From Chitinophaga lutea (GTDB taxonomy: Bacteria > Bacteroidota > Bacteroidia > Chitinophagales > Chitinophagaceae), in the NCBI RefSeq assembly GCF_003813775.1, contig NZ_RPDH01000001.1:1922001-1986000 (forward strand): a DNA stretch of 64,000 nucleotides. Reading direction: 5' to 3'. The position numbers were made by a program, and so were the translations under genes. The notes under the pieces are model-generated. The model searched no databases and was not told the origin of the DNA. It worked only from the letters and a program-made list of their open reading frames with translations. Below are positions 1 through 64,000 of the stretch, in pieces. The stretch's first letter is position 1. Every line of letters begins with the position of its first letter.

Positions 1-585
1 TCGTTGTATTATTTGTTTTTCGAACTGCTGATGAAAGGGCAGAGCCCCGGCAAACGCGCCATGAGCATCAAAGTGGTGAGCCTGATCGGCAATACGCCCA
101 GCCTGAGCCAGATTTTGCTGCGCTGGATGTTCCGGCTCGTAGAGTCGCCCCTGCTCACGATGGCCTTTATGATCGCCGCCCTCAACCGCGAATCCGCCTT
201 TGTGGCCCTCATCTGGCTGGCTGTGGGCATCCTGCCGGTGATCATCGTGTTCCGCTCGGAGTACAACCAGCGGCTGGGCGATATGGCCGCCGGCACCATC
301 ATCGTACTGAGCAAACAACGGCATACCATACAGGACACCATTTTCCGGGAAATCGACCGGGAAGACTATGTGCCGCAGTTTTCGCAGATCCTCCGGCTGT
401 CTGACCGCGACCTGAGCAAGATCAAAACCGTGCTCGACAATGTCAACCGCACCCGCGACACCGGCACCGCCGAGCGCATCGCGGAAAAGGTGAAAACCAT
501 CCTGCACATCGAAACGGACCTGGATGCCGTGACTTTCCTGGAAACTTTGCTGAACGACTATAATTATCTCGTTACCCGGAAATAA
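1..585 (+). CDS. RDD family membrane protein (5' end outside window)
   Basis: The reading frame is open from the first base, so the N-terminus lies outside the window and the leucine codon at position 4 is not a real start. The visible part has the second half of an RDD domain: a G-x-S-P-G-K-R motif near residue 14, hydrophobic segments around residues 42-62 and 66-84, and a closing RLGDMAAGT motif near residue 91. A soluble tail of about 90 residues follows. RDD proteins are small polytopic inner-membrane proteins of mostly unknown role, some proposed to act as ion antiporters. The gene ends 58 bases before the next start and may be co-transcribed with the sigma factor gene. Confidence 0.85.
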   Translation, partial: SLYYLFFELLMKGQSPGKRAMSIKVVSLIGNTPSLSQILLRWMFRLVESPLLTMAFMIAALNRESAFVALIWLAVGILPVIIVFRSEYNQRLGDMAAGTIIVLSKQRHTIQDTIFREIDREDYVPQFSQILRLSDRDLSKIKTVLDNVNRTRDTGTAERIAEKVKTILHIETDLDAVTFLETLLNDYNYLVTRK

Positions 586-643
586 ATTTTCCCCGTTACC
601 CAACCTTTCTTTTCCCCAAGGCTGTCTGTACCCTATAGCACCA

Positions 644-1219
644 TTGGACCAGCAGAACCTCCATACGCAACTACCGGCGGACAACGCCGGTCAACCCGCA
701 CTTTTGGCCACCCTCGTGGAAGGTTGCCAGAGGGACGATCGCCTGTGCCAGGAAAAGCTGTACATGTTGTTTTTCGATAAGATGCTGGCGGTGATCCGCA
801 GGAACTTCCCCGACAGGGACACCGCCCTGATCATTCTGAACAATGGGTTCCTGAGGGCATTCAAAAAGATTTCACAATACAGGCATACCGGGAGCTTTGA
901 AGGCTGGCTGCGGAAGATCATATTGCATGCGGTAGCGGATTACTTTCAGGCACATAAGGCGGAACTGAGCAGGCAGCGGCAGGAGCTGTCGGAAAACACG
1001 GCGGGTGCCACCACAGCCGATCCCCTGGCGTTAAAGGATTTGGTGGCCATTTTGCAACGGCTGCCGCCCGCCACCCGGCTGGTGGTCAATTTATTTATCG
1101 TTGAGGGTTATTCACATAAAGAAATAGCGGAAATGCTCGGCATCAGCACGGGCACAAGTAAATGGCATGTGTCCGAAGGCAAACGGTTGCTGAAAGATTT
1201 ATTACAATTTCCGGCATAA
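644..1219 (+). CDS. ECF-type RNA polymerase sigma factor
   Basis: This 191-residue protein has sigma-70 region 2 at about residues 35-105, with a FEGWLRKI segment typical of region 2.3/2.4. Region 4 lies at about 135-188, with the helix-turn-helix YSHKEIAEMLGISTGTSK. The length is normal for an ECF factor. The start used is a TTG at 644; the first in-frame ATG, about 40 residues in, would cut into region 2. No Shine-Dalgarno sequence is visible, which is usual for Bacteroidota. The stop codon overlaps the next ATG by one base (TAATG), so the downstream membrane protein is probably made in a coupled way and is a candidate anti-sigma or output partner. Target promoters cannot be told from this sequence. 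Confidence 0.85.
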   Translation: MDQQNLHTQLPADNAGQPALLATLVEGCQRDDRLCQEKLYMLFFDKMLAVIRRNFPDRDTALIILNNGFLRAFKKISQYRHTGSFEGWLRKIILHAVADYFQAHKAELSRQRQELSENTAGATTADPLALKDLVAILQRLPPATRLVVNLFIVEGYSHKEIAEMLGISTGTSKWHVSEGKRLLKDLLQFPA

Positions 1220-2898
1220 TGGAGGAGCGTAACAAAAATATCGAACAATGGCTGCGGGAGGCCGCTGCGAAGCAGGAAGAGGAACAATCGCCCTTTTCTG
1301 AGAAGCAGGCGGGATGGGCAGCGCTGCGCCCCCGGCTCGACGGACCGGCGGCGCCGCGCTTCCCGTGGATGCGCTGGCTGGGAGGAGCCGGCGTATTGCT
1401 GCTGGGCGCCGCCGTCTGTTTTATGTTGATATTAGGGAAAAGTGATGTAACGACGGAAGCGGTGCAGATGGAGGACGTCGGAAGCGCTCAACCGGGTAAC
1501 GCGGACGGGAGTGATAACACCGCAGAGATGCGCCCCGTACATGAGGATAATGGTCCGGAAAGCGGAAGTCGCCAGGGAATACAATCCGGAAAAAAGGATG
1601 GGGAGCGTAAAACCGGTGAGGTTCAATCAGGGAATGAAGACGGGAGTGCCCGTGATAGGAACGATAACGCTGGAGAAGCGCAATCCCGGAATGAAAACGA
1701 AAGTCTCCGGGATGGGGGTAAAAGCACTACAGGAGTTCCTTCTCCGGGTATCGGGGATAGACGTAATAACACCGGTGGAACTCAGCCCCGGGATGAAAAT
1801 AATGGAAGCCGGGATGGGAACAACATCGCGGGAGATGTGCCCCGCTCTGCAGGCGGAACCAGAAACATCCGGAACAACAGCCGCCAGTCTGCAAATAAAA
1901 CGGCACACGCGACGGGAGCCATGGCTCCGTCAATATATTCATCTCATGGCGTAGGCGCCCCTGGAAGCCGGCCTGAAAACAAGCCTCATCCTGACGGGAA
2001 GGATAAAAGCAATGCCGCTCAAAAAACAGGAACAGGCAAAAGCGTTGCCCCGCAACTCCATCGAAGCATTACAACTGCCAAAGCAACACCAGCAGCGGCA
2101 ACCACCCAACCGGGCAGTGTACGAGGCGTCGAAGAACAGCATCTGCTATTGGAGCCGGCCCCCTCTATCCGCCATCTCCCCACCAAACCGAACGCTGCAC
2201 TCAACGCCAGCCGCATCGAAATCGCGCTGAGAGCCACTCCACAAAAAACACCCCGTTACGTCCCGGGTGGCTTCAGCGTAAAGGTAGCCGGCATTCCGCC
2301 GCTCGACGAAACCTATGGTTTCAATATAGCAGCGGAATATACCTTCCCGCTGAAAAACAACATCCGCCTGCGCCCATACCTGGGAGCGGGTTATCTCACG
2401 GGTTTCAGCCGGCAATATCAGCATCATGCCATTTACACGCGGCCGATCGTTGGCGGTCCTTCTTCCTTGTTCTGGGTAGATAGTGTGGGCACAAAATTCA
2501 ATGCTACCGCCCTCTGGTTCGGAGAAGGCGGTATACAGGGGGTATACGCGTTAAAACGGTGGGAACTCTCTGCCGGGATACATTACCAGTATGCATGGAA
2601 AATAACGGGTAAAACAGACAGTACGCTCGCCACCCGTCCCGATTCGGTTCACCGCCAGCCTTACCAGACGTCTCTCTTTTCCACGGGCAGGCTGCCCGGC
2701 GCGGGTAAATTATTGTTACAGGCAGGCGTTGGTTTTATGATTGTTCCGCAATTACAGGGAGGCCTGCGGTACAACCTCCAGTTACACGGTAAAAAAGCGG
2801 GCAATGGCTTCACTGGAGACGTACCTGCGCTCCCACTGCAATCTTCATTGGAAATACAGTTGAGATGGTATCTGCGGGAAAATAAAAAAACTGAATAG
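1219..2898 (+). CDS. Membrane protein with low-complexity linker and C-terminal beta-barrel-like domain; possible anti-sigma partner
   Basis: The ATG at 1219 overlaps the sigma stop codon; a longer in-frame reading into the sigma gene is unlikely. The 559-residue product has three parts. Residues 1-50 are charged and probably cytoplasmic. Residues 51-75 form one strong hydrophobic segment. Residues 90-320 are a low-complexity stretch rich in Gly, Asn, Asp, Ser and Arg with degenerate repeats of about 16 residues. The last 200 residues alternate polar and apolar positions with many Tyr and Gly and end in an arginine-rich strand, as in small outer-membrane barrel domains. Sigma coupling plus one membrane span recalls anti-sigma factors, but no known anti-sigma domain was recognised. 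The linker could bridge the periplasm; this is inference. Confidence 0.65.
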   Translation: MEERNKNIEQWLREAAAKQEEEQSPFSEKQAGWAALRPRLDGPAAPRFPWMRWLGGAGVLLLGAAVCFMLILGKSDVTTEAVQMEDVGSAQPGNADGSDNTAEMRPVHEDNGPESGSRQGIQSGKKDGERKTGEVQSGNEDGSARDRNDNAGEAQSRNENESLRDGGKSTTGVPSPGIGDRRNNTGGTQPRDENNGSRDGNNIAGDVPRSAGGTRNIRNNSRQSANKTAHATGAMAPSIYSSHGVGAPGSRPENKPHPDGKDKSNAAQKTGTGKSVAPQLHRSITTAKATPAAATTQPGSVRGVEEQHLLLEPAPSIRHLPTKPNAALNASRIEIALRATPQKTPRYVPGGFSVKVAGIPPLDETYGFNIAAEYTFPLKNNIRLRPYLGAGYLTGFSRQYQHHAIYTRPIVGGPSSLFWVDSVGTKFNATALWFGEGGIQGVYALKRWELSAGIHYQYAWKITGKTDSTLATRPDSVHRQPYQTSLFSTGRLPGAGKLLLQAGVGFMIVPQLQGGLRYNLQLHGKKAGNGFTGDVPALPLQSSLEIQLRWYLRENKKTE

Positions 2899-3062
2899 CG
2901 GTACGTTCGCCGGCGCTGTAGAAAAGTGGTTGAGATGGCATCTCCGGCATGACGCAACCGCCATACATTATATTCTCAACCGGGCCCACGACTCAATCGT
3001 TGCTATAAATCCCAAAATGGTTTCACGCGTGCCTTGACAGGGTGACCACGTGCGCAGCCAGC

Positions 3063-3095
3063 AGGCCACCTCAAGCAAGCGGGGTGGCCTTTTCT
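3063..3095 (+). terminator. Rho-independent terminator overlapping the 3' end of nagA
   Basis: AGGCCACC (3063-3070) pairs with GGTGGCCT (3083-3090) and TTTTCTTT follows on the plus strand. It would end the sigma/membrane-protein transcript. The nagA stop codon of the opposite strand sits in the loop, so the two convergent genes share this hairpin. Confidence 0.7.
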
Positions 3096-4186
3096 TTGCC
3101 GTTCAGGTAAATGCCCCGCGGCTGAAAAGATGCAGTGAAGATGGTGAGATTGGCAGGCTGCCCGGGGGTAATAACGCCCCGTTCCGGCATGCCCATAAGT
3201 CTGGAAGGATAAGTGGATGCCATGCGCAGTGCTTCGTCCAGCGGAATACCCACATGCTCCACACAGTTCCTGACACCTTGCAGCAGGGTGATCGCGGAGC
3301 CGGACAGTGTGCCGTCGGCCAACGTATACCGGTCGTCTTTGAATACATGCGCATAAGCGCCTTTGCTGGGCGCCACGGCATCGGTAATGAGGAACAGCCG
3401 TTCGCCCATTACTTTTTTGCTGATGGCAAGCGTATTATAGTCCACATGGATCCCGTCAGGGATAATACTGGCATACGCATGCTGCGATTGGTAGACCGCG
3501 CCGGGCAAACCCGTATCGCGGTGATGGAGGGGGCTCATGGCGTTGTAGAGGTGGGTGGACGTCTGAATGCCCAGCTGGAAGCCTCTTTCCGCTTCCGCAA
3601 ATGTAGCGTTGCTGTGGCCGGCCGAGATGATCACGCCGTGGCTGAGCAGCAGTTCGATGACGGCAGGGTCGCACATTTCCGGCGCCAGCGTCATCATTCT
3701 GATCACACCCTGTGCACGGTCCAGCAGCGCTTTCACTTCCGGTACGGTGGGGCGTTTGATGCATTCGGGGATATGCGCGCCGCGCTTCACCGGGTTGATG
3801 TAAGGCCCTTCGAGATGCAGGCCCAGCACGGATGCCAGGGGATGATCTCGCACCGTGTCGATGGCCTTTTCAAATACGGAAAGATGGTTCGTGGCCAGGG
3901 TCAGTAAAAAACCCGTAGTACCGTTGGCTTCGAGCGCATCGGCGATGTGTGTTAAAGCAGCGAAGGAGGGATCATCTGAAAACAGATGATCGCCTCCTCC
4001 GTATATCTGCAGATCAAGCAGGCCAGGCGCAATGCTGTGGCCTGTATGGTTGATGATGCGGGCTTCTGATGGTATGCTGCCGGCGTCTGCCAGGCCTTTC
4101 ACAATGCCGTTCTCCAGTAATAACGCCTTCCCTTGTTGAATGTCCTGTCCTGTATAAATCGTGGCTCCGGTTAACGCTGTCAGCAT
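3071..4186 (-). CDS. nagA: N-acetylglucosamine-6-phosphate deacetylase
   Basis: This cytoplasmic metal-dependent amidohydrolase turns N-acetylglucosamine-6-phosphate into glucosamine-6-phosphate and acetate, feeding amino sugars into glycolysis or wall synthesis. At 371 residues it has the expected family length and motifs: LHLEGPYIN near residue 124, SAGHSNAT near 190, THLYNAMSP near 211, IPDGIHVD near 245, and the catalytic aspartate in FLITDAVAPS near 269. The ATG at 4186 is preferred to an in-frame TTG two codons upstream. It lies 21 bases after the SusD gene and probably closes a susC-susD-nagA operon, which suggests that the imported glycan contains GlcNAc. Confidence 0.93.
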   Translation of the reverse strand: MLTALTGATIYTGQDIQQGKALLLENGIVKGLADAGSIPSEARIINHTGHSIAPGLLDLQIYGGGDHLFSDDPSFAALTHIADALEANGTTGFLLTLATNHLSVFEKAIDTVRDHPLASVLGLHLEGPYINPVKRGAHIPECIKRPTVPEVKALLDRAQGVIRMMTLAPEMCDPAVIELLLSHGVIISAGHSNATFAEAERGFQLGIQTSTHLYNAMSPLHHRDTGLPGAVYQSQHAYASIIPDGIHVDYNTLAISKKVMGERLFLITDAVAPSKGAYAHVFKDDRYTLADGTLSGSAITLLQGVRNCVEHVGIPLDEALRMASTYPSRLMGMPERGVITPGQPANLTIFTASFQPRGIYLNGKEKATPLA

Positions 4187-4207
4187 ACGCAAAATTTTCT
4201 TTTAAAG

Positions 4208-5953
4208 TTACTGCGTCCAGCCCGGATTTTGTTCGAGTTTAGATTTTTTATCGCTGTACAGTTTGATCTGATCCAATGGTATGGGGCTCAGGTAAACTTT
4301 GGGGTCCGGTTTCGGGCGGTGGGTGATGGCGCTGGAAGCACCGAGAATGTATCCCTGCTGGCCGCCGCCTTCGAGCACTATGCCGGCCGCGAGCCAGGAG
4401 CCACCACCCGGCTTCGCCCATTCGGCCTTGTTGATCCAGGCACCCCTGTTCAGATCGGGGTTTTGAGTCATATCAAGGTAATCAAGTTTTTTCCAGCGGC
4501 GCAGATCATCGAGGCGGTAACCTTCCATGGTCAGTTCCACGCGGCGTTCGCGACGGATTTCCCAAATCATTGCGGGAACGGATGGGTCGCGTTTGGGATC
4601 GTCGTACGTTTTACCGTTCACTGCGGGCAACCCTCCCTGGATTTGCAGCTGCGGCAGCTTTGTAGCAAGATCACTGGGACGATTGCGTAATACGTTGATG
4701 GATCTGTCAAGGTCGGCCTGCGTGAGCTGCCCCAGTTCTGCGCGGGCTTCCGCGTACGTCACCAGCACTTCTCCGTAACGGATAACGGGAGCATGAATGA
4801 CATTCACGTTGGAAGCGCCTTCGGGCCTGTCGCGCTGTTCGTCGTTCAGGAACTTCCAGGTGGCATAGCCGCTGGTACTCACACCCAACCTGTTATAACG
4901 ACCGATGGAGCCCTGCGGACGCAGCTCAGGGTTGAAAGTCCCAAGCAGCCGCGGGTCGCGGTTGGTGCGCACCTGCTCGTTGGTTTTATCACCTGCGTAC
5001 ACTGCAGATACGCCTACAGGCAATCCGTCGGTGCACAGGTACGACTCCATCAGGCTTTTATTGGGACCCGTCTGCCCCTCACCGTTCACATAACTCATCA
5101 ACGCATGTGTAACCAATCCTGTGGCGTAACGGCGATACATGATCATTTCCTGGTTCTTCGACAGATCCAGTGAATTAAACGATTCGCGATAGGTATTTGA
5201 AAAATTAAAGCCTCCTTTCGTCATCACCTCTTCCGCAGCCCATCTGGCCGCTTCAAGGTACTCTGCCGCCTTGGTGGGATTGTTGGCATGGTATTTCTGC
5301 CAGGTACCTTCAAACAGTGCAATCCTCGACATATAGGCCAATACCACCCATTTGGTCACATTCAGCCCCTTTTCGCCGTCTACCGCCCGCACATTTTCCG
5401 CAGCAAACCGCAGGTCTTTCATCATACTATCCATCACCAGCGTACGGGGATCGCGGGGTTTGTACAATTCCTGTTCTTCAGTCATCTGCAGTTCCCGTCC
5501 GTACCAGGGTACATCTCCGAATTTTTTCACCAGTCTGAAATAAGCCATGGCCCTGAAGAAACGCCCGACACCCAGCCAATGGTTCATGGTGGCCGCATCC
5601 AGGCTCGACATTTTAGATACCCGGTCGATCATGATGTTTGACCGGCGCACAAAACGGAAGCCCCATGATGTATCCGTGGCAGGAACCACTTTGGTGAATT
5701 GCGGTGGCGTTACCGGGGCAAAATCGTCGTTGAGCGACTGCCCCTGGTAAAAATAGTCTCCCCATACCCACGCCTGGCCATAACCATTAAAATAAGAGGG
5801 ATAAAACCAGGTTGCATAAATGCGCACGTTTTTTTCATTGGTCCAATACTTCTCGTCTTCCATCTGATCAAGCAAGCCGCGCTCGAGAAAGTCTTTCTTA
5901 CAGGCCGAAAACAGCACTACAAACACAGCCAGTATATATATGTAAGATTTCAT
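4208..5953 (-). CDS. SusD/RagB-family outer-membrane glycan-binding lipoprotein
   Basis: The 581-residue protein begins with a lipoprotein signal peptide whose lipobox FSAC ends at about residue 18. Helical TPR-like SusD segments follow (the WLGVGRFFRAMAYFRLV stretch and a LVTYAEARAELG repeat). Near the C-terminus is the usual EIRRERRVELTMEG then RLDDLRRWK signature. SusD proteins sit on the cell surface, cap the SusC channel and capture oligosaccharides. The ATG at 5953 is chosen because it puts the signal peptide at the N-terminus; an upstream extension would overlap the SusC gene. It lies 19 bases after susC and 21 before nagA. Confidence 0.93.
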   Translation of the reverse strand: MKSYIYILAVFVVLFSACKKDFLERGLLDQMEDEKYWTNEKNVRIYATWFYPSYFNGYGQAWVWGDYFYQGQSLNDDFAPVTPPQFTKVVPATDTSWGFRFVRRSNIMIDRVSKMSSLDAATMNHWLGVGRFFRAMAYFRLVKKFGDVPWYGRELQMTEEQELYKPRDPRTLVMDSMMKDLRFAAENVRAVDGEKGLNVTKWVVLAYMSRIALFEGTWQKYHANNPTKAAEYLEAARWAAEEVMTKGGFNFSNTYRESFNSLDLSKNQEMIMYRRYATGLVTHALMSYVNGEGQTGPNKSLMESYLCTDGLPVGVSAVYAGDKTNEQVRTNRDPRLLGTFNPELRPQGSIGRYNRLGVSTSGYATWKFLNDEQRDRPEGASNVNVIHAPVIRYGEVLVTYAEARAELGQLTQADLDRSINVLRNRPSDLATKLPQLQIQGGLPAVNGKTYDDPKRDPSVPAMIWEIRRERRVELTMEGYRLDDLRRWKKLDYLDMTQNPDLNRGAWINKAEWAKPGGGSWLAAGIVLEGGGQQGYILGASSAITHRPKPDPKVYLSPIPLDQIKLYSDKKSKLEQNPGWTQ

Positions 5954-5972
5954 AAAATCCGTTTTTTGAAAA

Positions 5973-8900
5973 TTAGAAAGTGAGTTGAAGCCCGACGGAA
6001 ATTTCTTTCCTGAAAGGATAGGTACGGCCGAAAGCCGATGCATCCGTCTGCTCGGTCGTGTAGTCAATTTCCGGATCGATCGGGATTTTCAGCTTGTCGA
6101 AGGTGAACAGGTTTTCAGCCGAAACATATATGCGAGCGGTTTTCAACTTTGCACGGCTCGCGATGTTTGCAGGCAGTGTGTAGCCCAGCGAAATATTTTT
6201 CACGCGGGTATACGCCATATTCAGCAGGTAACGCGTCTGGCGGTAAAAGTTCCGGCTGTTGTTAGACCCGTCGTGGAAAGTTGCCGCAGGATAAAAGGCA
6301 TCGGTATTCGTTGGCGTCCAGTAGTCCAGGTGGTGCGCATACCAGCTGTCGCCACCGAAACCCGGGACAAAGAGCGGGCCTGAGGGCCAAAGCTCACGTT
6401 TACCCACGCCCTGGATGAAGATGCTGAAATCGATTCCTTTCCAGTCTGCACCCAACCGCACGCCATACTGGTAGCGGGGAGTGGAATTACCGATCACGAA
6501 CTGGTCGCCCGGATCATCCACCGTGTTGGCGCCCTGTGACAGCGTTGAATCGCCGTTGCGGTTCACATATTTCACATCGCCGGGCGAGTAATAGAACCAG
6601 GCGGTATTGCCTTCCAGTATATTCTGCGGGGTGATACCGGGCTTCAATATCCATTTACCCTGCGGGTTCTTGGTGAAGTCGCTTTCCTGGAAGAGGCGGT
6701 CGGTTTGATAACCCCAGATCTCGCCGATGGTTTTTCCTTCGTAGTTCGCGGTAACCGTGCGGGTGGCGTTGGCCAGTTTGGTGATCTTTTCGTTGAAATC
6801 AGAAAGAGTCGCCATACCGGTTATCCGCAAGCCGTTTTCAAAGGTGTGCGAGAAATCGAGCGCCAACTCCCAGCCCCTGGTGCGCATTGCGCCGAAGTTC
6901 ATGACCGGTACCGTACCTCCGTAGGTGCTCGGCAGTGTAAGGCCGCCGCTGATCATATTGGTGGTGCTGCGGTTATACCAGTCGAAGGTGATACCGAATT
7001 TATTGTTGAAGAACCTTGCATCCACACCGAAATCGAGAGTGGATACGGTTTCCCAGGTCAATGATTTAGACACGTGCTCCGGTGTCGAGAAGCTTACCTG
7101 ATTGGACGTTCCAATCAGCCAGCCGGAATTGAAAGGGTTCATCACGGAGATGAAACGGTTGGGGCCCACATTCTGGTTACCCACGGAACCATACGAACCT
7201 CTCAATTTCAGGAATGACAAAACCGGTTTCGCAAAATCCAGGTAGGTGTCTTCTGTCAGTATATAGCCGGCAGACACGGAGGGGAAGAAGTCGTATAACT
7301 GGTTACGCGGAAATTTCGACGAGCCGTCGTAACGTCCGTTCAGTTCGAGCAGGAATTTGTTTTTGTAGTCGTAGTTAACCCTTGCGAAATAGCCATTGGT
7401 GGCCCAATGCCCGCGGTCGCCGTTCACAAACTGGTCGCCGCTGGCCAGGGGAATTTCAGGGTAAACCGGATCGATCAGCCCCCTTCTTTCAGAAGTCTGG
7501 CTCCAGTTTTTGTACAGGTCCACGTCCATACCGGCAATGGCTTTGAAAGTATGGTCTCCGAATCCGAAATTATAGGTAGCGAAGGCACGGCCTGTGTTCC
7601 ATTCGTTCCAGGATGATACATAGCGTACGGCATCCCATGATGCTGCCTGGTAGTTCTGCATATAATTAAGCTGGGTAGGGGCATTCCAGAAATCGATGCC
7701 CGCCGTACCGCCACCCGGTGAGTGCAGATGCGTATTGGTGTTGGAATAGGTGTAATCCACATCAACGGTAAAGTCCTTGAATGGTTTGAGCGTGGTGCCC
7801 ACCTGTACCCTTGCGAAAGTGGATTTCGTCTGGTCCATGCTCGCCTGCTGCGTTTCGGTCATCGCGCTGCGGAACGGTTTACCCTGGTAAGTACCGTAGG
7901 GGTAGATGATTGGCCAGCGGTAGAGATAATACCAGGGGCCGAGCTGCGAACCGGAGAAGCTGTGCGGCGTTTCGAAAACGGACTGGCTGAGCATCATTTT
8001 CCCGCGCACATCTATCCAGTCGGTAACGGCGGAATTAACGGACAGGTTTACGTTGTAACGGTCGAACTTGTCCGTTTTGAAACGCAGTATCCCGCCCTGG
8101 TTGAGGTAACCGAGGCTGAGGTGATAATTGGTTTTTTCACCGCCGCCGGATACGGAAAGGTCGTGCTTCTGCATGAACGTCACATCTTTCATATACCGTT
8201 TGCCCACATCCCAGGGGCGGTAGAAATACAGTTTGCCGTCGCGGATCTCGAAGTCGCGGCCCATCACCATCGAATCGGGCAGGTTCAGGTGACCGTAGTC
8301 GGCCTGCCATTTCTTCATCTTTTCGATGCCTACCCGGTCGAAGCTCATGCCGAGGGTGGTATGGAACGGTTCGGAGGGCGTAGAGCGCAGTTTAGCTGCC
8401 AGCATGGCTTCCGCACCGTCCACCGCGCCTGCGATCTTCGGCATGGAAGTGTATTTGCTCCAGGAAAAGTTATTGGAATAATTGATGCTGGCTGGTGCGC
8501 CTTTCCGTCCGGATTTGGTAGTGATCAGGATCACGCCCCAGGCGGCACGGGTACCGTAAATGGAGGTGGAGGCCGCATCTTTGAGTACGGAGATGGACTC
8601 GATATCCTGCGGGTTCACCATCTGCAGCGAGGGGATTTCCACGTTGTCTACGAGGATGAGCGGCTGTGCGCCGGCCGCGCCGGTGTTGAGCGAACCGGTC
8701 ATACCCCTTAGGCGGATGCTGGGGTTACGGCCCAGGTCGCCGCTGGCGGAAGTGATGGTCAGGCCCGGCACGGTGCCCTGCAGGCCGCGACCGATATCTG
8801 AAATGGGGCGCGCGTCGAGGGTTTTCTTGATGTCGACGGTAGACACGGCGCCGGTAAGGTTGGCTTTCCGCTGGGTGCCGTAACCCACCACCACGATGTC

Positions 8901-9590
8901 GTCGAGCTTGCGGCTGTCGGTTTTCAGCACGATGCTGATAGTACCGGCTTTCGCGATCACATGTTCCTGCGGAGCGGAACCGATGGAAGAAAACACGATC
9001 ACCTGGCCGCGGTTGCCCACAATGGTGAAGTTGCCGTCCACATCGGTGAATACGCCCTTGGTAGTGTTCTGGATCCGGACGGAAACGCCCGGCATGGGCG
9101 CGCCGCTCTCGTCGGTCACTTTACCTTTGATCACCACGGTGGAATCCGCAGCGGCGGCCGGCAACTTTTCCGGCGCGGGCTGCTCGTGACGGCTCACGAT
9201 CATGATGGTATTGTCGGTAAGGCGGAATCCCAGGTCAGTCTGGCTCAACAGCGCCTTCAGCGTAGCACTTACACTGCGGGTCGCAAAGTCGAGCGACACC
9301 CGGCCGTACCTGGATACCTTTTCGGAAGCGTAGGCGATGCGGAAACCGGACAATTTCTCCAGCTGGCTCAGCGCTTTTTCCAGGGTGGCGTTGGAGGCCT
9401 CCATGGTCACTTTCTTTTCGTCCAGCGTTTGTCCTTTACCGGGGATAGCCCATAAAAGCTGAATACTCACCAACATGCAAATGAGGGTGGAGAGGCTCAA
9501 TCTCATAATGAAACGCATTTGCGTAGAATAAACTGCTGTTGTAAATGCCGGCAATAGCCGCCCATTAGCAAAAACCACGGATTTTTGCAT
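5973..9590 (-). CDS. SusC/RagA-family TonB-dependent transporter with N-terminal STN signalling domain
   Basis: This protein of about 1205 residues has a signal peptide, an STN domain (about residues 50-125, the part that talks to FecR), a carboxypeptidase-regulatory-like beta-sandwich (about 150-225), a plug domain with the VVGYGTQRKANLTGAV TonB-linked signature near residue 235, then a long beta-barrel ending in aromatic FRKEISVGLQLTF. It imports oligosaccharides across the outer membrane using TonB energy. The ATG at 9590 is preferred to a TTG three codons upstream; an ATG near 9518 would give a more compact signal peptide and cannot be excluded. The STN domain with FecR and FecI next door indicates cell-surface signalling that induces the locus when substrate binds. 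Confidence 0.92.
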   Translation of the reverse strand: MQKSVVFANGRLLPAFTTAVYSTQMRFIMRLSLSTLICMLVSIQLLWAIPGKGQTLDEKKVTMEASNATLEKALSQLEKLSGFRIAYASEKVSRYGRVSLDFATRSVSATLKALLSQTDLGFRLTDNTIMIVSRHEQPAPEKLPAAAADSTVVIKGKVTDESGAPMPGVSVRIQNTTKGVFTDVDGNFTIVGNRGQVIVFSSIGSAPQEHVIAKAGTISIVLKTDSRKLDDIVVVGYGTQRKANLTGAVSTVDIKKTLDARPISDIGRGLQGTVPGLTITSASGDLGRNPSIRLRGMTGSLNTGAAGAQPLILVDNVEIPSLQMVNPQDIESISVLKDAASTSIYGTRAAWGVILITTKSGRKGAPASINYSNNFSWSKYTSMPKIAGAVDGAEAMLAAKLRSTPSEPFHTTLGMSFDRVGIEKMKKWQADYGHLNLPDSMVMGRDFEIRDGKLYFYRPWDVGKRYMKDVTFMQKHDLSVSGGGEKTNYHLSLGYLNQGGILRFKTDKFDRYNVNLSVNSAVTDWIDVRGKMMLSQSVFETPHSFSGSQLGPWYYLYRWPIIYPYGTYQGKPFRSAMTETQQASMDQTKSTFARVQVGTTLKPFKDFTVDVDYTYSNTNTHLHSPGGGTAGIDFWNAPTQLNYMQNYQAASWDAVRYVSSWNEWNTGRAFATYNFGFGDHTFKAIAGMDVDLYKNWSQTSERRGLIDPVYPEIPLASGDQFVNGDRGHWATNGYFARVNYDYKNKFLLELNGRYDGSSKFPRNQLYDFFPSVSAGYILTEDTYLDFAKPVLSFLKLRGSYGSVGNQNVGPNRFISVMNPFNSGWLIGTSNQVSFSTPEHVSKSLTWETVSTLDFGVDARFFNNKFGITFDWYNRSTTNMISGGLTLPSTYGGTVPVMNFGAMRTRGWELALDFSHTFENGLRITGMATLSDFNEKITKLANATRTVTANYEGKTIGEIWGYQTDRLFQESDFTKNPQGKWILKPGITPQNILEGNTAWFYYSPGDVKYVNRNGDSTLSQGANTVDDPGDQFVIGNSTPRYQYGVRLGADWKGIDFSIFIQGVGKRELWPSGPLFVPGFGGDSWYAHHLDYWTPTNTDAFYPAATFHDGSNNSRNFYRQTRYLLNMAYTRVKNISLGYTLPANIASRAKLKTARIYVSAENLFTFDKLKIPIDPEIDYTTEQTDASAFGRTYPFRKEISVGLQLTF

Positions 9591-9654
9591 AATTTGCAAT
9601 AGTTTAAAATGTTGAAGAAATAGCCCTTCGAGGCTGTTTACGTTTTAAGCGCTT

Positions 9655-9690
9655 CCCCTCCCGACCTACCACAGTACGGAGGGGTTTTTT
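9655..9690. other. Stem-loop in the fecR-susC gap
   Basis: CCCCTCC (9655-9661) pairs with GGAGGGG (9678-9684), followed by six T on the plus strand. No plus-strand gene precedes it, so it may instead be a hairpin in the susC 5' leader or a stop for antisense reads. The rest of 9591-9804 shows nothing else I can support. Confidence 0.35.
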
Positions 9691-9804
9691 CTGAGTCAGC
9701 TCCCCGTTCAGGAGGGCGGACGCATAACAAGAATCATGGTATAAAGATTTTGGTTACTGAAGTGTCCTGTTTGTTGGCCCCGGCAAGATAGCTGCCAGTG
9801 TTTT

Positions 9805-10788
9805 TTATTTATCTGAACATCCTTCCCCGCTGATCACCACTTCATTTCCTGAAATGGTATAGGAGGCATTACTAACGGTACATAATACGAACAACACTTT
9901 ATCGAGCGTTTCCGTACCCTCAAAAGTGGCCCTGATGCGGCATTGTTTCATGACTTCGTTGGCGAAGCGGATATCGACCTGGTATTGTTCATTGATCTGC
10001 CGGGCGATATCTTCGAACGGCACCGCGTTAAAGTCCATTCCCTTCCTGAGCCACGCCACGGTTTCCTCGGCTTTTACCGGCAATGTTTCCACCTTTTCGG
10101 GGTTGTACACGATCTGCTGGTCCGGTGTGAGGATGCCCAGCAGTTTGCCGCCCTTTTCCTCTTCTATTTTTACTTTGCCTTTTTTGACCGTTACGGTAAC
10201 GGAAGGCTGATCGGGATATGCTTTGATGTTGAAGGCGGTGCCCAGCACGGTGGTCACCACTTTACCGGAATGGATAAGGAACGGTTTGCCAGGCTGGTGC
10301 CTGATGTCGAAATACCCTTCGCCGATGAGCGTTACTTCTCGGGTGCTCCCGGTGAACTGTTCGGGATATTTGAGGCTGCTGCCTTCACGCAATACCACGG
10401 TACTGCTATCCGGCAGCAGGATGAAACGTTTGCTGTCCGGCTTCTTCGCCGCCACGGCCAGTACGGGGGCGTTGTCCCCGGCGGCGGGTGTCGAAGGCCG
10501 GCTGAACCAGAGAATGGCCCCGATACCGATAATGGGCGCCAGCACGGCGGCGGCCCTCCACCAGGTTTGGCGGGACTCCCCGCTGAAAAGCGCATCCTTG
10601 CGGCGGCGCACCTCCCTGAAATCCTGGAGCAGCTCCTGGGCCAGCTCTTCCTCCGGCTGCCACTCCACTTCCTCCGCGGCCGGGTGCTTCCACGACTCGT
10701 ACCAGTTCTCCAATGCCTGTAATTCTTCCGGACTGCAAGTTCCGGCCTTGTACTTTTCCAATAATTCTTTTACGTCGAACAGGCTCAT
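9805..10788 (-). CDS. FecR-family anti-sigma factor
   Basis: At 327 residues it is normal in length and layout for the family. A cytoplasmic sigma-binding helix bundle (about 1-75) contains the CSPEELQALENWYESW stretch. One transmembrane segment is at about 84-104. The periplasmic FecR domain (about 130-225) contains FILLPDSSTVVLREGSSLKYP, and a C-terminal DUF4974-like domain (about 245-315) contains DFNAVPFEDIARQINEQY. In cell-surface signalling FecR holds the ECF sigma factor until the STN domain of its transporter reports substrate. It is read in the same direction as susC but away from the fecI gene at 10937, an arrangement less common than fecI-fecR in one operon. Confidence 0.92.
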   Translation of the reverse strand: MSLFDVKELLEKYKAGTCSPEELQALENWYESWKHPAAEEVEWQPEEELAQELLQDFREVRRRKDALFSGESRQTWWRAAAVLAPIIGIGAILWFSRPSTPAAGDNAPVLAVAAKKPDSKRFILLPDSSTVVLREGSSLKYPEQFTGSTREVTLIGEGYFDIRHQPGKPFLIHSGKVVTTVLGTAFNIKAYPDQPSVTVTVKKGKVKIEEEKGGKLLGILTPDQQIVYNPEKVETLPVKAEETVAWLRKGMDFNAVPFEDIARQINEQYQVDIRFANEVMKQCRIRATFEGTETLDKVLFVLCTVSNASYTISGNEVVISGEGCSDK

Positions 10789-10879
10789 ATGCTAAAAAAT
10801 AAACTTCGGTTACATATATGGACAAACAATAAAATCGAAACCGTTACGCGCTTCAAAAAAATATTTTTCCAGCTTTCAC

Positions 10880-10912
10880 TTTGTATTTAGCACTTATTTT
10901 TCCTTACATTTA
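10880..10912 (+). promoter_or_regulatory. Bacteroidota-type promoter for the FecI-like sigma gene
   Basis: A TTTG at 10880-10883 is followed after 21 bases by TACATTTA (10905-10912), one base off the Bacteroidota minus-7 consensus TAnnTTTG. A start of transcription near 10919 leaves only a short leader before the sigma frame, which constrains where translation can begin. Confidence 0.5.
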
Positions 10913-10936
10913 ACTTACGCAAAAGAACCAGAGTCT

Positions 10937-11506
10937 ATTCCACATTACATTGACCATACAGACGTTGAGCTACTTTCATTTTGGAAAAAGGGCGACCAGG
11001 CTGCATTTGACGCCTTGTACCAGCGGTATGCCGTGATGTTGCTGAAAAAGGCTTACGAAAAAACCGGCGACAAAGAAACGGCCCGCGAATTTGTGCAGGA
11101 AGTTTTCCTGGAGTTGCTGGAAAGGAAAGACCGCCTCGATATTCATACTTCTTTCAAAGCATATATCTTCACCGCCCTGCGCAACCGCGTGCTGAATTTC
11201 CTGCACCGCCAGGCCATCCACCAGAAATACGAATTATTCCAGGAGTCGCGCCCCGCCGCGTCCGGCAACGATGTGGAATCGTATCTTTCCCACAAAGAAC
11301 TGGTGCTGCAATTATCCGAAGCCGTACAACAACTGCCTGAAAAATGCCGCCAGGTATTTTTGCTGAGCCGCAACGGCGAACTGAGCAACAAAGAAATCGC
11401 GGAGCGCTCCGGCATTTCCGTGAATACGGTAGAACAGCACATGCGCAAGGCCCTGCGCCTGTTGCGCAATGGCCTGCACCGGGTTTCCATCTTTTTTATT
11501 TTCTGA
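10937..11506 (+). CDS. FecI-like ECF sigma factor, probable non-AUG (ATT) start
   Basis: The frame from 10937 encodes about 189 residues with a complete region 2.1: IPHYIDHTDVELLSFWKKGD followed by QAAFDALYQRYAV. The first standard start, a TTG at 11015, would remove this conserved region. There is no in-frame ATG, GTG or TTG between the promoter-like site and the conserved part; ATT at 10937 sits where relatives I remember have ATG-Pro. Region 2 covers about residues 12-85 and region 4 about 120-175, with ELSNKEIAERSGISVNTVEQ. It should pair with the FecR gene read divergently at 9805-10788. Its last 11 bases overlap the convergent GH9 gene. The ATT could also be an ATG mutated in this strain or a base error. 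Confidence 0.8.
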   Translation: MPHYIDHTDVELLSFWKKGDQAAFDALYQRYAVMLLKKAYEKTGDKETAREFVQEVFLELLERKDRLDIHTSFKAYIFTALRNRVLNFLHRQAIHQKYELFQESRPAASGNDVESYLSHKELVLQLSEAVQQLPEKCRQVFLLSRNGELSNKEIAERSGISVNTVEQHMRKALRLLRNGLHRVSIFFIF

Positions 11507-13280
11507 TCCTTCCTTCGTTTTCTTTTAACGCCAGCAGGTAAATGAGCGATGCCGTGCCGTCCATCGTCGGTTCGTTGGTGCTGTAATCGCCATAATCGTC
11601 GTGGTACACCACGAGGCTGCTCTGGAAGGCGGCGTATTCGTCGGGCTCGGCGAGGCGGATGCCGATAAGGCTGCCGTAAATGGTGCCGTACACCGGCCCG
11701 TCTACCAGCCCGCCGTCGATGGGGTAGTTTTTGAGATGAGTGAATGCAGAGTGGGGATCCGCAGGCGTATCGCCCCTTTCCGGCAATCCATATACCATGC
11801 TCGTGCCCCAGGGGTTGCAGCCGAACAACCAGTCGACGTTCGCCTGCGCCAGCGCGGCGAACGCATCGTCGCCGCTGAGCTGCTGGTACCAGTAGCATTG
11901 TATCGCAAAGGCGGCCGTGAGGTTATTGCTGCACCAGATAAAAGGGACCCCGCGGTAAAATGCGTTCTGCTTTGCTTTTGCCCATACCTTTTCGATGCCG
12001 GTTTTATAGTAGCCGGAGAGTTGTTGTTTTTGTTTGCCGGCCGCCACTTTTGCCAGTTCGAAGTGCCCGATGTTGATGAAGGGGTACCACTGGTAGTGGC
12101 TCGCTGTGTCCGCACCCAGCCAGGGCGTCACCGGTTCCGTTTGCGCATATACCATTCCCGCCTGCAACAGGGTGTTTTTTCGCTGCACACCGTAGAGCTG
12201 TGCGGCCGCGAGCTCCATGTCGTCCGTCCAGTTATCTTCCGCATAGATGTAGGGCGACAATACAGAGGCCGTTTGCTGCACGCCGGGCTTCTGCACGCCC
12301 AGCGCAAAAGCGGAGTTGGCGCGCTTCAGCAGTTCCGCCGCATAAGCGGGATCGTCTTTTTTCAACAGCGAGTGGCCCAGTGCGAACGCGCTGGCGAACT
12401 TTCCCGCTGTAGACGCCACACCCGTGCTTTTGTTCATCTTTTTATACTTCACGCCCTGCACCTGCGGCTGGCCGGAACAGAAGTAGACGGGCCTTTCAAA
12501 GCCACGGCCGTAAAAAGAATCGAGGGCGGGAATGCGCATCCCGCGGTGGTCGCGGTCGTCCGCGATCTGGTTGAACAGCCAGTCGCTTTTCGGATGCATA
12601 CGCATGAGCCAGTCGAGCCCCCAGCGTGCTTCGTCCAGCACGTCGGCCGTGTTGTTGCTGCCCGGCAGGCCGCTGGCGTTGTGTTTATCCGTAAACACCG
12701 CCGGGAAATCGCGGTAGGCGGCCAGCAGGTGCCAGGCCGTATTGGCGGAGGTGGTGGAATACTGCAGATAGTCGCTGGCATCGTGCCAGCCGCCGAACGC
12801 GTCGATGCGGGTGCTGTCTGGCATGGGGCCGTAAAGCGTGTACCCGTCGAACGTATGGCAGGAATCTTTCAGGAAGGGATTAAAGCCGCAGCGCTGCTGG
12901 CGCAGGTAACGCAGGCAGAAATCGGCGGCGCCGGTATACACGTCTCCCGCTATGCGGAACATGGGCGATACCGCGGTACCGGCTTTCAGGAAATAAGTGC
13001 CCGGTTGGGTGAACCTGGAAAAATCGAGCCGGAAACTCTGCCGGAACGGCCCGTATGCCCCAAAGGGTTTACCGGCGGAAGATTTGAACACCACTTTGTT
13101 ACTCGCGGAATCGATCAGTTCAAAGGAGTTGATCATGCCGTCGGACAAATTACCCCACACCGCGGCCTTCACACCGCCCGGCAGGTAACCCAGCTGGTTG
13201 ATGCGGATGTGCTCCGTCGTTTCTCTTTTGGCGGCGATGAGTAAGGGTAGCAGGATGACCAGTAACAGGCAGCGTTTCAT
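11496..13280 (-). CDS. Glycoside hydrolase family 9 protein
   Basis: This 594-residue secreted enzyme has a signal peptide (about 1-17), an N-terminal immunoglobulin-like domain opening with HIRINQLGYLPGGVKAAVWG, and a GH9 catalytic domain. Visible catalytic features are GGWHDASDYLQY (general base aspartates, about residue 172), NPWGTSMVYGLPERG with following PHSAF (substrate-binding histidine region), and near the end YHDDYGDYSTNEPTMDGTA, whose Glu is the expected proton donor. GH9 enzymes are inverting beta-glucanases, and some act on glucosamine or chitobiose units. The nearby NagA makes an amino-sugar substrate attractive but unproven. The start at 13280 is chosen because the signal peptide begins there. 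Confidence 0.9.
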   Translation of the reverse strand: MKRCLLLVILLPLLIAAKRETTEHIRINQLGYLPGGVKAAVWGNLSDGMINSFELIDSASNKVVFKSSAGKPFGAYGPFRQSFRLDFSRFTQPGTYFLKAGTAVSPMFRIAGDVYTGAADFCLRYLRQQRCGFNPFLKDSCHTFDGYTLYGPMPDSTRIDAFGGWHDASDYLQYSTTSANTAWHLLAAYRDFPAVFTDKHNASGLPGSNNTADVLDEARWGLDWLMRMHPKSDWLFNQIADDRDHRGMRIPALDSFYGRGFERPVYFCSGQPQVQGVKYKKMNKSTGVASTAGKFASAFALGHSLLKKDDPAYAAELLKRANSAFALGVQKPGVQQTASVLSPYIYAEDNWTDDMELAAAQLYGVQRKNTLLQAGMVYAQTEPVTPWLGADTASHYQWYPFINIGHFELAKVAAGKQKQQLSGYYKTGIEKVWAKAKQNAFYRGVPFIWCSNNLTAAFAIQCYWYQQLSGDDAFAALAQANVDWLFGCNPWGTSMVYGLPERGDTPADPHSAFTHLKNYPIDGGLVDGPVYGTIYGSLIGIRLAEPDEYAAFQSSLVVYHDDYGDYSTNEPTMDGTASLIYLLALKENEGRIRK

Positions 13281-13507
13281 AATTGCAGAATTGTTCCGGT
13301 AAAAGTAGACAATCTGTTGGTGATGAACCGTTATGCAAACAGGGGAAGCATGGTTGTTCAAACCTACTTGACCCGGGAATAAGCCTTGTAAAGGCTGGAG
13401 CCAAGCAGGGTGAAAGGTCGCTAACAGAAGGGTATCGACCACGCTGATGTTCTACTGCCTTCAGGGAAACCACCTTCAGTCCGCTGCGCAGCACGTCATG
13501 TAATGCA

Positions 13508-13533
13508 AAAAAGCAGCCGATGGGCTGCTTTTT
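13508..13533. terminator. Bidirectional hairpin terminator
   Basis: AAAAAGCAGCC and GGGCTGCTTTTT form a tight stem with a three-base loop. It would end the L,D-transpeptidase transcript on the minus strand. The interval 13281-13507 shows no convincing gene. Confidence 0.7.
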
Positions 13534-13558
13534 CAATGTTCTCCACGATTACCGGCAT

Positions 13559-14296
13559 TCAAGCCGCTCCCTGGATCATTTTCGACCTGGAAATATATCG
13601 TTTGTCCGGGCTGTACATAAACAGGCAGGAACCGTTCTGGATCTTCTGGATAATCTTTTTATGCAGTGCTACCGGCACAGCGGGGCAACCGAGGCTGCGG
13701 CCGATATATCCCTGCAGGCGGGCCAGGCCCTCATTCACATAATCCGCTGCGTGCATCACGATGCCTCTCGACATGGCGTTGTTGTTGATGCCCTTTTCTT
13801 CCCCTTCAAGGCGCAGGGAATAACCATGTTCGCCTCTGTAGGTCTGGCCGGTCACGTAAAAACCGAGGCTTGACTGGAAGCTTTCCGGCGCATTGGAGAA
13901 CCGGGTCGCCATTTCCTTGCCGGAGTTACGGCCATGGGAAACCAGGGAATTGAAGAGCAGTTGACCGGAAGCCAGGTCAATGACAAACAGCCGTTTTTTG
14001 GTGGACGGCAGGCTGAAATCCACGATGGAGAGGATATCCTCATTCCGCAGTTTCCCTGCTTTCAGTAAATGTTCGTGTCCCTTCAGGGCATACTGGTATG
14101 CTTCGGGAGATAGTCCCAATGAATCGAGCGACAGCTGTTCATATAACATGGCTGCTTCCGAGGCCTCTGCGGGCGCCGGTGCTGCTGCTATTACTCCTGT
14201 ACTCTTTTTGCCGATGGAAGATACTTTCAGGCTGAAGAGGGATGTTAGGACAAGGAAGGGAACTATGTATGCTTTTTTGTTAATACGTAAAATCAT
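13559..14296 (-). CDS. Murein L,D-transpeptidase catalytic-domain (YkuD_2-like) protein
   Basis: The 245-residue protein has an N-terminal hydrophobic signal segment, then a domain with FVIDLASGQLLFNSLVSHG near residue 110, RNSGKEM shortly after, IVMHAADYV near 195, and the nucleophile motif GRSLGCPAV near 215. These are the landmarks of the murein L,D-transpeptidase family in which the Cys in SLGCP attacks the donor peptide. Such enzymes remodel peptidoglycan cross-links or attach proteins in the periplasm. The ATG at 14296 is used; a TTG nine codons upstream is possible. It stands alone with a terminator after it. Confidence 0.88.
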   Translation of the reverse strand: MILRINKKAYIVPFLVLTSLFSLKVSSIGKKSTGVIAAAPAPAEASEAAMLYEQLSLDSLGLSPEAYQYALKGHEHLLKAGKLRNEDILSIVDFSLPSTKKRLFVIDLASGQLLFNSLVSHGRNSGKEMATRFSNAPESFQSSLGFYVTGQTYRGEHGYSLRLEGEEKGINNNAMSRGIVMHAADYVNEGLARLQGYIGRSLGCPAVPVALHKKIIQKIQNGSCLFMYSPDKRYISRSKMIQGAA

Positions 14297-14416
14297 CCGC
14301 GTCAATTTCGTTTTCTTTAACAATTGGTTTATTTCGATATGGTAAAAAGGTCCACAAAGATAGCGAAAATTCGTTATCCGTATTGTTGTTACTGATAGAG
14401 AATTGTCTGTATTTGG

Positions 14417-14818
14417 TCAGTTTTTGCCGAACGTCAGGAACTCCGCGCTGCTGGTATTATCGTCGGTTAATTTGATCTCGTTATTCGTGATCGAAATAAT
14501 CACCCAATCGTCTGTAAGCTCACCCAGTGGCTTGTTTGCGTCCGTCTTCGCCCCGAAATCGATGTTAAACCGGGTGTTATTGCTGCTCATCGACCAGCTC
14601 CCCGTCTTGCTGGTGGTGGCTTTGACCGCCGTTGCGCTGCCATTGGCGGCAAAGGTGAAAACGTACCCGGAAAAGTCGCCTGTTTCATCGCTGCCGCGCT
14701 CGGAAAAGTGCGTCACCCGCCAGGTGCCCGCAGGCACGGATCCCGGCGCATTGTTGTCGGACCGGGAAGAACAGGCCCCCATCAGGGCGGCCGCAAACAG
14801 TAAAATCAGTGTTCTCAT
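14417..14818 (-). CDS. Small putative lipoprotein
   Basis: The 133-residue protein has a clear lipoprotein signal peptide: Met-Arg, a hydrophobic core, and lipobox LMGAC at about residues 12-16. The mature part begins with a Ser/Asn-rich linker and reads as a beta-rich lipocalin-like domain (GTWRVTHFSERG, then SGYVFTFAANGSATAV, later GSWSMSSNNTRFNIDFG). That pattern is common in uncharacterised Bacteroidota lipoproteins. Function is not known. It stands alone; the 197 bases between it and the S41 gene show nothing else. Confidence 0.7.
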   Translation of the reverse strand: MRTLILLFAAALMGACSSRSDNNAPGSVPAGTWRVTHFSERGSDETGDFSGYVFTFAANGSATAVKATTSKTGSWSMSSNNTRFNIDFGAKTDANKPLGELTDDWVIISITNNEIKLTDDNTSSAEFLTFGKN

Positions 14819-15015
14819 GCTTCTCGTTACGGTAAAACGTCATAAGGCGTTGCTTTATTACGGGCAAGCGGATTCTTTTTGTGGTTAAGGGGAGTGAGTT
14901 GCCATCACTCCCCCGGTCGATTAACTCCCGCAGTATCGTAACAATAGTAATAACATACATTCCAGCAATAATACGCCCGCCACAAGCCAGGTGATGTCCT
15001 TTTTCCGTAGCGGTT

Positions 15016-16410
15016 TCATGGGATGCGTTTGAGCGTTTCTTCCAGTACCGCATCCCGGCCCCGGATAATATCCATTACGCCGGTGCTCACGGGCCAGTCG
15101 GCAGGAATTCCCTTACTGGCCGGATGCGGCTGCTGCAATTGCATGTAGTATCCCAGCAGTGGTACTGCCAGCTCAAGGCCGGTATTGGGCAGGCGCACCA
15201 GGGCGAATGCTCCGCTCGTATTGCCCTGGAATGCGCCACCGCTTTCATCGCCGGCAAAAATGGCGCGCCGGTTGTCTTTCGCAATGGCCGCAAACTCCGC
15301 GCTCACGGAGTAACTCCGGCCATTTTGCAGGATGTACACGTTGCCGGTAAAAGCGTCGGGGTGCGGGGCGCGTTCTTCCAGCCCTTCTTTGCGGGTGAAC
15401 AGGTATTCATCACCCACTTTCTGCACAAACTGCTTCAAATATTCCATCTCCCGTGGAAAGGAAGCATGCTGTGCGAAGGAGTAAGGGCCAATGCCCGCGA
15501 CTGTGAGGCGGTTGTAGTATCTGAAAGGCGCCTTCGCCAGGTAAGCGTATAGCGCAATACCGAAAGCGTCTCTGCCGCCCTCATTGTTCCGCAGGTCGAT
15601 GATAAGGTGCGGGATTCGTTGCTCCTTCAACTCCCTGAATACAGCGGCCAGAAAATCTGCATATGCGGGGCCCTCCGTCGCGTTAGAAAAACCGGCGATG
15701 CGCAGCAGGGCGGTATTCGGTTTGGGAAACGACAACCGGTACCGGGGTTCGTCCTTTTGATTCGCCCTCGCTGCGTCGGCTTTCACAGCCGGCAGTGTAG
15801 TGGTCCCGTTTTTACCGGCCACTTCTTTATACCGGATTTTAAATTCCTTCGCAGGACCGATAAATGCAGCATAATAGCCGGGGAAAAACTGGTTCAGCGC
15901 CTCGTATCGCGCGCTTTTCACGTCACCGTCCGCCAGGATGTTGTTGAAAAGATGCGCCGTAATGTCTCCCATTTTCCGCCCGTTGATACTTTTCACTTCG
16001 GTGCCGGGAGGCAGCCCCTTTGTTGACAGGGAACGAAGCACATATGCCTTTCCGTTGCTGAAGTGCAGCTGAAGGGGAAAATAACCATCCTCGAAAAAGG
16101 CGTAATAATCGTCCGGCTTCCCATTGCGATGAAACTTGGTATGCCCATCGCGGACGGCCGCCAGGAGGGGATTCACCCGGCGAAAAAAGGCCAGTTCCGT
16201 CATGCCCTTGTTCAGAGACTGATCCACCTTCCCGAAATGTTCCCGCATTTGCTCACGTGTGCAGTAGCGGTACAACCCGGGGTGCGCTTCTTCGAGCGCC
16301 TGCCGGATGACGGTAAAGTCTGCCTGTAATTCCTGCGGGGTAAACACCCGTTGGGCCTTCGCAGCAAACCCGGCCAGCAAACACGCGGCCCCTAAAATAA
16401 TTCCTTTCAT
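15016..16410 (-). CDS. S41-family (C-terminal-processing type) peptidase
   Basis: The 464-residue protein has a signal peptide ending near residue 19 (FAAKAQ). An N-terminal helical domain (LQADFTVIRQALEEAHPGLY) is typical of Bacteroidota S41 proteins. A central strand-rich segment resembles a degenerate PDZ module, and the S41 core begins with HLIIDLRNNEGG near residue 277. The likely nucleophile serine is in RSYSVSAEFAAIA near 370, and GDESGGAFQGNTSG follows. S41 proteases cut periplasmic or secreted proteins. It is monocistronic with nothing clear on its substrate. The start at 16410 gives a proper signal peptide. Confidence 0.85.
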   Translation of the reverse strand: MKGIILGAACLLAGFAAKAQRVFTPQELQADFTVIRQALEEAHPGLYRYCTREQMREHFGKVDQSLNKGMTELAFFRRVNPLLAAVRDGHTKFHRNGKPDDYYAFFEDGYFPLQLHFSNGKAYVLRSLSTKGLPPGTEVKSINGRKMGDITAHLFNNILADGDVKSARYEALNQFFPGYYAAFIGPAKEFKIRYKEVAGKNGTTTLPAVKADAARANQKDEPRYRLSFPKPNTALLRIAGFSNATEGPAYADFLAAVFRELKEQRIPHLIIDLRNNEGGRDAFGIALYAYLAKAPFRYYNRLTVAGIGPYSFAQHASFPREMEYLKQFVQKVGDEYLFTRKEGLEERAPHPDAFTGNVYILQNGRSYSVSAEFAAIAKDNRRAIFAGDESGGAFQGNTSGAFALVRLPNTGLELAVPLLGYYMQLQQPHPASKGIPADWPVSTGVMDIIRGRDAVLEETLKRIP

Positions 16411-16447
16411 ATTTGATGATTTTCAGGCGAAACTAGCCGGGATAACA

Positions 16448-16710
16448 CGTCTTGTCGACCGGGCCGACAAGGTTGAACCTCTTTTTCACCGGTTTATTCG
16501 TCATTCGCTGTGGCAACGCTTGCGCTTTTTGAAGAAAATCGCTTCCGGGCCAACAAGGGGGAATCTCATTTTCATTCTTCGCAGCAACGGAATAGCGTTT
16601 CCGTGCCGGTAAGGCGAAACCCCTTTTCATGCTTTCGAGCACCACCTTCATTTTTTGAAGAATACCGCTTCCGAACCGGCAAGGCGGGACCATTTTTATC
16701 ATTCGTAGAA
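16448..16710. repeat. Degenerate tandem repeat in the gap before the AraC gene
   Basis: About four imperfect copies share a core like GGGCCAACAAGG (16461, 16547, 16603 and 16673) with a following CATTTTCAT-CTTCG-like stretch. Spacing is uneven at 86, 56 and 70 bases. No gene is convincing here; a frame reading through on the minus strand would encode a repetitive peptide of unknown meaning. This accounts for the gap 16411-16743. Confidence 0.5.
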
Positions 16711-16743
16711 ATCCGGCGCCCGTCCTTTTCGAAAGAGCGCCTC

Positions 16744-17862
16744 TTATCCATCCGCTTTCCGGTAAGCTGAAGGCGTGAGCCCGGTGAATTTCCGGAAAGT
16801 GGTATTAAAAGTCGCCTTGGAATTGAACCCGCATTCGAATGCGATGCCCAGGATAGTGAGATGGCCCGAAGCCGGATCCTTCAGCCTGCTTTTCACCGCC
16901 TCCACCCGGTAGCCGTTGATAAAGTCATAAAAACTGCTGCCCGACCGTTCATTGATCAACTGCGACAAATGATGCCGCTGCATGTTCAGCGCTTCGGCCA
17001 GGGTATAGATCGTCAGGTCGGGATCGAGATAGGGTTTTGCCGTTTCCATATGGAGCAGCAACTGGCCGTACATAGACGGGGCGGCGGTAGCGGCGAGGCC
17101 GGATTTGCGGTACCGCACCATGGCCCCGTCACTTCCGGGCATGAAAATATCGGGTTGGGTGAGGCATTTATAAGCCAGCCAGTACACCATTCCCACTACG
17201 ATCACGTAGTTGTAATGATAGAACCAGCTGATGAAAGGGATATCCCATTTCCTGCCGTAAAACCCCAACCCGGAAATAACCAGCACCGCCAGGATGGCAT
17301 ATAAAAACTGTTGCAACCATTGCTGCCGCCGCCGACTGATTTCGGAAAAGGTATTCTCCAGCGCGCTCCGGTATTGCCGGAACTGCCGCAGAGACAACAG
17401 CAGGTAAAAGAACAGCATCAGCAGGCTCACCTGGTTCAGCCATCCGAAGTCGTGGCGGCTGAGCGCCTCAAAGTCACTGAGCAGCCGTCTTTTTTCCGCA
17501 GCGGGCTGCGACAGCCAGGGCCAGAGGATGATGCAATACGCGAGGAAAGGGGCGGCGTGAATGGCATCGTTCCATTGCAAGCGCTGTGGCGGGACAGTGA
17601 GTTTTTTCACCATCAGGTAAATGAGCGGACCGAAAAGACTGAGCTGCAACCACGACACACGACTGAGGTGCGGGTTCGCCATAAAAAATGCCCGGGTATC
17701 GAAACCGTTCAGCAGTGCCTGGAACGAAACCAGCAGCATCAGCGCCATCAATAGCAGGGTGGCCGTGCTGTTCCGTTTATGCGTCAGCAATAGAAAGGTG
17801 AACAAAGCTGTGTTGATAAGCCCGGCAATAACGAAATACCGGAACAAAATTGGGGCTGTCAT
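16744..17862 (-). CDS. Membrane-anchored AraC-family transcriptional regulator
   Basis: The 372-residue protein has seven or so hydrophobic segments in its first 230 residues (for example 9-26, 34-50, 69-85, 102-120, 143-158, 190-208, 220-235), then a cytoplasmic C-terminal AraC DNA-binding domain. The second helix-turn-helix and tail read TILGIAFECGFNSKATFNTTFRKFTG, the AraC signature. Such proteins sense an unknown signal through the membrane part. No target operon is evident; the S41 gene lies downstream on the same strand after the repeat region. Confidence 0.9.
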   Translation of the reverse strand: MTAPILFRYFVIAGLINTALFTFLLLTHKRNSTATLLLMALMLLVSFQALLNGFDTRAFFMANPHLSRVSWLQLSLFGPLIYLMVKKLTVPPQRLQWNDAIHAAPFLAYCIILWPWLSQPAAEKRRLLSDFEALSRHDFGWLNQVSLLMLFFYLLLSLRQFRQYRSALENTFSEISRRRQQWLQQFLYAILAVLVISGLGFYGRKWDIPFISWFYHYNYVIVVGMVYWLAYKCLTQPDIFMPGSDGAMVRYRKSGLAATAAPSMYGQLLLHMETAKPYLDPDLTIYTLAEALNMQRHHLSQLINERSGSSFYDFINGYRVEAVKSRLKDPASGHLTILGIAFECGFNSKATFNTTFRKFTGLTPSAYRKADG

Positions 17863-17960
17863 ATTTCTAAAGTAGAAAATTTACGTCAAATGATCAATGC
17901 ACTTCGTCCTAAAGACGCGTACTGTATTATATAGTTGCATGTTCGTTTTTAATTTGCGCC

Positions 17961-18010
17961 GCAACGCGCGTTGCGATGTTTTTGTTATTCGAAAATTAGT
18001 TTCATCTTTG
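17961..18010 (+). promoter_or_regulatory. Promoter with upstream palindrome for the small ORF at 18033
   Basis: A TTTG at 17981-17984 and CATCTTTG at 18003-18010, 18 bases apart, approximate the Bacteroidota promoter. A perfect 14-bp palindrome GCAACGCGCGTTGC at 17961-17974 lies directly upstream and could bind a dimeric regulator. Confidence 0.4.
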
Positions 18011-18032
18011 CATCGTCAAACAAAAAAACAAC

Positions 18033-18128
18033 ATGCAAAACATAGCACTACATATTCGCAACACTAAACAGGATAGCCGGTTTACAGGCTATTGCGGCGT
18101 ATGCGGCGCAGGTTATGCAACAGAATAG
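18033..18128 (+). CDS. Small ORF (31 codons) with CxxC motif
   Basis: An ATG 22 bases after a promoter-like site opens 31 codons ending in FTGYCGVCGAGYATE. A strong terminator hairpin begins 29 bases after the stop, so this is a complete short transcription unit. It may be a small CxxC protein, a leader peptide or a non-coding RNA that happens to contain a frame. No family was recognised. It sits immediately before the unusual tRNA cluster. Confidence 0.35.
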   Translation: MQNIALHIRNTKQDSRFTGYCGVCGAGYATE

Positions 18129-18157
18129 GTTCAAACAAACTGATTCGATATAACTGA

Positions 18158-18190
18158 GGCTCCGCACCAACTGCGGGGCCTTTTTATTTT
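18158..18190 (+). terminator. Rho-independent terminator of the small transcript
   Basis: GGCTCCGCA (18158-18166) pairs with TGCGGGGCC (18172-18180) around loop CCAAC and is followed by TTTTTATTTT. Confidence 0.8.
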
Positions 18191-18285
18191 CAGGAATGAC
18201 AGAAAAACAGCATCCATATATCCATACAGATCGTCCGATCGTGCAACCTTTTTGCATGCATACATAACCACTCATGTATGTATAC

Positions 18286-18323
18286 AAAACCCGGTTGCGC
18301 TGCGTAACCGGGTTTTCTTTTTT
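18286..18323 (+). terminator. Hairpin with T-run directly before tRNA-Asp
   Basis: AAAACCCGGTT (18286-18296) pairs with AACCGGGTTTT (18306-18316), followed by CTTTTTT. A second dyad, CATACAT/ATGTATG, lies just upstream near 18259-18280. The T-run touches the first base of the tRNA. Confidence 0.65.
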
Positions 18324-18394
18324 GGTTCGTTGGTGTAACGGTAACATCCCGGATTGTCGATCCGGCGCTACGGGTTCGATTCCCGTACGGACCG
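18324..18394 (+). tRNA. tRNA-Asp (GTC), divergent
   Basis: This 71-base cloverleaf has a 7-bp acceptor stem (GGTTCGT/ACGGACC, one G-T), a 4-bp D stem, an anticodon stem CCGGA/TCCGG with loop TTGTCGA, and a T arm ACGGG-TTCGATT-CCCGT. The discriminator is G, as expected for Asp. Position 38 is A, although C38 is an Asp identity element in well-studied bacteria, and the body differs from the usual Bacteroidota tRNA-Asp as I remember it. It may therefore be a specialised or decoy copy. Confidence 0.8.
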
Positions 18395-18422
18395 CCGTGT
18401 GCCTGTATGAACAGCACAAAAT

Positions 18423-18493
18423 GGTGTCTGTGGTTTAATGGCAGAACGTCCGGTTGTGGACCGGAAGATGAGGGTTCGATTCCCCCAGACACC
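18423..18493 (+). tRNA. tRNA-His (GTG), divergent T arm
   Basis: It carries the extra 5' G opposite C73 that marks tRNA-His. The acceptor is GTGTCTG/CAGACAC and the anticodon stem TCCGG/CCGGA has loop TTGTGGA. The T-stem is one base short on its 3' side with an A-C mismatch (GAGGG against CCCC), so it may not work as an ordinary tRNA. Confidence 0.75.
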
Positions 18494-18502
18494 CTGCGAT
18501 AA

Positions 18503-18576
18503 CGGCCGGTAGCTTAACCGGACAAAGCTCCGCATTACGGATGCGGGGAGTGTGAGTTCGACTCTCACCCGGCCGT
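18503..18576 (+). tRNA. tRNA-Arg (ACG), divergent
   Basis: The cloverleaf has perfect stems: acceptor CGGCCGG/CCGGCCG, D stem GCTT/AAGC, anticodon stem CCGCA/TGCGG with loop TTACGGA, and T arm GTGAG-TTCGACT-CTCAC. The discriminator is T, unusual for Arg (A or G expected). It lies nine bases after the His gene, so the three are probably one transcript. Confidence 0.8.
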
Positions 18577-18738
18577 CGTTTCGGCGGATATGTCCATCCG
18601 CTGTTGGGAACGGAAGTTTCCCATCAAAGAGCTTCCTTCGCGGGAAGACGGGGCAAACATGCATTATGCAAACCAGGCGAGGGTTTCCGAATAGCCTCGC
18701 AGTGCAGCGGCGGTTGCCGGCTGTATGCTGTTGCTGAT

Positions 18739-18876
18739 GTACTGGCTGTCCCGCCAACAAATAATCTGTGGGTAAGAGGTTCGATTCCTCTCCGGGTAAC
18801 ACCGGTAGCTCATTTGGTAGAGCAACAGGCGGTTCAAAGGACTGAAACTCCTAAGAGGGAAGTACGCTGCTTCCTC
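18739..18876 (+). ncRNA. Permuted tRNA-like RNA, candidate YrlA-type Y RNA
   Basis: The parts of a tRNA occur in permuted order. A T arm AGAGG-TTCGATT-CCTCT (18775-18791) is followed by a closed 4-bp acceptor mimic CCGG-GTAACA-CCGG (18792-18805), then TA, then a D arm GCTC-ATTTGGTA-GAGC (18808-18823). Flanking strands TCTGT (18765-18769) and ACAGG (18825-18829) pair where the anticodon stem would be, with GGGTA as variable loop. Outer pairings GTCC/GGAC and GTACT/AGTAC (18739-18743 with 18861-18865) extend the stem. Bacterial Y RNAs of the YrlA type carry a tRNA-like module and work with the Ro60 homologue Rsr. No rsr gene is in this window. Ends are estimated, closing at a hairpin at 18854-18876. 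Confidence 0.6.
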
Positions 18877-19080
18877 AATTAAATGGCGACCACTGTCAGG
18901 CCGGGGAACCTTGCCGCAAAAATCCGGTAAGTGCCCCGCAGGCGGACCTGAACGGGCCTGCACATCATGCACTTGTTTTTTGAGTTGCACAACTGCATGA
19001 GCGCTGCATCCCTGCCATCCGCTTCCGTGCTCATCGCATTGGAAAGTGTCACCGGTCTGATTTTTTAAACCTGATGTATC
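18877..19080 (+). other. Structured gap before the slipin gene
   Basis: No gene is seen. A long dyad is present: AAGTGC (18929-18934) with GCACTT (18969-18974), and inside it CAGGC with GCCTG (18939-18943, 18956-18960). It may be the slipin leader or another small RNA. Confidence 0.3.
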
Positions 19081-20169
19081 ATGATGAAAAGAGTAACCAT
19101 CCACAAACACGAAGCAGCCCTGGTGTACAGGAACGGAGTGTACCAGCGTATGCTGGAACCGGGCCGCCACTGGCTGCTGTACCTGACCGAAAAAATGGTG
19201 CGTTATGACACCCTGCAGCCGTTTACCCCGCCGCAGGATCTGAACGTATACCTGCACGACGCCAAACTGGCCGATGCATTGATCGTTGTCGAGGTAAAAG
19301 ACACGGAGATTGCACTGCAATACGAAAACGGTCTGCTGAAAAAAGTACTGACCGCCGGCCGCTATGCCTACTGGAAAAGCGTTATCCGGTACGAGTTCGT
19401 GCACGTCAATATCAGCGAAGCGGAAATCGCGGAAAGTATCGATAAAACCGTGCTGCACCACAAACTGGTGGCGCCTTATGTCCGCAACTACATCGTGGAA
19501 AGCTACGAAAAAGCGCTGCTGTTCGTAGACGGGCAGTTCCGCCGCGAACTGGCCAGCGGAGCGCATGCCTGGTGGAAAAACAGCACCGCCATCCACGTAG
19601 GGAAAGTAGATACGCGCCAGCTCCAGGTAGAGATCAACGGCCAGGAAATCCTGACCCGCGATAAAGCCGCCCTGCGCATCAACGCCTGGGCACAATACCG
19701 GGTGACCGACGTGGGAAAAGCGCTGTTGCATAACAAAGACTACGAGCGCCAGTTGTACATCCTGATCCAGCTGGCTTTGCGAGAGTACGTAGCCGCCTTC
19801 AGCTTCGACGAGTTGCTGGATAAGAAAGACGCCGTCGCGCTGGCGGTCGACGCGACCGCATTGGGCGTGGAGGTACTGGGCTTCGGTATCCGCGACATCA
19901 TCCTGCCGGGTGATATGAAAGATATCATGAACCAGGTATTGATGGCGGAAAAGAAAGCACAGGCCAACATCATCATGCGCCGCGAAGAAACGGCCAGCAC
20001 CCGCAGCCTGATGAACACGGCGCGCCTGATGGACGACAACCCGATGCTGTTCAAACTGAAAGAGATGGAATATGTGGAGAAGATCGCTGAAAAAATCAGC
20101 ACTATCAGTGTAACCGGCAACAACGGGCTGATCGACGGACTGAAACAGATCTTTGTTACCCCGAAATAA
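19081..20169 (+). CDS. Slipin-family (SPFH/band-7) protein
   Basis: The 362-residue protein opens with a duplicated strand-rich module (HKHEAALVYRNGVYQRMLEPG near residue 6 and YEKALLFVDGQFRRELASG near 141). It then has an SPFH core with DKAALRINAWAQYRVTD near 204 and LALREYVAAFSFDELLDKKD near 235, and a C-terminal alpha-helical segment rich in Lys, Glu and Arg (VLMAEKKAQANIIMRREETA). Slipins are stomatin relatives that assemble into membrane scaffolds; no strong transmembrane segment is obvious here. Band-7/slipin genes have been noted next to RNA-repair genes, which fits the tRNA and Y-RNA-like cluster directly upstream. A second ATG follows the first; either may be used. Confidence 0.85.
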   Translation: MMKRVTIHKHEAALVYRNGVYQRMLEPGRHWLLYLTEKMVRYDTLQPFTPPQDLNVYLHDAKLADALIVVEVKDTEIALQYENGLLKKVLTAGRYAYWKSVIRYEFVHVNISEAEIAESIDKTVLHHKLVAPYVRNYIVESYEKALLFVDGQFRRELASGAHAWWKNSTAIHVGKVDTRQLQVEINGQEILTRDKAALRINAWAQYRVTDVGKALLHNKDYERQLYILIQLALREYVAAFSFDELLDKKDAVALAVDATALGVEVLGFGIRDIILPGDMKDIMNQVLMAEKKAQANIIMRREETASTRSLMNTARLMDDNPMLFKLKEMEYVEKIAEKISTISVTGNNGLIDGLKQIFVTPK

Positions 20170-20171
20170 AA

Positions 20172-20198
20172 AAGGAGTTGACGTACTGTCAACTCCTT
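20172..20198. terminator. Bidirectional terminator between slipin and fucosidase genes
   Basis: AAGGAGTTGAC pairs with GTCAACTCCTT around a five-base loop, with A-rich and T-rich flanks. It serves both convergent genes. Confidence 0.8.
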
Positions 20199-20204
20199 CT
20201 CTTT

Positions 20205-22322
20205 TTACCGCAACTGCAATTGCAGGTTCGGCAAGCCCATATCGTCGTGCGGCGTAGCGGGCTGATGGCGCTGCCAGCTCACCGGGAGCAGCCCGTCTTT
20301 TTTCAGCGGTACCGCCGGCAGGGTTTTCCTGTAGATCACCTGCGGAATGTTAAAATCAATATTCAGCGGCGTCTGTTTTTTGAAGTTGTTAAACAGCTTC
20401 ACCACCAGCTGGTTCTTCCCCTGCTCCAGGTCCAGCAGCAGGATGTGTTCCATGCTGTCTTGCTTGAGCGGATTACTTTGAATGTAGCGTTCTTTCCCGT
20501 TCAGCGTCACCCGCACCGCGTCGCCGGCGGTGATTTTCACCAGTACCTGCTGTTTTGCCGGCGAGCTGATCTCCTGCAGAATGTAGTAGCCCGTCATCAT
20601 CCCGGCCGGCAGCCAATACGTCTGCCCGTTTTTATAATTGGTTTGCTCCTTCCATGCACGGCCTTTGCCGTTGGGCCAGGGTTGGGTCACGTCTAGGTTC
20701 GCGAGGCTGCCGTTGCTGCCGCCGATACCAGAGAACATGGGCCCCTGCATATAGAACGCACCGAACTGCAGCCCCTTCGGCTGTAATTGCTCCGCCGTTC
20801 CGCCGTCAAGGGCTACCGTCTTACGCTCGTTCCCCAGCTGGAGGTCGATCGTTTTGCCTTTTTCTTCTTCGGTGTATTGCAGCACCGGCACGCTGCTGCC
20901 GGTTTTGGAAGACTGCAGCGTCCAGGCGTTTTTGATGGTGCTGGTGAAGCTGGTGTTATAATCCACGGTGGAATTGCTGAAATAGCGGAAAGCGTTGTTG
21001 TTCTGCAGGATGGTTCCTTCCGCTACGATATTGACCGGCGGAACGGTGAATCCGCCCGGCATTTCCAGCACAACCACTTTGAAAGGTGCCAGGTTGGCGG
21101 GCACCTGCACGATGCCCCCGTTTTTGGAAGCGCCTGTTTTCAGCGGTGTTTTGTCATCGAGCAGGTAGGCTTTCGTGATTTTGCCGGTGAGGCCGGGCAG
21201 AACGATCTCATTTTGGTCCGGCTGCCTCAGCAAATGGAGATACAGTTTGTTCTTCCGGCTGGTGATGCTGCCCCAGCTGAAAGGCACGTGGAAGGGATCC
21301 GGCGATGTGCCGTAGATCGCCTCGCCGTTCTTTTTCAGCCATTGGCCGATGGCCAGCAGCACGTCCCGTTCGAACTCCACCACGGTACCGTCGCCCCGCG
21401 GGCCGATGTTAAGCAAAAAGTTGCCGCCGCGGCTGGCTACACGGATGAGGCTGGTGAGTTTTTCATTGATCTTGGCCCGCATGTCGCCCCGCTGCTGCCA
21501 GGAGCGGTAGCCCCAGGTTTCGTGGAAAAACGACGCCGGGCTTTGCCAGGGCACGCCGATGATATAGTCCGGCTCCTGGTTATCTCCCATTACGGTGAAG
21601 TCGCCCATGTTATTCCCGATGCGGCTGCCGATCATACAATCGGGCTGCAGGCGGTGCACCAGTTCCCGCATTTCCTTACTCTGTTGCAGCGTCATGGAGC
21701 CCATATCGAACCACAGTTCCGTAACCGGGCCGTATTTTGTTAACAGTTCGGTGATCTGTTTTTTGTTGTAATCATGATGCGCGGGCGGAATGGAATCGGA
21801 GTTATGTCCCGAAATCGGCATCGCCGGCGGGAAATGCCAGTCGATCAAAGAGAAATACAACCCGAACGCCACGCCGTGCCGCTTGCACGCTTCGGACAGT
21901 TCTTTGAGAATATCCCTTTTGTAAGGCGTGGCGTCCATGATGTCGAACTGCGTAAAAGCGCAGTCATAGAGTGCAAAACCGTCGTGGTGCTTGGAGGTGA
22001 TCACCACCGAGCCCATGCCGGCGTTTTTTGCCAGCAGCGCGATGCTGTCCGGGTTCCATTTGTCCGGGTTAAATCCCGCCGCCACATTTTCGTACGTATC
22101 GCTATACAGGCCGGCTGCGTGTGCCCTGATCTGTTCGGAGAGACCGCGGTTCACGGGTTTCCCTTCCCATACGCCGCCCAGCTGGGAATACACACCGAAG
22201 TGAATGAACATCGCATATTTACGGTCGCGCCATTTTTGGAGCTGTTCACTGTTTACCTGGGCAAAAACCTGACCCGCGGCCAGCAGGCATCCTGCCAGGA
22301 CAATCGTTAATCGTTTCATCAT
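20205..22322 (-). CDS. Alpha-L-fucosidase, glycoside hydrolase family 29
   Basis: The 705-residue protein has a signal peptide (about 1-22) and a GH29 TIM-barrel: KYAMFIHFGVYSQLGGVW near residue 35, VVITSKHHDGFALYDC near 106, then the nucleophile in TELWFDMGSM near 212. RGGNFLLNIGPRGDG near 301 is typical of the family. After the barrel comes a fucosidase-type beta domain and a further C-terminal beta-rich domain, which makes it longer than minimal fucosidases. GH29 enzymes release alpha-L-fucose from glycans with retention. It is secreted or periplasmic and monocistronic. Two consecutive ATGs (22322, 22319) are possible starts. Confidence 0.92.
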   Translation of the reverse strand: MMKRLTIVLAGCLLAAGQVFAQVNSEQLQKWRDRKYAMFIHFGVYSQLGGVWEGKPVNRGLSEQIRAHAAGLYSDTYENVAAGFNPDKWNPDSIALLAKNAGMGSVVITSKHHDGFALYDCAFTQFDIMDATPYKRDILKELSEACKRHGVAFGLYFSLIDWHFPPAMPISGHNSDSIPPAHHDYNKKQITELLTKYGPVTELWFDMGSMTLQQSKEMRELVHRLQPDCMIGSRIGNNMGDFTVMGDNQEPDYIIGVPWQSPASFFHETWGYRSWQQRGDMRAKINEKLTSLIRVASRGGNFLLNIGPRGDGTVVEFERDVLLAIGQWLKKNGEAIYGTSPDPFHVPFSWGSITSRKNKLYLHLLRQPDQNEIVLPGLTGKITKAYLLDDKTPLKTGASKNGGIVQVPANLAPFKVVVLEMPGGFTVPPVNIVAEGTILQNNNAFRYFSNSTVDYNTSFTSTIKNAWTLQSSKTGSSVPVLQYTEEEKGKTIDLQLGNERKTVALDGGTAEQLQPKGLQFGAFYMQGPMFSGIGGSNGSLANLDVTQPWPNGKGRAWKEQTNYKNGQTYWLPAGMMTGYYILQEISSPAKQQVLVKITAGDAVRVTLNGKERYIQSNPLKQDSMEHILLLDLEQGKNQLVVKLFNNFKKQTPLNIDFNIPQVIYRKTLPAVPLKKDGLLPVSWQRHQPATPHDDMGLPNLQLQLR

Positions 22323-22930
22323 TTTTATCGGGGAGAAAAGTTAATACGGATTCAAAGTAAGAAAAGATTTTAATTTTCTTATCTTCATCACCAGTGAACA
22401 CCACGTACGCATGCAGTTCATTGATATTATTCCATCGTTGCATGAATCCGCATTTTATCCTTTCCGCCAGGCTCCGCCGGCAGAAAAATAATCCGGCAAC
22501 ATCAACGTCCACGAAAACCGGCCATGGAAAAGGACTTCCGGGTACGCAACCCGGCTCCCTGTACCGATCGACGGCGCTTCGTACATACGGAAACGTTACC
22601 TCCCGGCGCCTGTGCGGCAGATGTACGCCTTGCTCCGGATGACGCCGCTGTAACAAAGAAGTACCCAGGAAACCTGTTTTGCAGCAATGCAGAGGGCTGC
22701 ACCGGGCCTTCAGACGGAATTACCCGCTGTGATACTCATCATCCCGGAAAACCGGTAGTTTCCGCTACCGGCCATACGGCAGGCGCCGTCGGCCCACGGC
22801 GGGAAAATTATCCGGCACGGGAAAACCGCTGAAATAAACGGCCGTTTTGCGCGTTTCGGGAACATGCAAACCGGCATTCAACGGAAAGAACGGGAAACCG
22901 GGTGTGGCACGCCACTAAAAGACTAACAGC
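22323..22930. other. Gene-poor interval rich in CCGG dyads
   Basis: No supportable gene in about 600 bases. Many short CCGG-centred palindromes occur, including a hairpin CCGGTAG-TTTCCG-CTACCGG near 22750-22775. A 102-codon plus-strand frame at 22524-22832 has no family features and biased composition, so it is not called. Confidence 0.4.
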
Positions 22931-23719
22931 ATGGGATTTTTTACGAATAAAGTGATATGGATTACGGGAGCTTCCTCCGGTTTGGGGGAAGAACTGGCTT
23001 TGCAGCTGGCGAAGGAAAACGCCCGGCTGATACTGACTGCCCGCAACAGGGAAGCGCTCACCACCGTACAGCAGAAAGCCGGCGGGGAATCGGTGCTTTT
23101 GCCGGCAGACCTCGAAAAGGACGACCTGCAACAGCTGTCCGCCGCCGCACTGAAAGCATACGGGCACATCGATATTTTGATTAACAATGCCGGGATAACG
23201 CAACGTTCCATGGCGGAAGACACCCAGCCGGCGGTAGACCGGCGGCTGATGGAAATCAATTTCTTCGCGCCCGTTACACTCACCAAAAGCCTGCTTCCCC
23301 ATTTCCGGGAACGGAATACGGGGATGGTGGTAGTGATGAGCAGTATGGCGGGACTGATGGGTTTCCCCCTGCGAACCTCCTATGCGGCAGCGAAACATGC
23401 CCTGCAGGGGTATTTCGAAACGCTGCAGGTGGAGCATACCATCCCGGGGTTTTCAGCGATGATCGTGAGCCCCGGCCGCATCAACACCCCCATTTCCCTG
23501 CATGCGCTGACCGCCAGCGGCGAAGCGCATAACAAAATGGACAAGGGGCAGGCCAACGGGATTCCCGTGGATGTCTGCGTCAGGAAAATCGTGGCGGGGA
23601 TGCGGAATGGGAAACAACGCGTGATCGTAGCACGAAGCGAGCGGCTGCTGTGGTTATTTCACAAACTGGTGCCGCCTCTGTATTATTATATAGCCCGCAA
23701 AGTGGGAGCCAATCAATAA
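22931..23719 (+). CDS. Short-chain dehydrogenase/reductase (SDR) family oxidoreductase
   Basis: The 262-residue classical SDR has the cofactor motif TGASSGLGEE near residue 12, DILINNAG near 85, an active-site Ser in VVMSSMAGL near 136, and YxxxK as YAAAKHA near 152. The C-terminal part (LLWLFHKLVPPLYYYIARKV) is hydrophobic, as in membrane-associated DHRS7-like members that act on lipids, steroids or retinoids. The substrate is unknown. Its stop codon is followed at once by the ATG of the VOC gene, so the two form an operon. Confidence 0.9.
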   Translation: MGFFTNKVIWITGASSGLGEELALQLAKENARLILTARNREALTTVQQKAGGESVLLPADLEKDDLQQLSAAALKAYGHIDILINNAGITQRSMAEDTQPAVDRRLMEINFFAPVTLTKSLLPHFRERNTGMVVVMSSMAGLMGFPLRTSYAAAKHALQGYFETLQVEHTIPGFSAMIVSPGRINTPISLHALTASGEAHNKMDKGQANGIPVDVCVRKIVAGMRNGKQRVIVARSERLLWLFHKLVPPLYYYIARKVGANQ

Positions 23720-24754
23720 ATGCCTAAAACAACTGTTATGACTTACATTACCGGAATTCAGCAAATTGGTATTGGTGTGCGAAATGTCCGCGAGTCCATG
23801 TTAGGATACAAGGAGCATTTCGGCATGGACGTGCTGATATTTGACGATACCTCCGAAGCTACGCTGATGACCCCCTATACCGGCGGCACCGTACATCGCA
23901 GGCGGGCCGTGCTCTCCCTCAATATGCAAGGCGGCGGCGGATTCGAGATCTGGCAGTTCCAGGACCGCCAGCCCGTAGCGCCGGCACAGGTACCGCAATA
24001 CGGCGACCTGGGCATTTACGCCGCAAAAATCAAATGCCGCAACATCGAAGCCGCGCACCAGCATCTCAAAGGCTGCAATGCCGTGAAAGTGGGCGAGCTC
24101 ACCAAAGACCCCGCCGGCCAGCCGCACTTTTATGTGACGGACGCGCATGAAAATACTTTTGAAATCGTAACCGGCAACCACTGGTTCCACAAAAACAGCA
24201 ATGCCTGCGGCGGCGTAACCGGCGCCGTGATCGGCGTACGCGACATGGAAAAAGCGGTGGGCTTCTACCGCGATATTCTCGGCATCGACGAGATGGTGTA
24301 CGACGTGGCCGACGCGAAATACCGCAAAGTGCTGCTCCGCAAACACCCCGGCCGCATCGGCGCATTCCATAAACTGCTGGGCTCCGTGGAAATAGAGCTG
24401 GTGCAGAGCCTCGCCCGCGAGCCCGTAAAAATCTACCAGAACCGTTATTGGGGCGATTGTGGATTCATCCACCTCTGCTTCGACGTGATCGATATGTGCG
24501 CGCTCAAAGAGCACGCCTCCAAACTGGGCTATCATTTCTCCATCGACAGCCTGGATTCCTTCGCCATGGAAAGCGCCGCCGGCCGCTTCTGCTACGTGGA
24601 AGACCCGGACGGAACGCTGATAGAACTGGTGGAAACCCACAAAGTGCCGCTCTATAAAAAATGGGGGCTGTACCTGAACCTGAAGAAACGTTCGCTGGAA
24701 AAACCGCTGCCGGACTGGATGATCCGGATGCTGTCGCTCAGTAAGGTGAAGTAG
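23720..24754 (+). CDS. Two-domain VOC (glyoxalase/bleomycin-resistance fold) protein
   Basis: The 344-residue protein contains two vicinal-oxygen-chelate units. The first spans about 8-150 (ITGIQQIGIGVRNVRESMLGY at its start, HFYVTDAHENTFEIV at its end). The second spans about 165-315 (VTGAVIGVRDMEKAVGFYRDILGI, then RFCYVEDPDGTLIELVETH). Glu at the end of each module and His/Gln at the start are metal-ligand positions in the fold. Family members include glyoxalases, extradiol dioxygenases and 4-hydroxyphenylpyruvate dioxygenase-like proteins; which applies is unclear. It abuts the SDR gene, so both probably process one small molecule. An ATG seven codons in is an alternative start. Confidence 0.85.
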   Translation: MPKTTVMTYITGIQQIGIGVRNVRESMLGYKEHFGMDVLIFDDTSEATLMTPYTGGTVHRRRAVLSLNMQGGGGFEIWQFQDRQPVAPAQVPQYGDLGIYAAKIKCRNIEAAHQHLKGCNAVKVGELTKDPAGQPHFYVTDAHENTFEIVTGNHWFHKNSNACGGVTGAVIGVRDMEKAVGFYRDILGIDEMVYDVADAKYRKVLLRKHPGRIGAFHKLLGSVEIELVQSLAREPVKIYQNRYWGDCGFIHLCFDVIDMCALKEHASKLGYHFSIDSLDSFAMESAAGRFCYVEDPDGTLIELVETHKVPLYKKWGLYLNLKKRSLEKPLPDWMIRMLSLSKVK

Positions 24755-24823
24755 GCGGATGGTGCGGCTGCCTTACAGCCGTATCAGCCTGTAAATCAGG
24801 TCGTGCTTTATTTGTCGCAGGAA

Positions 24824-25190
24824 TAGTGAACCCTGGTGTAAGTCCCGGTGGTTTCACATTCCCTGGCAAAGCCAAAGCAGATGTACGCGGCATTGGTTGC
24901 TGAATTAGCGAAACCAGGTGTAAGTCTGGCAAGTTTCCCTGGAAAACAAAGCAGATGTACGCGGCATTGGTTGCTGAATTAGCGAAACCAGGTGTAAGTC
25001 TGGCAGGTTTATATTCCCTGGAAAACAAAGAAGATGTACGCGGCACTGGTTGCTGAATTAGCGAAACCAGGTGTAAGTCTGGCAGGTTTATATTCCCTGG
25101 AAAACAAAGAAGATGCACGCGGCACTGGTTGCTGAATTAGCGAAACCAGGTGTAAGACTGGCTAGGTTCACAATCCCCGCAGGGTTACAT
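24824..25190. repeat. Tandem repeat, units of about 74-82 bp, five copies
   Basis: A core GAAACCAGGTGTAAGTCTGG begins at 24910, 24984, 25063 and (one base changed) 25142, with a more divergent copy near 24828. The unit continues through a CCCTGGAAAACAAAG-like stretch to GATGTACGCGGCACTGG. CCAG and CTGG inside the core can form a small hairpin. The last two full units are almost identical, which implies recent amplification. It fills the gap 24755-25204, and no credible gene lies across it. Confidence 0.9.
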
Positions 25191-25204
25191 TCCGAGCAAC
25201 CGCC

Positions 25205-26098
25205 CTACACCGACTTATACTCCTTATAACACCAGGCAGTGAAAGGCAGTATTGCCAACAGCCACCACGCCCAGGCCCCGAACACCGCCGCGGCGATGCC
25301 GGTTACCGCCAGCAGGAGGAGCGGGTAAGTGAGGTACATACAGGTGAACAGCACCGAATCGTAAAACACCGTTCCTTTTGTTTTCTTCCTGGCGAAGTTC
25401 CGCCAGCATACATAAAACCACCTTTGCGTGAACCAACCGATGGCTGCGGGAATCGCCAGCAGCCACCGGTTCCGCTTTTCCGGCTGCATGTCCTGCAAAC
25501 CCGCCTGCATGCCTGTTTCGAGGCGCTGGTGAAGGGTGTCATTGAAAGTTTTGCTGTGATGCGACTCGTGCATCACCTCCCCGAAATACACATGAATGCT
25601 TTTGGGCACCGCATCGAAAGAATCGTAGATGATCGATACCGGCTGTATGTGCAGCGACGAGAGGCCCTCGTTCTTCCACGCGTTGATCGCCATCCTGAAA
25701 GTCCCCTTCCGCAGCGGACGTACATTGTATTCATTCACACAGATGCCTTCCGGGAAAATCAGGATACACCCGTTTTTACGGAGTATCTCTATGGAATGGT
25801 GAAATGTTTCCTCATTCTTCACGAGATTCTCTTTCCCCTCGCTGAGCCGGAAAATGGGGATCATATGCATGGCATGCAGTATCCGCGCCACCCATGGCTT
25901 CTTAAACGCGTCGCCGCGTGCCAGGAAGTGCAGGCTGCGCGGCATCAGCGCGCCCATGATCATTGCGTCGAGGAAAGAATTGGGATGGGTACAGGCCAGG
26001 ATGCAGGGCTCATGGTTTTCTTTGTAATGGAACACTATCCGCTTACAATAAAACTGTAAAGCAACCCGAACCGATATTTTCAACAGACTATAAAGCAT
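25205..26098 (-). CDS. Lysophospholipid acyltransferase (PlsC/GPAT-like) family protein
   Basis: The 297-residue protein has the acyltransferase landmarks: a catalytic HPNSFLDA motif near residue 38 (His and Asp five residues apart, a form often seen in Bacteroidota), RGDAFKKPW near 61, an FPEG substrate-binding motif in LIFPEGICVNEY near 119, and IQPVSIIYD near 157. Two hydrophobic segments near the C-terminus (about 245-290) anchor it in the inner membrane. It probably transfers acyl chains to glycerol-phosphate lipids or a related lipid. It is monocistronic; the tandem repeat lies just downstream. Confidence 0.87.
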   Translation of the reverse strand: MLYSLLKISVRVALQFYCKRIVFHYKENHEPCILACTHPNSFLDAMIMGALMPRSLHFLARGDAFKKPWVARILHAMHMIPIFRLSEGKENLVKNEETFHHSIEILRKNGCILIFPEGICVNEYNVRPLRKGTFRMAINAWKNEGLSSLHIQPVSIIYDSFDAVPKSIHVYFGEVMHESHHSKTFNDTLHQRLETGMQAGLQDMQPEKRNRWLLAIPAAIGWFTQRWFYVCWRNFARKKTKGTVFYDSVLFTCMYLTYPLLLLAVTGIAAAVFGAWAWWLLAILPFTAWCYKEYKSV

Positions 26099-26235
26099 TG
26101 TTCTCCGCCAGGCGTTGGCACGTTTAGTTCACTATACCGCTGCAACAGCGGTGCGGTACAATATCGTGCATTGTCCGACGTAAAACAAGACCCGCCACGC
26201 AAAATTTTACGGCGCGCCTGCCCGCTGCTCCCTGC

Positions 26236-26616
26236 TTACTTCCGGTGCGGGCCCAGCTGCCGGATGCCGTACTTCTGGAGGTCGAACTTCATTTCCAGTA
26301 ACTGGAACAGGAGCATATTCAGGGCTTCCAGCTTTGAAATAATACGTGGATAGATGCTTGGTTCCGCGTTCGGGACCACCACGCTGTGCCCCCTGACCAC
26401 ATTCAGGATATCTTCTTCGGAAAAAGCGAAGAACTGGGCGGGCGACAGGTTAAAAATGGAAAGAATGGAATCCAGCCGGTTACAGTGCATATTGGTGGCG
26501 CCGGATTCCATCGAAACATACGTGGAGCTCGATACATTCAGCTGCTCCGCCATGTAGTGCTGGGTCAGATTGTGCAGCACACGCAGGAGATAGAGTTTTC
26601 TGCTGATTTCTTTCAT
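26236..26616 (-). CDS. XRE-type helix-turn-helix regulator
   Basis: The 126-residue protein has a lambda-repressor-like HTH at about residues 8-62 (LRVLHNLTQHYMAEQLNVSSSTYVSMESG then LDSILSIFNLSPAQFFAF). A C-terminal helical tail of about 50 residues is of unknown role. Neighbouring genes give no clear target. It lies 80 bases after the Crp/Fnr gene on the same strand and may share its transcript. Confidence 0.85.
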   Translation of the reverse strand: MKEISRKLYLLRVLHNLTQHYMAEQLNVSSSTYVSMESGATNMHCNRLDSILSIFNLSPAQFFAFSEEDILNVVRGHSVVVPNAEPSIYPRIISKLEALNMLLFQLLEMKFDLQKYGIRQLGPHRK

Positions 26617-26696
26617 GATGTCAATGGTTGAGGTTAAGAAATTGGTGCGATACCAACAAAACTAGCAGTATCCCCAATATTATCTCTTGACATTTG

Positions 26697-27326
26697 TCAA
26701 AAAATCCGCTGCTTCTTCGACGGATATTTTCCGGACCGGACGCGGCTCAGCGTAGCCGCATCGATGCCGAGGTACGAAGCGATATACTGCAACGGCACAC
26801 GGCTCACAATATCCGGATGCATCTCCAGCAGCTTGTCGTACCGCACTTTGGCATCGTCCATGCGCAGTGAGATGGCGCGGGTTTCCATCTGTATGTAATA
26901 TTCCTCCGTCAGCTCACGGCCGATGTTGTTGAAGGCAGGATATTTTCTATACAGCGCCTTCAGCCGCTCATATTCCAGCGATATGCACACGGTGTCTTCC
27001 AGCGTCTCCAGCACTTCGCGGCTGGGCACCTGCCGGAAGAAACTCTTCACCGAAATGATCACATCGCGCTCCTTCATGAACCACGAGGTAATGTCTTCCC
27101 CTTCGTCCGACACATAATATCCGCGCACCAGCCCCTTCATCCCGAAATAACAATGCCGGCATATTTTGCCCAGTTCCAGGATGATGGATTTTTTCCTGAA
27201 AAACACGACCTCGGTCTGTTGCCGGATATCGTTTTCCAGGGTGGGCGAGACGGGCTCGATCTGGTTGAAAAGTGCAAACATATTTGCATACATGGCGTCC
27301 GTTTCAGCGTCGCTAAATTGTTTCAT
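26697..27326 (-). CDS. Crp/Fnr-family transcriptional regulator
   Basis: The 209-residue protein has a cyclic-nucleotide-binding-like beta-roll (about 20-130, including FFRKKSIILELGKICRHCYFGMKGLVRGYY). A C-terminal HTH (about 165-205) contains VPLQYIASYLGIDAATLSRVRSG. The residues that bind cAMP in Crp are not conserved, so the ligand is unknown, as in most Bacteroidota members. It is divergent from the HMA/P-type ATPase genes 181 bases away and is a reasonable candidate regulator of them. Confidence 0.88.
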   Translation of the reverse strand: MKQFSDAETDAMYANMFALFNQIEPVSPTLENDIRQQTEVVFFRKKSIILELGKICRHCYFGMKGLVRGYYVSDEGEDITSWFMKERDVIISVKSFFRQVPSREVLETLEDTVCISLEYERLKALYRKYPAFNNIGRELTEEYYIQMETRAISLRMDDAKVRYDKLLEMHPDIVSRVPLQYIASYLGIDAATLSRVRSGKYPSKKQRIF

Positions 27327-27476
27327 ATTGCTCTGCAGATTGGTTTTTCATTGATATCGGCCCATATGGGCATTGGTCGGTTAACTTGAGGGGGGAACTA
27401 TCCAAATATAAGCAAATGAGGGTTTAAATATAAAAGAAAGGCAAAATTATATAATGCCTCCGCCAAGGCCTGTCGC

Positions 27477-27484
27477 TACTTTTG
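27477..27484 (+). promoter_or_regulatory. Minus-7 promoter element for the HMA gene
   Basis: TACTTTTG fits the Bacteroidota minus-7 consensus TAnnTTTG exactly and lies 23 bases before the ATG at 27508. A matching TTTG further upstream is not obvious. Confidence 0.5.
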
Positions 27485-27507
27485 TTGAACATTAAAACAC
27501 ACCGACA

Positions 27508-27834
27508 ATGAAAAAAGTAATCGCCGTACTCGCCGGCCTCACCGCTACCCTGAACGTATTCGCGCAATCCGCAAAAACCGACTCTTTCACCGTTTCCGGT
27601 AATTGCAACATGTGCAAAAAGAGAATCGAAAAGGCCGCCCTCACCGATGGCGTCACCAAAGCGCTGTGGAATGTTGATACGAAGGTGATGACCATCACGT
27701 ACGATTCGGCCAAAACGTCCGCTGAAGCAGTTCAAAAGAAAATCGCCGTTTCCGGCCACGACACGGAAAAACAGAAAGCGACCGAATCGGCCTACAACCT
27801 GCTCCCGGGCTGCTGCCGTTATGAGCGCAAATAG
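27508..27834 (+). CDS. Periplasmic heavy-metal-associated (HMA) domain protein
   Basis: The 108-residue protein has a signal peptide (about 1-20, cleavage after VFAQ) and one HMA fold. The metal-binding CxxC is in GNCNMCKKRIEKA near residue 33, and a second Cys-Cys pair lies near the C-terminus (PGCCRY). Such proteins bind Cu(I) or another soft metal and hand it to a transporter. The P-type ATPase gene follows after 52 bases in the same direction, so this is probably its periplasmic chaperone. Confidence 0.85.
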   Translation: MKKVIAVLAGLTATLNVFAQSAKTDSFTVSGNCNMCKKRIEKAALTDGVTKALWNVDTKVMTITYDSAKTSAEAVQKKIAVSGHDTEKQKATESAYNLLPGCCRYERK

Positions 27835-27886
27835 CCGCTCAAACAAAGCACAGCCACGAACGTTATAACCATATAAACCGGAAGCA

Positions 27887-29956
<2,070 letters not shown>

Positions 29957-30086
29957 TTCCCGCAACAGCTGTCAGCTGATTGACCGCTTTAAAAACAAAC
30001 GGACCGCATGCAAAAACATCACCAGCCGGCCAGGAGACGATTACGGCGAATAAATACGCCCATTGAGACACCGCACCGGCATAAAA

Positions 30087-30120
30087 AAAGCTGAGACCCT
30101 TTACGGATTTCAGCTTTATT
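30087..30120. terminator. Terminator between convergent ATPase and ABC operons
   Basis: AAAGCTGA (30087-30094) pairs with TCAGCTTT (30110-30117), with A-run and ATTAATTTT flanks, so it can act in both directions. Confidence 0.65.
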
Positions 30121-30140
30121 AATTTTAGCCGGGACGGTCG

Positions 30141-30989
30141 TTACGATTGCAGCATCAGTTTTTTGATATCGTGCACGCAGGCAAGATGGTCGTTGTCGAA
30201 ACCATCGTGCCAGGCCAATCCCATTTGTTTCAGGTCGAAATGTTTGATGATGGTGCCCGCATGAGTGGCCGCGTTGACCTCGGCAGGCGGGTAACCGATC
30301 ACGTACAGCGAATCCGCCAGTTCCACCGCCAGTTCGATATCATGCGTGCTGAACATGATCGTGTTCAGCTCATGACTTTCGTTGATCAGCTGGAAAGCCT
30401 TCTTCACGTTGTCGATGTTTCCCACGTCGAGGCCGGAGAAGGGTTCGTCGAGCACCATGTAATAACCGGAGCTCAGGAGCTGCTCCAGGATGGCGGTACG
30501 CTGGCGTTGGCCGCCGGACAGTTCGTTGGGAAACTGGTCCTTGTTTTTCTCCAGTCCCCAGTCGGCCAGGTAATGCATGATCTTCTCGTCTTTTTCCTGG
30601 CTGGAGAGGTTACTTTTCCGCAGCGCGAAATGCAATGCCTGGTATACGGTTTTATGCCGGAAGAGCGTGTATTTCTGGTTCACGAACCCCACATCCCCTT
30701 CCTCCACCAGCTTTGCCGGCTGGCGGCCGTCGGTGGGGGGCTGGGAGTAATCGGGAATGAGCACCCTGCCGGAAGTGGGTTTGGCCAAACCGGTGAGCGC
30801 CTTGAACAGGGTGGATTTGCCCCGGCCGGAACGGCCTACGAAGGCGATGATCTGGCCCTGCTTTTTTTCCGGCCGCACCACGTCGCGCTCGATCAGGTTC
30901 ACGTCTTTGAGCACCACCTTTTCCCCGTAAGCGACGGTGAGGTTCTCCACGTGGAGGATGGTGTCTTTTTGTTCGTATGCAACTGGCAT
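30141..30989 (-). CDS. ABC transporter ATP-binding protein
   Basis: The 282-residue protein has a full nucleotide-binding domain: Walker A in FVGRSGRGKST near residue 51, signature LSGGQRQRTAI near 157, Walker B in YYMVLDEPFSGLD near 177, and the switch His in FSTHDIEL near 213. The fold and partner permease match the nitrate/sulfonate/taurine type of importer. It is the last gene of a five-gene minus-strand operon, 8 bases after the permease. Confidence 0.9.
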   Translation of the reverse strand: MPVAYEQKDTILHVENLTVAYGEKVVLKDVNLIERDVVRPEKKQGQIIAFVGRSGRGKSTLFKALTGLAKPTSGRVLIPDYSQPPTDGRQPAKLVEEGDVGFVNQKYTLFRHKTVYQALHFALRKSNLSSQEKDEKIMHYLADWGLEKNKDQFPNELSGGQRQRTAILEQLLSSGYYMVLDEPFSGLDVGNIDNVKKAFQLINESHELNTIMFSTHDIELAVELADSLYVIGYPPAEVNAATHAGTIIKHFDLKQMGLAWHDGFDNDHLACVHDIKKLMLQS

Positions 30990-30997
30990 GTGTTTCC

Positions 30998-31774
30998 TTA
31001 GAATGTTGAGTATCTGAATAATGCTTTACGGGTGGCGTTGATGGCCCAGTCGAGCAGCAGGCCCACCGCGAGGATGACCAGCTGCAGCGCCACGATGCGC
31101 CCGTGGTTCATGAACTTGTCGCTGTTCTTGATCAGCACGCCCAAACCACCGGCGGCTACCAGGATGGATTCCACCGTCACAAGCATCATCCAGATGATGG
31201 CGAGGTTCTGCCGCAGGGCGTCCAGCACGTAGTCCATCCGGCCTTTGATCACCACTTCGAGCAATACTTCCCAGCGGGTGCATTTCAGCGAACGGGCGTG
31301 ATCTATTTCTTCTTCCGGGATATCTTTCAATACCGCCAGCATGGAAGTGATAAAATACAGGCTCATGAAAATGAACAGCACGCTGACCTGCATGGTGCGC
31401 GCGTTGCTCACCAGTATCGCCAGGTAAAAGGTGATGCCGGTGAGGGGCAGGTACCTGACCTTGCTGAGTACCACCGCCAGCGGCCTGATGGCAGGCAACG
31501 GCGAGAGGTACACGATGATGAGCGACAGGATGATGGACAGCACGGCGGCCTGGAAACAAAGCGCCAGGGAGCTGGCGATGTGCACCACCAGCCCTTCCTT
31601 ATACAGCGCGGCAAAACCCTCCCATACCTGGCCCGGCGTCGGGAACAGGTGTTTGGTGCCGCTTGAAGAAATTATCCAGAAAACGGCCACGAGCAGTATC
31701 CAAATGCCGGTGATCATCATCGCCTGGCTGCGGGTAACCGTTTCAAATGGCCGGAACCAATTCTTAATATTCAT
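30998..31774 (-). CDS. ABC transporter permease (SsuC/TauC-like)
   Basis: The 258-residue integral membrane protein has about six hydrophobic helices. A coupling-helix region reads EEEIDHARSLKCTRWEVLLEVVIKGRMDYVLDALRQNLA, matching the EAA loop of binding-protein-dependent permeases, although the usual Glu-Ala-Ala is changed. It follows the solute-binding/OmpA fusion after 7 bases and precedes the ATPase gene, so all three probably form one transporter. Confidence 0.88.
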   Translation of the reverse strand: MNIKNWFRPFETVTRSQAMMITGIWILLVAVFWIISSSGTKHLFPTPGQVWEGFAALYKEGLVVHIASSLALCFQAAVLSIILSLIIVYLSPLPAIRPLAVVLSKVRYLPLTGITFYLAILVSNARTMQVSVLFIFMSLYFITSMLAVLKDIPEEEIDHARSLKCTRWEVLLEVVIKGRMDYVLDALRQNLAIIWMMLVTVESILVAAGGLGVLIKNSDKFMNHGRIVALQLVILAVGLLLDWAINATRKALFRYSTF

Positions 31775-31781
31775 CCACGGG

Positions 31782-33578
31782 TTATTTAAGGATAGCGATC
31801 ACCACGCGCCTGTTCTGTGCTTTACCGGCGGGAGTGGTGTTGTCGGCCACCGGCTCGTCCTGGCCCTTACCGTCCACTTTCTGGAAACGGTCGGCAGGGA
31901 TGCCTTTCTGGATCAGGTAGCTTTTCACGGCTTCGGCACGGGCGGTAGACAGGGAATAGTTGCCTTCCTGGTTACCGGTGTTATCGGTATGGCCTACGAG
32001 TTCCAGTTTGGAATCTTCCGCCTGCACCAGCAGGTTGTAGATCTGCTCGAGGATGTCTTTCCCTTCTGGACGGATAGACGCGCGGCCCACGTCGAAGTTG
32101 ATGCGCCATTCGCCGGACGCTACCACCTGGGTGGCTTTCTTCGAATAGTCGGTAGCGTATGCCGCACCGGCGTCGATATTCTGGATGGCTTTGATGAACG
32201 ACAGGTTCACCGCTTCCTCGTAAGGCACGATGCGTTTTACGTTCTGGTTGAAGCCGGCGGGGTTGAGGTCTTTCAGGTAACGGGATACCTGGTCGTACAC
32301 CGCCTTGTAACGGTTCACACCGTCGGTTACGCCGTAATACTGGTTGGCGTCCGCGAAGTTGAACACCCTGGAACCGCCCATGTTATAGGAGATACCGTTC
32401 TTTTCGCCTTTCTGGCCTTTGAACATATCGTACCAGTATTGCGGAGTTTCCATGCCGAAGCTCTTGGCCACGGCCTCGGAAGCTCTTCTGCGCCAGGTAT
32501 CGTACTGTTTCATCTGGTTGGAGGCGATGAACGCGGATTTGAAGATGTTGCTCACGGTTTCCTTGTTCTTGTCGGCCCATTCTTTCACAAACAGCACGGT
32601 GGTAGCCATCTGGTTGTTGAATTCCTTGGTAGACACGATGTCGGTGAAACCGGAGAGGGCGTCGAACACGGTTTTGTCGCCGGGCGTCCAGGTGGCGCAG
32701 CCGTCTACTTTTTTGTTGATGGTTTTACCGGTGAGCTTGCCGTTTTTCACTTCTTTCAGCGGAACGGTCCAGCCTGCCGTCTGTGATTTGATCAGTTCTT
32801 TGGCAGACTCCATATAGTCGTCGTTCGCGGACGCGAGGAAGTTCACCGCGTCTTCGTCGTAAGTGGTGGGATCGGGGTTGATCTTGAGGCCGTTCGCGGC
32901 AGCGTAGTTCACCGCCGTTACCCAGTCGCCGTCGCCGATCACCGCGGAAATGAGCGCGCCTTTCATGGAGGGCGGGTTCATTTTCCAGCTCGGGGGCCCG
33001 ATCAGTTTGTCTTCGCCATAGCTCAGGCCCACGGCGCCCATGGCCTGCACGTGGTATTTGCCTTCGCCGTATTTATCGTTCAGCGCCTGCTGTACGGAGC
33101 TCACATAAAAGGGAACGCCGTCGCCCATGATCATGATGCCCGCCACGCCTTCTTTGGGGTTGGCGTTGCCGCGGTCGAACTCCTCGATGAATTTCATCTG
33201 CAGGTTGCGCAGCTCGGAGAGCCAGTCCTGGCGGATGATCTCCAGGTTCACGCCGTTTCTCTCCATCTGTGAGCCTTTGGTGGTTTTGGCGCCGCCGTTG
33301 GCCACGATGATGCCCGACTGGGCGTTCCAGGCGTAAGCCGCGATCCGCACCAGCGGTTTGGACGCTACGTCGCTGGAAGCCGTTTCCTCCGGCAGGGGTA
33401 ATTCCGCGGAGGTGGTAACGTTGTTTACGTCTTTATCGCTTACATCCAGTTTGCTGAGGCTCTTCGACTCGTCGACCCGCAGGCCCGGAGACAGGAAATA
33501 AACGCCCGCGCCGATAGCGCCGGCTACTGCCAGGGTGATGAGGGCTTTCGACAAAAAGGTTAATTTAGACCACTTCAT
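31782..33578 (-). CDS. Fusion of a periplasmic solute-binding-like domain with a C-terminal OmpA peptidoglycan-binding domain
   Basis: The 598-residue protein has an N-terminal membrane anchor (about 10-30) and a linker. A region of about 75-440 resembles nitrate/taurine-type binding proteins (VRIAAYAWNAQSGIIVANGG at its start, GIMIMGDGVPFYVSSVQQAL within). A C-terminal OmpA domain (about 480-598) contains LELVGHTDNTGNQEGNYSLS and KAQNRRVVIAI, with the Asp and Arg that bind diaminopimelate. It would be tied to the inner membrane and grip the peptidoglycan while offering substrate to the permease encoded next. This fusion is unusual. The substrate is unknown. Confidence 0.75.
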   Translation of the reverse strand: MKWSKLTFLSKALITLAVAGAIGAGVYFLSPGLRVDESKSLSKLDVSDKDVNNVTTSAELPLPEETASSDVASKPLVRIAAYAWNAQSGIIVANGGAKTTKGSQMERNGVNLEIIRQDWLSELRNLQMKFIEEFDRGNANPKEGVAGIMIMGDGVPFYVSSVQQALNDKYGEGKYHVQAMGAVGLSYGEDKLIGPPSWKMNPPSMKGALISAVIGDGDWVTAVNYAAANGLKINPDPTTYDEDAVNFLASANDDYMESAKELIKSQTAGWTVPLKEVKNGKLTGKTINKKVDGCATWTPGDKTVFDALSGFTDIVSTKEFNNQMATTVLFVKEWADKNKETVSNIFKSAFIASNQMKQYDTWRRRASEAVAKSFGMETPQYWYDMFKGQKGEKNGISYNMGGSRVFNFADANQYYGVTDGVNRYKAVYDQVSRYLKDLNPAGFNQNVKRIVPYEEAVNLSFIKAIQNIDAGAAYATDYSKKATQVVASGEWRINFDVGRASIRPEGKDILEQIYNLLVQAEDSKLELVGHTDNTGNQEGNYSLSTARAEAVKSYLIQKGIPADRFQKVDGKGQDEPVADNTTPAGKAQNRRVVIAILK

Positions 33579-33618
33579 AGTTATGCTTGGGTTGTGTGTT
33601 ACTTAAATAGTGAGGTTG

Positions 33619-34731
33619 TTAATTGAAAATGTCACCGAAGCCTTTGCTTTCGATTTTATCTTCCGGGGACAGTTTGTAGTTGGGATTGCTGTATTTTTTT
33701 GCATCCGGCACAGCGTAGTTATCCGTTTTGATCTGGTCGGCCAGTTTATCCAGTTTCGCATACAGCTCGTCGCTGTCTGTGGAGTACTGGCTGGTGAGGG
33801 TGTCCAGGTCGAGCAGGTTTTCCTTGGTGGTAGCCAGGTCGAGGGCGATGGTATTGGTCACCACGTCGAGGGCGTATTCCAGTTCCCATCCCTTGGTGAA
33901 CAGCATGGCGGATTTGGCCTGTTCCGTAGCGCGTTTGGATGCTTCGGCGAAAGCGTATTCCTTTTTCAGCATGTCGATGCTCACTTCAAAATCGGCGATC
34001 TTGATTTCCATGGCGGTGTCTACCATGTTCAGCTTGCGGTCGAGCTTGCCGATCACGTGCGCGCGGCTGCCGTATTTGCGGACGAGGCCGGTGCTCTGGT
34101 TGAGCAGGTGGCTCACCCTTTGCGCTTCGCTCAGCGTTTTCATGATGTTGGTCTGCAGTTCCACGTATTCATCGGAGTCTTTCGCGGCCGCTTCGCCCAG
34201 TTTCCTTTCCAGCTCCTGCATTTTGTTTTTGGTCGTTTCCGCCCGGGATTGCAGGGTGAGCACTTTTTCCTGGTAGTCTTTCGACTCTTTTTCCGCTTTC
34301 ATGGATTCCGCTTCCATCGTGGATTTGATGGCCTTGATCTTCGCTTTGGCCTGTTTGAACTCAGCGCGGTTGTTGATCATTTTCTGTTTCTGATCTTCCA
34401 GTTCCCCGAAAGGATCGTATTTGATCAGCATTTTATGCAGCGCCCGTGCGAGGCGTTTCATGCCTTTGATGAATACCGGGAGGAGGATGAAGAAGCCGAT
34501 CACCAGCACCGCCACGGCGATAGCTCCCAGCACGTTCCCTATCCAGGTGAATACGATCGGCAGAATGTAGGCATAGAGGCCCCAGGCGATGGTGCCGATG
34601 AGCACGACGCCCACCACGGCGCCCAGCCCTTTTTCCCCTTTGCGCCAGTTCTGCGGATTGAAGGTGATTTCGTTTTTTTCAAAATGCTTGAGAATAGGCA
34701 GCTCCAGCACTTTGTTAGATTCCTGCGACAT
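33619..34731 (-). CDS. Membrane-anchored coiled-coil protein of the ABC/OmpA operon
   Basis: The 370-residue protein has two adjacent hydrophobic segments (about 38-60 and 63-88), then a long charged helix (about 105-220, rich in Lys, Glu, Gln) predicted to be coiled coil, and a mostly helical C-terminal part. No enzyme motif is visible. The layout is like PspA- or TelA-type helper proteins only in a general way; homology was not recognised. It lies 40 bases upstream of the solute-binding/OmpA fusion and 23 after the small coiled-coil gene, so it probably belongs to the same membrane complex. Confidence 0.6.
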   Translation of the reverse strand: MSQESNKVLELPILKHFEKNEITFNPQNWRKGEKGLGAVVGVVLIGTIAWGLYAYILPIVFTWIGNVLGAIAVAVLVIGFFILLPVFIKGMKRLARALHKMLIKYDPFGELEDQKQKMINNRAEFKQAKAKIKAIKSTMEAESMKAEKESKDYQEKVLTLQSRAETTKNKMQELERKLGEAAAKDSDEYVELQTNIMKTLSEAQRVSHLLNQSTGLVRKYGSRAHVIGKLDRKLNMVDTAMEIKIADFEVSIDMLKKEYAFAEASKRATEQAKSAMLFTKGWELEYALDVVTNTIALDLATTKENLLDLDTLTSQYSTDSDELYAKLDKLADQIKTDNYAVPDAKKYSNPNYKLSPEDKIESKGFGDIFN

Positions 34732-34754
34732 ATGTGTGAATTTGAATGTGTGCG

Positions 34755-35441
34755 TTATTTAATAAACCGCTGGATCCCTTCTTTGATCGTATTGAGCCTG
34801 TCGATGCTGGTCTTGCGGGCGAGGTCGTTGGCGTTCAGCTTTTCCCTTACGGCTTTTTCTTTGGGGTAGTGGCTTTCGTCGATTTTGGAGAGCAGTGTTT
34901 TTTTATGGCTGATATCGGCTTCCAGCTGCTGCAGTTCGGCGCGCAGCTGGGTGATGCGCATGCTGGCTTTGTCTACTTCCGCGGTCAGTTTTGTTTTTTC
35001 GCTGCTTTTCTGTTCTTCCAGTGCGCTCAGTTTCTGTTGTCCCTGGTTCACGTACTGGTTGTGTACTTCGTTGATCTTGCTGATGTAGAATTCCGCATCC
35101 AGCAGGAGTTTCTGCGGCGTGAGGGTCTTATCCAGCGTTTTGGCCATCTGGAAAGCCATCTGGTAGGTCTGTTCGCCTGCCACGCCGATGGTGCTCACGG
35201 CTTTGTAGAATTCGTAAAAGTCGTACCCTGGCATATTGATCGAATCCAGGCCGCTTTCATACACTTCCAATACTTCGCTCACTACGGGGTCTGTAATCAC
35301 TTTGGCGGTCAATGCTTCTGATGCGGGATTAAATGCAGGGGTACTGTTACCGACGGGAAAGGAAGGCGCTTCTGATGCCGGCTCAGGCTTCGCTTCATTT
35401 TCATCAGGCTTCAGGAATAAACTTTTCCAGTTTTTTAACAT
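34755..35441 (-). CDS. Soluble coiled-coil protein, first gene of the ABC/OmpA operon
   Basis: The 228-residue product starts at the ATG at 35441, four codons inside a longer TTG reading. A Pro/Ala/Glu-rich N-terminus (about 10-45) is followed by a helical domain (about 50-125, with YESGLDSINMPGYDFYEFYKAV). A coiled coil follows (about 130-200), then a basic tail. No signal peptide or transmembrane segment is seen, so it is likely cytoplasmic. The family was not recognised. As the first gene of the operon it could regulate or scaffold the transporter through the coiled-coil gene that follows. Confidence 0.6.
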   Translation of the reverse strand: MLKNWKSLFLKPDENEAKPEPASEAPSFPVGNSTPAFNPASEALTAKVITDPVVSEVLEVYESGLDSINMPGYDFYEFYKAVSTIGVAGEQTYQMAFQMAKTLDKTLTPQKLLLDAEFYISKINEVHNQYVNQGQQKLSALEEQKSSEKTKLTAEVDKASMRITQLRAELQQLEADISHKKTLLSKIDESHYPKEKAVREKLNANDLARKTSIDRLNTIKEGIQRFIK

Positions 35442-36180
35442 GTTGGGTTGCAATTTTCAGAAAATTATAAAAAAAAACTGACTTGTAGGGGTTTCGGACG
35501 TGATTTATGGGATAAATCCGTAATGTCTATGGCGCGGGGAGTCTGGAGATTTCCGGAGCCGCCGGATTTAAATCGATTTTGGCGCAAGAGGGCGTTCGGC
35601 TGTTCTGCCCGGGAATCGCCGTTTCAAAGCACCGTTTCAGCTGGAAGATAAGATCATTTTTTGTTGCGGATCGTATGTTCGCAAACACACGGAAAATACA
35701 CCCGTGAAACGGAAGTTACGATATCCGGAACACACGACCGTCCTGCACTATCCTGCATATTTTCACCGAAAAAAAATGAGACAATATCATATCATGAATT
35801 GCGAAAAACAAGGTAACAACGAATGCATTACGTGCTTACCTTTAGTATTGTAAGATTGTGTGTGCGCGCCGGTTTGCGCGTTCGCTGTTGACTCACGCTG
35901 ATACTTGTTCACCGTAAAATCATCGTTATGAAAAAACCTGAAAATCCACGTCATCCGGTTATTACCATTATCAATTCGAGGTCCGTCGCTCCACAGTGAT
36001 ATAGTCGTTTACGTTAGACGTGTATTTATTGTTTATCCACACGGGATGAATCCGTCTCATTCCGGTTAAAAAGTTTTGTACAAAATCTTTTTCGGGCTTT
36101 CCACTTAACGCTGCATGCCGGAGCGAACCGGTATGCCATTTCCTAACTCTGGCGGCCTTGCCGCTAAAAATCTTTTCACC
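35442..36180. other. Long divergent intergenic region between the ABC operon and second susCD
   Basis: About 740 bases without a clear gene. A short ORF of 23 codons at 35928-35999 (+) could be a leader or chance frame. A perfect 12-bp palindrome TTTTGTACAAAA at 36074-36085 lies about 100 bases before the susC ATG and may be an operator. A weak TACCTTTA promoter-like site occurs near 35838. Confidence 0.35.
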
Positions 36181-39100
36181 ATGCGATCAAAAAACCTGCG
36201 CAGGGCGTTGCGTTGCATTCTGTATGCCGTCCTGCTGGTGCTCCCGGGTTTGCTGCGGGCACAGTCTGTTACCATTAAAGGCGCCGTTGTGGACGAACAG
36301 GGCGCACCGGCCATCGGCGTAACGATCGCCGTTAAAGCGGGCAAAACCGGCACCGCTACCGACGCGGAAGGCAAGTTCACGCTCAATGCCACCCGCGGCG
36401 CGGTGCTGCTGCTCACCAGCGTCAACTACGAATCCACGGAAATAACGGTGGACGAGCGCACCGAATACCGCATCGTGCTGAAAACAAAGGCCTCAAGCCT
36501 GAGCGATGTGGTGATCGTGGGCTACGGTACCCGCAAGAAATCCGACCTCACCGGTGCGGTGGGCACGGTACGGAGCGAATCGCTCATGGAGCGGCCCAGT
36601 TCCTCCCTCAACCAGGAGCTGTCCGGGCGCGTGACGGGGGTGAACGTATCGTCCAACTCAGGGCGGCCGGGCGGCAGGGCCAACATCCGCATCCGTGGTT
36701 ACAGTTCCATCAACATCCAGAACGATCCGCTGTATGTGATCGACGGGGTGATCCTGAATGTTTCCGGCCTCCAGAACGGCAGTTCCCCCATCGACTACCT
36801 CAACCCCAACGATATCGCCTCCATCGAAGTGCTGAAAGATGCGTCTTCCACCGCCATCTACGGCGCCCGCGGCGCGAACGGCGTCATCCTCGTGACCACC
36901 AAACGCGGCACCTCCGGCGGCGGCAGGGTAACGTACGATGCGGATTTCGGCGTGGGCACGCTGCCGAAGAAACTGGGCGTGCTCAATTCGAAGGAATTCC
37001 TCCAGGTGGAAGAAACGGCCTACCAGAACGCGCAGAAATACGACCCGGTAGGCTGGGCCAACGGCAAATACACCGACCCGAAAACCAAACGGACCAACCC
37101 GCTGCTGTTCGACGCGCAGGGCAATCCGCTGTACGATACCGACTGGCAGGAAGAGTCCACCCAGAAAGCGTTCACACAGAACCACCAGCTGGCGTTCACC
37201 AACGGGAACGACAAAGGCAGCTACGGCGCGTTCCTCAACTACCGTAATGAGAACGGCCTCATCAGGGGCTCGTGGCAGAAAAGGTATGCCGCGCGGTTCG
37301 TGTTCGACAGCCAGATCAAACCCTGGCTGAAAGTAGGCGGCACGCTGGGTTATACCGACCAGAACGAAAAGCAGATCGACCAGCTGGGCGGCGGCGGCAT
37401 CGTAACGATGCGGCAGGTGCTCGAAGCGCTGCCCATCATCCCCGTTAAATTCCCAGACGGCTCATGGGCCGGGAACGACGACTACCCCGGCATGGAAGGC
37501 GGCGGCAACCCGGTGCAGGTGCTGGAAGAGCGGCTGTACTACCTCCGCACGCAAACCCTGTTGGGTAATTTCTATTCCAACATCACGCTTGCCAAAGGCC
37601 TCGAGCTGCGGACCACCGTCGGCGCCAACGTCATCAACCAGCGCACGGATTATTACGGCGGGCGCGACCTGAACTATATCTCCCGCTCGCAGAAAGGGGT
37701 GGCGACGATCACCAACAACCGCTTCAATTCCTGGCAGTTCGAGAACTATCTTACCTATAACAGGGAATTCAACCGCATCCACTCGCTGAACGCCCTGCTG
37801 GGGCTCTCATGGCAGCATGTGGACCAGTTCAGCAATGCGGCCAGTTCCCAGGGCTTCAGCGACGACTATTTCAAATATTACAACCTGGGCGCCGGCGCCA
37901 ACCCGCAAACGCCTTCGTCCAGCGGTACCGCCTACGGGCTGAACTCGTATTTCACGCGGATCAACTACGGGTTGATGGACAAATACCTGGTCACCTTCAC
38001 GGGCCGTATGGACGGTTCTTCCAAATTCGGCAGCAACAACCAATACGCGTTCTTTCCGTCCGCCGCGGTTGCCTGGCGCGTATCGCAGGAAGAGTTCATG
38101 AAACCCGCGTCTTTCATTTCCAACCTGAAACTGCGCGCCAGCTACGGCGCTACCGGCAACTCCGAGATCCTGGCTTACCAGGCGCTGGCCGGTATGGGTA
38201 ATTACGATGTGATCTTCGACGGGGTGCGCAATCCCGGTACCGGCATCAGCCGCATGGCGAACGACGAGCTGAAATGGGAAAAAACGCTGCAGCTCGACGC
38301 GGGTTTCGAGCTCGGCCTGTTCGACAACCGCGTGTCGATGGAGTTCGACGTGTACCGCAAAAAGACGGTAGACATGCTGCTGGCCGCGCCATTGCCCACC
38401 ACCAGCGGGTACGCCAGCATCACCCGCAACATCGGGAGCATGGAGAACAAGGGGATAGAATTTTCGCTCAATACCACCAACATCAAAACCGCCGATTTTT
38501 CCTGGAACACGCAGTTCAACATTTCCGTGAATAAGAACAGGGTGCTGGCGCTCACCGGCGGCAGCGACATCTATTCCGGGGCCACCGTTATCCGCGTGGG
38601 AGAACCTGTGGGCGCATTCTTCGGCAGGGTGCACCTCGGCACCTGGAGCACGCAGGAGAAAGACCAGGCGGCCGTGTATAAAGCCCGCCCCGGTGATGTG
38701 AAGTACCTCGACCTGAACAACGACAAACAGATCAACGACAACGACCGCACCATCATCGGCAAAGGCATCCCCGACGGGTTCGGCACTTTCCTGAACACTT
38801 TCACGTATAAGAACTGGTCGCTGACCGTAGACCTGCAATACATGTACGGCAACGACGTGATGGACCGGAGCATCCACTCGCTGGAAGACCGGCAGGGCAT
38901 CGCCAACAGCTACAAAACCGTGCTGAACGCGTGGACGGAAACCAACCAGAACACGCCCATCGCGCAGCTCCGCCCCGTGCCCGCGGGTTACACCACCAAC
39001 AACGACAGCCACAAGGTGACCGACGCTTCTTTCATCCGCGGCCGCAACGTGCTGCTCGCGTATGTATTCCCCGCCTCCGCCCTTTCCGCCATGAAGCTGA

Positions 39101-39267
39101 GCCGGCTGCGGGTGTACGCCTCCGTGCAGAACCTTTTCGTGGCCACCAAATACAGCGGGTACGACCCGGAAGTGTCCAACTCCGGCTCTCCCTTCGACCA
39201 GGGTTACGCCCTCTACGATTACCCCAAGCCGCGGGTATTTATGCTGGGGCTGAACGTGGCACTGTAA
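36181..39267 (+). CDS. SusC/RagA-family TonB-dependent transporter (no STN domain)
   Basis: The 1028-residue protein starts at the ATG at 36181, where the signal peptide begins (hydrophobic core then LLRAQ). It has a carboxypeptidase-regulatory-like domain (about 28-110), a plug with VVIVGYGTRKKSDLTGAV near 117, NPNDIASIEVLKDASSTAIYG near 210 (the SusC signature), and a large beta-barrel ending in FMLGLNVAL. Unlike the transporter at 5973-9590 it lacks the STN domain, so it is not part of a FecR signalling trio. It forms a pair with the SusD gene 33 bases downstream. The substrate is unknown. Confidence 0.93.
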   Translation: MRSKNLRRALRCILYAVLLVLPGLLRAQSVTIKGAVVDEQGAPAIGVTIAVKAGKTGTATDAEGKFTLNATRGAVLLLTSVNYESTEITVDERTEYRIVLKTKASSLSDVVIVGYGTRKKSDLTGAVGTVRSESLMERPSSSLNQELSGRVTGVNVSSNSGRPGGRANIRIRGYSSINIQNDPLYVIDGVILNVSGLQNGSSPIDYLNPNDIASIEVLKDASSTAIYGARGANGVILVTTKRGTSGGGRVTYDADFGVGTLPKKLGVLNSKEFLQVEETAYQNAQKYDPVGWANGKYTDPKTKRTNPLLFDAQGNPLYDTDWQEESTQKAFTQNHQLAFTNGNDKGSYGAFLNYRNENGLIRGSWQKRYAARFVFDSQIKPWLKVGGTLGYTDQNEKQIDQLGGGGIVTMRQVLEALPIIPVKFPDGSWAGNDDYPGMEGGGNPVQVLEERLYYLRTQTLLGNFYSNITLAKGLELRTTVGANVINQRTDYYGGRDLNYISRSQKGVATITNNRFNSWQFENYLTYNREFNRIHSLNALLGLSWQHVDQFSNAASSQGFSDDYFKYYNLGAGANPQTPSSSGTAYGLNSYFTRINYGLMDKYLVTFTGRMDGSSKFGSNNQYAFFPSAAVAWRVSQEEFMKPASFISNLKLRASYGATGNSEILAYQALAGMGNYDVIFDGVRNPGTGISRMANDELKWEKTLQLDAGFELGLFDNRVSMEFDVYRKKTVDMLLAAPLPTTSGYASITRNIGSMENKGIEFSLNTTNIKTADFSWNTQFNISVNKNRVLALTGGSDIYSGATVIRVGEPVGAFFGRVHLGTWSTQEKDQAAVYKARPGDVKYLDLNNDKQINDNDRTIIGKGIPDGFGTFLNTFTYKNWSLTVDLQYMYGNDVMDRSIHSLEDRQGIANSYKTVLNAWTETNQNTPIAQLRPVPAGYTTNNDSHKVTDASFIRGRNVLLAYVFPASALSAMKLSRLRVYASVQNLFVATKYSGYDPEVSNSGSPFDQGYALYDYPKPRVFMLGLNVAL

Positions 39268-39300
39268 CCAATTGTGTGAAAATCTAAAAAAGGACGAATC

Positions 39301-40800
39301 ATGAAAACGAACATAAAAAATACGCTGCTGGGATGGGCCGCAGGCGCGATGTTACTCACCGGCTGCTCCAAGTTCCTCGACGAAAAGGATCCCAGCAACT
39401 TCACCGTAGACCAGTATTATAAAACGGCCGAACATGCCCGGAGCGGCGTGAACGCCATCTACGCCTCCATGCGGGAGCCCACCGTCAGCGGTTTCGGCGG
39501 CGGCGCGTGGATGATGACGGAGTTCGCCACCGGCCTGGCCGCCACCGATCTCGGGCAGGCCGTGAACAGCTACTTCGTGAAAGATCTCATCAACACGCCC
39601 GATAACGGTTACGGCCGTTCGTACTGGGTGAACTATTACCGCGGCATCGCCAACGCCAACCTCGCCATCGAGAAAATACCCGGCATCAATATGGATGAAA
39701 CCGAACGTAAAAAACTGCTCGGGGAGGCGCGTTTCCTGCGGGCCTGGTATTATTTCAGCCTGGTGCGCATGTTCGGCAACATTCCCCTCATCCTGAAACC
39801 CGTAGACCTCAACTCCCCCGAGCTGAAACCGGTACAGGCCACGGTGGAAGAAGTATACGCCGCCATCGACGCGGACCTGAAGGAAGCCGAAGCCGCCGGC
39901 CTCAAATGGGCGGACGTTTCCGGCAAGGTCAGCATGGGCGCGGTAAAAGCCCTCATGGCGCAGGTGTACCTGACCATGGCCGGGCACCCTTTGCAGAAAG
40001 GCGCTCCGTACTATGAACTGGCGGCCAAGAAAGCGGAAGAAGTGATCGATTCGAAACAGTTCTCCCTGTTCACCACGTACGCCGACCTGCACAATCCCGC
40101 GAAGAAAAACACGGGCGAGAATATCTTCATGATGCAGTTCCGCACGCAGATCATCGCGTCGAGCTGGCAGGTATCCATTCTGCCGTACAACAAGAACATC
40201 TCCGCGTACTCCGATGAAACCGGCGGCATCTACGCCAACATCGATTTCATCAAAGCGTTCGACCCGGCGGATTTACGGGTGAAGGAGAAACAGTTTTTCT
40301 ATACGTCTTACACCTCCGAATCCGACCGGAACAAAAAAGTAGAGCTCGGCGGGTATTACCTCTGGAAACACTTCGACGAAACCGCCCAGCTCACCACCGC
40401 CAACAGCGACCTCAACTGGAGCATCATCCGGTATGCGGACGTGCTGCTCACCTACGCCGAAGCCGCCAACGAGGCCACCGGCCCCAGCGCGAAAGCCTAC
40501 GCCGCCCTCAAGCAGATCAGGGACCGGGCACAGTTGCCCGAACTGAGCGGCCTCAGCAAGGAGCAGTTCCGCGAAGCCGTGTGGCGTGAACGCTGGTTCG
40601 AGCTGTGTTACGAAAACACCACCTGGTTCGACATGGTGCGGTTGCGGAAGGCGTTCAATGTGGGCACCAAACAATTCGAACCGTACGTGGGCCATAAATT
40701 CTCGTACGGGCCGGTGGTATCGGAAAAAGAGCTGCTCTTCCCCATACCCTCGCAGGAAATTCTGGATAACCCCAATCTGAAACAGAATAAAGGTTACTGA
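39301..40800 (+). CDS. SusD/RagB-family outer-membrane lipoprotein
   Basis: The 499-residue protein has a lipoprotein signal with lipobox LLTGC near residue 21. SusD helical repeats include ARFLRAWYYFSLVRMFGNIP near 141 and ADVLLTYAEAANEATG near 380. The C-terminal signature is REAVWRERWFELCYENTTWFDMVRLRK near 423. It is the surface glycan-binding partner of the SusC protein encoded just upstream. No glycosidase, sulfatase or regulator is in the same cluster, so the substrate cannot be inferred. Confidence 0.93.
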   Translation: MKTNIKNTLLGWAAGAMLLTGCSKFLDEKDPSNFTVDQYYKTAEHARSGVNAIYASMREPTVSGFGGGAWMMTEFATGLAATDLGQAVNSYFVKDLINTPDNGYGRSYWVNYYRGIANANLAIEKIPGINMDETERKKLLGEARFLRAWYYFSLVRMFGNIPLILKPVDLNSPELKPVQATVEEVYAAIDADLKEAEAAGLKWADVSGKVSMGAVKALMAQVYLTMAGHPLQKGAPYYELAAKKAEEVIDSKQFSLFTTYADLHNPAKKNTGENIFMMQFRTQIIASSWQVSILPYNKNISAYSDETGGIYANIDFIKAFDPADLRVKEKQFFYTSYTSESDRNKKVELGGYYLWKHFDETAQLTTANSDLNWSIIRYADVLLTYAEAANEATGPSAKAYAALKQIRDRAQLPELSGLSKEQFREAVWRERWFELCYENTTWFDMVRLRKAFNVGTKQFEPYVGHKFSYGPVVSEKELLFPIPSQEILDNPNLKQNKGY

Positions 40801-40824
40801 GTGGTGGATTATTGTTAAGTGGAG

Positions 40825-40857
40825 GGGCCGCCTTGTGGATGGGCGGCCCTATTTTTT
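40825..40857 (+). terminator. Rho-independent terminator after susCD
   Basis: GGGCCGCC (40825-40832) pairs with GGCGGCCC (40842-40849) around a nine-base loop, followed by TATTTTTT. Confidence 0.85.
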
Positions 40858-40980
40858 GAAGCTTATACAGGTTTAAGCCGCTGCCTGGCGGACCGGAGTC
40901 GCCGTTGACACTGGATGACCTGCTGTGTGATGCGGTGAGCGTCGTGGTGGCGGATGGCCGTTAATCCTGCACCTGCCGAC

Positions 40981-42183
40981 TCAGGACGGGAAACTGATTT
41001 TCCCCATCGATACGTTGGGAATGCCGTTCCTGCCTTCGCCGAAGCTGGTTGCGCCGCCACAGACGGCTTCATTGGCCAGCACCGCGAACAGCACCGCTTC
41101 TTTGGCGTCCGGGTTGATGTGCAGCTCCGCGGTGCTTTTGAATGTACAGTCTGGCAGCAGTTCCGAGATGTTTTTGATCAGCAGCGGATTGTGCATACCG
41201 CCCCCGCTGACGTAGAAGTGGAAACCGCGGCCTTCATCCGTCACCGTTTTGATCGCTTCGGCGATCGTTTCCGCGGAAAAGCGGTTCAAGGTGGCCATCA
41301 CGTCTTCACGGCTGAGTGCGGTGGTGCCGGATTTAACCCGGGCAGCCTGCAGGTAAGCCAGGTTGAAAAGCTCCGGGCCGGTTGTTTTGGGGAAGGGCTG
41401 TGCAAAAAAGGGATGATCTTTTAATGCTGCAAGCAACGCGCCGTTCACCTGGCCTTTGGCCGCAATGGCCGCGTTTTCATCAAAATATTTACCCGGGAAA
41501 TGTTGGCGGGTATACGCGTCCATCAGCGTGTTGCCGGAGCCGGTGTCCGTACTGAATACCTCATCCGCATTGAGCGTACCCGGCAGGTAGGTGAAATTGG
41601 CGATGCCGCCGATGTTCAGCATGATACGGTTCTCTCCTTTCCGGGAAAAAATGAGGAAGTCGCCATACGCCGCCAGCGGCGCGCCTTCTCCGCCCGCCGC
41701 CACGTGTTTCTGCCTGAAATCGCTCAGGGTGATGATACCCGTTGCCACCGCCATATGATCGCCGTCTCCCAGCTGCAACGTGGCATTGCTGAATTTCTCC
41801 TGCCCGTGCAGCGACCGGGGAGCATGAAAAATCGTCTGCCCATGGCTGGCGATCAGGTCCACCTCACTAGCCGGAATATTCCACTTCTTCAGGCAGGCAT
41901 TGATGATCGCGGCATGCCTGTGGGCGATCCACCCGTTGAGCAGGCAGACTTTTTCAAGGTCCGCATCCCTGCGGGAGAAGATGCTGGCGATCTCATTCCG
42001 GTAGTCCTCGTCGTACGGGGCCGTTTCAAAAGCCAGCAGTTCCACTTTCGTATCCGTACCGGTGCCGGAGAACCGGCAGAGCGCCACATCGAGCCCGTCT
42101 ACGGAGGTACCGGACATCAATCCTATCACCGTGCGCCGGGGAGCGTTGGCGATTTCATATAAGCGTGCAATATTCCGGTTCAT
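40981..42183 (-). CDS. anmK: Anhydro-N-acetylmuramic acid kinase
   Basis: The 400-residue cytoplasmic enzyme opens and phosphorylates 1,6-anhydro-MurNAc released during wall turnover, giving MurNAc-6-phosphate. Motifs are IGLMSGTSVDGLDVAL near residue 20 (ATP-binding loop), SHGQTIFHAP near 113, QLGDGDHMAVATGI near 135, IMLNIGGIANFTYLP near 190, DTGSGNTLMDA near 215 and FYVSGGGMHNP near 300. Length and motif order are normal. It is convergent with susD, with the terminator between. Its presence fits a cell that recycles peptidoglycan amino sugars, as does nagA in this window. Confidence 0.94.
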   Translation of the reverse strand: MNRNIARLYEIANAPRRTVIGLMSGTSVDGLDVALCRFSGTGTDTKVELLAFETAPYDEDYRNEIASIFSRRDADLEKVCLLNGWIAHRHAAIINACLKKWNIPASEVDLIASHGQTIFHAPRSLHGQEKFSNATLQLGDGDHMAVATGIITLSDFRQKHVAAGGEGAPLAAYGDFLIFSRKGENRIMLNIGGIANFTYLPGTLNADEVFSTDTGSGNTLMDAYTRQHFPGKYFDENAAIAAKGQVNGALLAALKDHPFFAQPFPKTTGPELFNLAYLQAARVKSGTTALSREDVMATLNRFSAETIAEAIKTVTDEGRGFHFYVSGGGMHNPLLIKNISELLPDCTFKSTAELHINPDAKEAVLFAVLANEAVCGGATSFGEGRNGIPNVSMGKISFPS

Positions 42184-42399
42184 GCTGGCAGCGTTTAGAT
42201 AATCTAATATAACCCACTTCGGTTAAATACGGGAGGCTGGTTGTAAAATTGATGCGCAATGAGGCCAGCACCAATACCAAAAAACCAGTATTGTTTAGTA
42301 AATTCATTTTGCAGATTTTCATGATACATAGTCCTCCTTCCAATAAGCCCACCGGAGGGAGGCCACAGATTACATCACTTTTCAAAATTTATCATTCAT

Positions 42400-43182
42400 A
42401 TGCAACGCAGGAAATTCCTCCAATCTTCACTTGCGGCTACCGCAGGCCTGGCCATCAGTATCAACCCCGCCACAGCGGGCGAAAAGTCCCCGGCACAAAA
42501 AGAAGTATATGAATGGCGCGAATATGAAATGCGCTTTGGTTCCGATCACAAGCAACTGGAGAATTATTTCAAAACGGCGCTCATTCCTGCATTGAATAAA
42601 CACGGCGTAAAAACAGTAGGCGTTTTCAAGGAATGGGCCCCATCTGAACCGGCTAAAGTGTATTTGCTGGTGCCCTATGCTTCGCTCGACAGCTACCTGT
42701 CCGTAAACATGAAAGTAAAAGCGGACGCGGATTACATCAAAAACAGCGCGGACTATAACAGCATCCCGGCAGACAAGCCCGTTTACAGCCGCTTTGCTTC
42801 TTCCCTGATGATCGCCTTCGATGGCTGGCCTGCCATCACCGTGCCGCCCGGCAAGTCCCGGATATTCGAATTAAGAACGTATGAAGGGTATAGCGAGGAT
42901 GCCGTAAGAAGAAAGATCAAAATGTTTAACGACGGGGAGTACCCTATTTTTCAACGGGCCAAATTGAACCCGGTATTCTTCGGCGAAGTGATTGCCGGCG
43001 ACCGGCAGCCGCGCCTCACTTACATGCTCACCTGCGACAGTATGGAGGAACGCAAAAAGGGATGGGGTGCTTTCGTGGCCGATCCGGCGTGGAAAAAAAT
43101 GGTGGCGGATCCGCAGTATGCCAATACGATTTCCATTATACGGAATACCTTTTTGGTGCCGACGGAGTATTCACAGGTGTGA
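42400..43182 (+). CDS. NIPSNAP-family protein with Tat-type signal
   Basis: The 260-residue protein starts with MQRRKFLQSS, a Tat-like twin-arginine signal followed by a hydrophobic stretch and an Ala-x-Ala type cleavage region. The mature part has two ferredoxin-like NIPSNAP modules: the first opens YEWREYEMRFGSDHKQLENYF near residue 37, the second RIFELRTYEGYSEDAVRRKI near 150. Such proteins occur widely in Bacteroidota and have no settled function. It stands alone and is divergent from anmK. Confidence 0.85.
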   Translation: MQRRKFLQSSLAATAGLAISINPATAGEKSPAQKEVYEWREYEMRFGSDHKQLENYFKTALIPALNKHGVKTVGVFKEWAPSEPAKVYLLVPYASLDSYLSVNMKVKADADYIKNSADYNSIPADKPVYSRFASSLMIAFDGWPAITVPPGKSRIFELRTYEGYSEDAVRRKIKMFNDGEYPIFQRAKLNPVFFGEVIAGDRQPRLTYMLTCDSMEERKKGWGAFVADPAWKKMVADPQYANTISIIRNTFLVPTEYSQV

Positions 43183-43323
43183 TTGGCGGCCCTTTTTAAC
43201 TTAACCCAAAAGATCCATGCGTCTCATTTGTAAATATTGTATACCCGAATCGGAAATATTCCGATTTGATACCCGAAAAATCAACAATAAACTGTAGCCA
43301 CTATACAAAAATAGTCATGCTGT

Positions 43324-43629
43324 ATGAATAAGAGAATAATAACCCTGGACGGCAATAACTTTTCAGATCTGGCCGGGTTCTACGACGAAGTTGAAAATGT
43401 GCTGACAAAAGATCTCACCTGGACCACCGGCCGTAATTTCAACGCATTCAATGACCTGCTGCGCGGCGGGTTTGGTGTTCATGAACCCGGCGAACAGATA
43501 ATGCTGGTCTGGAAGAACAGCGCAAAAAGCAAAGCGGATTTGAATATACCATGTGACGGAACGACCGTTTATCATGTATTAACCGATTTTATAAAGGCGC
43601 ATTGGTTCATTGAGTTTGCCGAGCGTTGA
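43324..43629 (+). CDS. Barstar-family protein (ribonuclease-inhibitor fold), orphan
   Basis: The 101-residue protein has the barstar pattern: an N-terminal strand IITLDGNNFSDLAGFYDEV, then RNFNAFNDLLRGGFG (the helix-loop that plugs the barnase active site, with the key aspartate), and a C-terminal helix HVLTDFIKAHWFIEFAE. In Bacillus barstar neutralises the RNase barnase. No barnase-like toxin is encoded nearby, so it may protect against a rival's toxin or be a leftover immunity gene. A strong terminator follows. Confidence 0.88.
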   Translation: MNKRIITLDGNNFSDLAGFYDEVENVLTKDLTWTTGRNFNAFNDLLRGGFGVHEPGEQIMLVWKNSAKSKADLNIPCDGTTVYHVLTDFIKAHWFIEFAER

Positions 43630-43666
43630 ATGACGTTCCCACTCGCCAAACAATTATCGTCAGGCA

Positions 43667-43698
43667 GGCCACCCGGTAAATGGGTGGCCATTTTTTTT
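43667..43698 (+). terminator. Rho-independent terminator after the barstar gene
   Basis: GGCCACCC (43667-43674) pairs with GGGTGGCC (43682-43689), followed by eight T. Chromosome-like composition ends here and AT-rich sequence begins. Confidence 0.88.
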
Positions 43699-43985
43699 CC
43701 GTTATTAATCAGAATGTAAAAACAGTTATTGTATATGCGTCTTCTCCAATTCAGCGTGTTATAGGAGAGTTTGAAATCGACGAAATTATCAACTGTCGAT
43801 TGGATGATCTATGGAATACAACTCAGCAATTTTCTGGAATCAGCAGACAGTTTTTTGATCAGTATTTTGCAGACAAGGAGCTAGGGTATGCAATTAAAAT
43901 TAAGAGCGCAAAAAGATACAAGTATCCTAAATGCCTAAAGACGGACTTCAACCTTCTTCCACCACAATCATTTGCTTATTGTTGA
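43680..43985 (+). pseudogene. 5'-truncated ASCH-domain remnant
   Basis: The frame from about residue 11 onwards reads as the second half of an ASCH-like domain: NVKTVIVYASSPIQRVIGEF, then GISRQFFDQYFADKELGYAI, ending LPPQSFAYC. The first half, which should carry the G-x-K-x-x-E motif, is missing. The only ATG lies inside the terminator hairpin of the barstar gene, and the joint between terminator and ASCH frame falls at about 43695. This looks like a gene cut by an old insertion or deletion. Complete ASCH proteins of this kind bind RNA or nucleosides and often sit in toxin or phage islands. Confidence 0.55.
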
Positions 43986-44263
43986 GAATGTAGACATTGG
44001 ATTGAGCTGAAGCATCTATTATTCATTGAACCTAAATCACGATTCTAGATGACAAACCGAACGAAAAGGGCGCTAATTGGAATGGGTTAATGGATTTCTT
44101 GCATTTCGCCAAATCGAAGGATAACATATTGGGAGTGCAGCTAAACGGTATACAATTCAAATTTTCCCTTTCGACAATTGTACAAATCTCTATAAGTGAG
44201 AAACGTGGAAGGCATTGATTTTTGGGTAGATTTTCATCGGCAGTGACTCACGAATTAATGACG

Positions 44264-44321
44264 ATATTCCAAGCTCATAAAATTGTTATCCATATATGGC
44301 AATTTTATGAGCTTGGAATAT
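44264..44321. repeat. Perfect 22-bp inverted repeat
   Basis: The arm at 44264-44285 (starting ATATTCCAAGCTCATAAAAT) is exactly complementary to 44300-44321. The 14-base loop itself contains the palindrome CCATATATGG. It is AT-rich and lies about 115 bases outside the left att copy. It could be a terminator, a protein-binding site or the end of a lost mobile element. Confidence 0.8.
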
Positions 44322-44384
44322 TTTCGACTTTAAAGGAGCTCTTCCTTTCCAATCTTCCGGCTATCAATTCCCAATTGCCACCCG

Positions 44385-44418
44385 AAAACAAAAAAGGACC
44401 GCTCGTCGCGATCCTTTT
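44385..44418 (-). terminator. Probable original terminator of the tRNA-Asn gene
   Basis: On the minus strand AAAAGGA and TCCTTTT form a stem, with further GC pairing inside, followed by six T. It lies just past the displaced tRNA 3' end at 44437, consistent with being the native terminator before insertion. Confidence 0.6.
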
Positions 44419-44436
44419 CAAGGCTTCTAACCTTCT

Positions 44437-44479
44437 GCTCCCCCTGTTGGACTTGAACCAACGACCCTCTGATTAACAG
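44437..44479. repeat. att site, left copy (tRNA-Asn 3' part)
   Basis: The 43 bases are identical to 61713-61755 and correspond, on the minus strand, to the tRNA-Asn from the anticodon loop to one base past the discriminator. The following 193 bases up to the integrase hold only short AT-rich repeats such as AACTTAACTA and ACTAACTTAAC. Confidence 0.95.
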
Positions 44480-44606
44480 CGCTTTAATGGGCCTAATCAG
44501 GGCTAATCGGGCCGAACTTGAATTAACTTAACTATTTAATTATCAATCATTTAATGTTTTTTGACTAACTTAACAAAAGCTGTCTGAAGTCCTTTTAAGG
44601 GCTTTT

Positions 44607-44627
44607 TGCTGGCAAATTGTTGGCAAA
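44607..44627 (+). repeat. Subterminal 21-bp direct repeat, left copy
   Basis: TGCTGGCAAATTGTTGGCAA plus A is found here and, in the same orientation, at 61645-61665 near the other end. TTGGCAAA is repeated inside it. Such repeats near both ends are likely integrase or excisionase arm-binding sites. Confidence 0.7.
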
Positions 44628-44672
44628 TTTTGGAGGTAGGAGAGCCATTGTGAACTTGTAAAATTTAGTCAA

Positions 44673-46013
44673 ATGTCATTGAGTATTTCGATTAGCCTGG
44701 ACACCCGCCGGGCTAAAAAAACGGGGAAGTTTCCGGTGAAGCTGCTGGCAATTTTTAATCGCAAACCTCGCCGCTATCAAACGGTTTACGACTTGAGCGA
44801 GGACGAATTCAAGGCTTTGTCGGCTAGGCAAAAATCAGAGTGCCTGAAAAAGATGCAAGAAATCCTCAAGCAATTGCAACGTAATGCCGAAGAAGCTGCG
44901 GCAGGATTGCAACCATTCACGTTCGAAGGTTTCGAGAAAGCTTTCATCCTAAACAATCCTTCTTTTCACCAGCGGAAGGCGATCAAAGAAGTAGCTGAAC
45001 TCGATAACCACCCTTTCAACCAGGTGATGTATGATAACCGCTTCCCTATTTTCCGGTTGCCTAAGCCCGAGTCCGACACGATCTTGGCGGTGTTCCTATA
45101 TTATATCAGCAAACTTTTGAACGAGCACCGTATCCGGACGGCTGTCCATTACCAGACTACGTACAATATACTCGCCCGCTTCAGCGGTAATGTTCGGTTC
45201 GTTGATATTAATGTCAGCTATCTGAAGCGTTTCGAGGCCTGGATGCTGGAGCATGGGTATTCTAAGACCACCGTCGGTATCTACACCCGTTGCCTGCGTG
45301 CCACCTTTAATGAGGCCATTTTCCAGGGAATCATTAAGCGGGAGAACTGTTATCCTTTTGGCCGGAGGCTTTATCAACCGCCATCTTCCCGGAATATCAA
45401 AAAAGCGTTGACGCTGGAGGATGTGAGTAAGATATATTATTATCAGCCGGAAAATGAGCGCGAACGGAAGGCGAAGGACTTTTGGTTGTTTTCTTATCTG
45501 GCGAATGGAATCAATCCTACTGATATCATGCATCTTAGATACAAGAATATCGACGGTGATTATCTCGTTTTTGAACGGGCCAAGACAGTAAACTCTACAA
45601 GACTTGATCCCCGCCCTATCACGGTCTTTATCTCGGAGGACATGCAGCGGATTATTGACTATTGGGGGAATAAAGACAAGAGCCAGGAGAATTACATTTT
45701 CCCCTGGATGGAGCATAATGTTACGCCTTTGCGGCAAGTAGAGTTGTGCGAATTGTTTGTCCAGGCGATTAATGACTGGATGGCGAAGATCCGGAAGAAG
45801 CTGGGTATCGAGAAAAAAGTGACGACCTACGTGGCCAGGCATACGTTCTCGACGATCCTCAAGCGGTCGGGCGTAAGTACGGAGTTTATCCAGGAATCTT
45901 TGGGACATACCAGCATGAAGACAACGGAGAGCTATCTGGATAGTTTCGAGAAGTCGGTGAAGAAGGAGTATTCGCAGCGTTTGGTGGCTTTTAAGGAAGG
46001 TATGGAAAGATGA
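44673..46013 (+). CDS. Tyrosine-type site-specific integrase
   Basis: The 446-residue phage-integrase-family recombinase has an N-terminal arm-binding module (opening SLSISISLDTRRAKKTGKFP). A SAM-like core-binding domain (about 140-225) contains YLKRFEAWMLEHGYSKTTVG. The catalytic domain (about 245-440) contains the first Arg in NPTDIMHLRYKNI near 293, the Arg of TYVARHTFSTIL near 390, His in SLGHTSMKTTESY near 415 and the nucleophile Tyr in the same stretch. The first His of HxxR is replaced, as in many Bacteroidota integrases. It is next to the left att site and should catalyse insertion into and excision from the tRNA-Asn gene. Confidence 0.95.
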   Translation: MSLSISISLDTRRAKKTGKFPVKLLAIFNRKPRRYQTVYDLSEDEFKALSARQKSECLKKMQEILKQLQRNAEEAAAGLQPFTFEGFEKAFILNNPSFHQRKAIKEVAELDNHPFNQVMYDNRFPIFRLPKPESDTILAVFLYYISKLLNEHRIRTAVHYQTTYNILARFSGNVRFVDINVSYLKRFEAWMLEHGYSKTTVGIYTRCLRATFNEAIFQGIIKRENCYPFGRRLYQPPSSRNIKKALTLEDVSKIYYYQPENERERKAKDFWLFSYLANGINPTDIMHLRYKNIDGDYLVFERAKTVNSTRLDPRPITVFISEDMQRIIDYWGNKDKSQENYIFPWMEHNVTPLRQVELCELFVQAINDWMAKIRKKLGIEKKVTTYVARHTFSTILKRSGVSTEFIQESLGHTSMKTTESYLDSFEKSVKKEYSQRLVAFKEGMER

Positions 46014-46138
46014 ACTATTTCAAGGGCGACTGAAAGGCCTGGTTGTTCACTTTTTGGGGCCGTTCATTTTTAGTGAACAGTCTCAAAAAGTGAACAAATG
46101 CCTATAGATACTATCCAGTTAACGGGCAAATAACTCAC

Positions 46139-46166
46139 AAAAAGGGCATTATGGCGCCCTTTTTAT
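46139..46166 (+). terminator. Rho-independent terminator after the integrase
   Basis: AAAAAGGGC (46139-46147) pairs with GCCCTTTTT (46156-46164), followed by ATTGT. A further 12-bp inverted repeat (GTTCACTTTTTG and its complement) lies upstream between about 46048 and 46096. Confidence 0.75.
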
Positions 46167-46201
46167 TGTATTTGGGTACGCTTCACACATATTTTAGTCG
46201 A

Positions 46202-46223
46202 AAAGTGCTTTTTATTGCACTTT
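46202..46223 (+). promoter_or_regulatory. Probable operator of the hip genes
   Basis: AAAGTGC (46202-46208) and GCACTTT (46217-46223) form a 7-bp dyad with an 8-base spacer, 54 bases before the hipB ATG, overlapping TATAATG-like sequence. Autoregulation by the HTH antitoxin at such a site would be typical. Confidence 0.45.
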
Positions 46224-46276
46224 ATAATGATTTTTTACGCCAGAATGCTTAAATTTACTATGAAAAAGGTATTATA

Positions 46277-46495
46277 ATGCACTCTAGGGAAATATTCAAC
46301 ATCGTGAAAGCCAGAAGAGAATCTCTAAATGTGACACAGGAGACGCTCGCCCAACTTTCCGGCGTAGCATTGAGAACCTTGAAACAATTTGAAAGTGGCA
46401 AGGGCAATCCTACCTTGCAAACACTCCAAAAGCTCGGTGACGCACTGGGTCTTGAAGTAACAGTCGTCATTAAAAACAAGGGGATTAACGCATGA
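46277..46495 (+). CDS. hipB: HipB-like XRE antitoxin/regulator
   Basis: The 72-residue protein is almost entirely one HTH domain: FNIVKARRESLNVTQETLAQLSGVALRTL, then FESGKGNPTLQTLQKLGDALG. It lacks the extra C-terminal tail of classical E. coli HipB, as in tripartite systems. The stop codon overlaps the next ATG (ATGA), so translation is coupled. It probably binds the dyad upstream and represses the operon. Confidence 0.85.
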   Translation: MHSREIFNIVKARRESLNVTQETLAQLSGVALRTLKQFESGKGNPTLQTLQKLGDALGLEVTVVIKNKGINA

Positions 46496-46815
46496 GAGCA
46501 GCCAACATTCTTTTCAAAGGGCAACAAGCCGGCGTCTTAACGCAACATGATGATGGTACGTTCACATTCCAGTATAACACATCGTGGGTAGAAGATAGTA
46601 GCAAGCCGGCGATCAGCCTTACATTACCGAAGACCGCCTCCCCATACCATTCTAATTACCTATTCCCGTTCTTCTACAACATGCTGCCGGAAGGGTCAAA
46701 CAAACAGGTCGTTTGCCAACTTAACCACTTGGACAAAACTGACTATTTCGGGTTATTGCTGACGATTGCGCAAACAGATACCATCGGCGCGGTTACCGTT
46801 TCTAAAATCGATTAA
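46492..46815 (+). CDS. hipS: HipS-like protein (stand-alone HipA N-terminal subdomain)
   Basis: The 107-residue protein corresponds to the N-subdomain 1 of HipA: VLTQHDDGTFTFQYNTSWVED, then ISLTLPKTASPYHSNYLFPFF, and FYNMLPEGSNKQVVCQLNHL. In classical HipA this part is fused to the kinase. Here it is a separate gene between HTH and kinase genes, the hipB-hipS-hipT order. In the characterised E. coli HipBST system, HipS rather than HipB acts as antitoxin. The kinase gene starts two bases after its stop. Confidence 0.85.
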   Translation: MRAANILFKGQQAGVLTQHDDGTFTFQYNTSWVEDSSKPAISLTLPKTASPYHSNYLFPFFYNMLPEGSNKQVVCQLNHLDKTDYFGLLLTIAQTDTIGAVTVSKID

Positions 46816-46817
46816 AC

Positions 46818-47804
46818 ATGAGTTTACCAGATATCCAATATTGTCCCGGTACGCTGGCCCCTGGTTATCAGACCTATAGTCGAACGGCACTTGTCAGGGT
46901 CTTCAAGGGCCGCAAGGTAAGTCATCTTCTTCCTTATGATTCACCCGCCTCTAATGCGGCAATGGACGAACTCTTTGATGAAAACAGAAAACGCATATCT
47001 ATCTCGGGTGTACAAGAAAAATTCTCCGTTCTGCTCGAGAAGAACAAACTTCGATTGATTAACGAGGGCGAACGAGGTAGTTACATCCTGAAACCAATTC
47101 CGGCAGCCGGCCGGCGACCGGACCAGATGCCCGCAAATGAACACCTTACCATGCAGATTGCGCGGCAAGTATATCATATCGAAACGGCGGAGAATGCGCT
47201 GATCTTCTTCCGTAATGGAGCACCCGCGTACATAACCAAACGTTTTGATGTCGATGAAAATGATAGAAAACTCGCGCAAGAAGATTTTGCATCTCTAGCC
47301 GGGCGCACGCCTCAAACACATGGAGAACATTATAAATATCTGGGTAACTATTTGGAGTTATTTCAGCTCATGGAGAAATACGTCCCGGCTTATCCCGTAG
47401 AAGCGCCCAAATTATTGAAACTGCTCATGTTCAACTATTTCTTCTCAAATGGTGATGCACATTTCAAAAATTTTTCTCTCCTAGAAACTCCAATGGGGGA
47501 TTACCGCCTGAGTCCGGCGTATGACTTGCTTAACAGCCGGATTCACATTAAGGACAAGGATTTCGCCTTAGATGATGGCTTACTCCCCAAAAAATTGGCG
47601 CAGGGGAAAATTATGCAGCAGTTCGCAGTACTAGCCGATCAGGCAGGCATTTCCCTGGCCTCTTTCGATACAATCAGGCAACTTATGCTTTCCCAAACAG
47701 ATAAGGTGCAGGAATTAACGAGGGCGTCCTATCTGGATGAAACCACCAAGCGTAATTATTTGCAATCGTATCAAGGTCGATTGCGGCAACTGGAAAAGAC
47801 TTGA
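46818..47804 (+). CDS. hipT: HipT-like serine/threonine kinase toxin
   Basis: The 328-residue HipA-type kinase lacks the N-terminal subdomain. The Gly-rich loop region is RISISGVQEKFSVLLE near residue 59, with an SIS pair where HipT is autophosphorylated. The ATP-binding Lys is in ERGSYILKPIP near 85, catalytic residues in FSNGDAHFKNFSL near 215, and the metal-binding Asp in LSPAYDLLNSR near 235. E. coli HipT phosphorylates tryptophanyl-tRNA synthetase; HipA phosphorylates glutamyl-tRNA synthetase. Whether this one shares either target is unknown. The module probably stabilises the element or acts in phage defence. Confidence 0.88.
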   Translation: MSLPDIQYCPGTLAPGYQTYSRTALVRVFKGRKVSHLLPYDSPASNAAMDELFDENRKRISISGVQEKFSVLLEKNKLRLINEGERGSYILKPIPAAGRRPDQMPANEHLTMQIARQVYHIETAENALIFFRNGAPAYITKRFDVDENDRKLAQEDFASLAGRTPQTHGEHYKYLGNYLELFQLMEKYVPAYPVEAPKLLKLLMFNYFFSNGDAHFKNFSLLETPMGDYRLSPAYDLLNSRIHIKDKDFALDDGLLPKKLAQGKIMQQFAVLADQAGISLASFDTIRQLMLSQTDKVQELTRASYLDETTKRNYLQSYQGRLRQLEKT

Positions 47805-48119
47805 AGATTAATCGACGATTGCAACTCAGCACTATAATTCTCTATAGAAAGGAATCAGTCCCAACGCTCGGTTTTTCACAAGGATATTTATTAGATAAGT
47901 TTAAGTTAGGTGGTTTATTCGTACTATGAGTACGGATATAGGAAGAAAAACAAACCAGTTCTGACGGTATCGCCTGAAGTGGCTAAAGAAACTACTTTGC
48001 ACCCATGCCGAATATATTGCTACTGGACTGACTAAGCGTAGCACATAAGTAAGTTGGCCCAAACTGTGATTTCCTTTGACTGTTATTTCTTAAATTTCAG
48101 TAGAACAAATTATAGGGTC
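47805..48119. other. Intergenic region after hipT
   Basis: About 315 bases with no gene I can support. It is AT-rich with scattered short dyads. A promoter for the next gene is probable near 48075-48100 (TTTG and TAAATTTC) but poorly matched. Confidence 0.3.
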
Positions 48120-48983
48120 ATGGGAAATTTCAGAAATTGGCTTTCCTCGAACATGCTATTTCGTAATATTTTAGCCGACTTCGGATCCAGGTCTGCCTAC
48201 ACCGGAGAGCCGGGAGGGTTTATAACTTATTTCCAATATAAGATAGGCCCGTACCAGCGGGACCACCACCTTTACTTCCCCAAAGAACCCTTCGCCGTTC
48301 GGTACAACAATGAGGTATTCAACAAGCTTTTCGAGTACTCTGGAGAAGATATCTTTAAATACCTCGACTTCCACTTTGACGCCTTTCCCGAGAAAAACGC
48401 CTTTATTTTATACCTCGACAGGCAATTGACAGAAAGGTTAAAGAAAAGCCTAAGTAAAGAGCGCAAAATAAAACTGGAATCAGCCGCCGATTGGGTGGCA
48501 GAGAAAAAACGACTATTCCGCGCAGAAGCGGAACTGACCAGGGAGGATATTTCGCGGGATCTCCAACTGGTGATCGATAGTAAGGCGGCGGGAAAAGTTG
48601 ACGAGGCGCAACAGCGACTGGATAACCTGACAGATAAACTGGAACACAAATTTGAAGATGCGATTTCCCGATTGGAGAGTGCCTCTAGTCTACTTCCGAC
48701 CGGTAGTATCGGCCTGAATAATCAAAACCACCAGGATAAGCTGGTGCAACTTCTTTATCTATTGCAGAACCTTCATAACCCTAAAAATAGGACGGAGGCG
48801 CTCTTCAGCAGCTTCAGTAATATTAACCTGGCGGCGATTCTACGGCACCATTTCCGGGACTTTGCAGATAAGAAATCAAACACGATCGAAAAAAAAGCAA
48901 AAGCAAGTATCGCAAAGCTCAAGAACACCGACCCCAAAGTCCAAAAGTTGATCCAGGCTTTGGAGGAATTCTTCTATGCATAA
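48120..48983 (+). CDS. Uncharacterised island protein with coiled-coil middle region
   Basis: The ATG at 48120 starts a 287-residue product; an upstream extension of 22 residues is not convincing. The first 110 residues look like a folded globular domain (DHHLYFPKEPFAVRYNNEVF, then DIFKYLDFHFDAFPEKNAFI). The middle (about 110-200) is strongly charged and helical, likely coiled coil, and the end is helical and Lys-rich. No family was recognised with confidence. The position between the hip genes and the replication/mobilization genes is typical of small regulatory or replication accessory genes in Bacteroidota islands. Confidence 0.6.
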   Translation: MGNFRNWLSSNMLFRNILADFGSRSAYTGEPGGFITYFQYKIGPYQRDHHLYFPKEPFAVRYNNEVFNKLFEYSGEDIFKYLDFHFDAFPEKNAFILYLDRQLTERLKKSLSKERKIKLESAADWVAEKKRLFRAEAELTREDISRDLQLVIDSKAAGKVDEAQQRLDNLTDKLEHKFEDAISRLESASSLLPTGSIGLNNQNHQDKLVQLLYLLQNLHNPKNRTEALFSSFSNINLAAILRHHFRDFADKKSNTIEKKAKASIAKLKNTDPKVQKLIQALEEFFYA

Positions 48984-49129
48984 AGGAATAACCAGCCTTA
49001 ATTTTCCCATACTGACCTTTTCGAACTGGCGCAAACCTATTGAATTTCAATCGATAAAAATCCATGACCAATCCGGCATTGACTTCCCTTCCTGCTTAAC
49101 CCATCTTGCGTCCATAACACAGAAAGTTT

Positions 49130-49435
49130 ATGGACACTTTATTTATTCCCAATGAGAACGATTTCCGGCGGTGGATCAGGGAGGCACTGAAGGAATGCCT
49201 GGAGAATCTCCCGGTAAAAGAGGGAGCGACTGCTGATCCGCAGCAGGAGCCCTTACTCACCCGCAAGGAAATCGCGGGCATCTTCCGGGTGTCACTGGTA
49301 ACCCTCCATGAGTGGATGAAACAGGGTTTACCCTTTCATAAGCAGGGAGGCCGGGTATACTTCCTGCGCTCTGAAGTGCTGGAATACCTCAAGCAGAAAC
49401 GCAAATCCCAAGGAAAACTGTCCGGTCATGAATAG
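49130..49435 (+). CDS. Excisionase-like helix-turn-helix protein
   Basis: The 101-residue protein has a MerR/excisionase-type HTH in its second half (PLLTRKEIAGIFRVSLVTLHEWMKQG, then GGRVYFLRSEVLEYLKQK). This is the HTH_17 pattern found in Bacteroidota mobile elements. It may act in excision or control of the mobilization genes. Its end overlaps the primase gene by eight bases. Confidence 0.85.
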   Translation: MDTLFIPNENDFRRWIREALKECLENLPVKEGATADPQQEPLLTRKEIAGIFRVSLVTLHEWMKQGLPFHKQGGRVYFLRSEVLEYLKQKRKSQGKLSGHE

Positions 49436-50420
49436 GATAGCTATCCAGGAAGCCAAGCTGCTGGACCAGGTGGATTACCTCGCATTCCTGGGATTTTACC
49501 CGGAAAAGGTCCGTGGGCAGGAATTCTGGTACAGATCGCCATTGCGGGAAGAGCATACCCCGTCTTTTAAGGTCGACAGGGCGAAAGGCGTATGGTACGA
49601 TCATGGAATCGGCCAGGGAGGAACCATTATTGATTTCGGAATTGCCTATTTCCGATGTGATGTTCGGGAGTTTCTGGACAGGCTGAAGCCATATCTTTCT
49701 TTTCATCGCCCCGAACTTCCCATGCAGGTTTCCGCTCCATCAGCCGTTCAGTCCCCGACCAGCCAGGCTGGTGATAAGAAAGGGATTGTTGTTTTGTCCG
49801 CCGGCCCGCTGGCGTCGCCCCAGCTTTCCCGCTATTTGGCCGAGCGCAAAATTCCCTTTTCGATAGCGGCCGCTTATTGCAAGGAGGTACGATTTGAGTT
49901 GTCCGGTCGGCGCTTTTTTGCCATCGGGTTTAAAAATGACCTGGGTGGCTTTGAGCTTCGCAATGCGCATTTCAAAGGCAGCAGTGCCCCTAAGGCATCC
50001 TCCTTCCTGGATCAGGATTGTCATGAGCTGGCGGTGTTCGAAGGCTTCTTCAATTTCCTGTCCTTTCTCGCCCTGGTACAATACCGCTCCCTCCCAACCT
50101 GCAATTTCCTGGTCCTAAATTCCCTCGCCTACTTTCAGAAGAGCAGATCCATCATGGATCAACATGCCGGGGTCACCCTCTACCTGGACCGGGACGCAGC
50201 AGGTATCCAATGCACCGGTCAGGCATTGAAGTTCGGGCCGCAATTCCGGGACGGGAGCCACCTCTATGCTGGTAATAATGATCTGAACGACTGGCTGATC
50301 CAAAATTTCCAAAAGTTGAAGCAGGAACAATTTATCCTCCGACAGGCAGGAAGGGTTTTGCGGGTTGCCAACCACCCTCCACCGGATATTTCTCAGAGCA
50401 AGAAGAGTAAGCGCATATAA
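49428..50420 (+). CDS. Toprim-domain DNA primase-like protein
   Basis: The 330-residue protein has an N-terminal CHC2-like region without zinc ligands (WYRSPLREEHTPSFKVDRAK, GVWYDHGIGQGGTIIDF, about 35-65). It ends in a toprim domain (about 195-300) with LAVFEGFFNFLSF near 204 (metal-binding Glu) and VTLYLDRDAAGIQCTG near 246 (DxD). Such short primases start replication of mobilised DNA or of the excised circle. It is part of the module HTH-primase-small gene-MobC-relaxase. Confidence 0.85.
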   Translation: MNRIAIQEAKLLDQVDYLAFLGFYPEKVRGQEFWYRSPLREEHTPSFKVDRAKGVWYDHGIGQGGTIIDFGIAYFRCDVREFLDRLKPYLSFHRPELPMQVSAPSAVQSPTSQAGDKKGIVVLSAGPLASPQLSRYLAERKIPFSIAAAYCKEVRFELSGRRFFAIGFKNDLGGFELRNAHFKGSSAPKASSFLDQDCHELAVFEGFFNFLSFLALVQYRSLPTCNFLVLNSLAYFQKSRSIMDQHAGVTLYLDRDAAGIQCTGQALKFGPQFRDGSHLYAGNNDLNDWLIQNFQKLKQEQFILRQAGRVLRVANHPPPDISQSKKSKRI

Positions 50421-50484
50421 GTTCTTTAAGATGATGATCTCTTAAACCTATTCAATCCATTTTTTAATAATAAAAACGACGCAG

Positions 50485-50793
50485 ATGGCAGATTTGAAAC
50501 GCAAAACGCTCTCCCTCTCCAGCGGAAAGCTCCTGAAACTTTACGGCAGCAGCCTTGCCATTTCCAAAAGCCTGGAGATTGGGGAAGGGTACGCGCCTAA
50601 TATTTATTCTTTCACAGAAGGTCAGTCTGGAGGAAAGGAGGCCGGTCAAGTAACCAACCCCCACAAGCTCGACCGGGAAGATCTGATGGAATTGGCTGAC
50701 TTCAACATCCAGCTTTGGATGAATTTGAAAGCCAACCTCCGGAAATATGGCGTGGATAGCCCGAAGGTTTTCAACCAGGAATCCAGCAAATGA
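50485..50793 (+). CDS. Small conserved-looking protein of the mobilization module
   Basis: The 102-residue, fairly hydrophilic protein opens MADLKRKTLSLSSGKLLKLYG and has a C-terminal helix ADFNIQLWMNLKANLRKYG. No motif was recognised. It lies between primase and candidate oriT in the usual place of a small gene of unknown role in Bacteroidota mobilizable elements. Confidence 0.6.
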   Translation: MADLKRKTLSLSSGKLLKLYGSSLAISKSLEIGEGYAPNIYSFTEGQSGGKEAGQVTNPHKLDREDLMELADFNIQLWMNLKANLRKYGVDSPKVFNQESSK

Positions 50794-50891
50794 TGGCGGT
50801 CGAATCATTGGGAGCAACGCGGCTTTTTCCCGCTTTGCCACTGCTCAAAACTGCGGTGGCTTGCAGGATCGATTTTAAGCGTCCGGTTTAA

Positions 50892-50940
50892 GGCAAGCGG
50901 TGTTTTTGTAGGACAAAAACCGCTTGCCCTCTGCTCCCGT
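50892..50940 (+). other. Candidate origin of transfer (oriT)
   Basis: GGCAAGCG (50892-50899) and GTTTTTGT (50902-50909) pair with ACAAAAAC (50913-50920) and CGCTTGCC (50921-50928), a 16-bp dyad with a two-base bulge and a three-base loop. CTCTGCTCCCG follows. A large inverted repeat just upstream of mobC and the relaxase gene, in a stretch without genes, is the expected form of an oriT; the nick site would lie just past the dyad. Confidence 0.55.
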
Positions 50941-50991
50941 TGGTCGCATAGGGAGAAGAAATGAACTGTTTTACAGTTAAATCAAAGTGTG

Positions 50992-51351
50992 ATGACAACG
51001 ATAACATCCAAGAAAAAGGCAGGAGGCCGTCCGGTGGCGGCGAAGAAGAAAGCAACAATTGTCCGGGTGCGCTTCGACAAGGAGCAGTATTTTATCCTCC
51101 GGCATAAAGCCCAGAAGGCAGGGCTGAACTTCTCCGCCTATCTCCGCCAGGCAGCAGAAGTAACTGTAATCAAAGCCCGGCTTACCCCGGAAGAGCGGGA
51201 TTTCATCAGAAAACTTGTAGGAATGGCCAACAACTTGAATCAGTTGGTAAAGGAATTCAAGCAGGCGGGCATTTTAAAAACTGCCGCTCATGTTGAGGGG
51301 CTTAGGGACAAAGTGGATCAACTATTAAAACTATTGAGAGGTGATAAGTAA
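50992..51351 (+). CDS. MobC-type relaxosome accessory protein
   Basis: The 119-residue basic protein starts at the ATG at 50992 (a GTG one codon earlier is possible). A Lys-rich N-terminus is followed by a ribbon-helix-helix-like region (TIVRVRFDKEQYFILRHKAQ then GLNFSAYLRQAAEV). The MobC C-terminal stretch is RKLVGMANNLNQLVKEFKQAG. It binds oriT and helps the relaxase nick DNA. It overlaps the relaxase start by 11 bases. Confidence 0.88.
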   Translation: MTTITSKKKAGGRPVAAKKKATIVRVRFDKEQYFILRHKAQKAGLNFSAYLRQAAEVTVIKARLTPEERDFIRKLVGMANNLNQLVKEFKQAGILKTAAHVEGLRDKVDQLLKLLRGDK

Positions 51352-52303
51352 GGTTTTCGACGGACATAGTTTCTACCATGCCTGCCGGTATATGTGTAAC
51401 AAACAAGGTGCAGAAGTGCTGGCGACGGAAGGAGTGCGCGGGTATGATTACAAACTGATGGCGGAAGATTTCATCGGCCAAGCCGCGCAGCGACCGACTA
51501 AAAAGCAGGCTTGTTTCCACGCGGTACTGAGCTTTCATCCCCATGAAAAGCCAGAAGACTCCAGGATCGTTTCCATTGCAAGAGAGTACCTGCAGGAAAT
51601 TGGCATCGCCAATACTCAATTTGCCATTACCAAGCACACCGACAAAGCCCACCTGCATGTGCATCTCATCGCTAATATGGTGAACAACGAAGCCCGAAGT
51701 ATCAAAGACAATCATATCGGGTTGAGAGGAAAAAAGGCAGCCCAACAGCTTACCCTGAAACACGGGCTCATCGTAGCCGAAAGGAAAAACCTTGCCCTCA
51801 CTCACCAGGAAGCACTCGACCAGTCCGAAGCCAATCGCTACAAAATCTATACGGCTATCATGGAAAGCCTCCCGAAATGTCGGAATCTGGAAGAGCTGAA
51901 AGCCCGCCTCAAAACTTATGGTATTGAGGTACTGTACAAGTTTAAAGGTCAGACCCAGGAGCGGCAAGGCATCAGTTTTCGCCTGGAGAAGGATGTCTTC
52001 AAGGGCAGCAAAGTCGACCGGAGCTTCTCATTGGGCAACCTTGAAAAGACGCTTTCACAGGGTCAGCGGCAAAATCCAAGCCAGGCTATGGGAGCGACTA
52101 ATCCAATACCGTTATCCGGGCATGGTGTTTCTAATGCTTCCAATCCGGCCGGTCAACTGGCCCAGGAACTTGAGAATATAATGCTGCAATCAACCGGTAA
52201 CCTGCTATCTGATCTTATGAAGCCGGAGTATGTACCGCAGGGTGTTAACCCCGACTTGTTGCGCGAAGCTCGTAAAAAGAAGAAGCGTAAAAGACTGCGC
52301 TAG
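51341..52303 (+). CDS. Relaxase/mobilization nuclease (MobP/MobA-like)
   Basis: The 320-residue protein starts with GTG (Met-Ile-Ser-Lys). The relaxase domain (about 1-190) has a tyrosine in SFYHACRYMCN near residue 11, PTKKQACFHAVLSFHPHE near 52, and the metal-binding three-His motif HTDKAHLHVHLIAN near 99. The C-terminal 130 residues are basic and poorly ordered. It nicks oriT, attaches to the 5' end and pilots the strand into a recipient. Relaxase and MobC without a mating-pore system make the element mobilizable rather than self-transferring. Confidence 0.92.
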   Translation: MISKVFDGHSFYHACRYMCNKQGAEVLATEGVRGYDYKLMAEDFIGQAAQRPTKKQACFHAVLSFHPHEKPEDSRIVSIAREYLQEIGIANTQFAITKHTDKAHLHVHLIANMVNNEARSIKDNHIGLRGKKAAQQLTLKHGLIVAERKNLALTHQEALDQSEANRYKIYTAIMESLPKCRNLEELKARLKTYGIEVLYKFKGQTQERQGISFRLEKDVFKGSKVDRSFSLGNLEKTLSQGQRQNPSQAMGATNPIPLSGHGVSNASNPAGQLAQELENIMLQSTGNLLSDLMKPEYVPQGVNPDLLREARKKKKRKRLR

Positions 52304-52321
52304 ATCAGAACAGTATTTTAA

Positions 52322-52936
52322 ATGCCAAAAATTCAAACCATGAATGAGAATCTTTTGACTACCCTGACCGAGATCAGCGAAGGTCACACAAATAAATTAG
52401 AACAGCACGACCAACAAATCAGTGCCTTGCAGGAAACTTTGGGCCAGATATCAGCATTGAAAGGCGCGCTCAATCACCTCACCCAAGCCGGCGGTCCCAT
52501 TAATCAATTATTAATCCATCTACCCGAGCAGTCAAATCTGCACCAGCGCCTTGACCGTACATTGCGGGACACAATCACTGCCCTTTCCCGGCCGCAGGTG
52601 CAAAATCACCATCATCATTTCCCCAGGGTTGCCTGGGCGACGGTTGGCTTATTTCTTATGTTATGCCTCGTAAGCACCGGGTGGTATCTCACCGCTTCCC
52701 GGTTGGGCGACTTCCGTGACAATGATATCAAATACCGCTATCTGCAACTTATCGACAACAAGCAGGTGGTCCACCTGCTGCATTTCACAGATAGTTTGCA
52801 AAGAGCGCAGCCGGAATTTTTCCGGGATAGCGTGCTTTCGAAGGAAGAGGAAAAGCACCGCCGCCTGGAAATGCTCGACGAAGCAAACCGGAAAGAAGCG
52901 GAGGCCGAGCAGCTTCGCCAGAGGGCCAAACAGTAG
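52322..52936 (+). CDS. Coiled-coil membrane protein downstream of the relaxase
   Basis: The 204-residue protein has an N-terminal coiled coil (about 10-60), a short His-rich stretch, and one transmembrane helix at about 102-122 (WATVGLFLMLCLVSTGWYL). A second helical region of about 80 residues ends in Glu/Arg/Lys-rich sequence. Genes of this shape often follow relaxase genes in Bacteroidota elements; the function is unknown, perhaps linking relaxosome and membrane. An ATG six codons in is an alternative start. Confidence 0.6.
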   Translation: MPKIQTMNENLLTTLTEISEGHTNKLEQHDQQISALQETLGQISALKGALNHLTQAGGPINQLLIHLPEQSNLHQRLDRTLRDTITALSRPQVQNHHHHFPRVAWATVGLFLMLCLVSTGWYLTASRLGDFRDNDIKYRYLQLIDNKQVVHLLHFTDSLQRAQPEFFRDSVLSKEEEKHRRLEMLDEANRKEAEAEQLRQRAKQ

Positions 52937-52941
52937 TTATT

Positions 52942-53046
52942 GCCTACTCTAAACAAGAGAACCCACGCGTTGTATGCATCTATATTGAGATGCTCCGTGA
53001 GTGCATCGAGGCCTCACGCTACGGGTGTACAAGCACCCTCGTAATA
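52942..53046 (-). ncRNA. Candidate guide RNA of the Cas12f-like/sigma system
   Basis: Directly after the stop codon of the Cas12f-like gene the minus strand has consecutive stem-loops: GGGTG-CTTGTA-CACCC (53038-53023), CGTGAG...CTCACG (53018-52996) and GCATCT-CAATAT-AGATGC (52993-52976). These are followed by ATACAAC and then a single-stranded stretch starting GCGTGGGTTCTCTTG (from 52968). Cas12f and TnpB guide RNAs have this form, a stacked scaffold ending in a short pairing-prone stretch and then the guide. The order and position fit, but no alignment to known guides was possible. It could instead be a terminator region or the decayed right end of a TnpB-type transposon. Confidence 0.45.
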
Positions 53047-53061
53047 ATATTCCGACGGGCA

Positions 53062-53640
53062 TTATTCTACCACCAGGGCAATACCCGCTTTGTTGGCTTT
53101 GTAGGCAATTTTGTCCTTCAGGCTGTAATAACTCCAGTTGCGCAGCAAAAATTCTTCCTTTTTGGCGACGGCTTCCTTCCCTTCTTGCCCGGTAAGCAGC
53201 AGGGTGGCAACCCGGTGCTTCAGGCATAGATTGATCAACCGGCGACTGTAAACGTGCAGTTTATAGTTCACATACCGCTTTTCCGCGCCCCGGTAATGCT
53301 CCAGGTTTTGCAGTTTCCGGGTTAAGCCGTTCTTCGACCGGTTGAACGTGGCGGACTGCTGGCAGCGATGAACCGCTTTTTGAATTGCCAGCCGCCGGTA
53401 CAAGAAATCTTCTTTGGTGCCGATGGAATAACTATGCCGCCCGATCTTTACCCGGATCGGAATTTCCATCGAAAGAGTGGCTTCCGCCACTACTTCCGGA
53501 TGAAGGGCATGATCTTCTTTTGATACCTCGAACGTTGCCAGCAGGTAGAACTTGTGCTCTTCCACCTGGATGGAGCTGGTGCATAGTTTATACTCACTTC
53601 TTAGGGCGGCTTCCCAGATCGCCCGCTTGTCACCACCCTT
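53062..53640 (-). CDS. Nuclease-dead Cas12f-like protein, C-terminal part (after frameshift)
   Basis: Read in the minus-1 frame relative to the N-terminal part, from 53640, this segment (about 192 residues) continues the Cas12f-like fold: KGGDKRAIWEAALRSEYK, KFYLLATFEVSKED, then RHSYSIGTKEDFLYRRLAI, NYKLHVYSRRLINLCLKH and NWSYYSLKDKIAYKANKAGI. These match the RuvC-bearing half of Cas12f. The RuvC-I Asp (GIDVG-like in active Cas12f) is replaced within ATLSMEIP. The RuvC-II Glu (MENL-like) is replaced in ATLLLTGQ. The protein stops at GIALVVE, just before the zinc-finger/RuvC-III part that would hold the third acid. All three catalytic acids are therefore absent. A GTG at 53565 could start a separate fragment. 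Confidence 0.75.
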   Translation of the reverse strand, partial: KGGDKRAIWEAALRSEYKLCTSSIQVEEHKFYLLATFEVSKEDHALHPEVVAEATLSMEIPIRVKIGRHSYSIGTKEDFLYRRLAIQKAVHRCQQSATFNRSKNGLTRKLQNLEHYRGAEKRYVNYKLHVYSRRLINLCLKHRVATLLLTGQEGKEAVAKKEEFLLRNWSYYSLKDKIAYKANKAGIALVVE

Positions 53641-54158
53641 TTTCCAAAATACAGGCGGAAGGTGTGGCCAAATATCTGGCAGGTATAAAACCTACCGCCG
53701 TCTTCCAGTTTTATTTGGCGGAGGTCCTGCGGGGCTATCGGCATGGGAATATCCCTTCGAAAACTCCTGAGTGACCGCTCCCCCTTCCAAAGCCTGTCCC
53801 TTTCCTTGCCGAAGCTAAATACCAGTATTTTATTCAGACAACCCAGGATGCTCATGGGCATTTGTCCTTTGAAATACCGGCTGAGTAACTGGTAGGTAGT
53901 TCCGAGCTGCGACATCGTGAGAATGCCGTCCTTATCTTTCTTTATGTCCGCCAACCTTACCCGCACCTCGTCCGTGAAATAGAATAAGTCCTTTACCTGT
54001 TCCTGGATGAACTGGTGGGTGTAGATGAAATTGGCTGCCCGGTGGACCATTCGTTGCCATCGCCAGAAGGTTTCCCGCGTTTGGCGCTTCACCGCGGGAT
54101 CTTCCGAATGTATCAATAGTTGGATTTTCCGGGTCAGCACTACTTTGTTTTCCTTCAT
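53601..54158 (-). CDS. Nuclease-dead Cas12f-like protein, N-terminal part (before frameshift)
   Basis: The ATG at 54158 overlaps the sigma stop codon (ATGA), so this gene is translationally coupled to the sigma gene. The true part is about 173 residues, MKENKVVLTRKIQLLI to HTFRLYFGK; the last 12 residues of this frame are out-of-frame sequence. It matches the N-terminal wedge/REC-like half of Cas12f, including FRRDIPMPI and RFYTCQIFGHTF. The run AAAAA at the joint would need one more A to keep one frame of about 365 residues. That points to a homopolymer error, a real frameshift, or programmed minus-1 slippage at A-AAA-AGG. The paired protein would be an RNA-guided DNA-binding factor that recruits the sigma subunit; this is inference from family and context. 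Confidence 0.75.
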   Translation of the reverse strand: MKENKVVLTRKIQLLIHSEDPAVKRQTRETFWRWQRMVHRAANFIYTHQFIQEQVKDLFYFTDEVRVRLADIKKDKDGILTMSQLGTTYQLLSRYFKGQMPMSILGCLNKILVFSFGKERDRLWKGERSLRSFRRDIPMPIAPQDLRQIKLEDGGRFYTCQIFGHTFRLYFGKRVVTSGRSGKPP

Positions 54159-54958
54159 CGCTTTGCAGGTTTGAGGATTTCTTGAGCAGACACGTATTCT
54201 TTCAGGGCTTGCCAAAGGGGAATATTCAATTCCTGGGCAATCCTGTCAAAATTGTATTGTTGCTCTACTCTTAACTGGCAGATTTTTATTTGGAGATCAT
54301 TTAGGTACTTACTCCAATGCGAGGGTGGTGAGCTGCCGGAGGCGATATGGTAAGTCGGTTCCGGCAGCTTTATTCGCAGGATCATCTTTTTTAATGCGTG
54401 GATGCTTTCCTGCACCTCCTGGCTGATTTGTTGGTAAGGCGCGGCAAAACGGTTGGCGATTTCCTTTAGGCTGAGTCCATAGCGGAAGTAAAGCGTCATG
54501 ATGGTTTGACGGTTACCGGGCAGGTAGGGGATGGCGTCCTTCACCAGGTTAATTCTTTCCTGTTCCGTATTGGAAAAGCCTGCAAGTTCTTCTTCATTAT
54601 CGGGATCGTATGCCGCGGCCTTGTGATCCTCAAGGTATTCAGGATAAATAAGTTGCCTGTAGAACCGGTTTGCTGGTTGCCGGAAATAGTCATAACAGCC
54701 CCAGCGAGTACACAGCCGGATGAAGCGGAACAGGTGCAACATACTAGTCATTCGCCCTCGAAACTGCCACGCGCGGAGAAAGGCTTCCTGGACGATGGTG
54801 TGATTGGCAAATTCATCGCCTGTTATGCGATTTGCGTAATAGAGAATCGGTTTGTAAAGGTGCTCATATATATAAGTAAAGGCTACCTCTTCGCCTTTTT
54901 GATACAGAAGGAAGTATGAATGGTTTTCCGGCGTATTCGTGGTGATGTAGTGATTCAT
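54155..54958 (-). CDS. ECF-type sigma factor coupled to the Cas12f-like protein
   Basis: The 267-residue protein has sigma region 2 at about 20-95 (FTYIYEHLYKPILYYANRIT, then IVQEAFLRAWQFRGRM) and region 4 at about 135-190 (IPYLPGNRQTIMTLYFRYGLSLKEIANRFA). An extra C-terminal module of about 70 residues (200-267) has a helix-turn-helix look (FDRIAQELNIPLWQALKEYV). It is longer than ordinary ECF factors, and the extension could bind the Cas12f-like protein. There is no anti-sigma or SusCD gene beside it. Gene order, ATGA overlap and a nuclease-dead partner fit RNA-guided transcription, where the guide rather than promoter sequence would choose the target. Confidence 0.85.
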   Translation of the reverse strand: MNHYITTNTPENHSYFLLYQKGEEVAFTYIYEHLYKPILYYANRITGDEFANHTIVQEAFLRAWQFRGRMTSMLHLFRFIRLCTRWGCYDYFRQPANRFYRQLIYPEYLEDHKAAAYDPDNEEELAGFSNTEQERINLVKDAIPYLPGNRQTIMTLYFRYGLSLKEIANRFAAPYQQISQEVQESIHALKKMILRIKLPEPTYHIASGSSPPSHWSKYLNDLQIKICQLRVEQQYNFDRIAQELNIPLWQALKEYVSAQEILKPAKR

Positions 54959-54993
54959 GGCGTCGGCAGCTTGTCAGTGAGTAATGTAAGCCT

Positions 54994-55172
54994 GTAAGGA
55001 CCGGCGCTGCCCAACGCAAAAAAGAAGCGTGGGTTAGTCCTTACCGCACTGAAGGGCTGCGACACCCCTGATCACGAATAAGAACGCCCACGCTTCTTTA
55101 GCAAGATACCAAAGAAAACGTGAGCGATTTACCTTATTCCCGTGATCATGAAAGGTCGCAGTTTTCAGTGCG
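54994..55172. promoter_or_regulatory. Nested inverted repeats upstream of the sigma gene
   Basis: Four overlapping dyads occur. GTAAGGAC (54994) pairs with GTCCTTAC (55037). AAAGAAGCGTGGG (55021-55033) pairs with CCCACGCTTCTTT (55087-55099). CGCACTGAA plus CTGCGAC (from 55045) pairs with GTCGCAG plus TTCAGTGCG (to 55172). TGATCACGAATAAG (near 55069) pairs with CTTATTC-CC-GTGATCA (near 55134). The last two build one long imperfect hairpin; the second competes with it, so alternative folds are likely. GCGTGGG in the second dyad also starts the candidate guide sequence. The region separates the sigma operon from the divergent XRE/hsd genes. The remaining bases up to 55359 are AT-rich with no gene. 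Confidence 0.65.
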
Positions 55173-55359
55173 AGAATTAAAGCAAATGCGCTTTAGAATA
55201 TTTAAAGTTTTAAAACATTTGTTTTTTTAGATATTGTTTTACAAAGTACATTAATTGTTTTACAATAACAATAAAATAATTATAAGGAGCTATTTGACTT
55301 TAAAACCAATATTTTAGAAGTTAATAAATTGTGTGACACAAGAACAATTTGTTCACATA

Positions 55360-55683
55360 ATGAGTAAATTAATTAAGCCAGAAAGGCATTCCGAAATTTT
55401 AGTGATAAATCGTCTGGCCGCCGTATTGAAAGAAGAAAGAATATCAAATAAAAAGCTAGCGGAAATATTAGGCTATGAACCTGCCACCATTTCAAAATGG
55501 GCTACCAATACGATCCAACCACCGTTATCGACTTTCCTCAGAATTGCATTAATTATTAATCGCGATTTAAGGGATTTTTTTATTTCAACTAGAGAATTTG
55601 ATGATGCGGAAAAAAACATCCTCCTAAAGAACTTAACTGAAATAGCCGAGAGGGGAAAAAGGGCCAGGAAAAATAAAGCGTAG
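55360..55683 (+). CDS. XRE-type HTH regulator beside the hsd-like locus
   Basis: The product is 107 residues from the ATG at 55360, or 116 from a GTG at 55333. An HTH domain (about 12-70) reads LAAVLKEERISNKKLAEILGYEPATISKWATN, then PPLSTFLRIALIINRDLRDF. It is probably a controller of the methyltransferase/ATPase/HNH genes that follow 38 bases later, as control proteins are in many restriction-modification loci. Composition is AT-rich like those genes. Confidence 0.85.
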   Translation: MSKLIKPERHSEILVINRLAAVLKEERISNKKLAEILGYEPATISKWATNTIQPPLSTFLRIALIINRDLRDFFISTREFDDAEKNILLKNLTEIAERGKRARKNKA

Positions 55684-55721
55684 TTAAAAAACAAATTTTT
55701 AAATTATATATAATATACATT

Positions 55722-57290
55722 ATGCTTCCGGATGAAATTAAGTATAAAGTAAAAGAACTCTGGGATAAATTTTGGAGTGGAGGTATAAGTAATCCGCTAA
55801 ATGCCATCGAACAGATAACCTATTTATTGTTCTTAAAACAATTAGATGAAAAAGATCAGCAGAGAGAGAAGACAGCAGAATTTCTAAATGAAAAATATAA
55901 GTCGATTTTTGATGGGAAATTTACGATTCCAAGTGAAAACGAAAAAAGGAAAGCAGTCCCGAAGACTTCTTTACGATGGAGTAGTTTTACCAAATTACCT
56001 TCGGATGAAATGTTCGATACCGTTCAAACAAAAGTATTTCCTTTTATAAAACAACTGAATGGGCAAAATTCGCATTTCACGAAGCACATGCAAAGCGCTT
56101 CCTTCCTAATTCCCAGTCCGCGACTTTTAGCAGAGGCAGTAAAAAAAATTGATGAGATCTTTATTGAACTTGAAAAGGAAAAACGATTTATTGATGCACA
56201 AGGCGACTTTTATGAAGAACTTCTTCGGGAACTTAACACATCAGGTAAGAATGGTCAATTTAGGACACCGACTCACATAATAGAATTGATAATAGAGTTA
56301 GTACAACCTAAGCTAGGTAGTAAGATAGCGGATCCTGCTTGTGGAACCGCAGGTTTTTTGATTGGAGCTTATAAATACATAATCACCAGTCAAACGAGTG
56401 CGCAGTATTGCCAACCGGACGAAAACGGATTTCTACGAGGGTCTATTGCAGACAAGCTAGTAAGCAAACAGGCGAGAAAGGAATTGGAAGAAGATACATT
56501 TTTTGGCTTTGACATTGATCCCACGATGATTCGGATTGGGTTAATGAATTTAATGATGCATGGTATTTCCGTCCCAAAAATTGATTACAATGATACACTA
56601 AGCAAGAATTACAACGAAGATGAGTGTTACGACATGGTATTAGCAAACCCTCCTTTTACAGGAAACATAGATAAAGGAGATTTGAATCCTACTTTTTCGA
56701 TAAATACCACTAAAAGTGAATTACTATTCCTTGAGAGAATATATAAGATGTTGCGCCCAGGAGGAACTGCCGCTGTTATTGTGCCTCAGGGAGTGCTTTT
56801 TGGTAGTGGATCTGCATTTAGGAAAATTCGTCAACTACTGCTAGATAATTGTAAGCTTAGTGCAATAATAAGTTTGCCAAGTGGGGTATTTAAACCTTAT
56901 GCTGGCGTAGCAACCGCAATATTAGTTTTCACCAAGGGTGGAGAAAGTGAAAATGTGTGGTTCTATGATATGATAAGTGATGGCCGAACTTTAGATGACA
57001 AACGGTCTGAATTGTTTAAGGGAAACGGGGATCGCGATTATGGAGATTTGCATGAAATAATAACACAATACAGGTCCAAAGATAAAAGTACAAATAGGAG
57101 GCTAAGACACTTTATCGTTCCTACTTCAGAAATTGTTGCCAATGAATATGACTTTAGTTTTAAAAGGTATAGGGAAGAGTTTTTTGAAGAACTGGAAACC
57201 GAAGATCCTCAAAAAATACTATTACAATTATCTGAATTAGAGAAAGAAATACAGGATGGACTGAACGAGTTAAAATCAATTTTTCAATGA
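55722..57290 (+). CDS. hsdM: Type I restriction-modification DNA methyltransferase (M subunit)
   Basis: The 522-residue protein has an N-terminal HsdM helical domain (NAIEQITYLLFLKQLDEKDQ near residue 27) and an N6-adenine methyltransferase domain. SAM-binding motif I is IADPACGTAGFLIGAYKY near 206 and catalytic motif IV is MVLANPPFTG near 306. A C-terminal helical part (LLQLSELEKEIQDGLNELKS) usually contacts the S subunit. It methylates adenine in the host's copy of the recognition site. Its stop codon overlaps the hsdS start. Composition is far more AT-rich than the chromosome on either side. Confidence 0.95.
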   Translation: MLPDEIKYKVKELWDKFWSGGISNPLNAIEQITYLLFLKQLDEKDQQREKTAEFLNEKYKSIFDGKFTIPSENEKRKAVPKTSLRWSSFTKLPSDEMFDTVQTKVFPFIKQLNGQNSHFTKHMQSASFLIPSPRLLAEAVKKIDEIFIELEKEKRFIDAQGDFYEELLRELNTSGKNGQFRTPTHIIELIIELVQPKLGSKIADPACGTAGFLIGAYKYIITSQTSAQYCQPDENGFLRGSIADKLVSKQARKELEEDTFFGFDIDPTMIRIGLMNLMMHGISVPKIDYNDTLSKNYNEDECYDMVLANPPFTGNIDKGDLNPTFSINTTKSELLFLERIYKMLRPGGTAAVIVPQGVLFGSGSAFRKIRQLLLDNCKLSAIISLPSGVFKPYAGVATAILVFTKGGESENVWFYDMISDGRTLDDKRSELFKGNGDRDYGDLHEIITQYRSKDKSTNRRLRHFIVPTSEIVANEYDFSFKRYREEFFEELETEDPQKILLQLSELEKEIQDGLNELKSIFQ

Positions 57291-58723
57291 AGTCGAAGTT
57301 TCCAATTCACAAATTAAATGAGTATATAAATGAAGTCTCAATAAGAAACAATAAGGGTTTGGTGTCTGAGGTGTATTCAGTTACCAATTCTGATGGCTTC
57401 ATTAAATCTACAGATTATTTTGACAAAGAAGTATATAGCAAAAACATAAGTAATTATAAGATAGTAGAAAAAAACCAATTTGCCTATAACCCATCAAGAA
57501 TAAACGTTGGTTCTATTGATTATCTTCGGTCAGAGACAAGGGTCGTAATAAGCCCACTATACAATGTTTTTGTCTGTAAAAGCGTATTACAGCCAGACTA
57601 TTTACTACGTTTTTTGAAGAGCCGAGTTGGTTTAACTCAAGTTAAAAACAGGACTCGAGGAGCGGTGAGGCATAGTCTTCCTTTGGATCAATTAGGTGAA
57701 ATTAGTATTCCACTTCCAAATGTTGACCAACAATTACGAATTTCCAGTTTGCTTTCAAGTATCGATCTACTTTTATCAAAGAAGCACAATTGTCTTCAAC
57801 TCCTAGAAACTTTCTTAAAGGCCCAATACTACAGACTGTTTGGAAACCCGAATTCAAATAGCAGGCAATGGCCGAAAAAACCTTTTTCGGAAGTTTCAGT
57901 AAACGAAAACTCCAAAAGGGTACCGATTAAAGAATCAGAAAGAGATAAGAGACCCGGAAAATACCCTTATTATGGCGCTACAGGAGTAATAGATACTATT
58001 GATGATTTTATTTTTAATGGCGAATATCTATTAGTGGCTGAGGACGGAAAGAATCTCTTATTAAAAAGGAAAAATAATGCCTTTAATGTAAAAGGGAAAT
58101 TTTGGGTAAATAATCATGCCCATGTTCTGTCCTCAAATGGCGAGGTGAATCTAAGATACTTGGAGTTTTTTATTAACTATATTGATCTTAAACCATATTT
58201 AACTGGAATTGATCAAGTCAAGCTTAACAGGGAGAATCTTGAAAAAATAATGGTCCCGATTCCTCCAACAGAGCTTCAGGCGGAATTCTATAAAACAGTT
58301 GTTCTGGCGGAAAATCTCAAAGGTCGTATTGCTAGTAGCTTATCTAATCTAAAAACACTATATGAGATAGCCTGTACGCTCTCTTTTAGTGGCTCTTTAA
58401 ACTTAGAAATGGTAGATATCAGTGCGGTTAAGCCTTACACTGGTCCTGCCTCGGCGAAAGGTATAGGTGTAAAACGAAAAGTTGATCAACCATTCAAAAA
58501 CCAGGCTCTTTCTCTGAAAAAAATTATACAATCAAACTTCAAGACGAGGAAATTCAAATATCAAGAACTAGCTGAGTTGCTACAGGCGGCGTCGAGCGAT
58601 GAGCATGATTATGAAAAGTTCAAAAGAGTGATATTTGATTGTCTCAAAGGTGTAGGGGAGGTTAGTCTAAAACAAGTATTTGATGAAAAAGAGAGAAGTA
58701 TTCTTTTACAAGTTTCCAAATGA
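57287..58723 (+). CDS. hsdS: Type I specificity (S) subunit with C-terminal extension
   Basis: The 478-residue protein has two target-recognition domains (about 1-145 and 190-330), each followed by a conserved helix (LPNVDQQLRISSLLSSIDLLL near 144 and IPPTELQAEFYKTVVLAENL near 325). The first TRD determines one half-site and the second the other. After the second helix it continues for about 110 residues (AKGIGVKRKVDQPFKNQALS and beyond, a charged helical module ending FDEKERSILLQVSK). Standard S subunits do not have this, and it may dock the ATPase/HNH pair. It overlaps both neighbours by ATGA. Confidence 0.92.
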   Translation: MKSKFPIHKLNEYINEVSIRNNKGLVSEVYSVTNSDGFIKSTDYFDKEVYSKNISNYKIVEKNQFAYNPSRINVGSIDYLRSETRVVISPLYNVFVCKSVLQPDYLLRFLKSRVGLTQVKNRTRGAVRHSLPLDQLGEISIPLPNVDQQLRISSLLSSIDLLLSKKHNCLQLLETFLKAQYYRLFGNPNSNSRQWPKKPFSEVSVNENSKRVPIKESERDKRPGKYPYYGATGVIDTIDDFIFNGEYLLVAEDGKNLLLKRKNNAFNVKGKFWVNNHAHVLSSNGEVNLRYLEFFINYIDLKPYLTGIDQVKLNRENLEKIMVPIPPTELQAEFYKTVVLAENLKGRIASSLSNLKTLYEIACTLSFSGSLNLEMVDISAVKPYTGPASAKGIGVKRKVDQPFKNQALSLKKIIQSNFKTRKFKYQELAELLQAASSDEHDYEKFKRVIFDCLKGVGEVSLKQVFDEKERSILLQVSK

Positions 58724-60471
58724 AATTATTAAGAATTAAGCTACTAGAGCAATTTCGGAGTCTACCCGATAACTTTGAAATAAAGTTTATCTCCAACGGC
58801 TATAATGCAAATGCCCTGTACCAATTCATGCCTTATTGCCTAATTGGTAGGAATGGGAGCGGAAAGTCTAATCTCCTAGAAGCTATTGCTGCTATTTTTT
58901 ATCATATTGAGTGTATGAACCTGAATACACTTCCTAGCTCGTTTGTTTATGATGAAGAGGAAAATCCAGGTGGTTTTACAAGTGATAAAGCCAGTATTGA
59001 CGCTTTTGAAATTGAATATCTTTTTCAGATGGAAAAGGCAGACCTTCCTAATCCAGTTCAGAATATCAAGTCATCGTGTTGGAAACCGCCTCATGCGCAT
59101 ATTTTGATAACTAAGGAAAAGGGCAATTCCCCTGTTATAAGATGGATGAATAGAAAACTTTTTGAACATAACGGCGATGAGGTATTGACAAGATTAGAGG
59201 CTAAAGGTTTTTTTCCTAACTATGTTATTGGATACTCGTCCGGGGAGAATGAGATACTCAGTTTGCCCTTTTTCAAAATGAGATTTATTCATTACGATGA
59301 ATATGAACAGGCTTTGCAAAAGAAACTTCCGTACACTCAACCAGAAGGTAGGTTAATCTATTTTGATAATAGCTTGAGTCAAGCGGTTTTTTTAACCAAT
59401 TACTTAATGCAGGATACAAATATTCTGAATCCAATATATAAATCTTTAGGTATTGTTGGCGTTAGTCAATTTAGGATCATCATTAGGTTAAATGAATATA
59501 CAGAGGCATCTGAATTCTTGAATACGGATAATGAAGATGGAGAAAGGGATGAGGCCGAGTCTTCTAATAGAATTAAGCTTACTTCAAGGCTTGATAATTT
59601 AATTACCGTACTGAAAAATTGCTCGACTTGTTGGGAAAACAAAGAAGATGTGTTGTTTCTGGATTATTGTATTGATGATGCAACAAAAATGGCTTTTGCA
59701 TCCAACTTCGAGAATGATCCGATAAAGCTGTTCCAATCCTTTCAGATATTATTGACTCTAAATCTATTTGAAGTAAGTTATCATTTAAAAAAGGAACTGT
59801 ATGAGAGTTCGAGTCTGTACGTAAACGAAACAGTACCCGTCTTAGCCTCCGATCGACGAATAATGAGAGTTAAAGACTTAGAAATTACAACAGACAAAAC
59901 TAGCAGGATATACAATAAATCTTTGTCTGATGGCGAACATCAATTTTTGCACTCAATGGGGGTTTGTCTGCTTTTTAAAAACTCCAATTCATTATTTCTT
60001 TTGGATGAGCCGGAAACTCATTTTAATCCAGAATGGCGTTCACTTTTTATAAGTACTTTAAAAGAATGTTTACAGCAAAAAGGAACAAATTTTATGTCTG
60101 ACATTCTAATAACTTCTCACTCACCATTTATTGTTTCGGACTGTTTGCAAAGCAACGTGCTAGTTTTTGAAAGATCAAATCGTGAAAATAGTAAAGTAAA
60201 GGTAACCAGGCCAGAATTTAACACGTTCGGCGCATCTGTAAATCTAATAACAAATAGACTATTTCACAAGGAAGAGACTATTTCTATGATTGCAAGTACT
60301 CGATTGAAGCACGTGCTTAAAGATTTTAAGGCTCATAAAATTTCATTAGAAGATGCTATAAAAGAAGCAAACCAACTGGGGGATTCCGTTGAGAAATTAT
60401 TGATTGTTGATCAATTAAGGCGTTCATCATCAAAGAAAACAAATTCAACCAAAGTCAAAAGGAGGAAATGA
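58720..60471 (+). CDS. AAA/SMC-type ATPase of the hsd-like locus
   Basis: The 583-residue protein opens with an ABC/SMC-like head: Walker A in CLIGRNGSGKSNLLEAIAA near residue 41. A large insert (about 70-390) follows, then the signature-like SLSDGEHQFLHSMG near 407, Walker B in LFLLDEPETHFNPEW near 427, and the switch His in LITSHSPFIVSDC near 462. A helical tail follows. It belongs with the ATPases of OLD/RecF/PtuA style found in defence systems. It replaces the HsdR helicase-nuclease expected after hsdM-hsdS. The HNH gene starts within its stop codon. Confidence 0.85.
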   Translation: MKLLRIKLLEQFRSLPDNFEIKFISNGYNANALYQFMPYCLIGRNGSGKSNLLEAIAAIFYHIECMNLNTLPSSFVYDEEENPGGFTSDKASIDAFEIEYLFQMEKADLPNPVQNIKSSCWKPPHAHILITKEKGNSPVIRWMNRKLFEHNGDEVLTRLEAKGFFPNYVIGYSSGENEILSLPFFKMRFIHYDEYEQALQKKLPYTQPEGRLIYFDNSLSQAVFLTNYLMQDTNILNPIYKSLGIVGVSQFRIIIRLNEYTEASEFLNTDNEDGERDEAESSNRIKLTSRLDNLITVLKNCSTCWENKEDVLFLDYCIDDATKMAFASNFENDPIKLFQSFQILLTLNLFEVSYHLKKELYESSSLYVNETVPVLASDRRIMRVKDLEITTDKTSRIYNKSLSDGEHQFLHSMGVCLLFKNSNSLFLLDEPETHFNPEWRSLFISTLKECLQQKGTNFMSDILITSHSPFIVSDCLQSNVLVFERSNRENSKVKVTRPEFNTFGASVNLITNRLFHKEETISMIASTRLKHVLKDFKAHKISLEDAIKEANQLGDSVEKLLIVDQLRRSSSKKTNSTKVKRRK

Positions 60472-61499
60472 TATACACATATAAAGGGATTAATGGAACA
60501 TTTACAAAGGCTCATGAATACATCAAGCATTTAGTACTAGATGTTTGGTGTAAACCTAATGGGAATTTTTCCTTAAATAAACTGCATCCCGAATTTATAC
60601 CAATTGTTAAAGGCGTAAGAAATAAAAAGATATTGGCAAAACAGATTCAGGAAATATACAGAATATTTAGGCAAATTTCTGTTTCTGATCGGTCCGGTTT
60701 TAGGAAGCTAAGAAAAGGTTTTATTAATAATAACTCAATTGAAGAGTTATGTAAAGGGAGTATTTCTCCGCTAGTTTACTCAGAAATAAAAAGAATAAGT
60801 CCGGAACTCGAAAAGAGGTTGAAGAGATTCTTTAAAGACTTTTATTCAGAAGTGCCCAAAACTTCTGCATTCAAAAAAGCTTGCGGAGAAATTGGAGTTT
60901 TTTATAATGATTTTTTAGATCATAATGAATCAGAAGTTTGTCCGTTTTGTGGGATAGCCGATATAATGACTTCAAGACTATCTAAAAGGGATGCGTTTGA
61001 TCATTATCTACCTAAAGATATATATCCTTTCAATTCTATCAATCCTAACAACCTAGCCCCTATTTGCAAGACATGCAATAGTTCGTATAAACTTGCCAAA
61101 AGCCCTATACAAGATAAGAGCGGGAAGAAAAGAAAGGCATTTTATCCATTTGCAATAAAGGCTGTCAAATTAGAGATTAATGCCCAATTTACCTGTAAGG
61201 ATATTAATAAATTAAAGAAGTCAGAGATCGTATTAAAAATAACAAATAAAGCCTATCAAGAACAAGTATGTACATGGATGGATTTGTTTGGAATAGAAGA
61301 AAGATATGTAGATAAGTTTTGTAGTAAGGAGGCTAACTGGTGGCGAATTCAAATGTTGGATGAACTCCGAAATTCCAAACTTCAGAAGCACAAATTGTTA
61401 GCTCAGAAACTGAAGTTGTTTGAAAGCAACTCACATGTCGATAAAAACTTTCTTAAAATTCCTTACTTTATAGCATGTAGTAAATTAGGGCTGTTATAA
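60468..61499 (+). CDS. HNH endonuclease-like effector
   Basis: The 343-residue protein has a zinc-ribbon HNH core at about 160-210: CPFCGI, then RDAFDHYLPKDIYPF with the catalytic His after Asp, then NPNNLAPICKTCNSSYK holding Asn and the second Cys pair. Helical domains lie on both sides. The preceding GGAGG makes a rare visible Shine-Dalgarno sequence overlapping the ATPase end. ATPase plus HNH protein is the composition of Septu (PtuAB). Here the pair follows hsdM and hsdS, so the HNH protein is the likely cutting subunit, perhaps directed by methylation state or site recognition. Confidence 0.82.
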   Translation: MIYTYKGINGTFTKAHEYIKHLVLDVWCKPNGNFSLNKLHPEFIPIVKGVRNKKILAKQIQEIYRIFRQISVSDRSGFRKLRKGFINNNSIEELCKGSISPLVYSEIKRISPELEKRLKRFFKDFYSEVPKTSAFKKACGEIGVFYNDFLDHNESEVCPFCGIADIMTSRLSKRDAFDHYLPKDIYPFNSINPNNLAPICKTCNSSYKLAKSPIQDKSGKKRKAFYPFAIKAVKLEINAQFTCKDINKLKKSEIVLKITNKAYQEQVCTWMDLFGIEERYVDKFCSKEANWWRIQMLDELRNSKLQKHKLLAQKLKLFESNSHVDKNFLKIPYFIACSKLGLL

Positions 61500-61644
61500 T
61501 ACTACTATTTTGACTTATTAAAGTAAAGCACTAGCCTGCCCCCGACCTTTTGTCCGCAAATATGAAATAGTAAAAATTATATCAACTTGCTGAGATGTAA
61601 TTTCATCTTAACTTTACTGAGCACGCTCTTTCTATCTTTATTAC

Positions 61645-61665
61645 TGCTGGCAAATTGTTGGCAAA
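61645..61665 (+). repeat. Subterminal 21-bp direct repeat, right copy
   Basis: Identical to 44607-44627 and in the same orientation, about 50 bases inside the right att copy. Confidence 0.7.
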
Positions 61666-61695
61666 AAATAAAATAGGTCACTTCCGTGACCTATT
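61661..61695 (-). terminator. Element-supplied terminator for tRNA-Asn
   Basis: AATAGGTCAC (61672-61681) pairs with GTGACCTATT (61686-61695); on the minus strand a T-rich run follows. It replaces the native tRNA terminator displaced by insertion and could also stop the hsd transcript. Confidence 0.8.
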
Positions 61696-61712
61696 AAATG
61701 TTTGATAACCAA

Positions 61713-61755
61713 GCTCCCCCTGTTGGACTTGAACCAACGACCCTCTGATTAACAG
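61713..61755. repeat. att site, right copy (within tRNA-Asn)
   Basis: 43 bases identical to 44437-44479, covering the tRNA-Asn 3' half. The first differing base on the right (T against C) marks the end of the core. Confidence 0.95.
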
Positions 61756-61787
61756 TCAGATGCTCTAACCAACTGAGCTAAGGAGGA
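61714..61787 (-). tRNA. tRNA-Asn (GTT)
   Basis: A standard 74-base cloverleaf on the minus strand: acceptor TCCTCCT/AGGGGGA, D arm with GTTGGTTAG, anticodon loop CTGTTAA (anticodon GTT), T arm with GGTTCAAGTCC, discriminator G. Its 3' half is supplied by the inserted element. It is an ordinary tRNA, in contrast to the unusual ones at 18.3-18.6 kb. Confidence 0.97.
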
Positions 61788-62015
61788 ATGTTCCCGGTTT
61801 GAATTGGGATTGCAAAAATAGGGATTTTTTTAATCTTGCAAAATATTGTCGCTTTTTTTTTGAAAAATTCTTCGCGGAGCCTAAATCGCAAAATTGTCAT
61901 CACGGATGCCTGGGCTTGGGACACGTGGTTGTTGCTTTGCGCCTTATCTCACATGAAAAAAATACGCAATGCGAAGCTTAACAAGGAACCTCTGCTTTTG
62001 CTAAAACCATTGTAA

Positions 62016-64000
62016 CTATTCCTCATTCACTATTTTTGCCCTTACAAATAACTCTAATAAGTCAGTTGCAAAAGGAAGTGCAAAGTCCCTTCCCTTTCTA
62101 TATCCCTCTAGTTGGGTTACATCCCATTGATAGTTTTTAAACTCAGGCTCTAACGCAGGATCAATTTCAAAGACCAAATAATAAGCCTGTGTCGGGCGAC
62201 CAGGATACCCTCTGGATATCAAATCCTTTCTAGATAGAATCCGGGGGCCCGCGGCTGACAGCTTGAGTAATCGGCTTTGCAAAGAATTCTTTTTATTATG
62301 CAGTAATAAATATCGCGCCCCGGTAAGCCGCGAATTCAAATTAATTGACTCCATCTCTGCATTCCATCTCGTATTATATAAACTTGCCGAAAGTATCCAT
62401 TCGAGATGCTGTTCATTTTTACAATATCCTACCAAAACAGTAGTTTCATCGAGTAGAAGGTCCCGGTTCTTTCCAAGTGCTTCTGGCAGGGCAATATTCA
62501 TATTGGGAACATCGCTAGCTTGATAGGTTTTAAAAACATACGCAGACATTCGCTCTCGTTGAGAGGCTCTGTTAAGAAAATGCTTTACCACCTCTCTCAA
62601 AAACTGTTTAAATGTAAAAATACCAGTGTTTGACCTTGTAGGACGAATAGCAAACGCTCCCAATCCGGGCAAGATTTCGTGGAATCCTCTTAGATTATCT
62701 GATTCTTCTCCAGGATATAATACATATGCACCTGCCGTCCTTCGAATTGCGTCGCGATAGGTATGCATTTTCAAAAGATCTACCGTGCGATATTTTGTCG
62801 AATTGACAATTCCCATTTCTGAATCGGCAACAACTTCATCGTCAAAATGCTTTAAATGAGCAATCCTGTACTTTGCATCAAAGTGGAGGTGAACAATTAA
62901 CTCTTGTCTTTCAGCTTCATCGCTATTCAAACCAAAGGGCCAAATGCTTAGCGTATAATCAGGTCTCAATGCTGTTGTCCAACTACCTTTATTGGGATAG
63001 GTACTCCCTTTAGAGAAGGTTCTATTATAACAAAATTGAACATTCAGCTTTCGACTTGGTGCCTCAAATACCCCTTCTACCGCAAGTAGCCTTCCCTGCT
63101 TAAGTTTCAGCCCCATTCCATCCTTTGTGTGCTCGATCAAACCTAATAGGTTTGACTCCTTTAACAGGAAGTTCTCTCCAATTACATCGACTAATTTAAA
63201 AAACAGCCAATATTCATATAACGCAGCCACATCCTTTTTGCCTCCCTCATACACATCGTCTCCTCCTTCCCAAGAAAGTTGAGCTGCTAAATCAAAGAAA
63301 ATCCACGCCCTTAATATTTCCCTATATCCAGATTTTCGCTGAAGAACAGGGCTCTGTAGCGGTAGACTGTGTAACCTTCCTACATCTTTAAATACGTTAT
63401 GCGATAAATACAACCGAATCCGCTCCTCTACCCTGCGAACTTCGGCCACATGTCTTGGATTATCTTCTATAGCGTCATAAAAAACAGTGCAAACGTCTGC
63501 AAATTGCTCCAGCGCATATTTTATAAAGCGATTCTCTGGTGTATCTAATGACTCTGCCTTTTTTAGCGCATTTATCTTAAGTACAGCTCCTCGAGGCGAG
63601 TTTGCTATTTGTCGAAGTTGCCGGCTATTCAGACGCCTTAACTTTCGTGCATCAACTTCCGCTTCTTCTTCCCCCCATTTCGTCGCTGGAAACACCAATA
63701 TTTTATTTACGGCGTTGCTAAACGCTTCGGAATCGATAATTCCCTTAACAAAACAAAAACGTTGATATGCGACTTTACTTGACGTATTTTGTTTCGGTTC
63801 AAATCGCTGAAGGATAGGCGCATTGTGAGCCATAATCAACTCTGTACACTTCTCCGCTATTTCCTCAAGCATGAATCGATAATCTGAGCGATAGTCAATT
63901 TTAACAGATCGCACTTCCAGATGCAATTGGCCCAATACATCGCTACTTCCCACTTGCCGAACATCTATGGACAATGTTCCAACATAGTTACCAGGACTGA
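62016..64000 (-). CDS. DUF2357/DUF524-like restriction endonuclease protein (5' end outside window)
   Basis: The frame is open through the right edge (codons for PGNYVGTLSID precede the first visible TTG), so the N-terminus is outside the window. About 660 residues are visible. A helical DUF2357-like part is followed by a PD-(D/E)XK-type nuclease region around residues 300-410: TALRPDYTLSIWP with Asp, then LIVHLHFDAKYRIAH with Asp-x-Lys near 365. A beta-rich C-terminal domain follows. Proteins of this type act as the nuclease partner of McrB-like GTPases in type IV-like restriction. A McrB-type gene would be expected upstream, beyond the window. It lies outside the 43-bp repeats, next to the tRNA hotspot. 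Confidence 0.78.
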   Translation of the reverse strand, partial: SPGNYVGTLSIDVRQVGSSDVLGQLHLEVRSVKIDYRSDYRFMLEEIAEKCTELIMAHNAPILQRFEPKQNTSSKVAYQRFCFVKGIIDSEAFSNAVNKILVFPATKWGEEEAEVDARKLRRLNSRQLRQIANSPRGAVLKINALKKAESLDTPENRFIKYALEQFADVCTVFYDAIEDNPRHVAEVRRVEERIRLYLSHNVFKDVGRLHSLPLQSPVLQRKSGYREILRAWIFFDLAAQLSWEGGDDVYEGGKKDVAALYEYWLFFKLVDVIGENFLLKESNLLGLIEHTKDGMGLKLKQGRLLAVEGVFEAPSRKLNVQFCYNRTFSKGSTYPNKGSWTTALRPDYTLSIWPFGLNSDEAERQELIVHLHFDAKYRIAHLKHFDDEVVADSEMGIVNSTKYRTVDLLKMHTYRDAIRRTAGAYVLYPGEESDNLRGFHEILPGLGAFAIRPTRSNTGIFTFKQFLREVVKHFLNRASQRERMSAYVFKTYQASDVPNMNIALPEALGKNRDLLLDETTVLVGYCKNEQHLEWILSASLYNTRWNAEMESINLNSRLTGARYLLLHNKKNSLQSRLLKLSAAGPRILSRKDLISRGYPGRPTQAYYLVFEIDPALEPEFKNYQWDVTQLEGYRKGRDFALPFATDLLELFVRAKIVNEE

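Follow-up and report, generated by a model that had tools for sequence, protein, structure and literature searches.

The 64,000-nucleotide stretch of Chitinophaga lutea DNA analysed here (the window) quite probably carries a likely mobilizable element of 17.3 kb on which a frameshifted member of the dCas12f-sigma family is accompanied by a predicted guide-RNA gene, and intact relatives of this unit are predicted to start guide-directed transcription. RNA-guided transcription by dCas12f and sigmaE in Bacteroidota is reportedly the subject of 2025 preprints: a G directly 5' of the target is said to be required, SusC genes to be targeted, and initiation to fall at a fixed distance beyond the R-loop. 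A literature search, with bioRxiv outside its scope, gave no dCas12f-sigma paper among the titles listed. The present analysis adds the predicted guide-RNA gene, the tRNA-Asn element with its relaxase and defence cargo, the guide common to 23 of 50 loci, and, for 12 of 48 loci, a match to the guide before the sigma gene. The unit comprises the following features.

54155..54958, minus strand: ECF sigma factor, 267 aa, intact (Pfam Sigma70_r4 4.9e-8, Sigma70_r2 1e-5)
53601..54158, minus strand: N-terminal piece of dCas12f, 185 aa in frame, with homology over the first 174
53062..53565, minus strand: C-terminal piece of dCas12f, 167 aa in another frame (guided_TnpB, E 1.6e-8, under the model's curated cut-off)
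52952..53040, minus strand: predicted guide-RNA gene (scaffold plus guide), from aligned relatives and covariation
52969..53040, minus strand: predicted guide-RNA scaffold, two conserved hairpins, ending in ATACAAC, 21 bp past the dCas12f stop
52952..52968, minus strand: predicted guide, GCGTGGGTTCTCTTGTT, from its position after the scaffold

The preliminary description of this DNA placed a Cas12f-like gene beside the sigma gene. What stands there is not one intact gene: it is frameshifted into two pieces. Against P0001, a 365-aa full-length Chitinophaga lutea protein, the N-terminal piece is identical at 168 of 174 positions and the C-terminal piece at 159 of 167 (residues 199-365 of P0001). 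Homology to the intact C. alhagiae protein covers 53637-54158 in the first part (its residues 1-174) and 53065-53679 in the second, in a different frame. Since homology switches frame across 53637-53679, we placed the frameshift between these two positions. Besides guided_TnpB, the C-terminal piece matched the NCBIfam model Cas12f2 at 1.1e-5, again under the curated cut-off. A relative of this piece was found in 6 of the 99 genomes searched, the window's own included, all six belonging to one genus. The reading frame, broken in the window, is open over 365 aa in five of the six Chitinophaga relatives (C. alhagiae, two of C. hostae, G021 and G035). The exception, C. eiseniae, has an in-frame stop close to the N-terminus (L009 near 10518, the same as L015), a second and independent lesion. 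The window copy, the only dCas12f locus found in its genome (G000), is probably inactive.

The family to which the two pieces belong was collected with the C. alhagiae protein as query, which gave 820 proteins, 356-384 aa long among the 120 matches listed; the query and 72 of these 120 form an alignment of 73 members. Scanning named genomes gave 188 confirmed places, and the counts out of 80 loci below refer to the 80 of these that were listed. None of the 73 members has the RuvC-I Asp. The window has Thr there, within the motif ATLSMEIP, where the preliminary description had read it. The place of the RuvC-II Glu is an alignment gap relative to active Cas12f, with E in 1 of 73 members at each of two candidate columns; the motif TLLLTGQ, described earlier as lying at the Glu position, is present, only near the RuvC-II place. 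The RuvC-III region and the zinc finger are absent, and all 73 members stop at one common residue, so that the early stop noticed in the window holds for the whole alignment. The comparison with Cas12f that had been proposed gave a full-length match: a profile of the 73 sequences, window excluded, hit PDB entry 9n9c, "Nuclease-deactivated Cas12f", with an E value of 3.2e-163 over positions 3-364. The same-named entries matched are 9n9c, 9n9m, 9n9o and 9n9q, and the next best match was a Cas12f effector at 3e-58. At E 1e-20, dCas12f occurs in 4 of 295 Bacteroidia-class genomes.

The sigma gene passed the Pfam cut-offs for regions 2 (residues 30-93) and 4 (residues 146-191) and has a C-terminal extension of about 70 residues beyond them. 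Its end shares the bases ATGA (54155-54158) with the dCas12f start (ATG at 54158), both genes lying on the minus strand. Domain content, extension and overlap thus agree with the preliminary description. A profile of 7 sigma sequences, the window's included, matched the RpoE chain 9n9q_C with an E value of 1.5e-43 over profile positions 14-263, the sole match at 1e-8 or better. The junction is conserved: in 75 of 80 loci a sigma-sized ORF (200-300 aa) terminates close to where dCas12f begins, and the window's sigma gave a tblastn match in 78 of the 80. Since both proteins match 9n9c/9n9q over nearly their full length, the window locus is, as judged by homology, a member of the known RNA-guided transcription system, the very family to which the preliminary description had pointed.

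Directly past the dCas12f stop, a conserved stretch was present in all 7 loci read first. The window scaffold aligned with 25 other sequences, which end in ATACAAC or near variants, and the guides begin there. The consensus fold of 21 scaffold sequences contains two hairpins with 13 pairs, 4 of them with changes on both sides. A covariance model (R1) built from these 21 sequences, the window's among them, matched 11 of 11 genomes, all chosen as expected carriers, with one match in the window genome. Rfam gave no family match at the scaffold or the sites (window 52000-56000 and four loci). A CRISPR array was also considered and rejected: the region 42500-64000 has no direct-repeat family above 2 copies. 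Of 81 loci, 50 allowed a first guide to be called, and 23 of these 50 guides start with GCGTGGG (GCGTGGGCTCTCTTATT with variants). Their loci lie in Chitinophaga, Sinomicrobium, Maribacter, Flagellimonas, Allomuricauda, Salegentibacter, Yeosuana and others, reaching into Flavobacteriia. Predicted guide-RNA genes also occur in rows. Salegentibacter sp. R32 has four with the same GCGTGGGCTCTCTTATT guide (L152, L160, L165, L169) on a different contig from its dCas12f locus (L066), and Pedobacter L029, L031 and L026 carry scaffold copies in a row, with differing guides, behind a single dCas12f gene.

Upstream of sigma, the window contains three further features.

55077..55093, minus strand: best guide match upstream of sigma, GCGTGGGCGTTCTTATT, 13/17 to the own guide and 15/17 to the family guide, with A in front
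55020..55183, minus strand: structured site upstream of sigma, a long imperfect palindrome with an alternative terminator-like hairpin and T-run (55020-55095)
55333..55683, plus strand: divergent XRE/Cro-type HTH gene, 116 aa (Pfam HTH_3 3.2e-6)

For 48 loci, both the guide and the DNA ahead of sigma were available; in each, we asked whether the guide matches at 13/17 or better in the 400 bp before sigma, with a 5'-G. The own guide did so in 12 of 48 loci, oriented toward sigma at a distance of 134-215 bp. The reverse strand gave 0 of 48, and shuffled guides gave a mean of 0.07 loci and a maximum of 2 in 200 repeats. Guides swapped between families scored in 4.21 loci on average (maximum 8), which is expected if the site also precedes sigma where the local guide differs. 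Of the 23 loci with a GCGTGGG guide, 11 showed no self match in this test; the window is one of them, and for two others, L078 and L081, the upstream DNA was short. A guide of the GCGTGGG type was found elsewhere in some genomes in which the site accompanies a different local guide (Salegentibacter R32, Galbibacter and Sinomicrobium). In Echinicola, F. taeanensis and Pedobacter, too, the site precedes sigma, and an R1 scan of F. taeanensis, two Echinicola genomes and P. panaciterrae found no GCGTGGG guide. From the matches in the 12 loci we infer that the guide may auto-activate the sigma-dCas12f-guide operon.

The site was further studied in a group of 38, of which 36 were counted first and L136 and L140 were added; membership rested on guide match and flank motifs, with the ORF not used. 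G stands before 35 of the 38 sites, the exceptions being A (window, L052) and T (L140). A small divergent ORF lies upstream at 35 sites, with none at L135, L136 and L140; among these 35 ORFs, Pfam reported HTH_3 in 26 and HTH_26 in 22. Within 900 bp of sigma, 19/19 loci with the site and 37/53 without it have a divergent HTH ORF; the 19/19 is partly by construction because the HTH profile was built from ORFs of the site group. In L135 and L136 (G109), a 331-aa transposase-like ORF (IS110-like by eye) replaces the left arm and the HTH gene at the guide site.

Structurally, a conserved GGTATACCAGTACC lies within a palindromic, terminator-like site (window 55020-55183; L128, L134, L225-L251). From the target onward, the site folds as a hairpin, at many sites with a T-run behind it (24 sequences; 8 of the 20 pairs changed on both sides). 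With upstream DNA included, the target may pair alternatively with the left arm of the long palindrome; the short hairpin of the window site has a minimum free energy of -34.7, which becomes -58.9 once 70 nt of upstream DNA are added. When each sequence was folded alone, the palindrome had the lowest energy at 21 of 36 sites and the alternative at the remaining 15. Across 28 sequences, the consensus fold has 21 pairs, 8 with changes on both sides and 4 of these in the central stem; it contains only this stem and two short ones, and the whole palindrome does not appear in it. The variable palindrome arms pair better within than between sites (outer 6.81 versus 3.92, inner 7.48 versus 5.50; reached in 0 of 2000 permutations). 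This test used 31 of 35 sites, four Chitinophaga sites including the window's being skipped for motif misfit, and its anchors were visibly misplaced at a few sites. It supports the arm pairing and is no proof, because related sites are non-independent. A simple inverted-repeat score did not separate the palindrome (median 6.0 with the site versus 5.5 without).

Does the site occur away from dCas12f? A site model matched 20 of 295 Bacteroidia-class genomes. Two have both site and dCas12f, and 18 have the site without a dCas12f match. We therefore regard the site as an independent element which guides match and rejected the idea that it is a mere product of RNA-guided transcription. Seven of the 18 matched at 1.5e-8 or better and the others at 2.5e-6 to 8.2e-4; at the seven strong sites, a small divergent ORF was present in 7/7 and a SusC-like ORF downstream, by eye, in 5/7. 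A pattern search for the target with at most 2 mismatches hit all of 14 genomes, guide genes included, with 69 hits versus 58 for the reversed pattern. The three Chitinophaga genomes gave 16 versus 31 (G000 5 versus 11) and the other eleven 53 versus 27. With such a control, target counts were rejected as sole proof of targeting. The flanks of the hits, on the other hand, revealed the shared structured site around many guide matches.

Among 20 stretches around other pattern hits, three are guide genes (L130, L131, L137) and seven have, by eye, a SusC-like ORF next downstream (L128, L129, L134, L138, L139, L141, L142). All six downstream ORFs tested contain a TonB Plug domain, namely five SusC-like ones and the second gene behind the L143 site, and one next gene behind the tested ORFs is SusD. 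Other guides gave similar cases. F. taeanensis has a site that matches its own guide at 14/17 with a preceding G and lies 261 bp ahead of a SusC-like ORF, and Pedobacter has two at 16/19, each likewise preceded by G, of which one lies 320 bp ahead of a SusC-like ORF; these three sites were selected by eye among 18 inspected hits, and the F. taeanensis pattern count was not above its control (9 versus 12). The guide TACATGGTTCGCGGCTC, which C. hostae shares with others, gave at least 43 hits, and none of the four inspected shows the site anatomy. The window genome contains a second site (G000:C3:292050-292066, 15/17, G in front), which precedes a small ORF without Pfam match and has no SusC-like ORF next behind (L124). 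A 452-aa ORF, integrase-like by eye, lies close to this site (L124, G000:C3:286500-297500). The second site may be on another element or a remnant of one.

The whole unit lies on a 17.3-kb element in tRNA-Asn (44437-61755), which is bounded by a 43-bp perfect direct repeat.

44437..44479, no strand: left attachment repeat, 43 bp, perfect, direct repeat with 61713-61755
61713..61755, no strand: right attachment repeat, the 3' part of tRNA-Asn (61713-61787, minus strand)
44673..46013, plus strand: tyrosine integrase adjoining the left repeat (Phage_integrase 1.1e-14)
50989..51351, plus strand: NikA/MobC-like mobilization protein (NikA-like 4.4e-18)
51341..52303, plus strand: relaxase, MobB-like (Relaxase 7.3e-32)
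52322..52936, plus strand: 204-aa protein, convergent with the sigma-dCas12f-guide unit
55722..61499, plus strand: cargo of HsdM, HsdS, a PtuA-like AAA ATPase and a PtuB/PDC-M01B-like protein (PADLOC and Pfam)

A primase-like gene is also inside the element, and Pfam gave no match for the last cargo gene. With its integrated state and mobilization genes, the element is likely mobilizable, in line with the carriage proposed in the preliminary description. The elements of the window, C. alhagiae and C. eiseniae have a common core and differ in cargo; the order of the 204-aa protein relative to the sigma unit is kept in the latter two. Beyond the site, the window carries the HsdM-HsdS-Ptu-like genes, and L008 and L009 carry, by eye, other restriction or defence-like genes. 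At 46818-47804 there is a HipA-like gene, in whose place C. eiseniae holds a different HipA-like gene (29% identity). More widely, at E 1e-4 or better, the fetched flanks of 20 of 80 loci and of 7 of the 23 GCGTGGG-guide loci, window included, contain a match of the NikA or MobB type.

By analogy with the solved dCas12f-sigma family, an intact unit would load the guide into dCas12f, and the guide RNA would bring sigma and RNA polymerase to matching DNA, where transcription would start. Binding at the site upstream of sigma would, in some loci, turn on sigma-dCas12f-guide itself, i.e., positive feedback; at other sites, nutrient-uptake (SusCD) operons would be turned on. The target is the 5' arm of the terminator-like hairpin as we model it, and an RNA begun beyond the R-loop, thus without that arm, would therefore escape the terminator. 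In the window strain, the frameshift probably abolishes self-activation, SusCD activation and terminator escape alike. The earlier proposal that the pair reads a guide RNA and starts guided transcription is upheld at the level of family membership and of a matching predicted guide-RNA gene; for this copy it falters on the frameshift in the only dCas12f locus of the genome and on a site without G. On the same frameshift and missing G we argue that the feedback loop in the window is dead or dying. A bolder and, as a whole, rather unlikely proposal is a mobile self-igniting circuit, in which one 17-nt guide, shared from Chitinophaga to Flavobacteriia, would aim dCas12f-sigma at the leader 5' arm before sigma and SusCD, with guided terminator bypass and the divergent XRE protein as the likely gate.

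Other readings of these data need to be weighed. We lean slightly toward the window copy being a relic, that is, a formerly working RNA-guided sigma unit that is now a functionless pseudogene hitch-hiking on the element. The dCas12f frameshift, the A instead of G before its own site, the second site of the genome (G000:C3, L124) without a SusC-like ORF next behind, and the lesion in C. eiseniae, whose dCas12f has its in-frame stop near the N-terminus, all point this way. Nevertheless, sigma, scaffold and guide are all intact, and the frameshift stretch contains a short homopolymer run, which leaves room for an assembly error.

The guide match before sigma could instead be non-regulatory; the site would then be a structured element of older origin and of its own (leader, terminator or element boundary), which the guide only resembles. 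We find this doubtful, while giving it real weight: 18 of the 20 class genomes with the site, among 295, gave no dCas12f match, and the site precedes sigma in Echinicola, F. taeanensis and Pedobacter, where R1 found no GCGTGGG guide. A mere resemblance fits less well with G in front of 12 of 12 matches (by the rule of the test) and 0 reverse-strand matches, with a like element before SusC genes that in F. taeanensis and Pedobacter bears the local guide's sequence, or with same-guide genes also away from dCas12f in Salegentibacter. Highly improbable, in our judgement, is that the dead Cas12f is a guided repressor and the neighbouring sigma acts alone. A precedent exists in TldR proteins, characterized in PMC13418256 as nuclease-dead, TnpB-like repressors, yet the sigma junction is conserved (sigma-sized ORF in 75 and sigma match in 78 of 80 loci) and dCas12f and RpoE appear together in one PDB entry. 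We retain the reading of a frameshifted member of a guide-directed transcription system.

If the self-site is truly used, a circuit with its own guide-defined activator and self-feedback would move between hosts, and it would be wired into nutrient-uptake operons via the site present there. This also offers a testable role for the conserved structured element and the HTH gene that accompanies it.

In TldR systems the guide RNA adjoins the gene, and the dead TnpB is not known to act with a sigma partner. The window unit shares with them the dead RuvC and the predicted guide RNA beside the gene. It differs in that a sigma gene overlaps dCas12f and is kept in relatives, and activation rather than repression is predicted. 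To CRISPR-Cas12f and TnpB nucleases (9nzo, 9nzr, 8hr5, 8dzj) the unit is related by sequence homology; in contrast to these, the RuvC-I Asp is lost, the RuvC-III region and zinc finger are absent, and 42500-64000 contains no repeat array. The likeness to dCas12f-sigmaE (9n9c, 9n9m, 9n9o, 9n9q) extends over nearly the full length of both proteins and includes the truncated 365-aa dCas12f and the predicted guide RNA downstream, as well as the G before most sites of the group, though not the window's own, and the SusC genes behind some. Unlike that system, the window copy is frameshifted and sits on a tRNA-integrated element with a relaxase and defence cargo; a guide match before the sigma gene of the same locus, present in 12 of 48 loci, may be a further difference.
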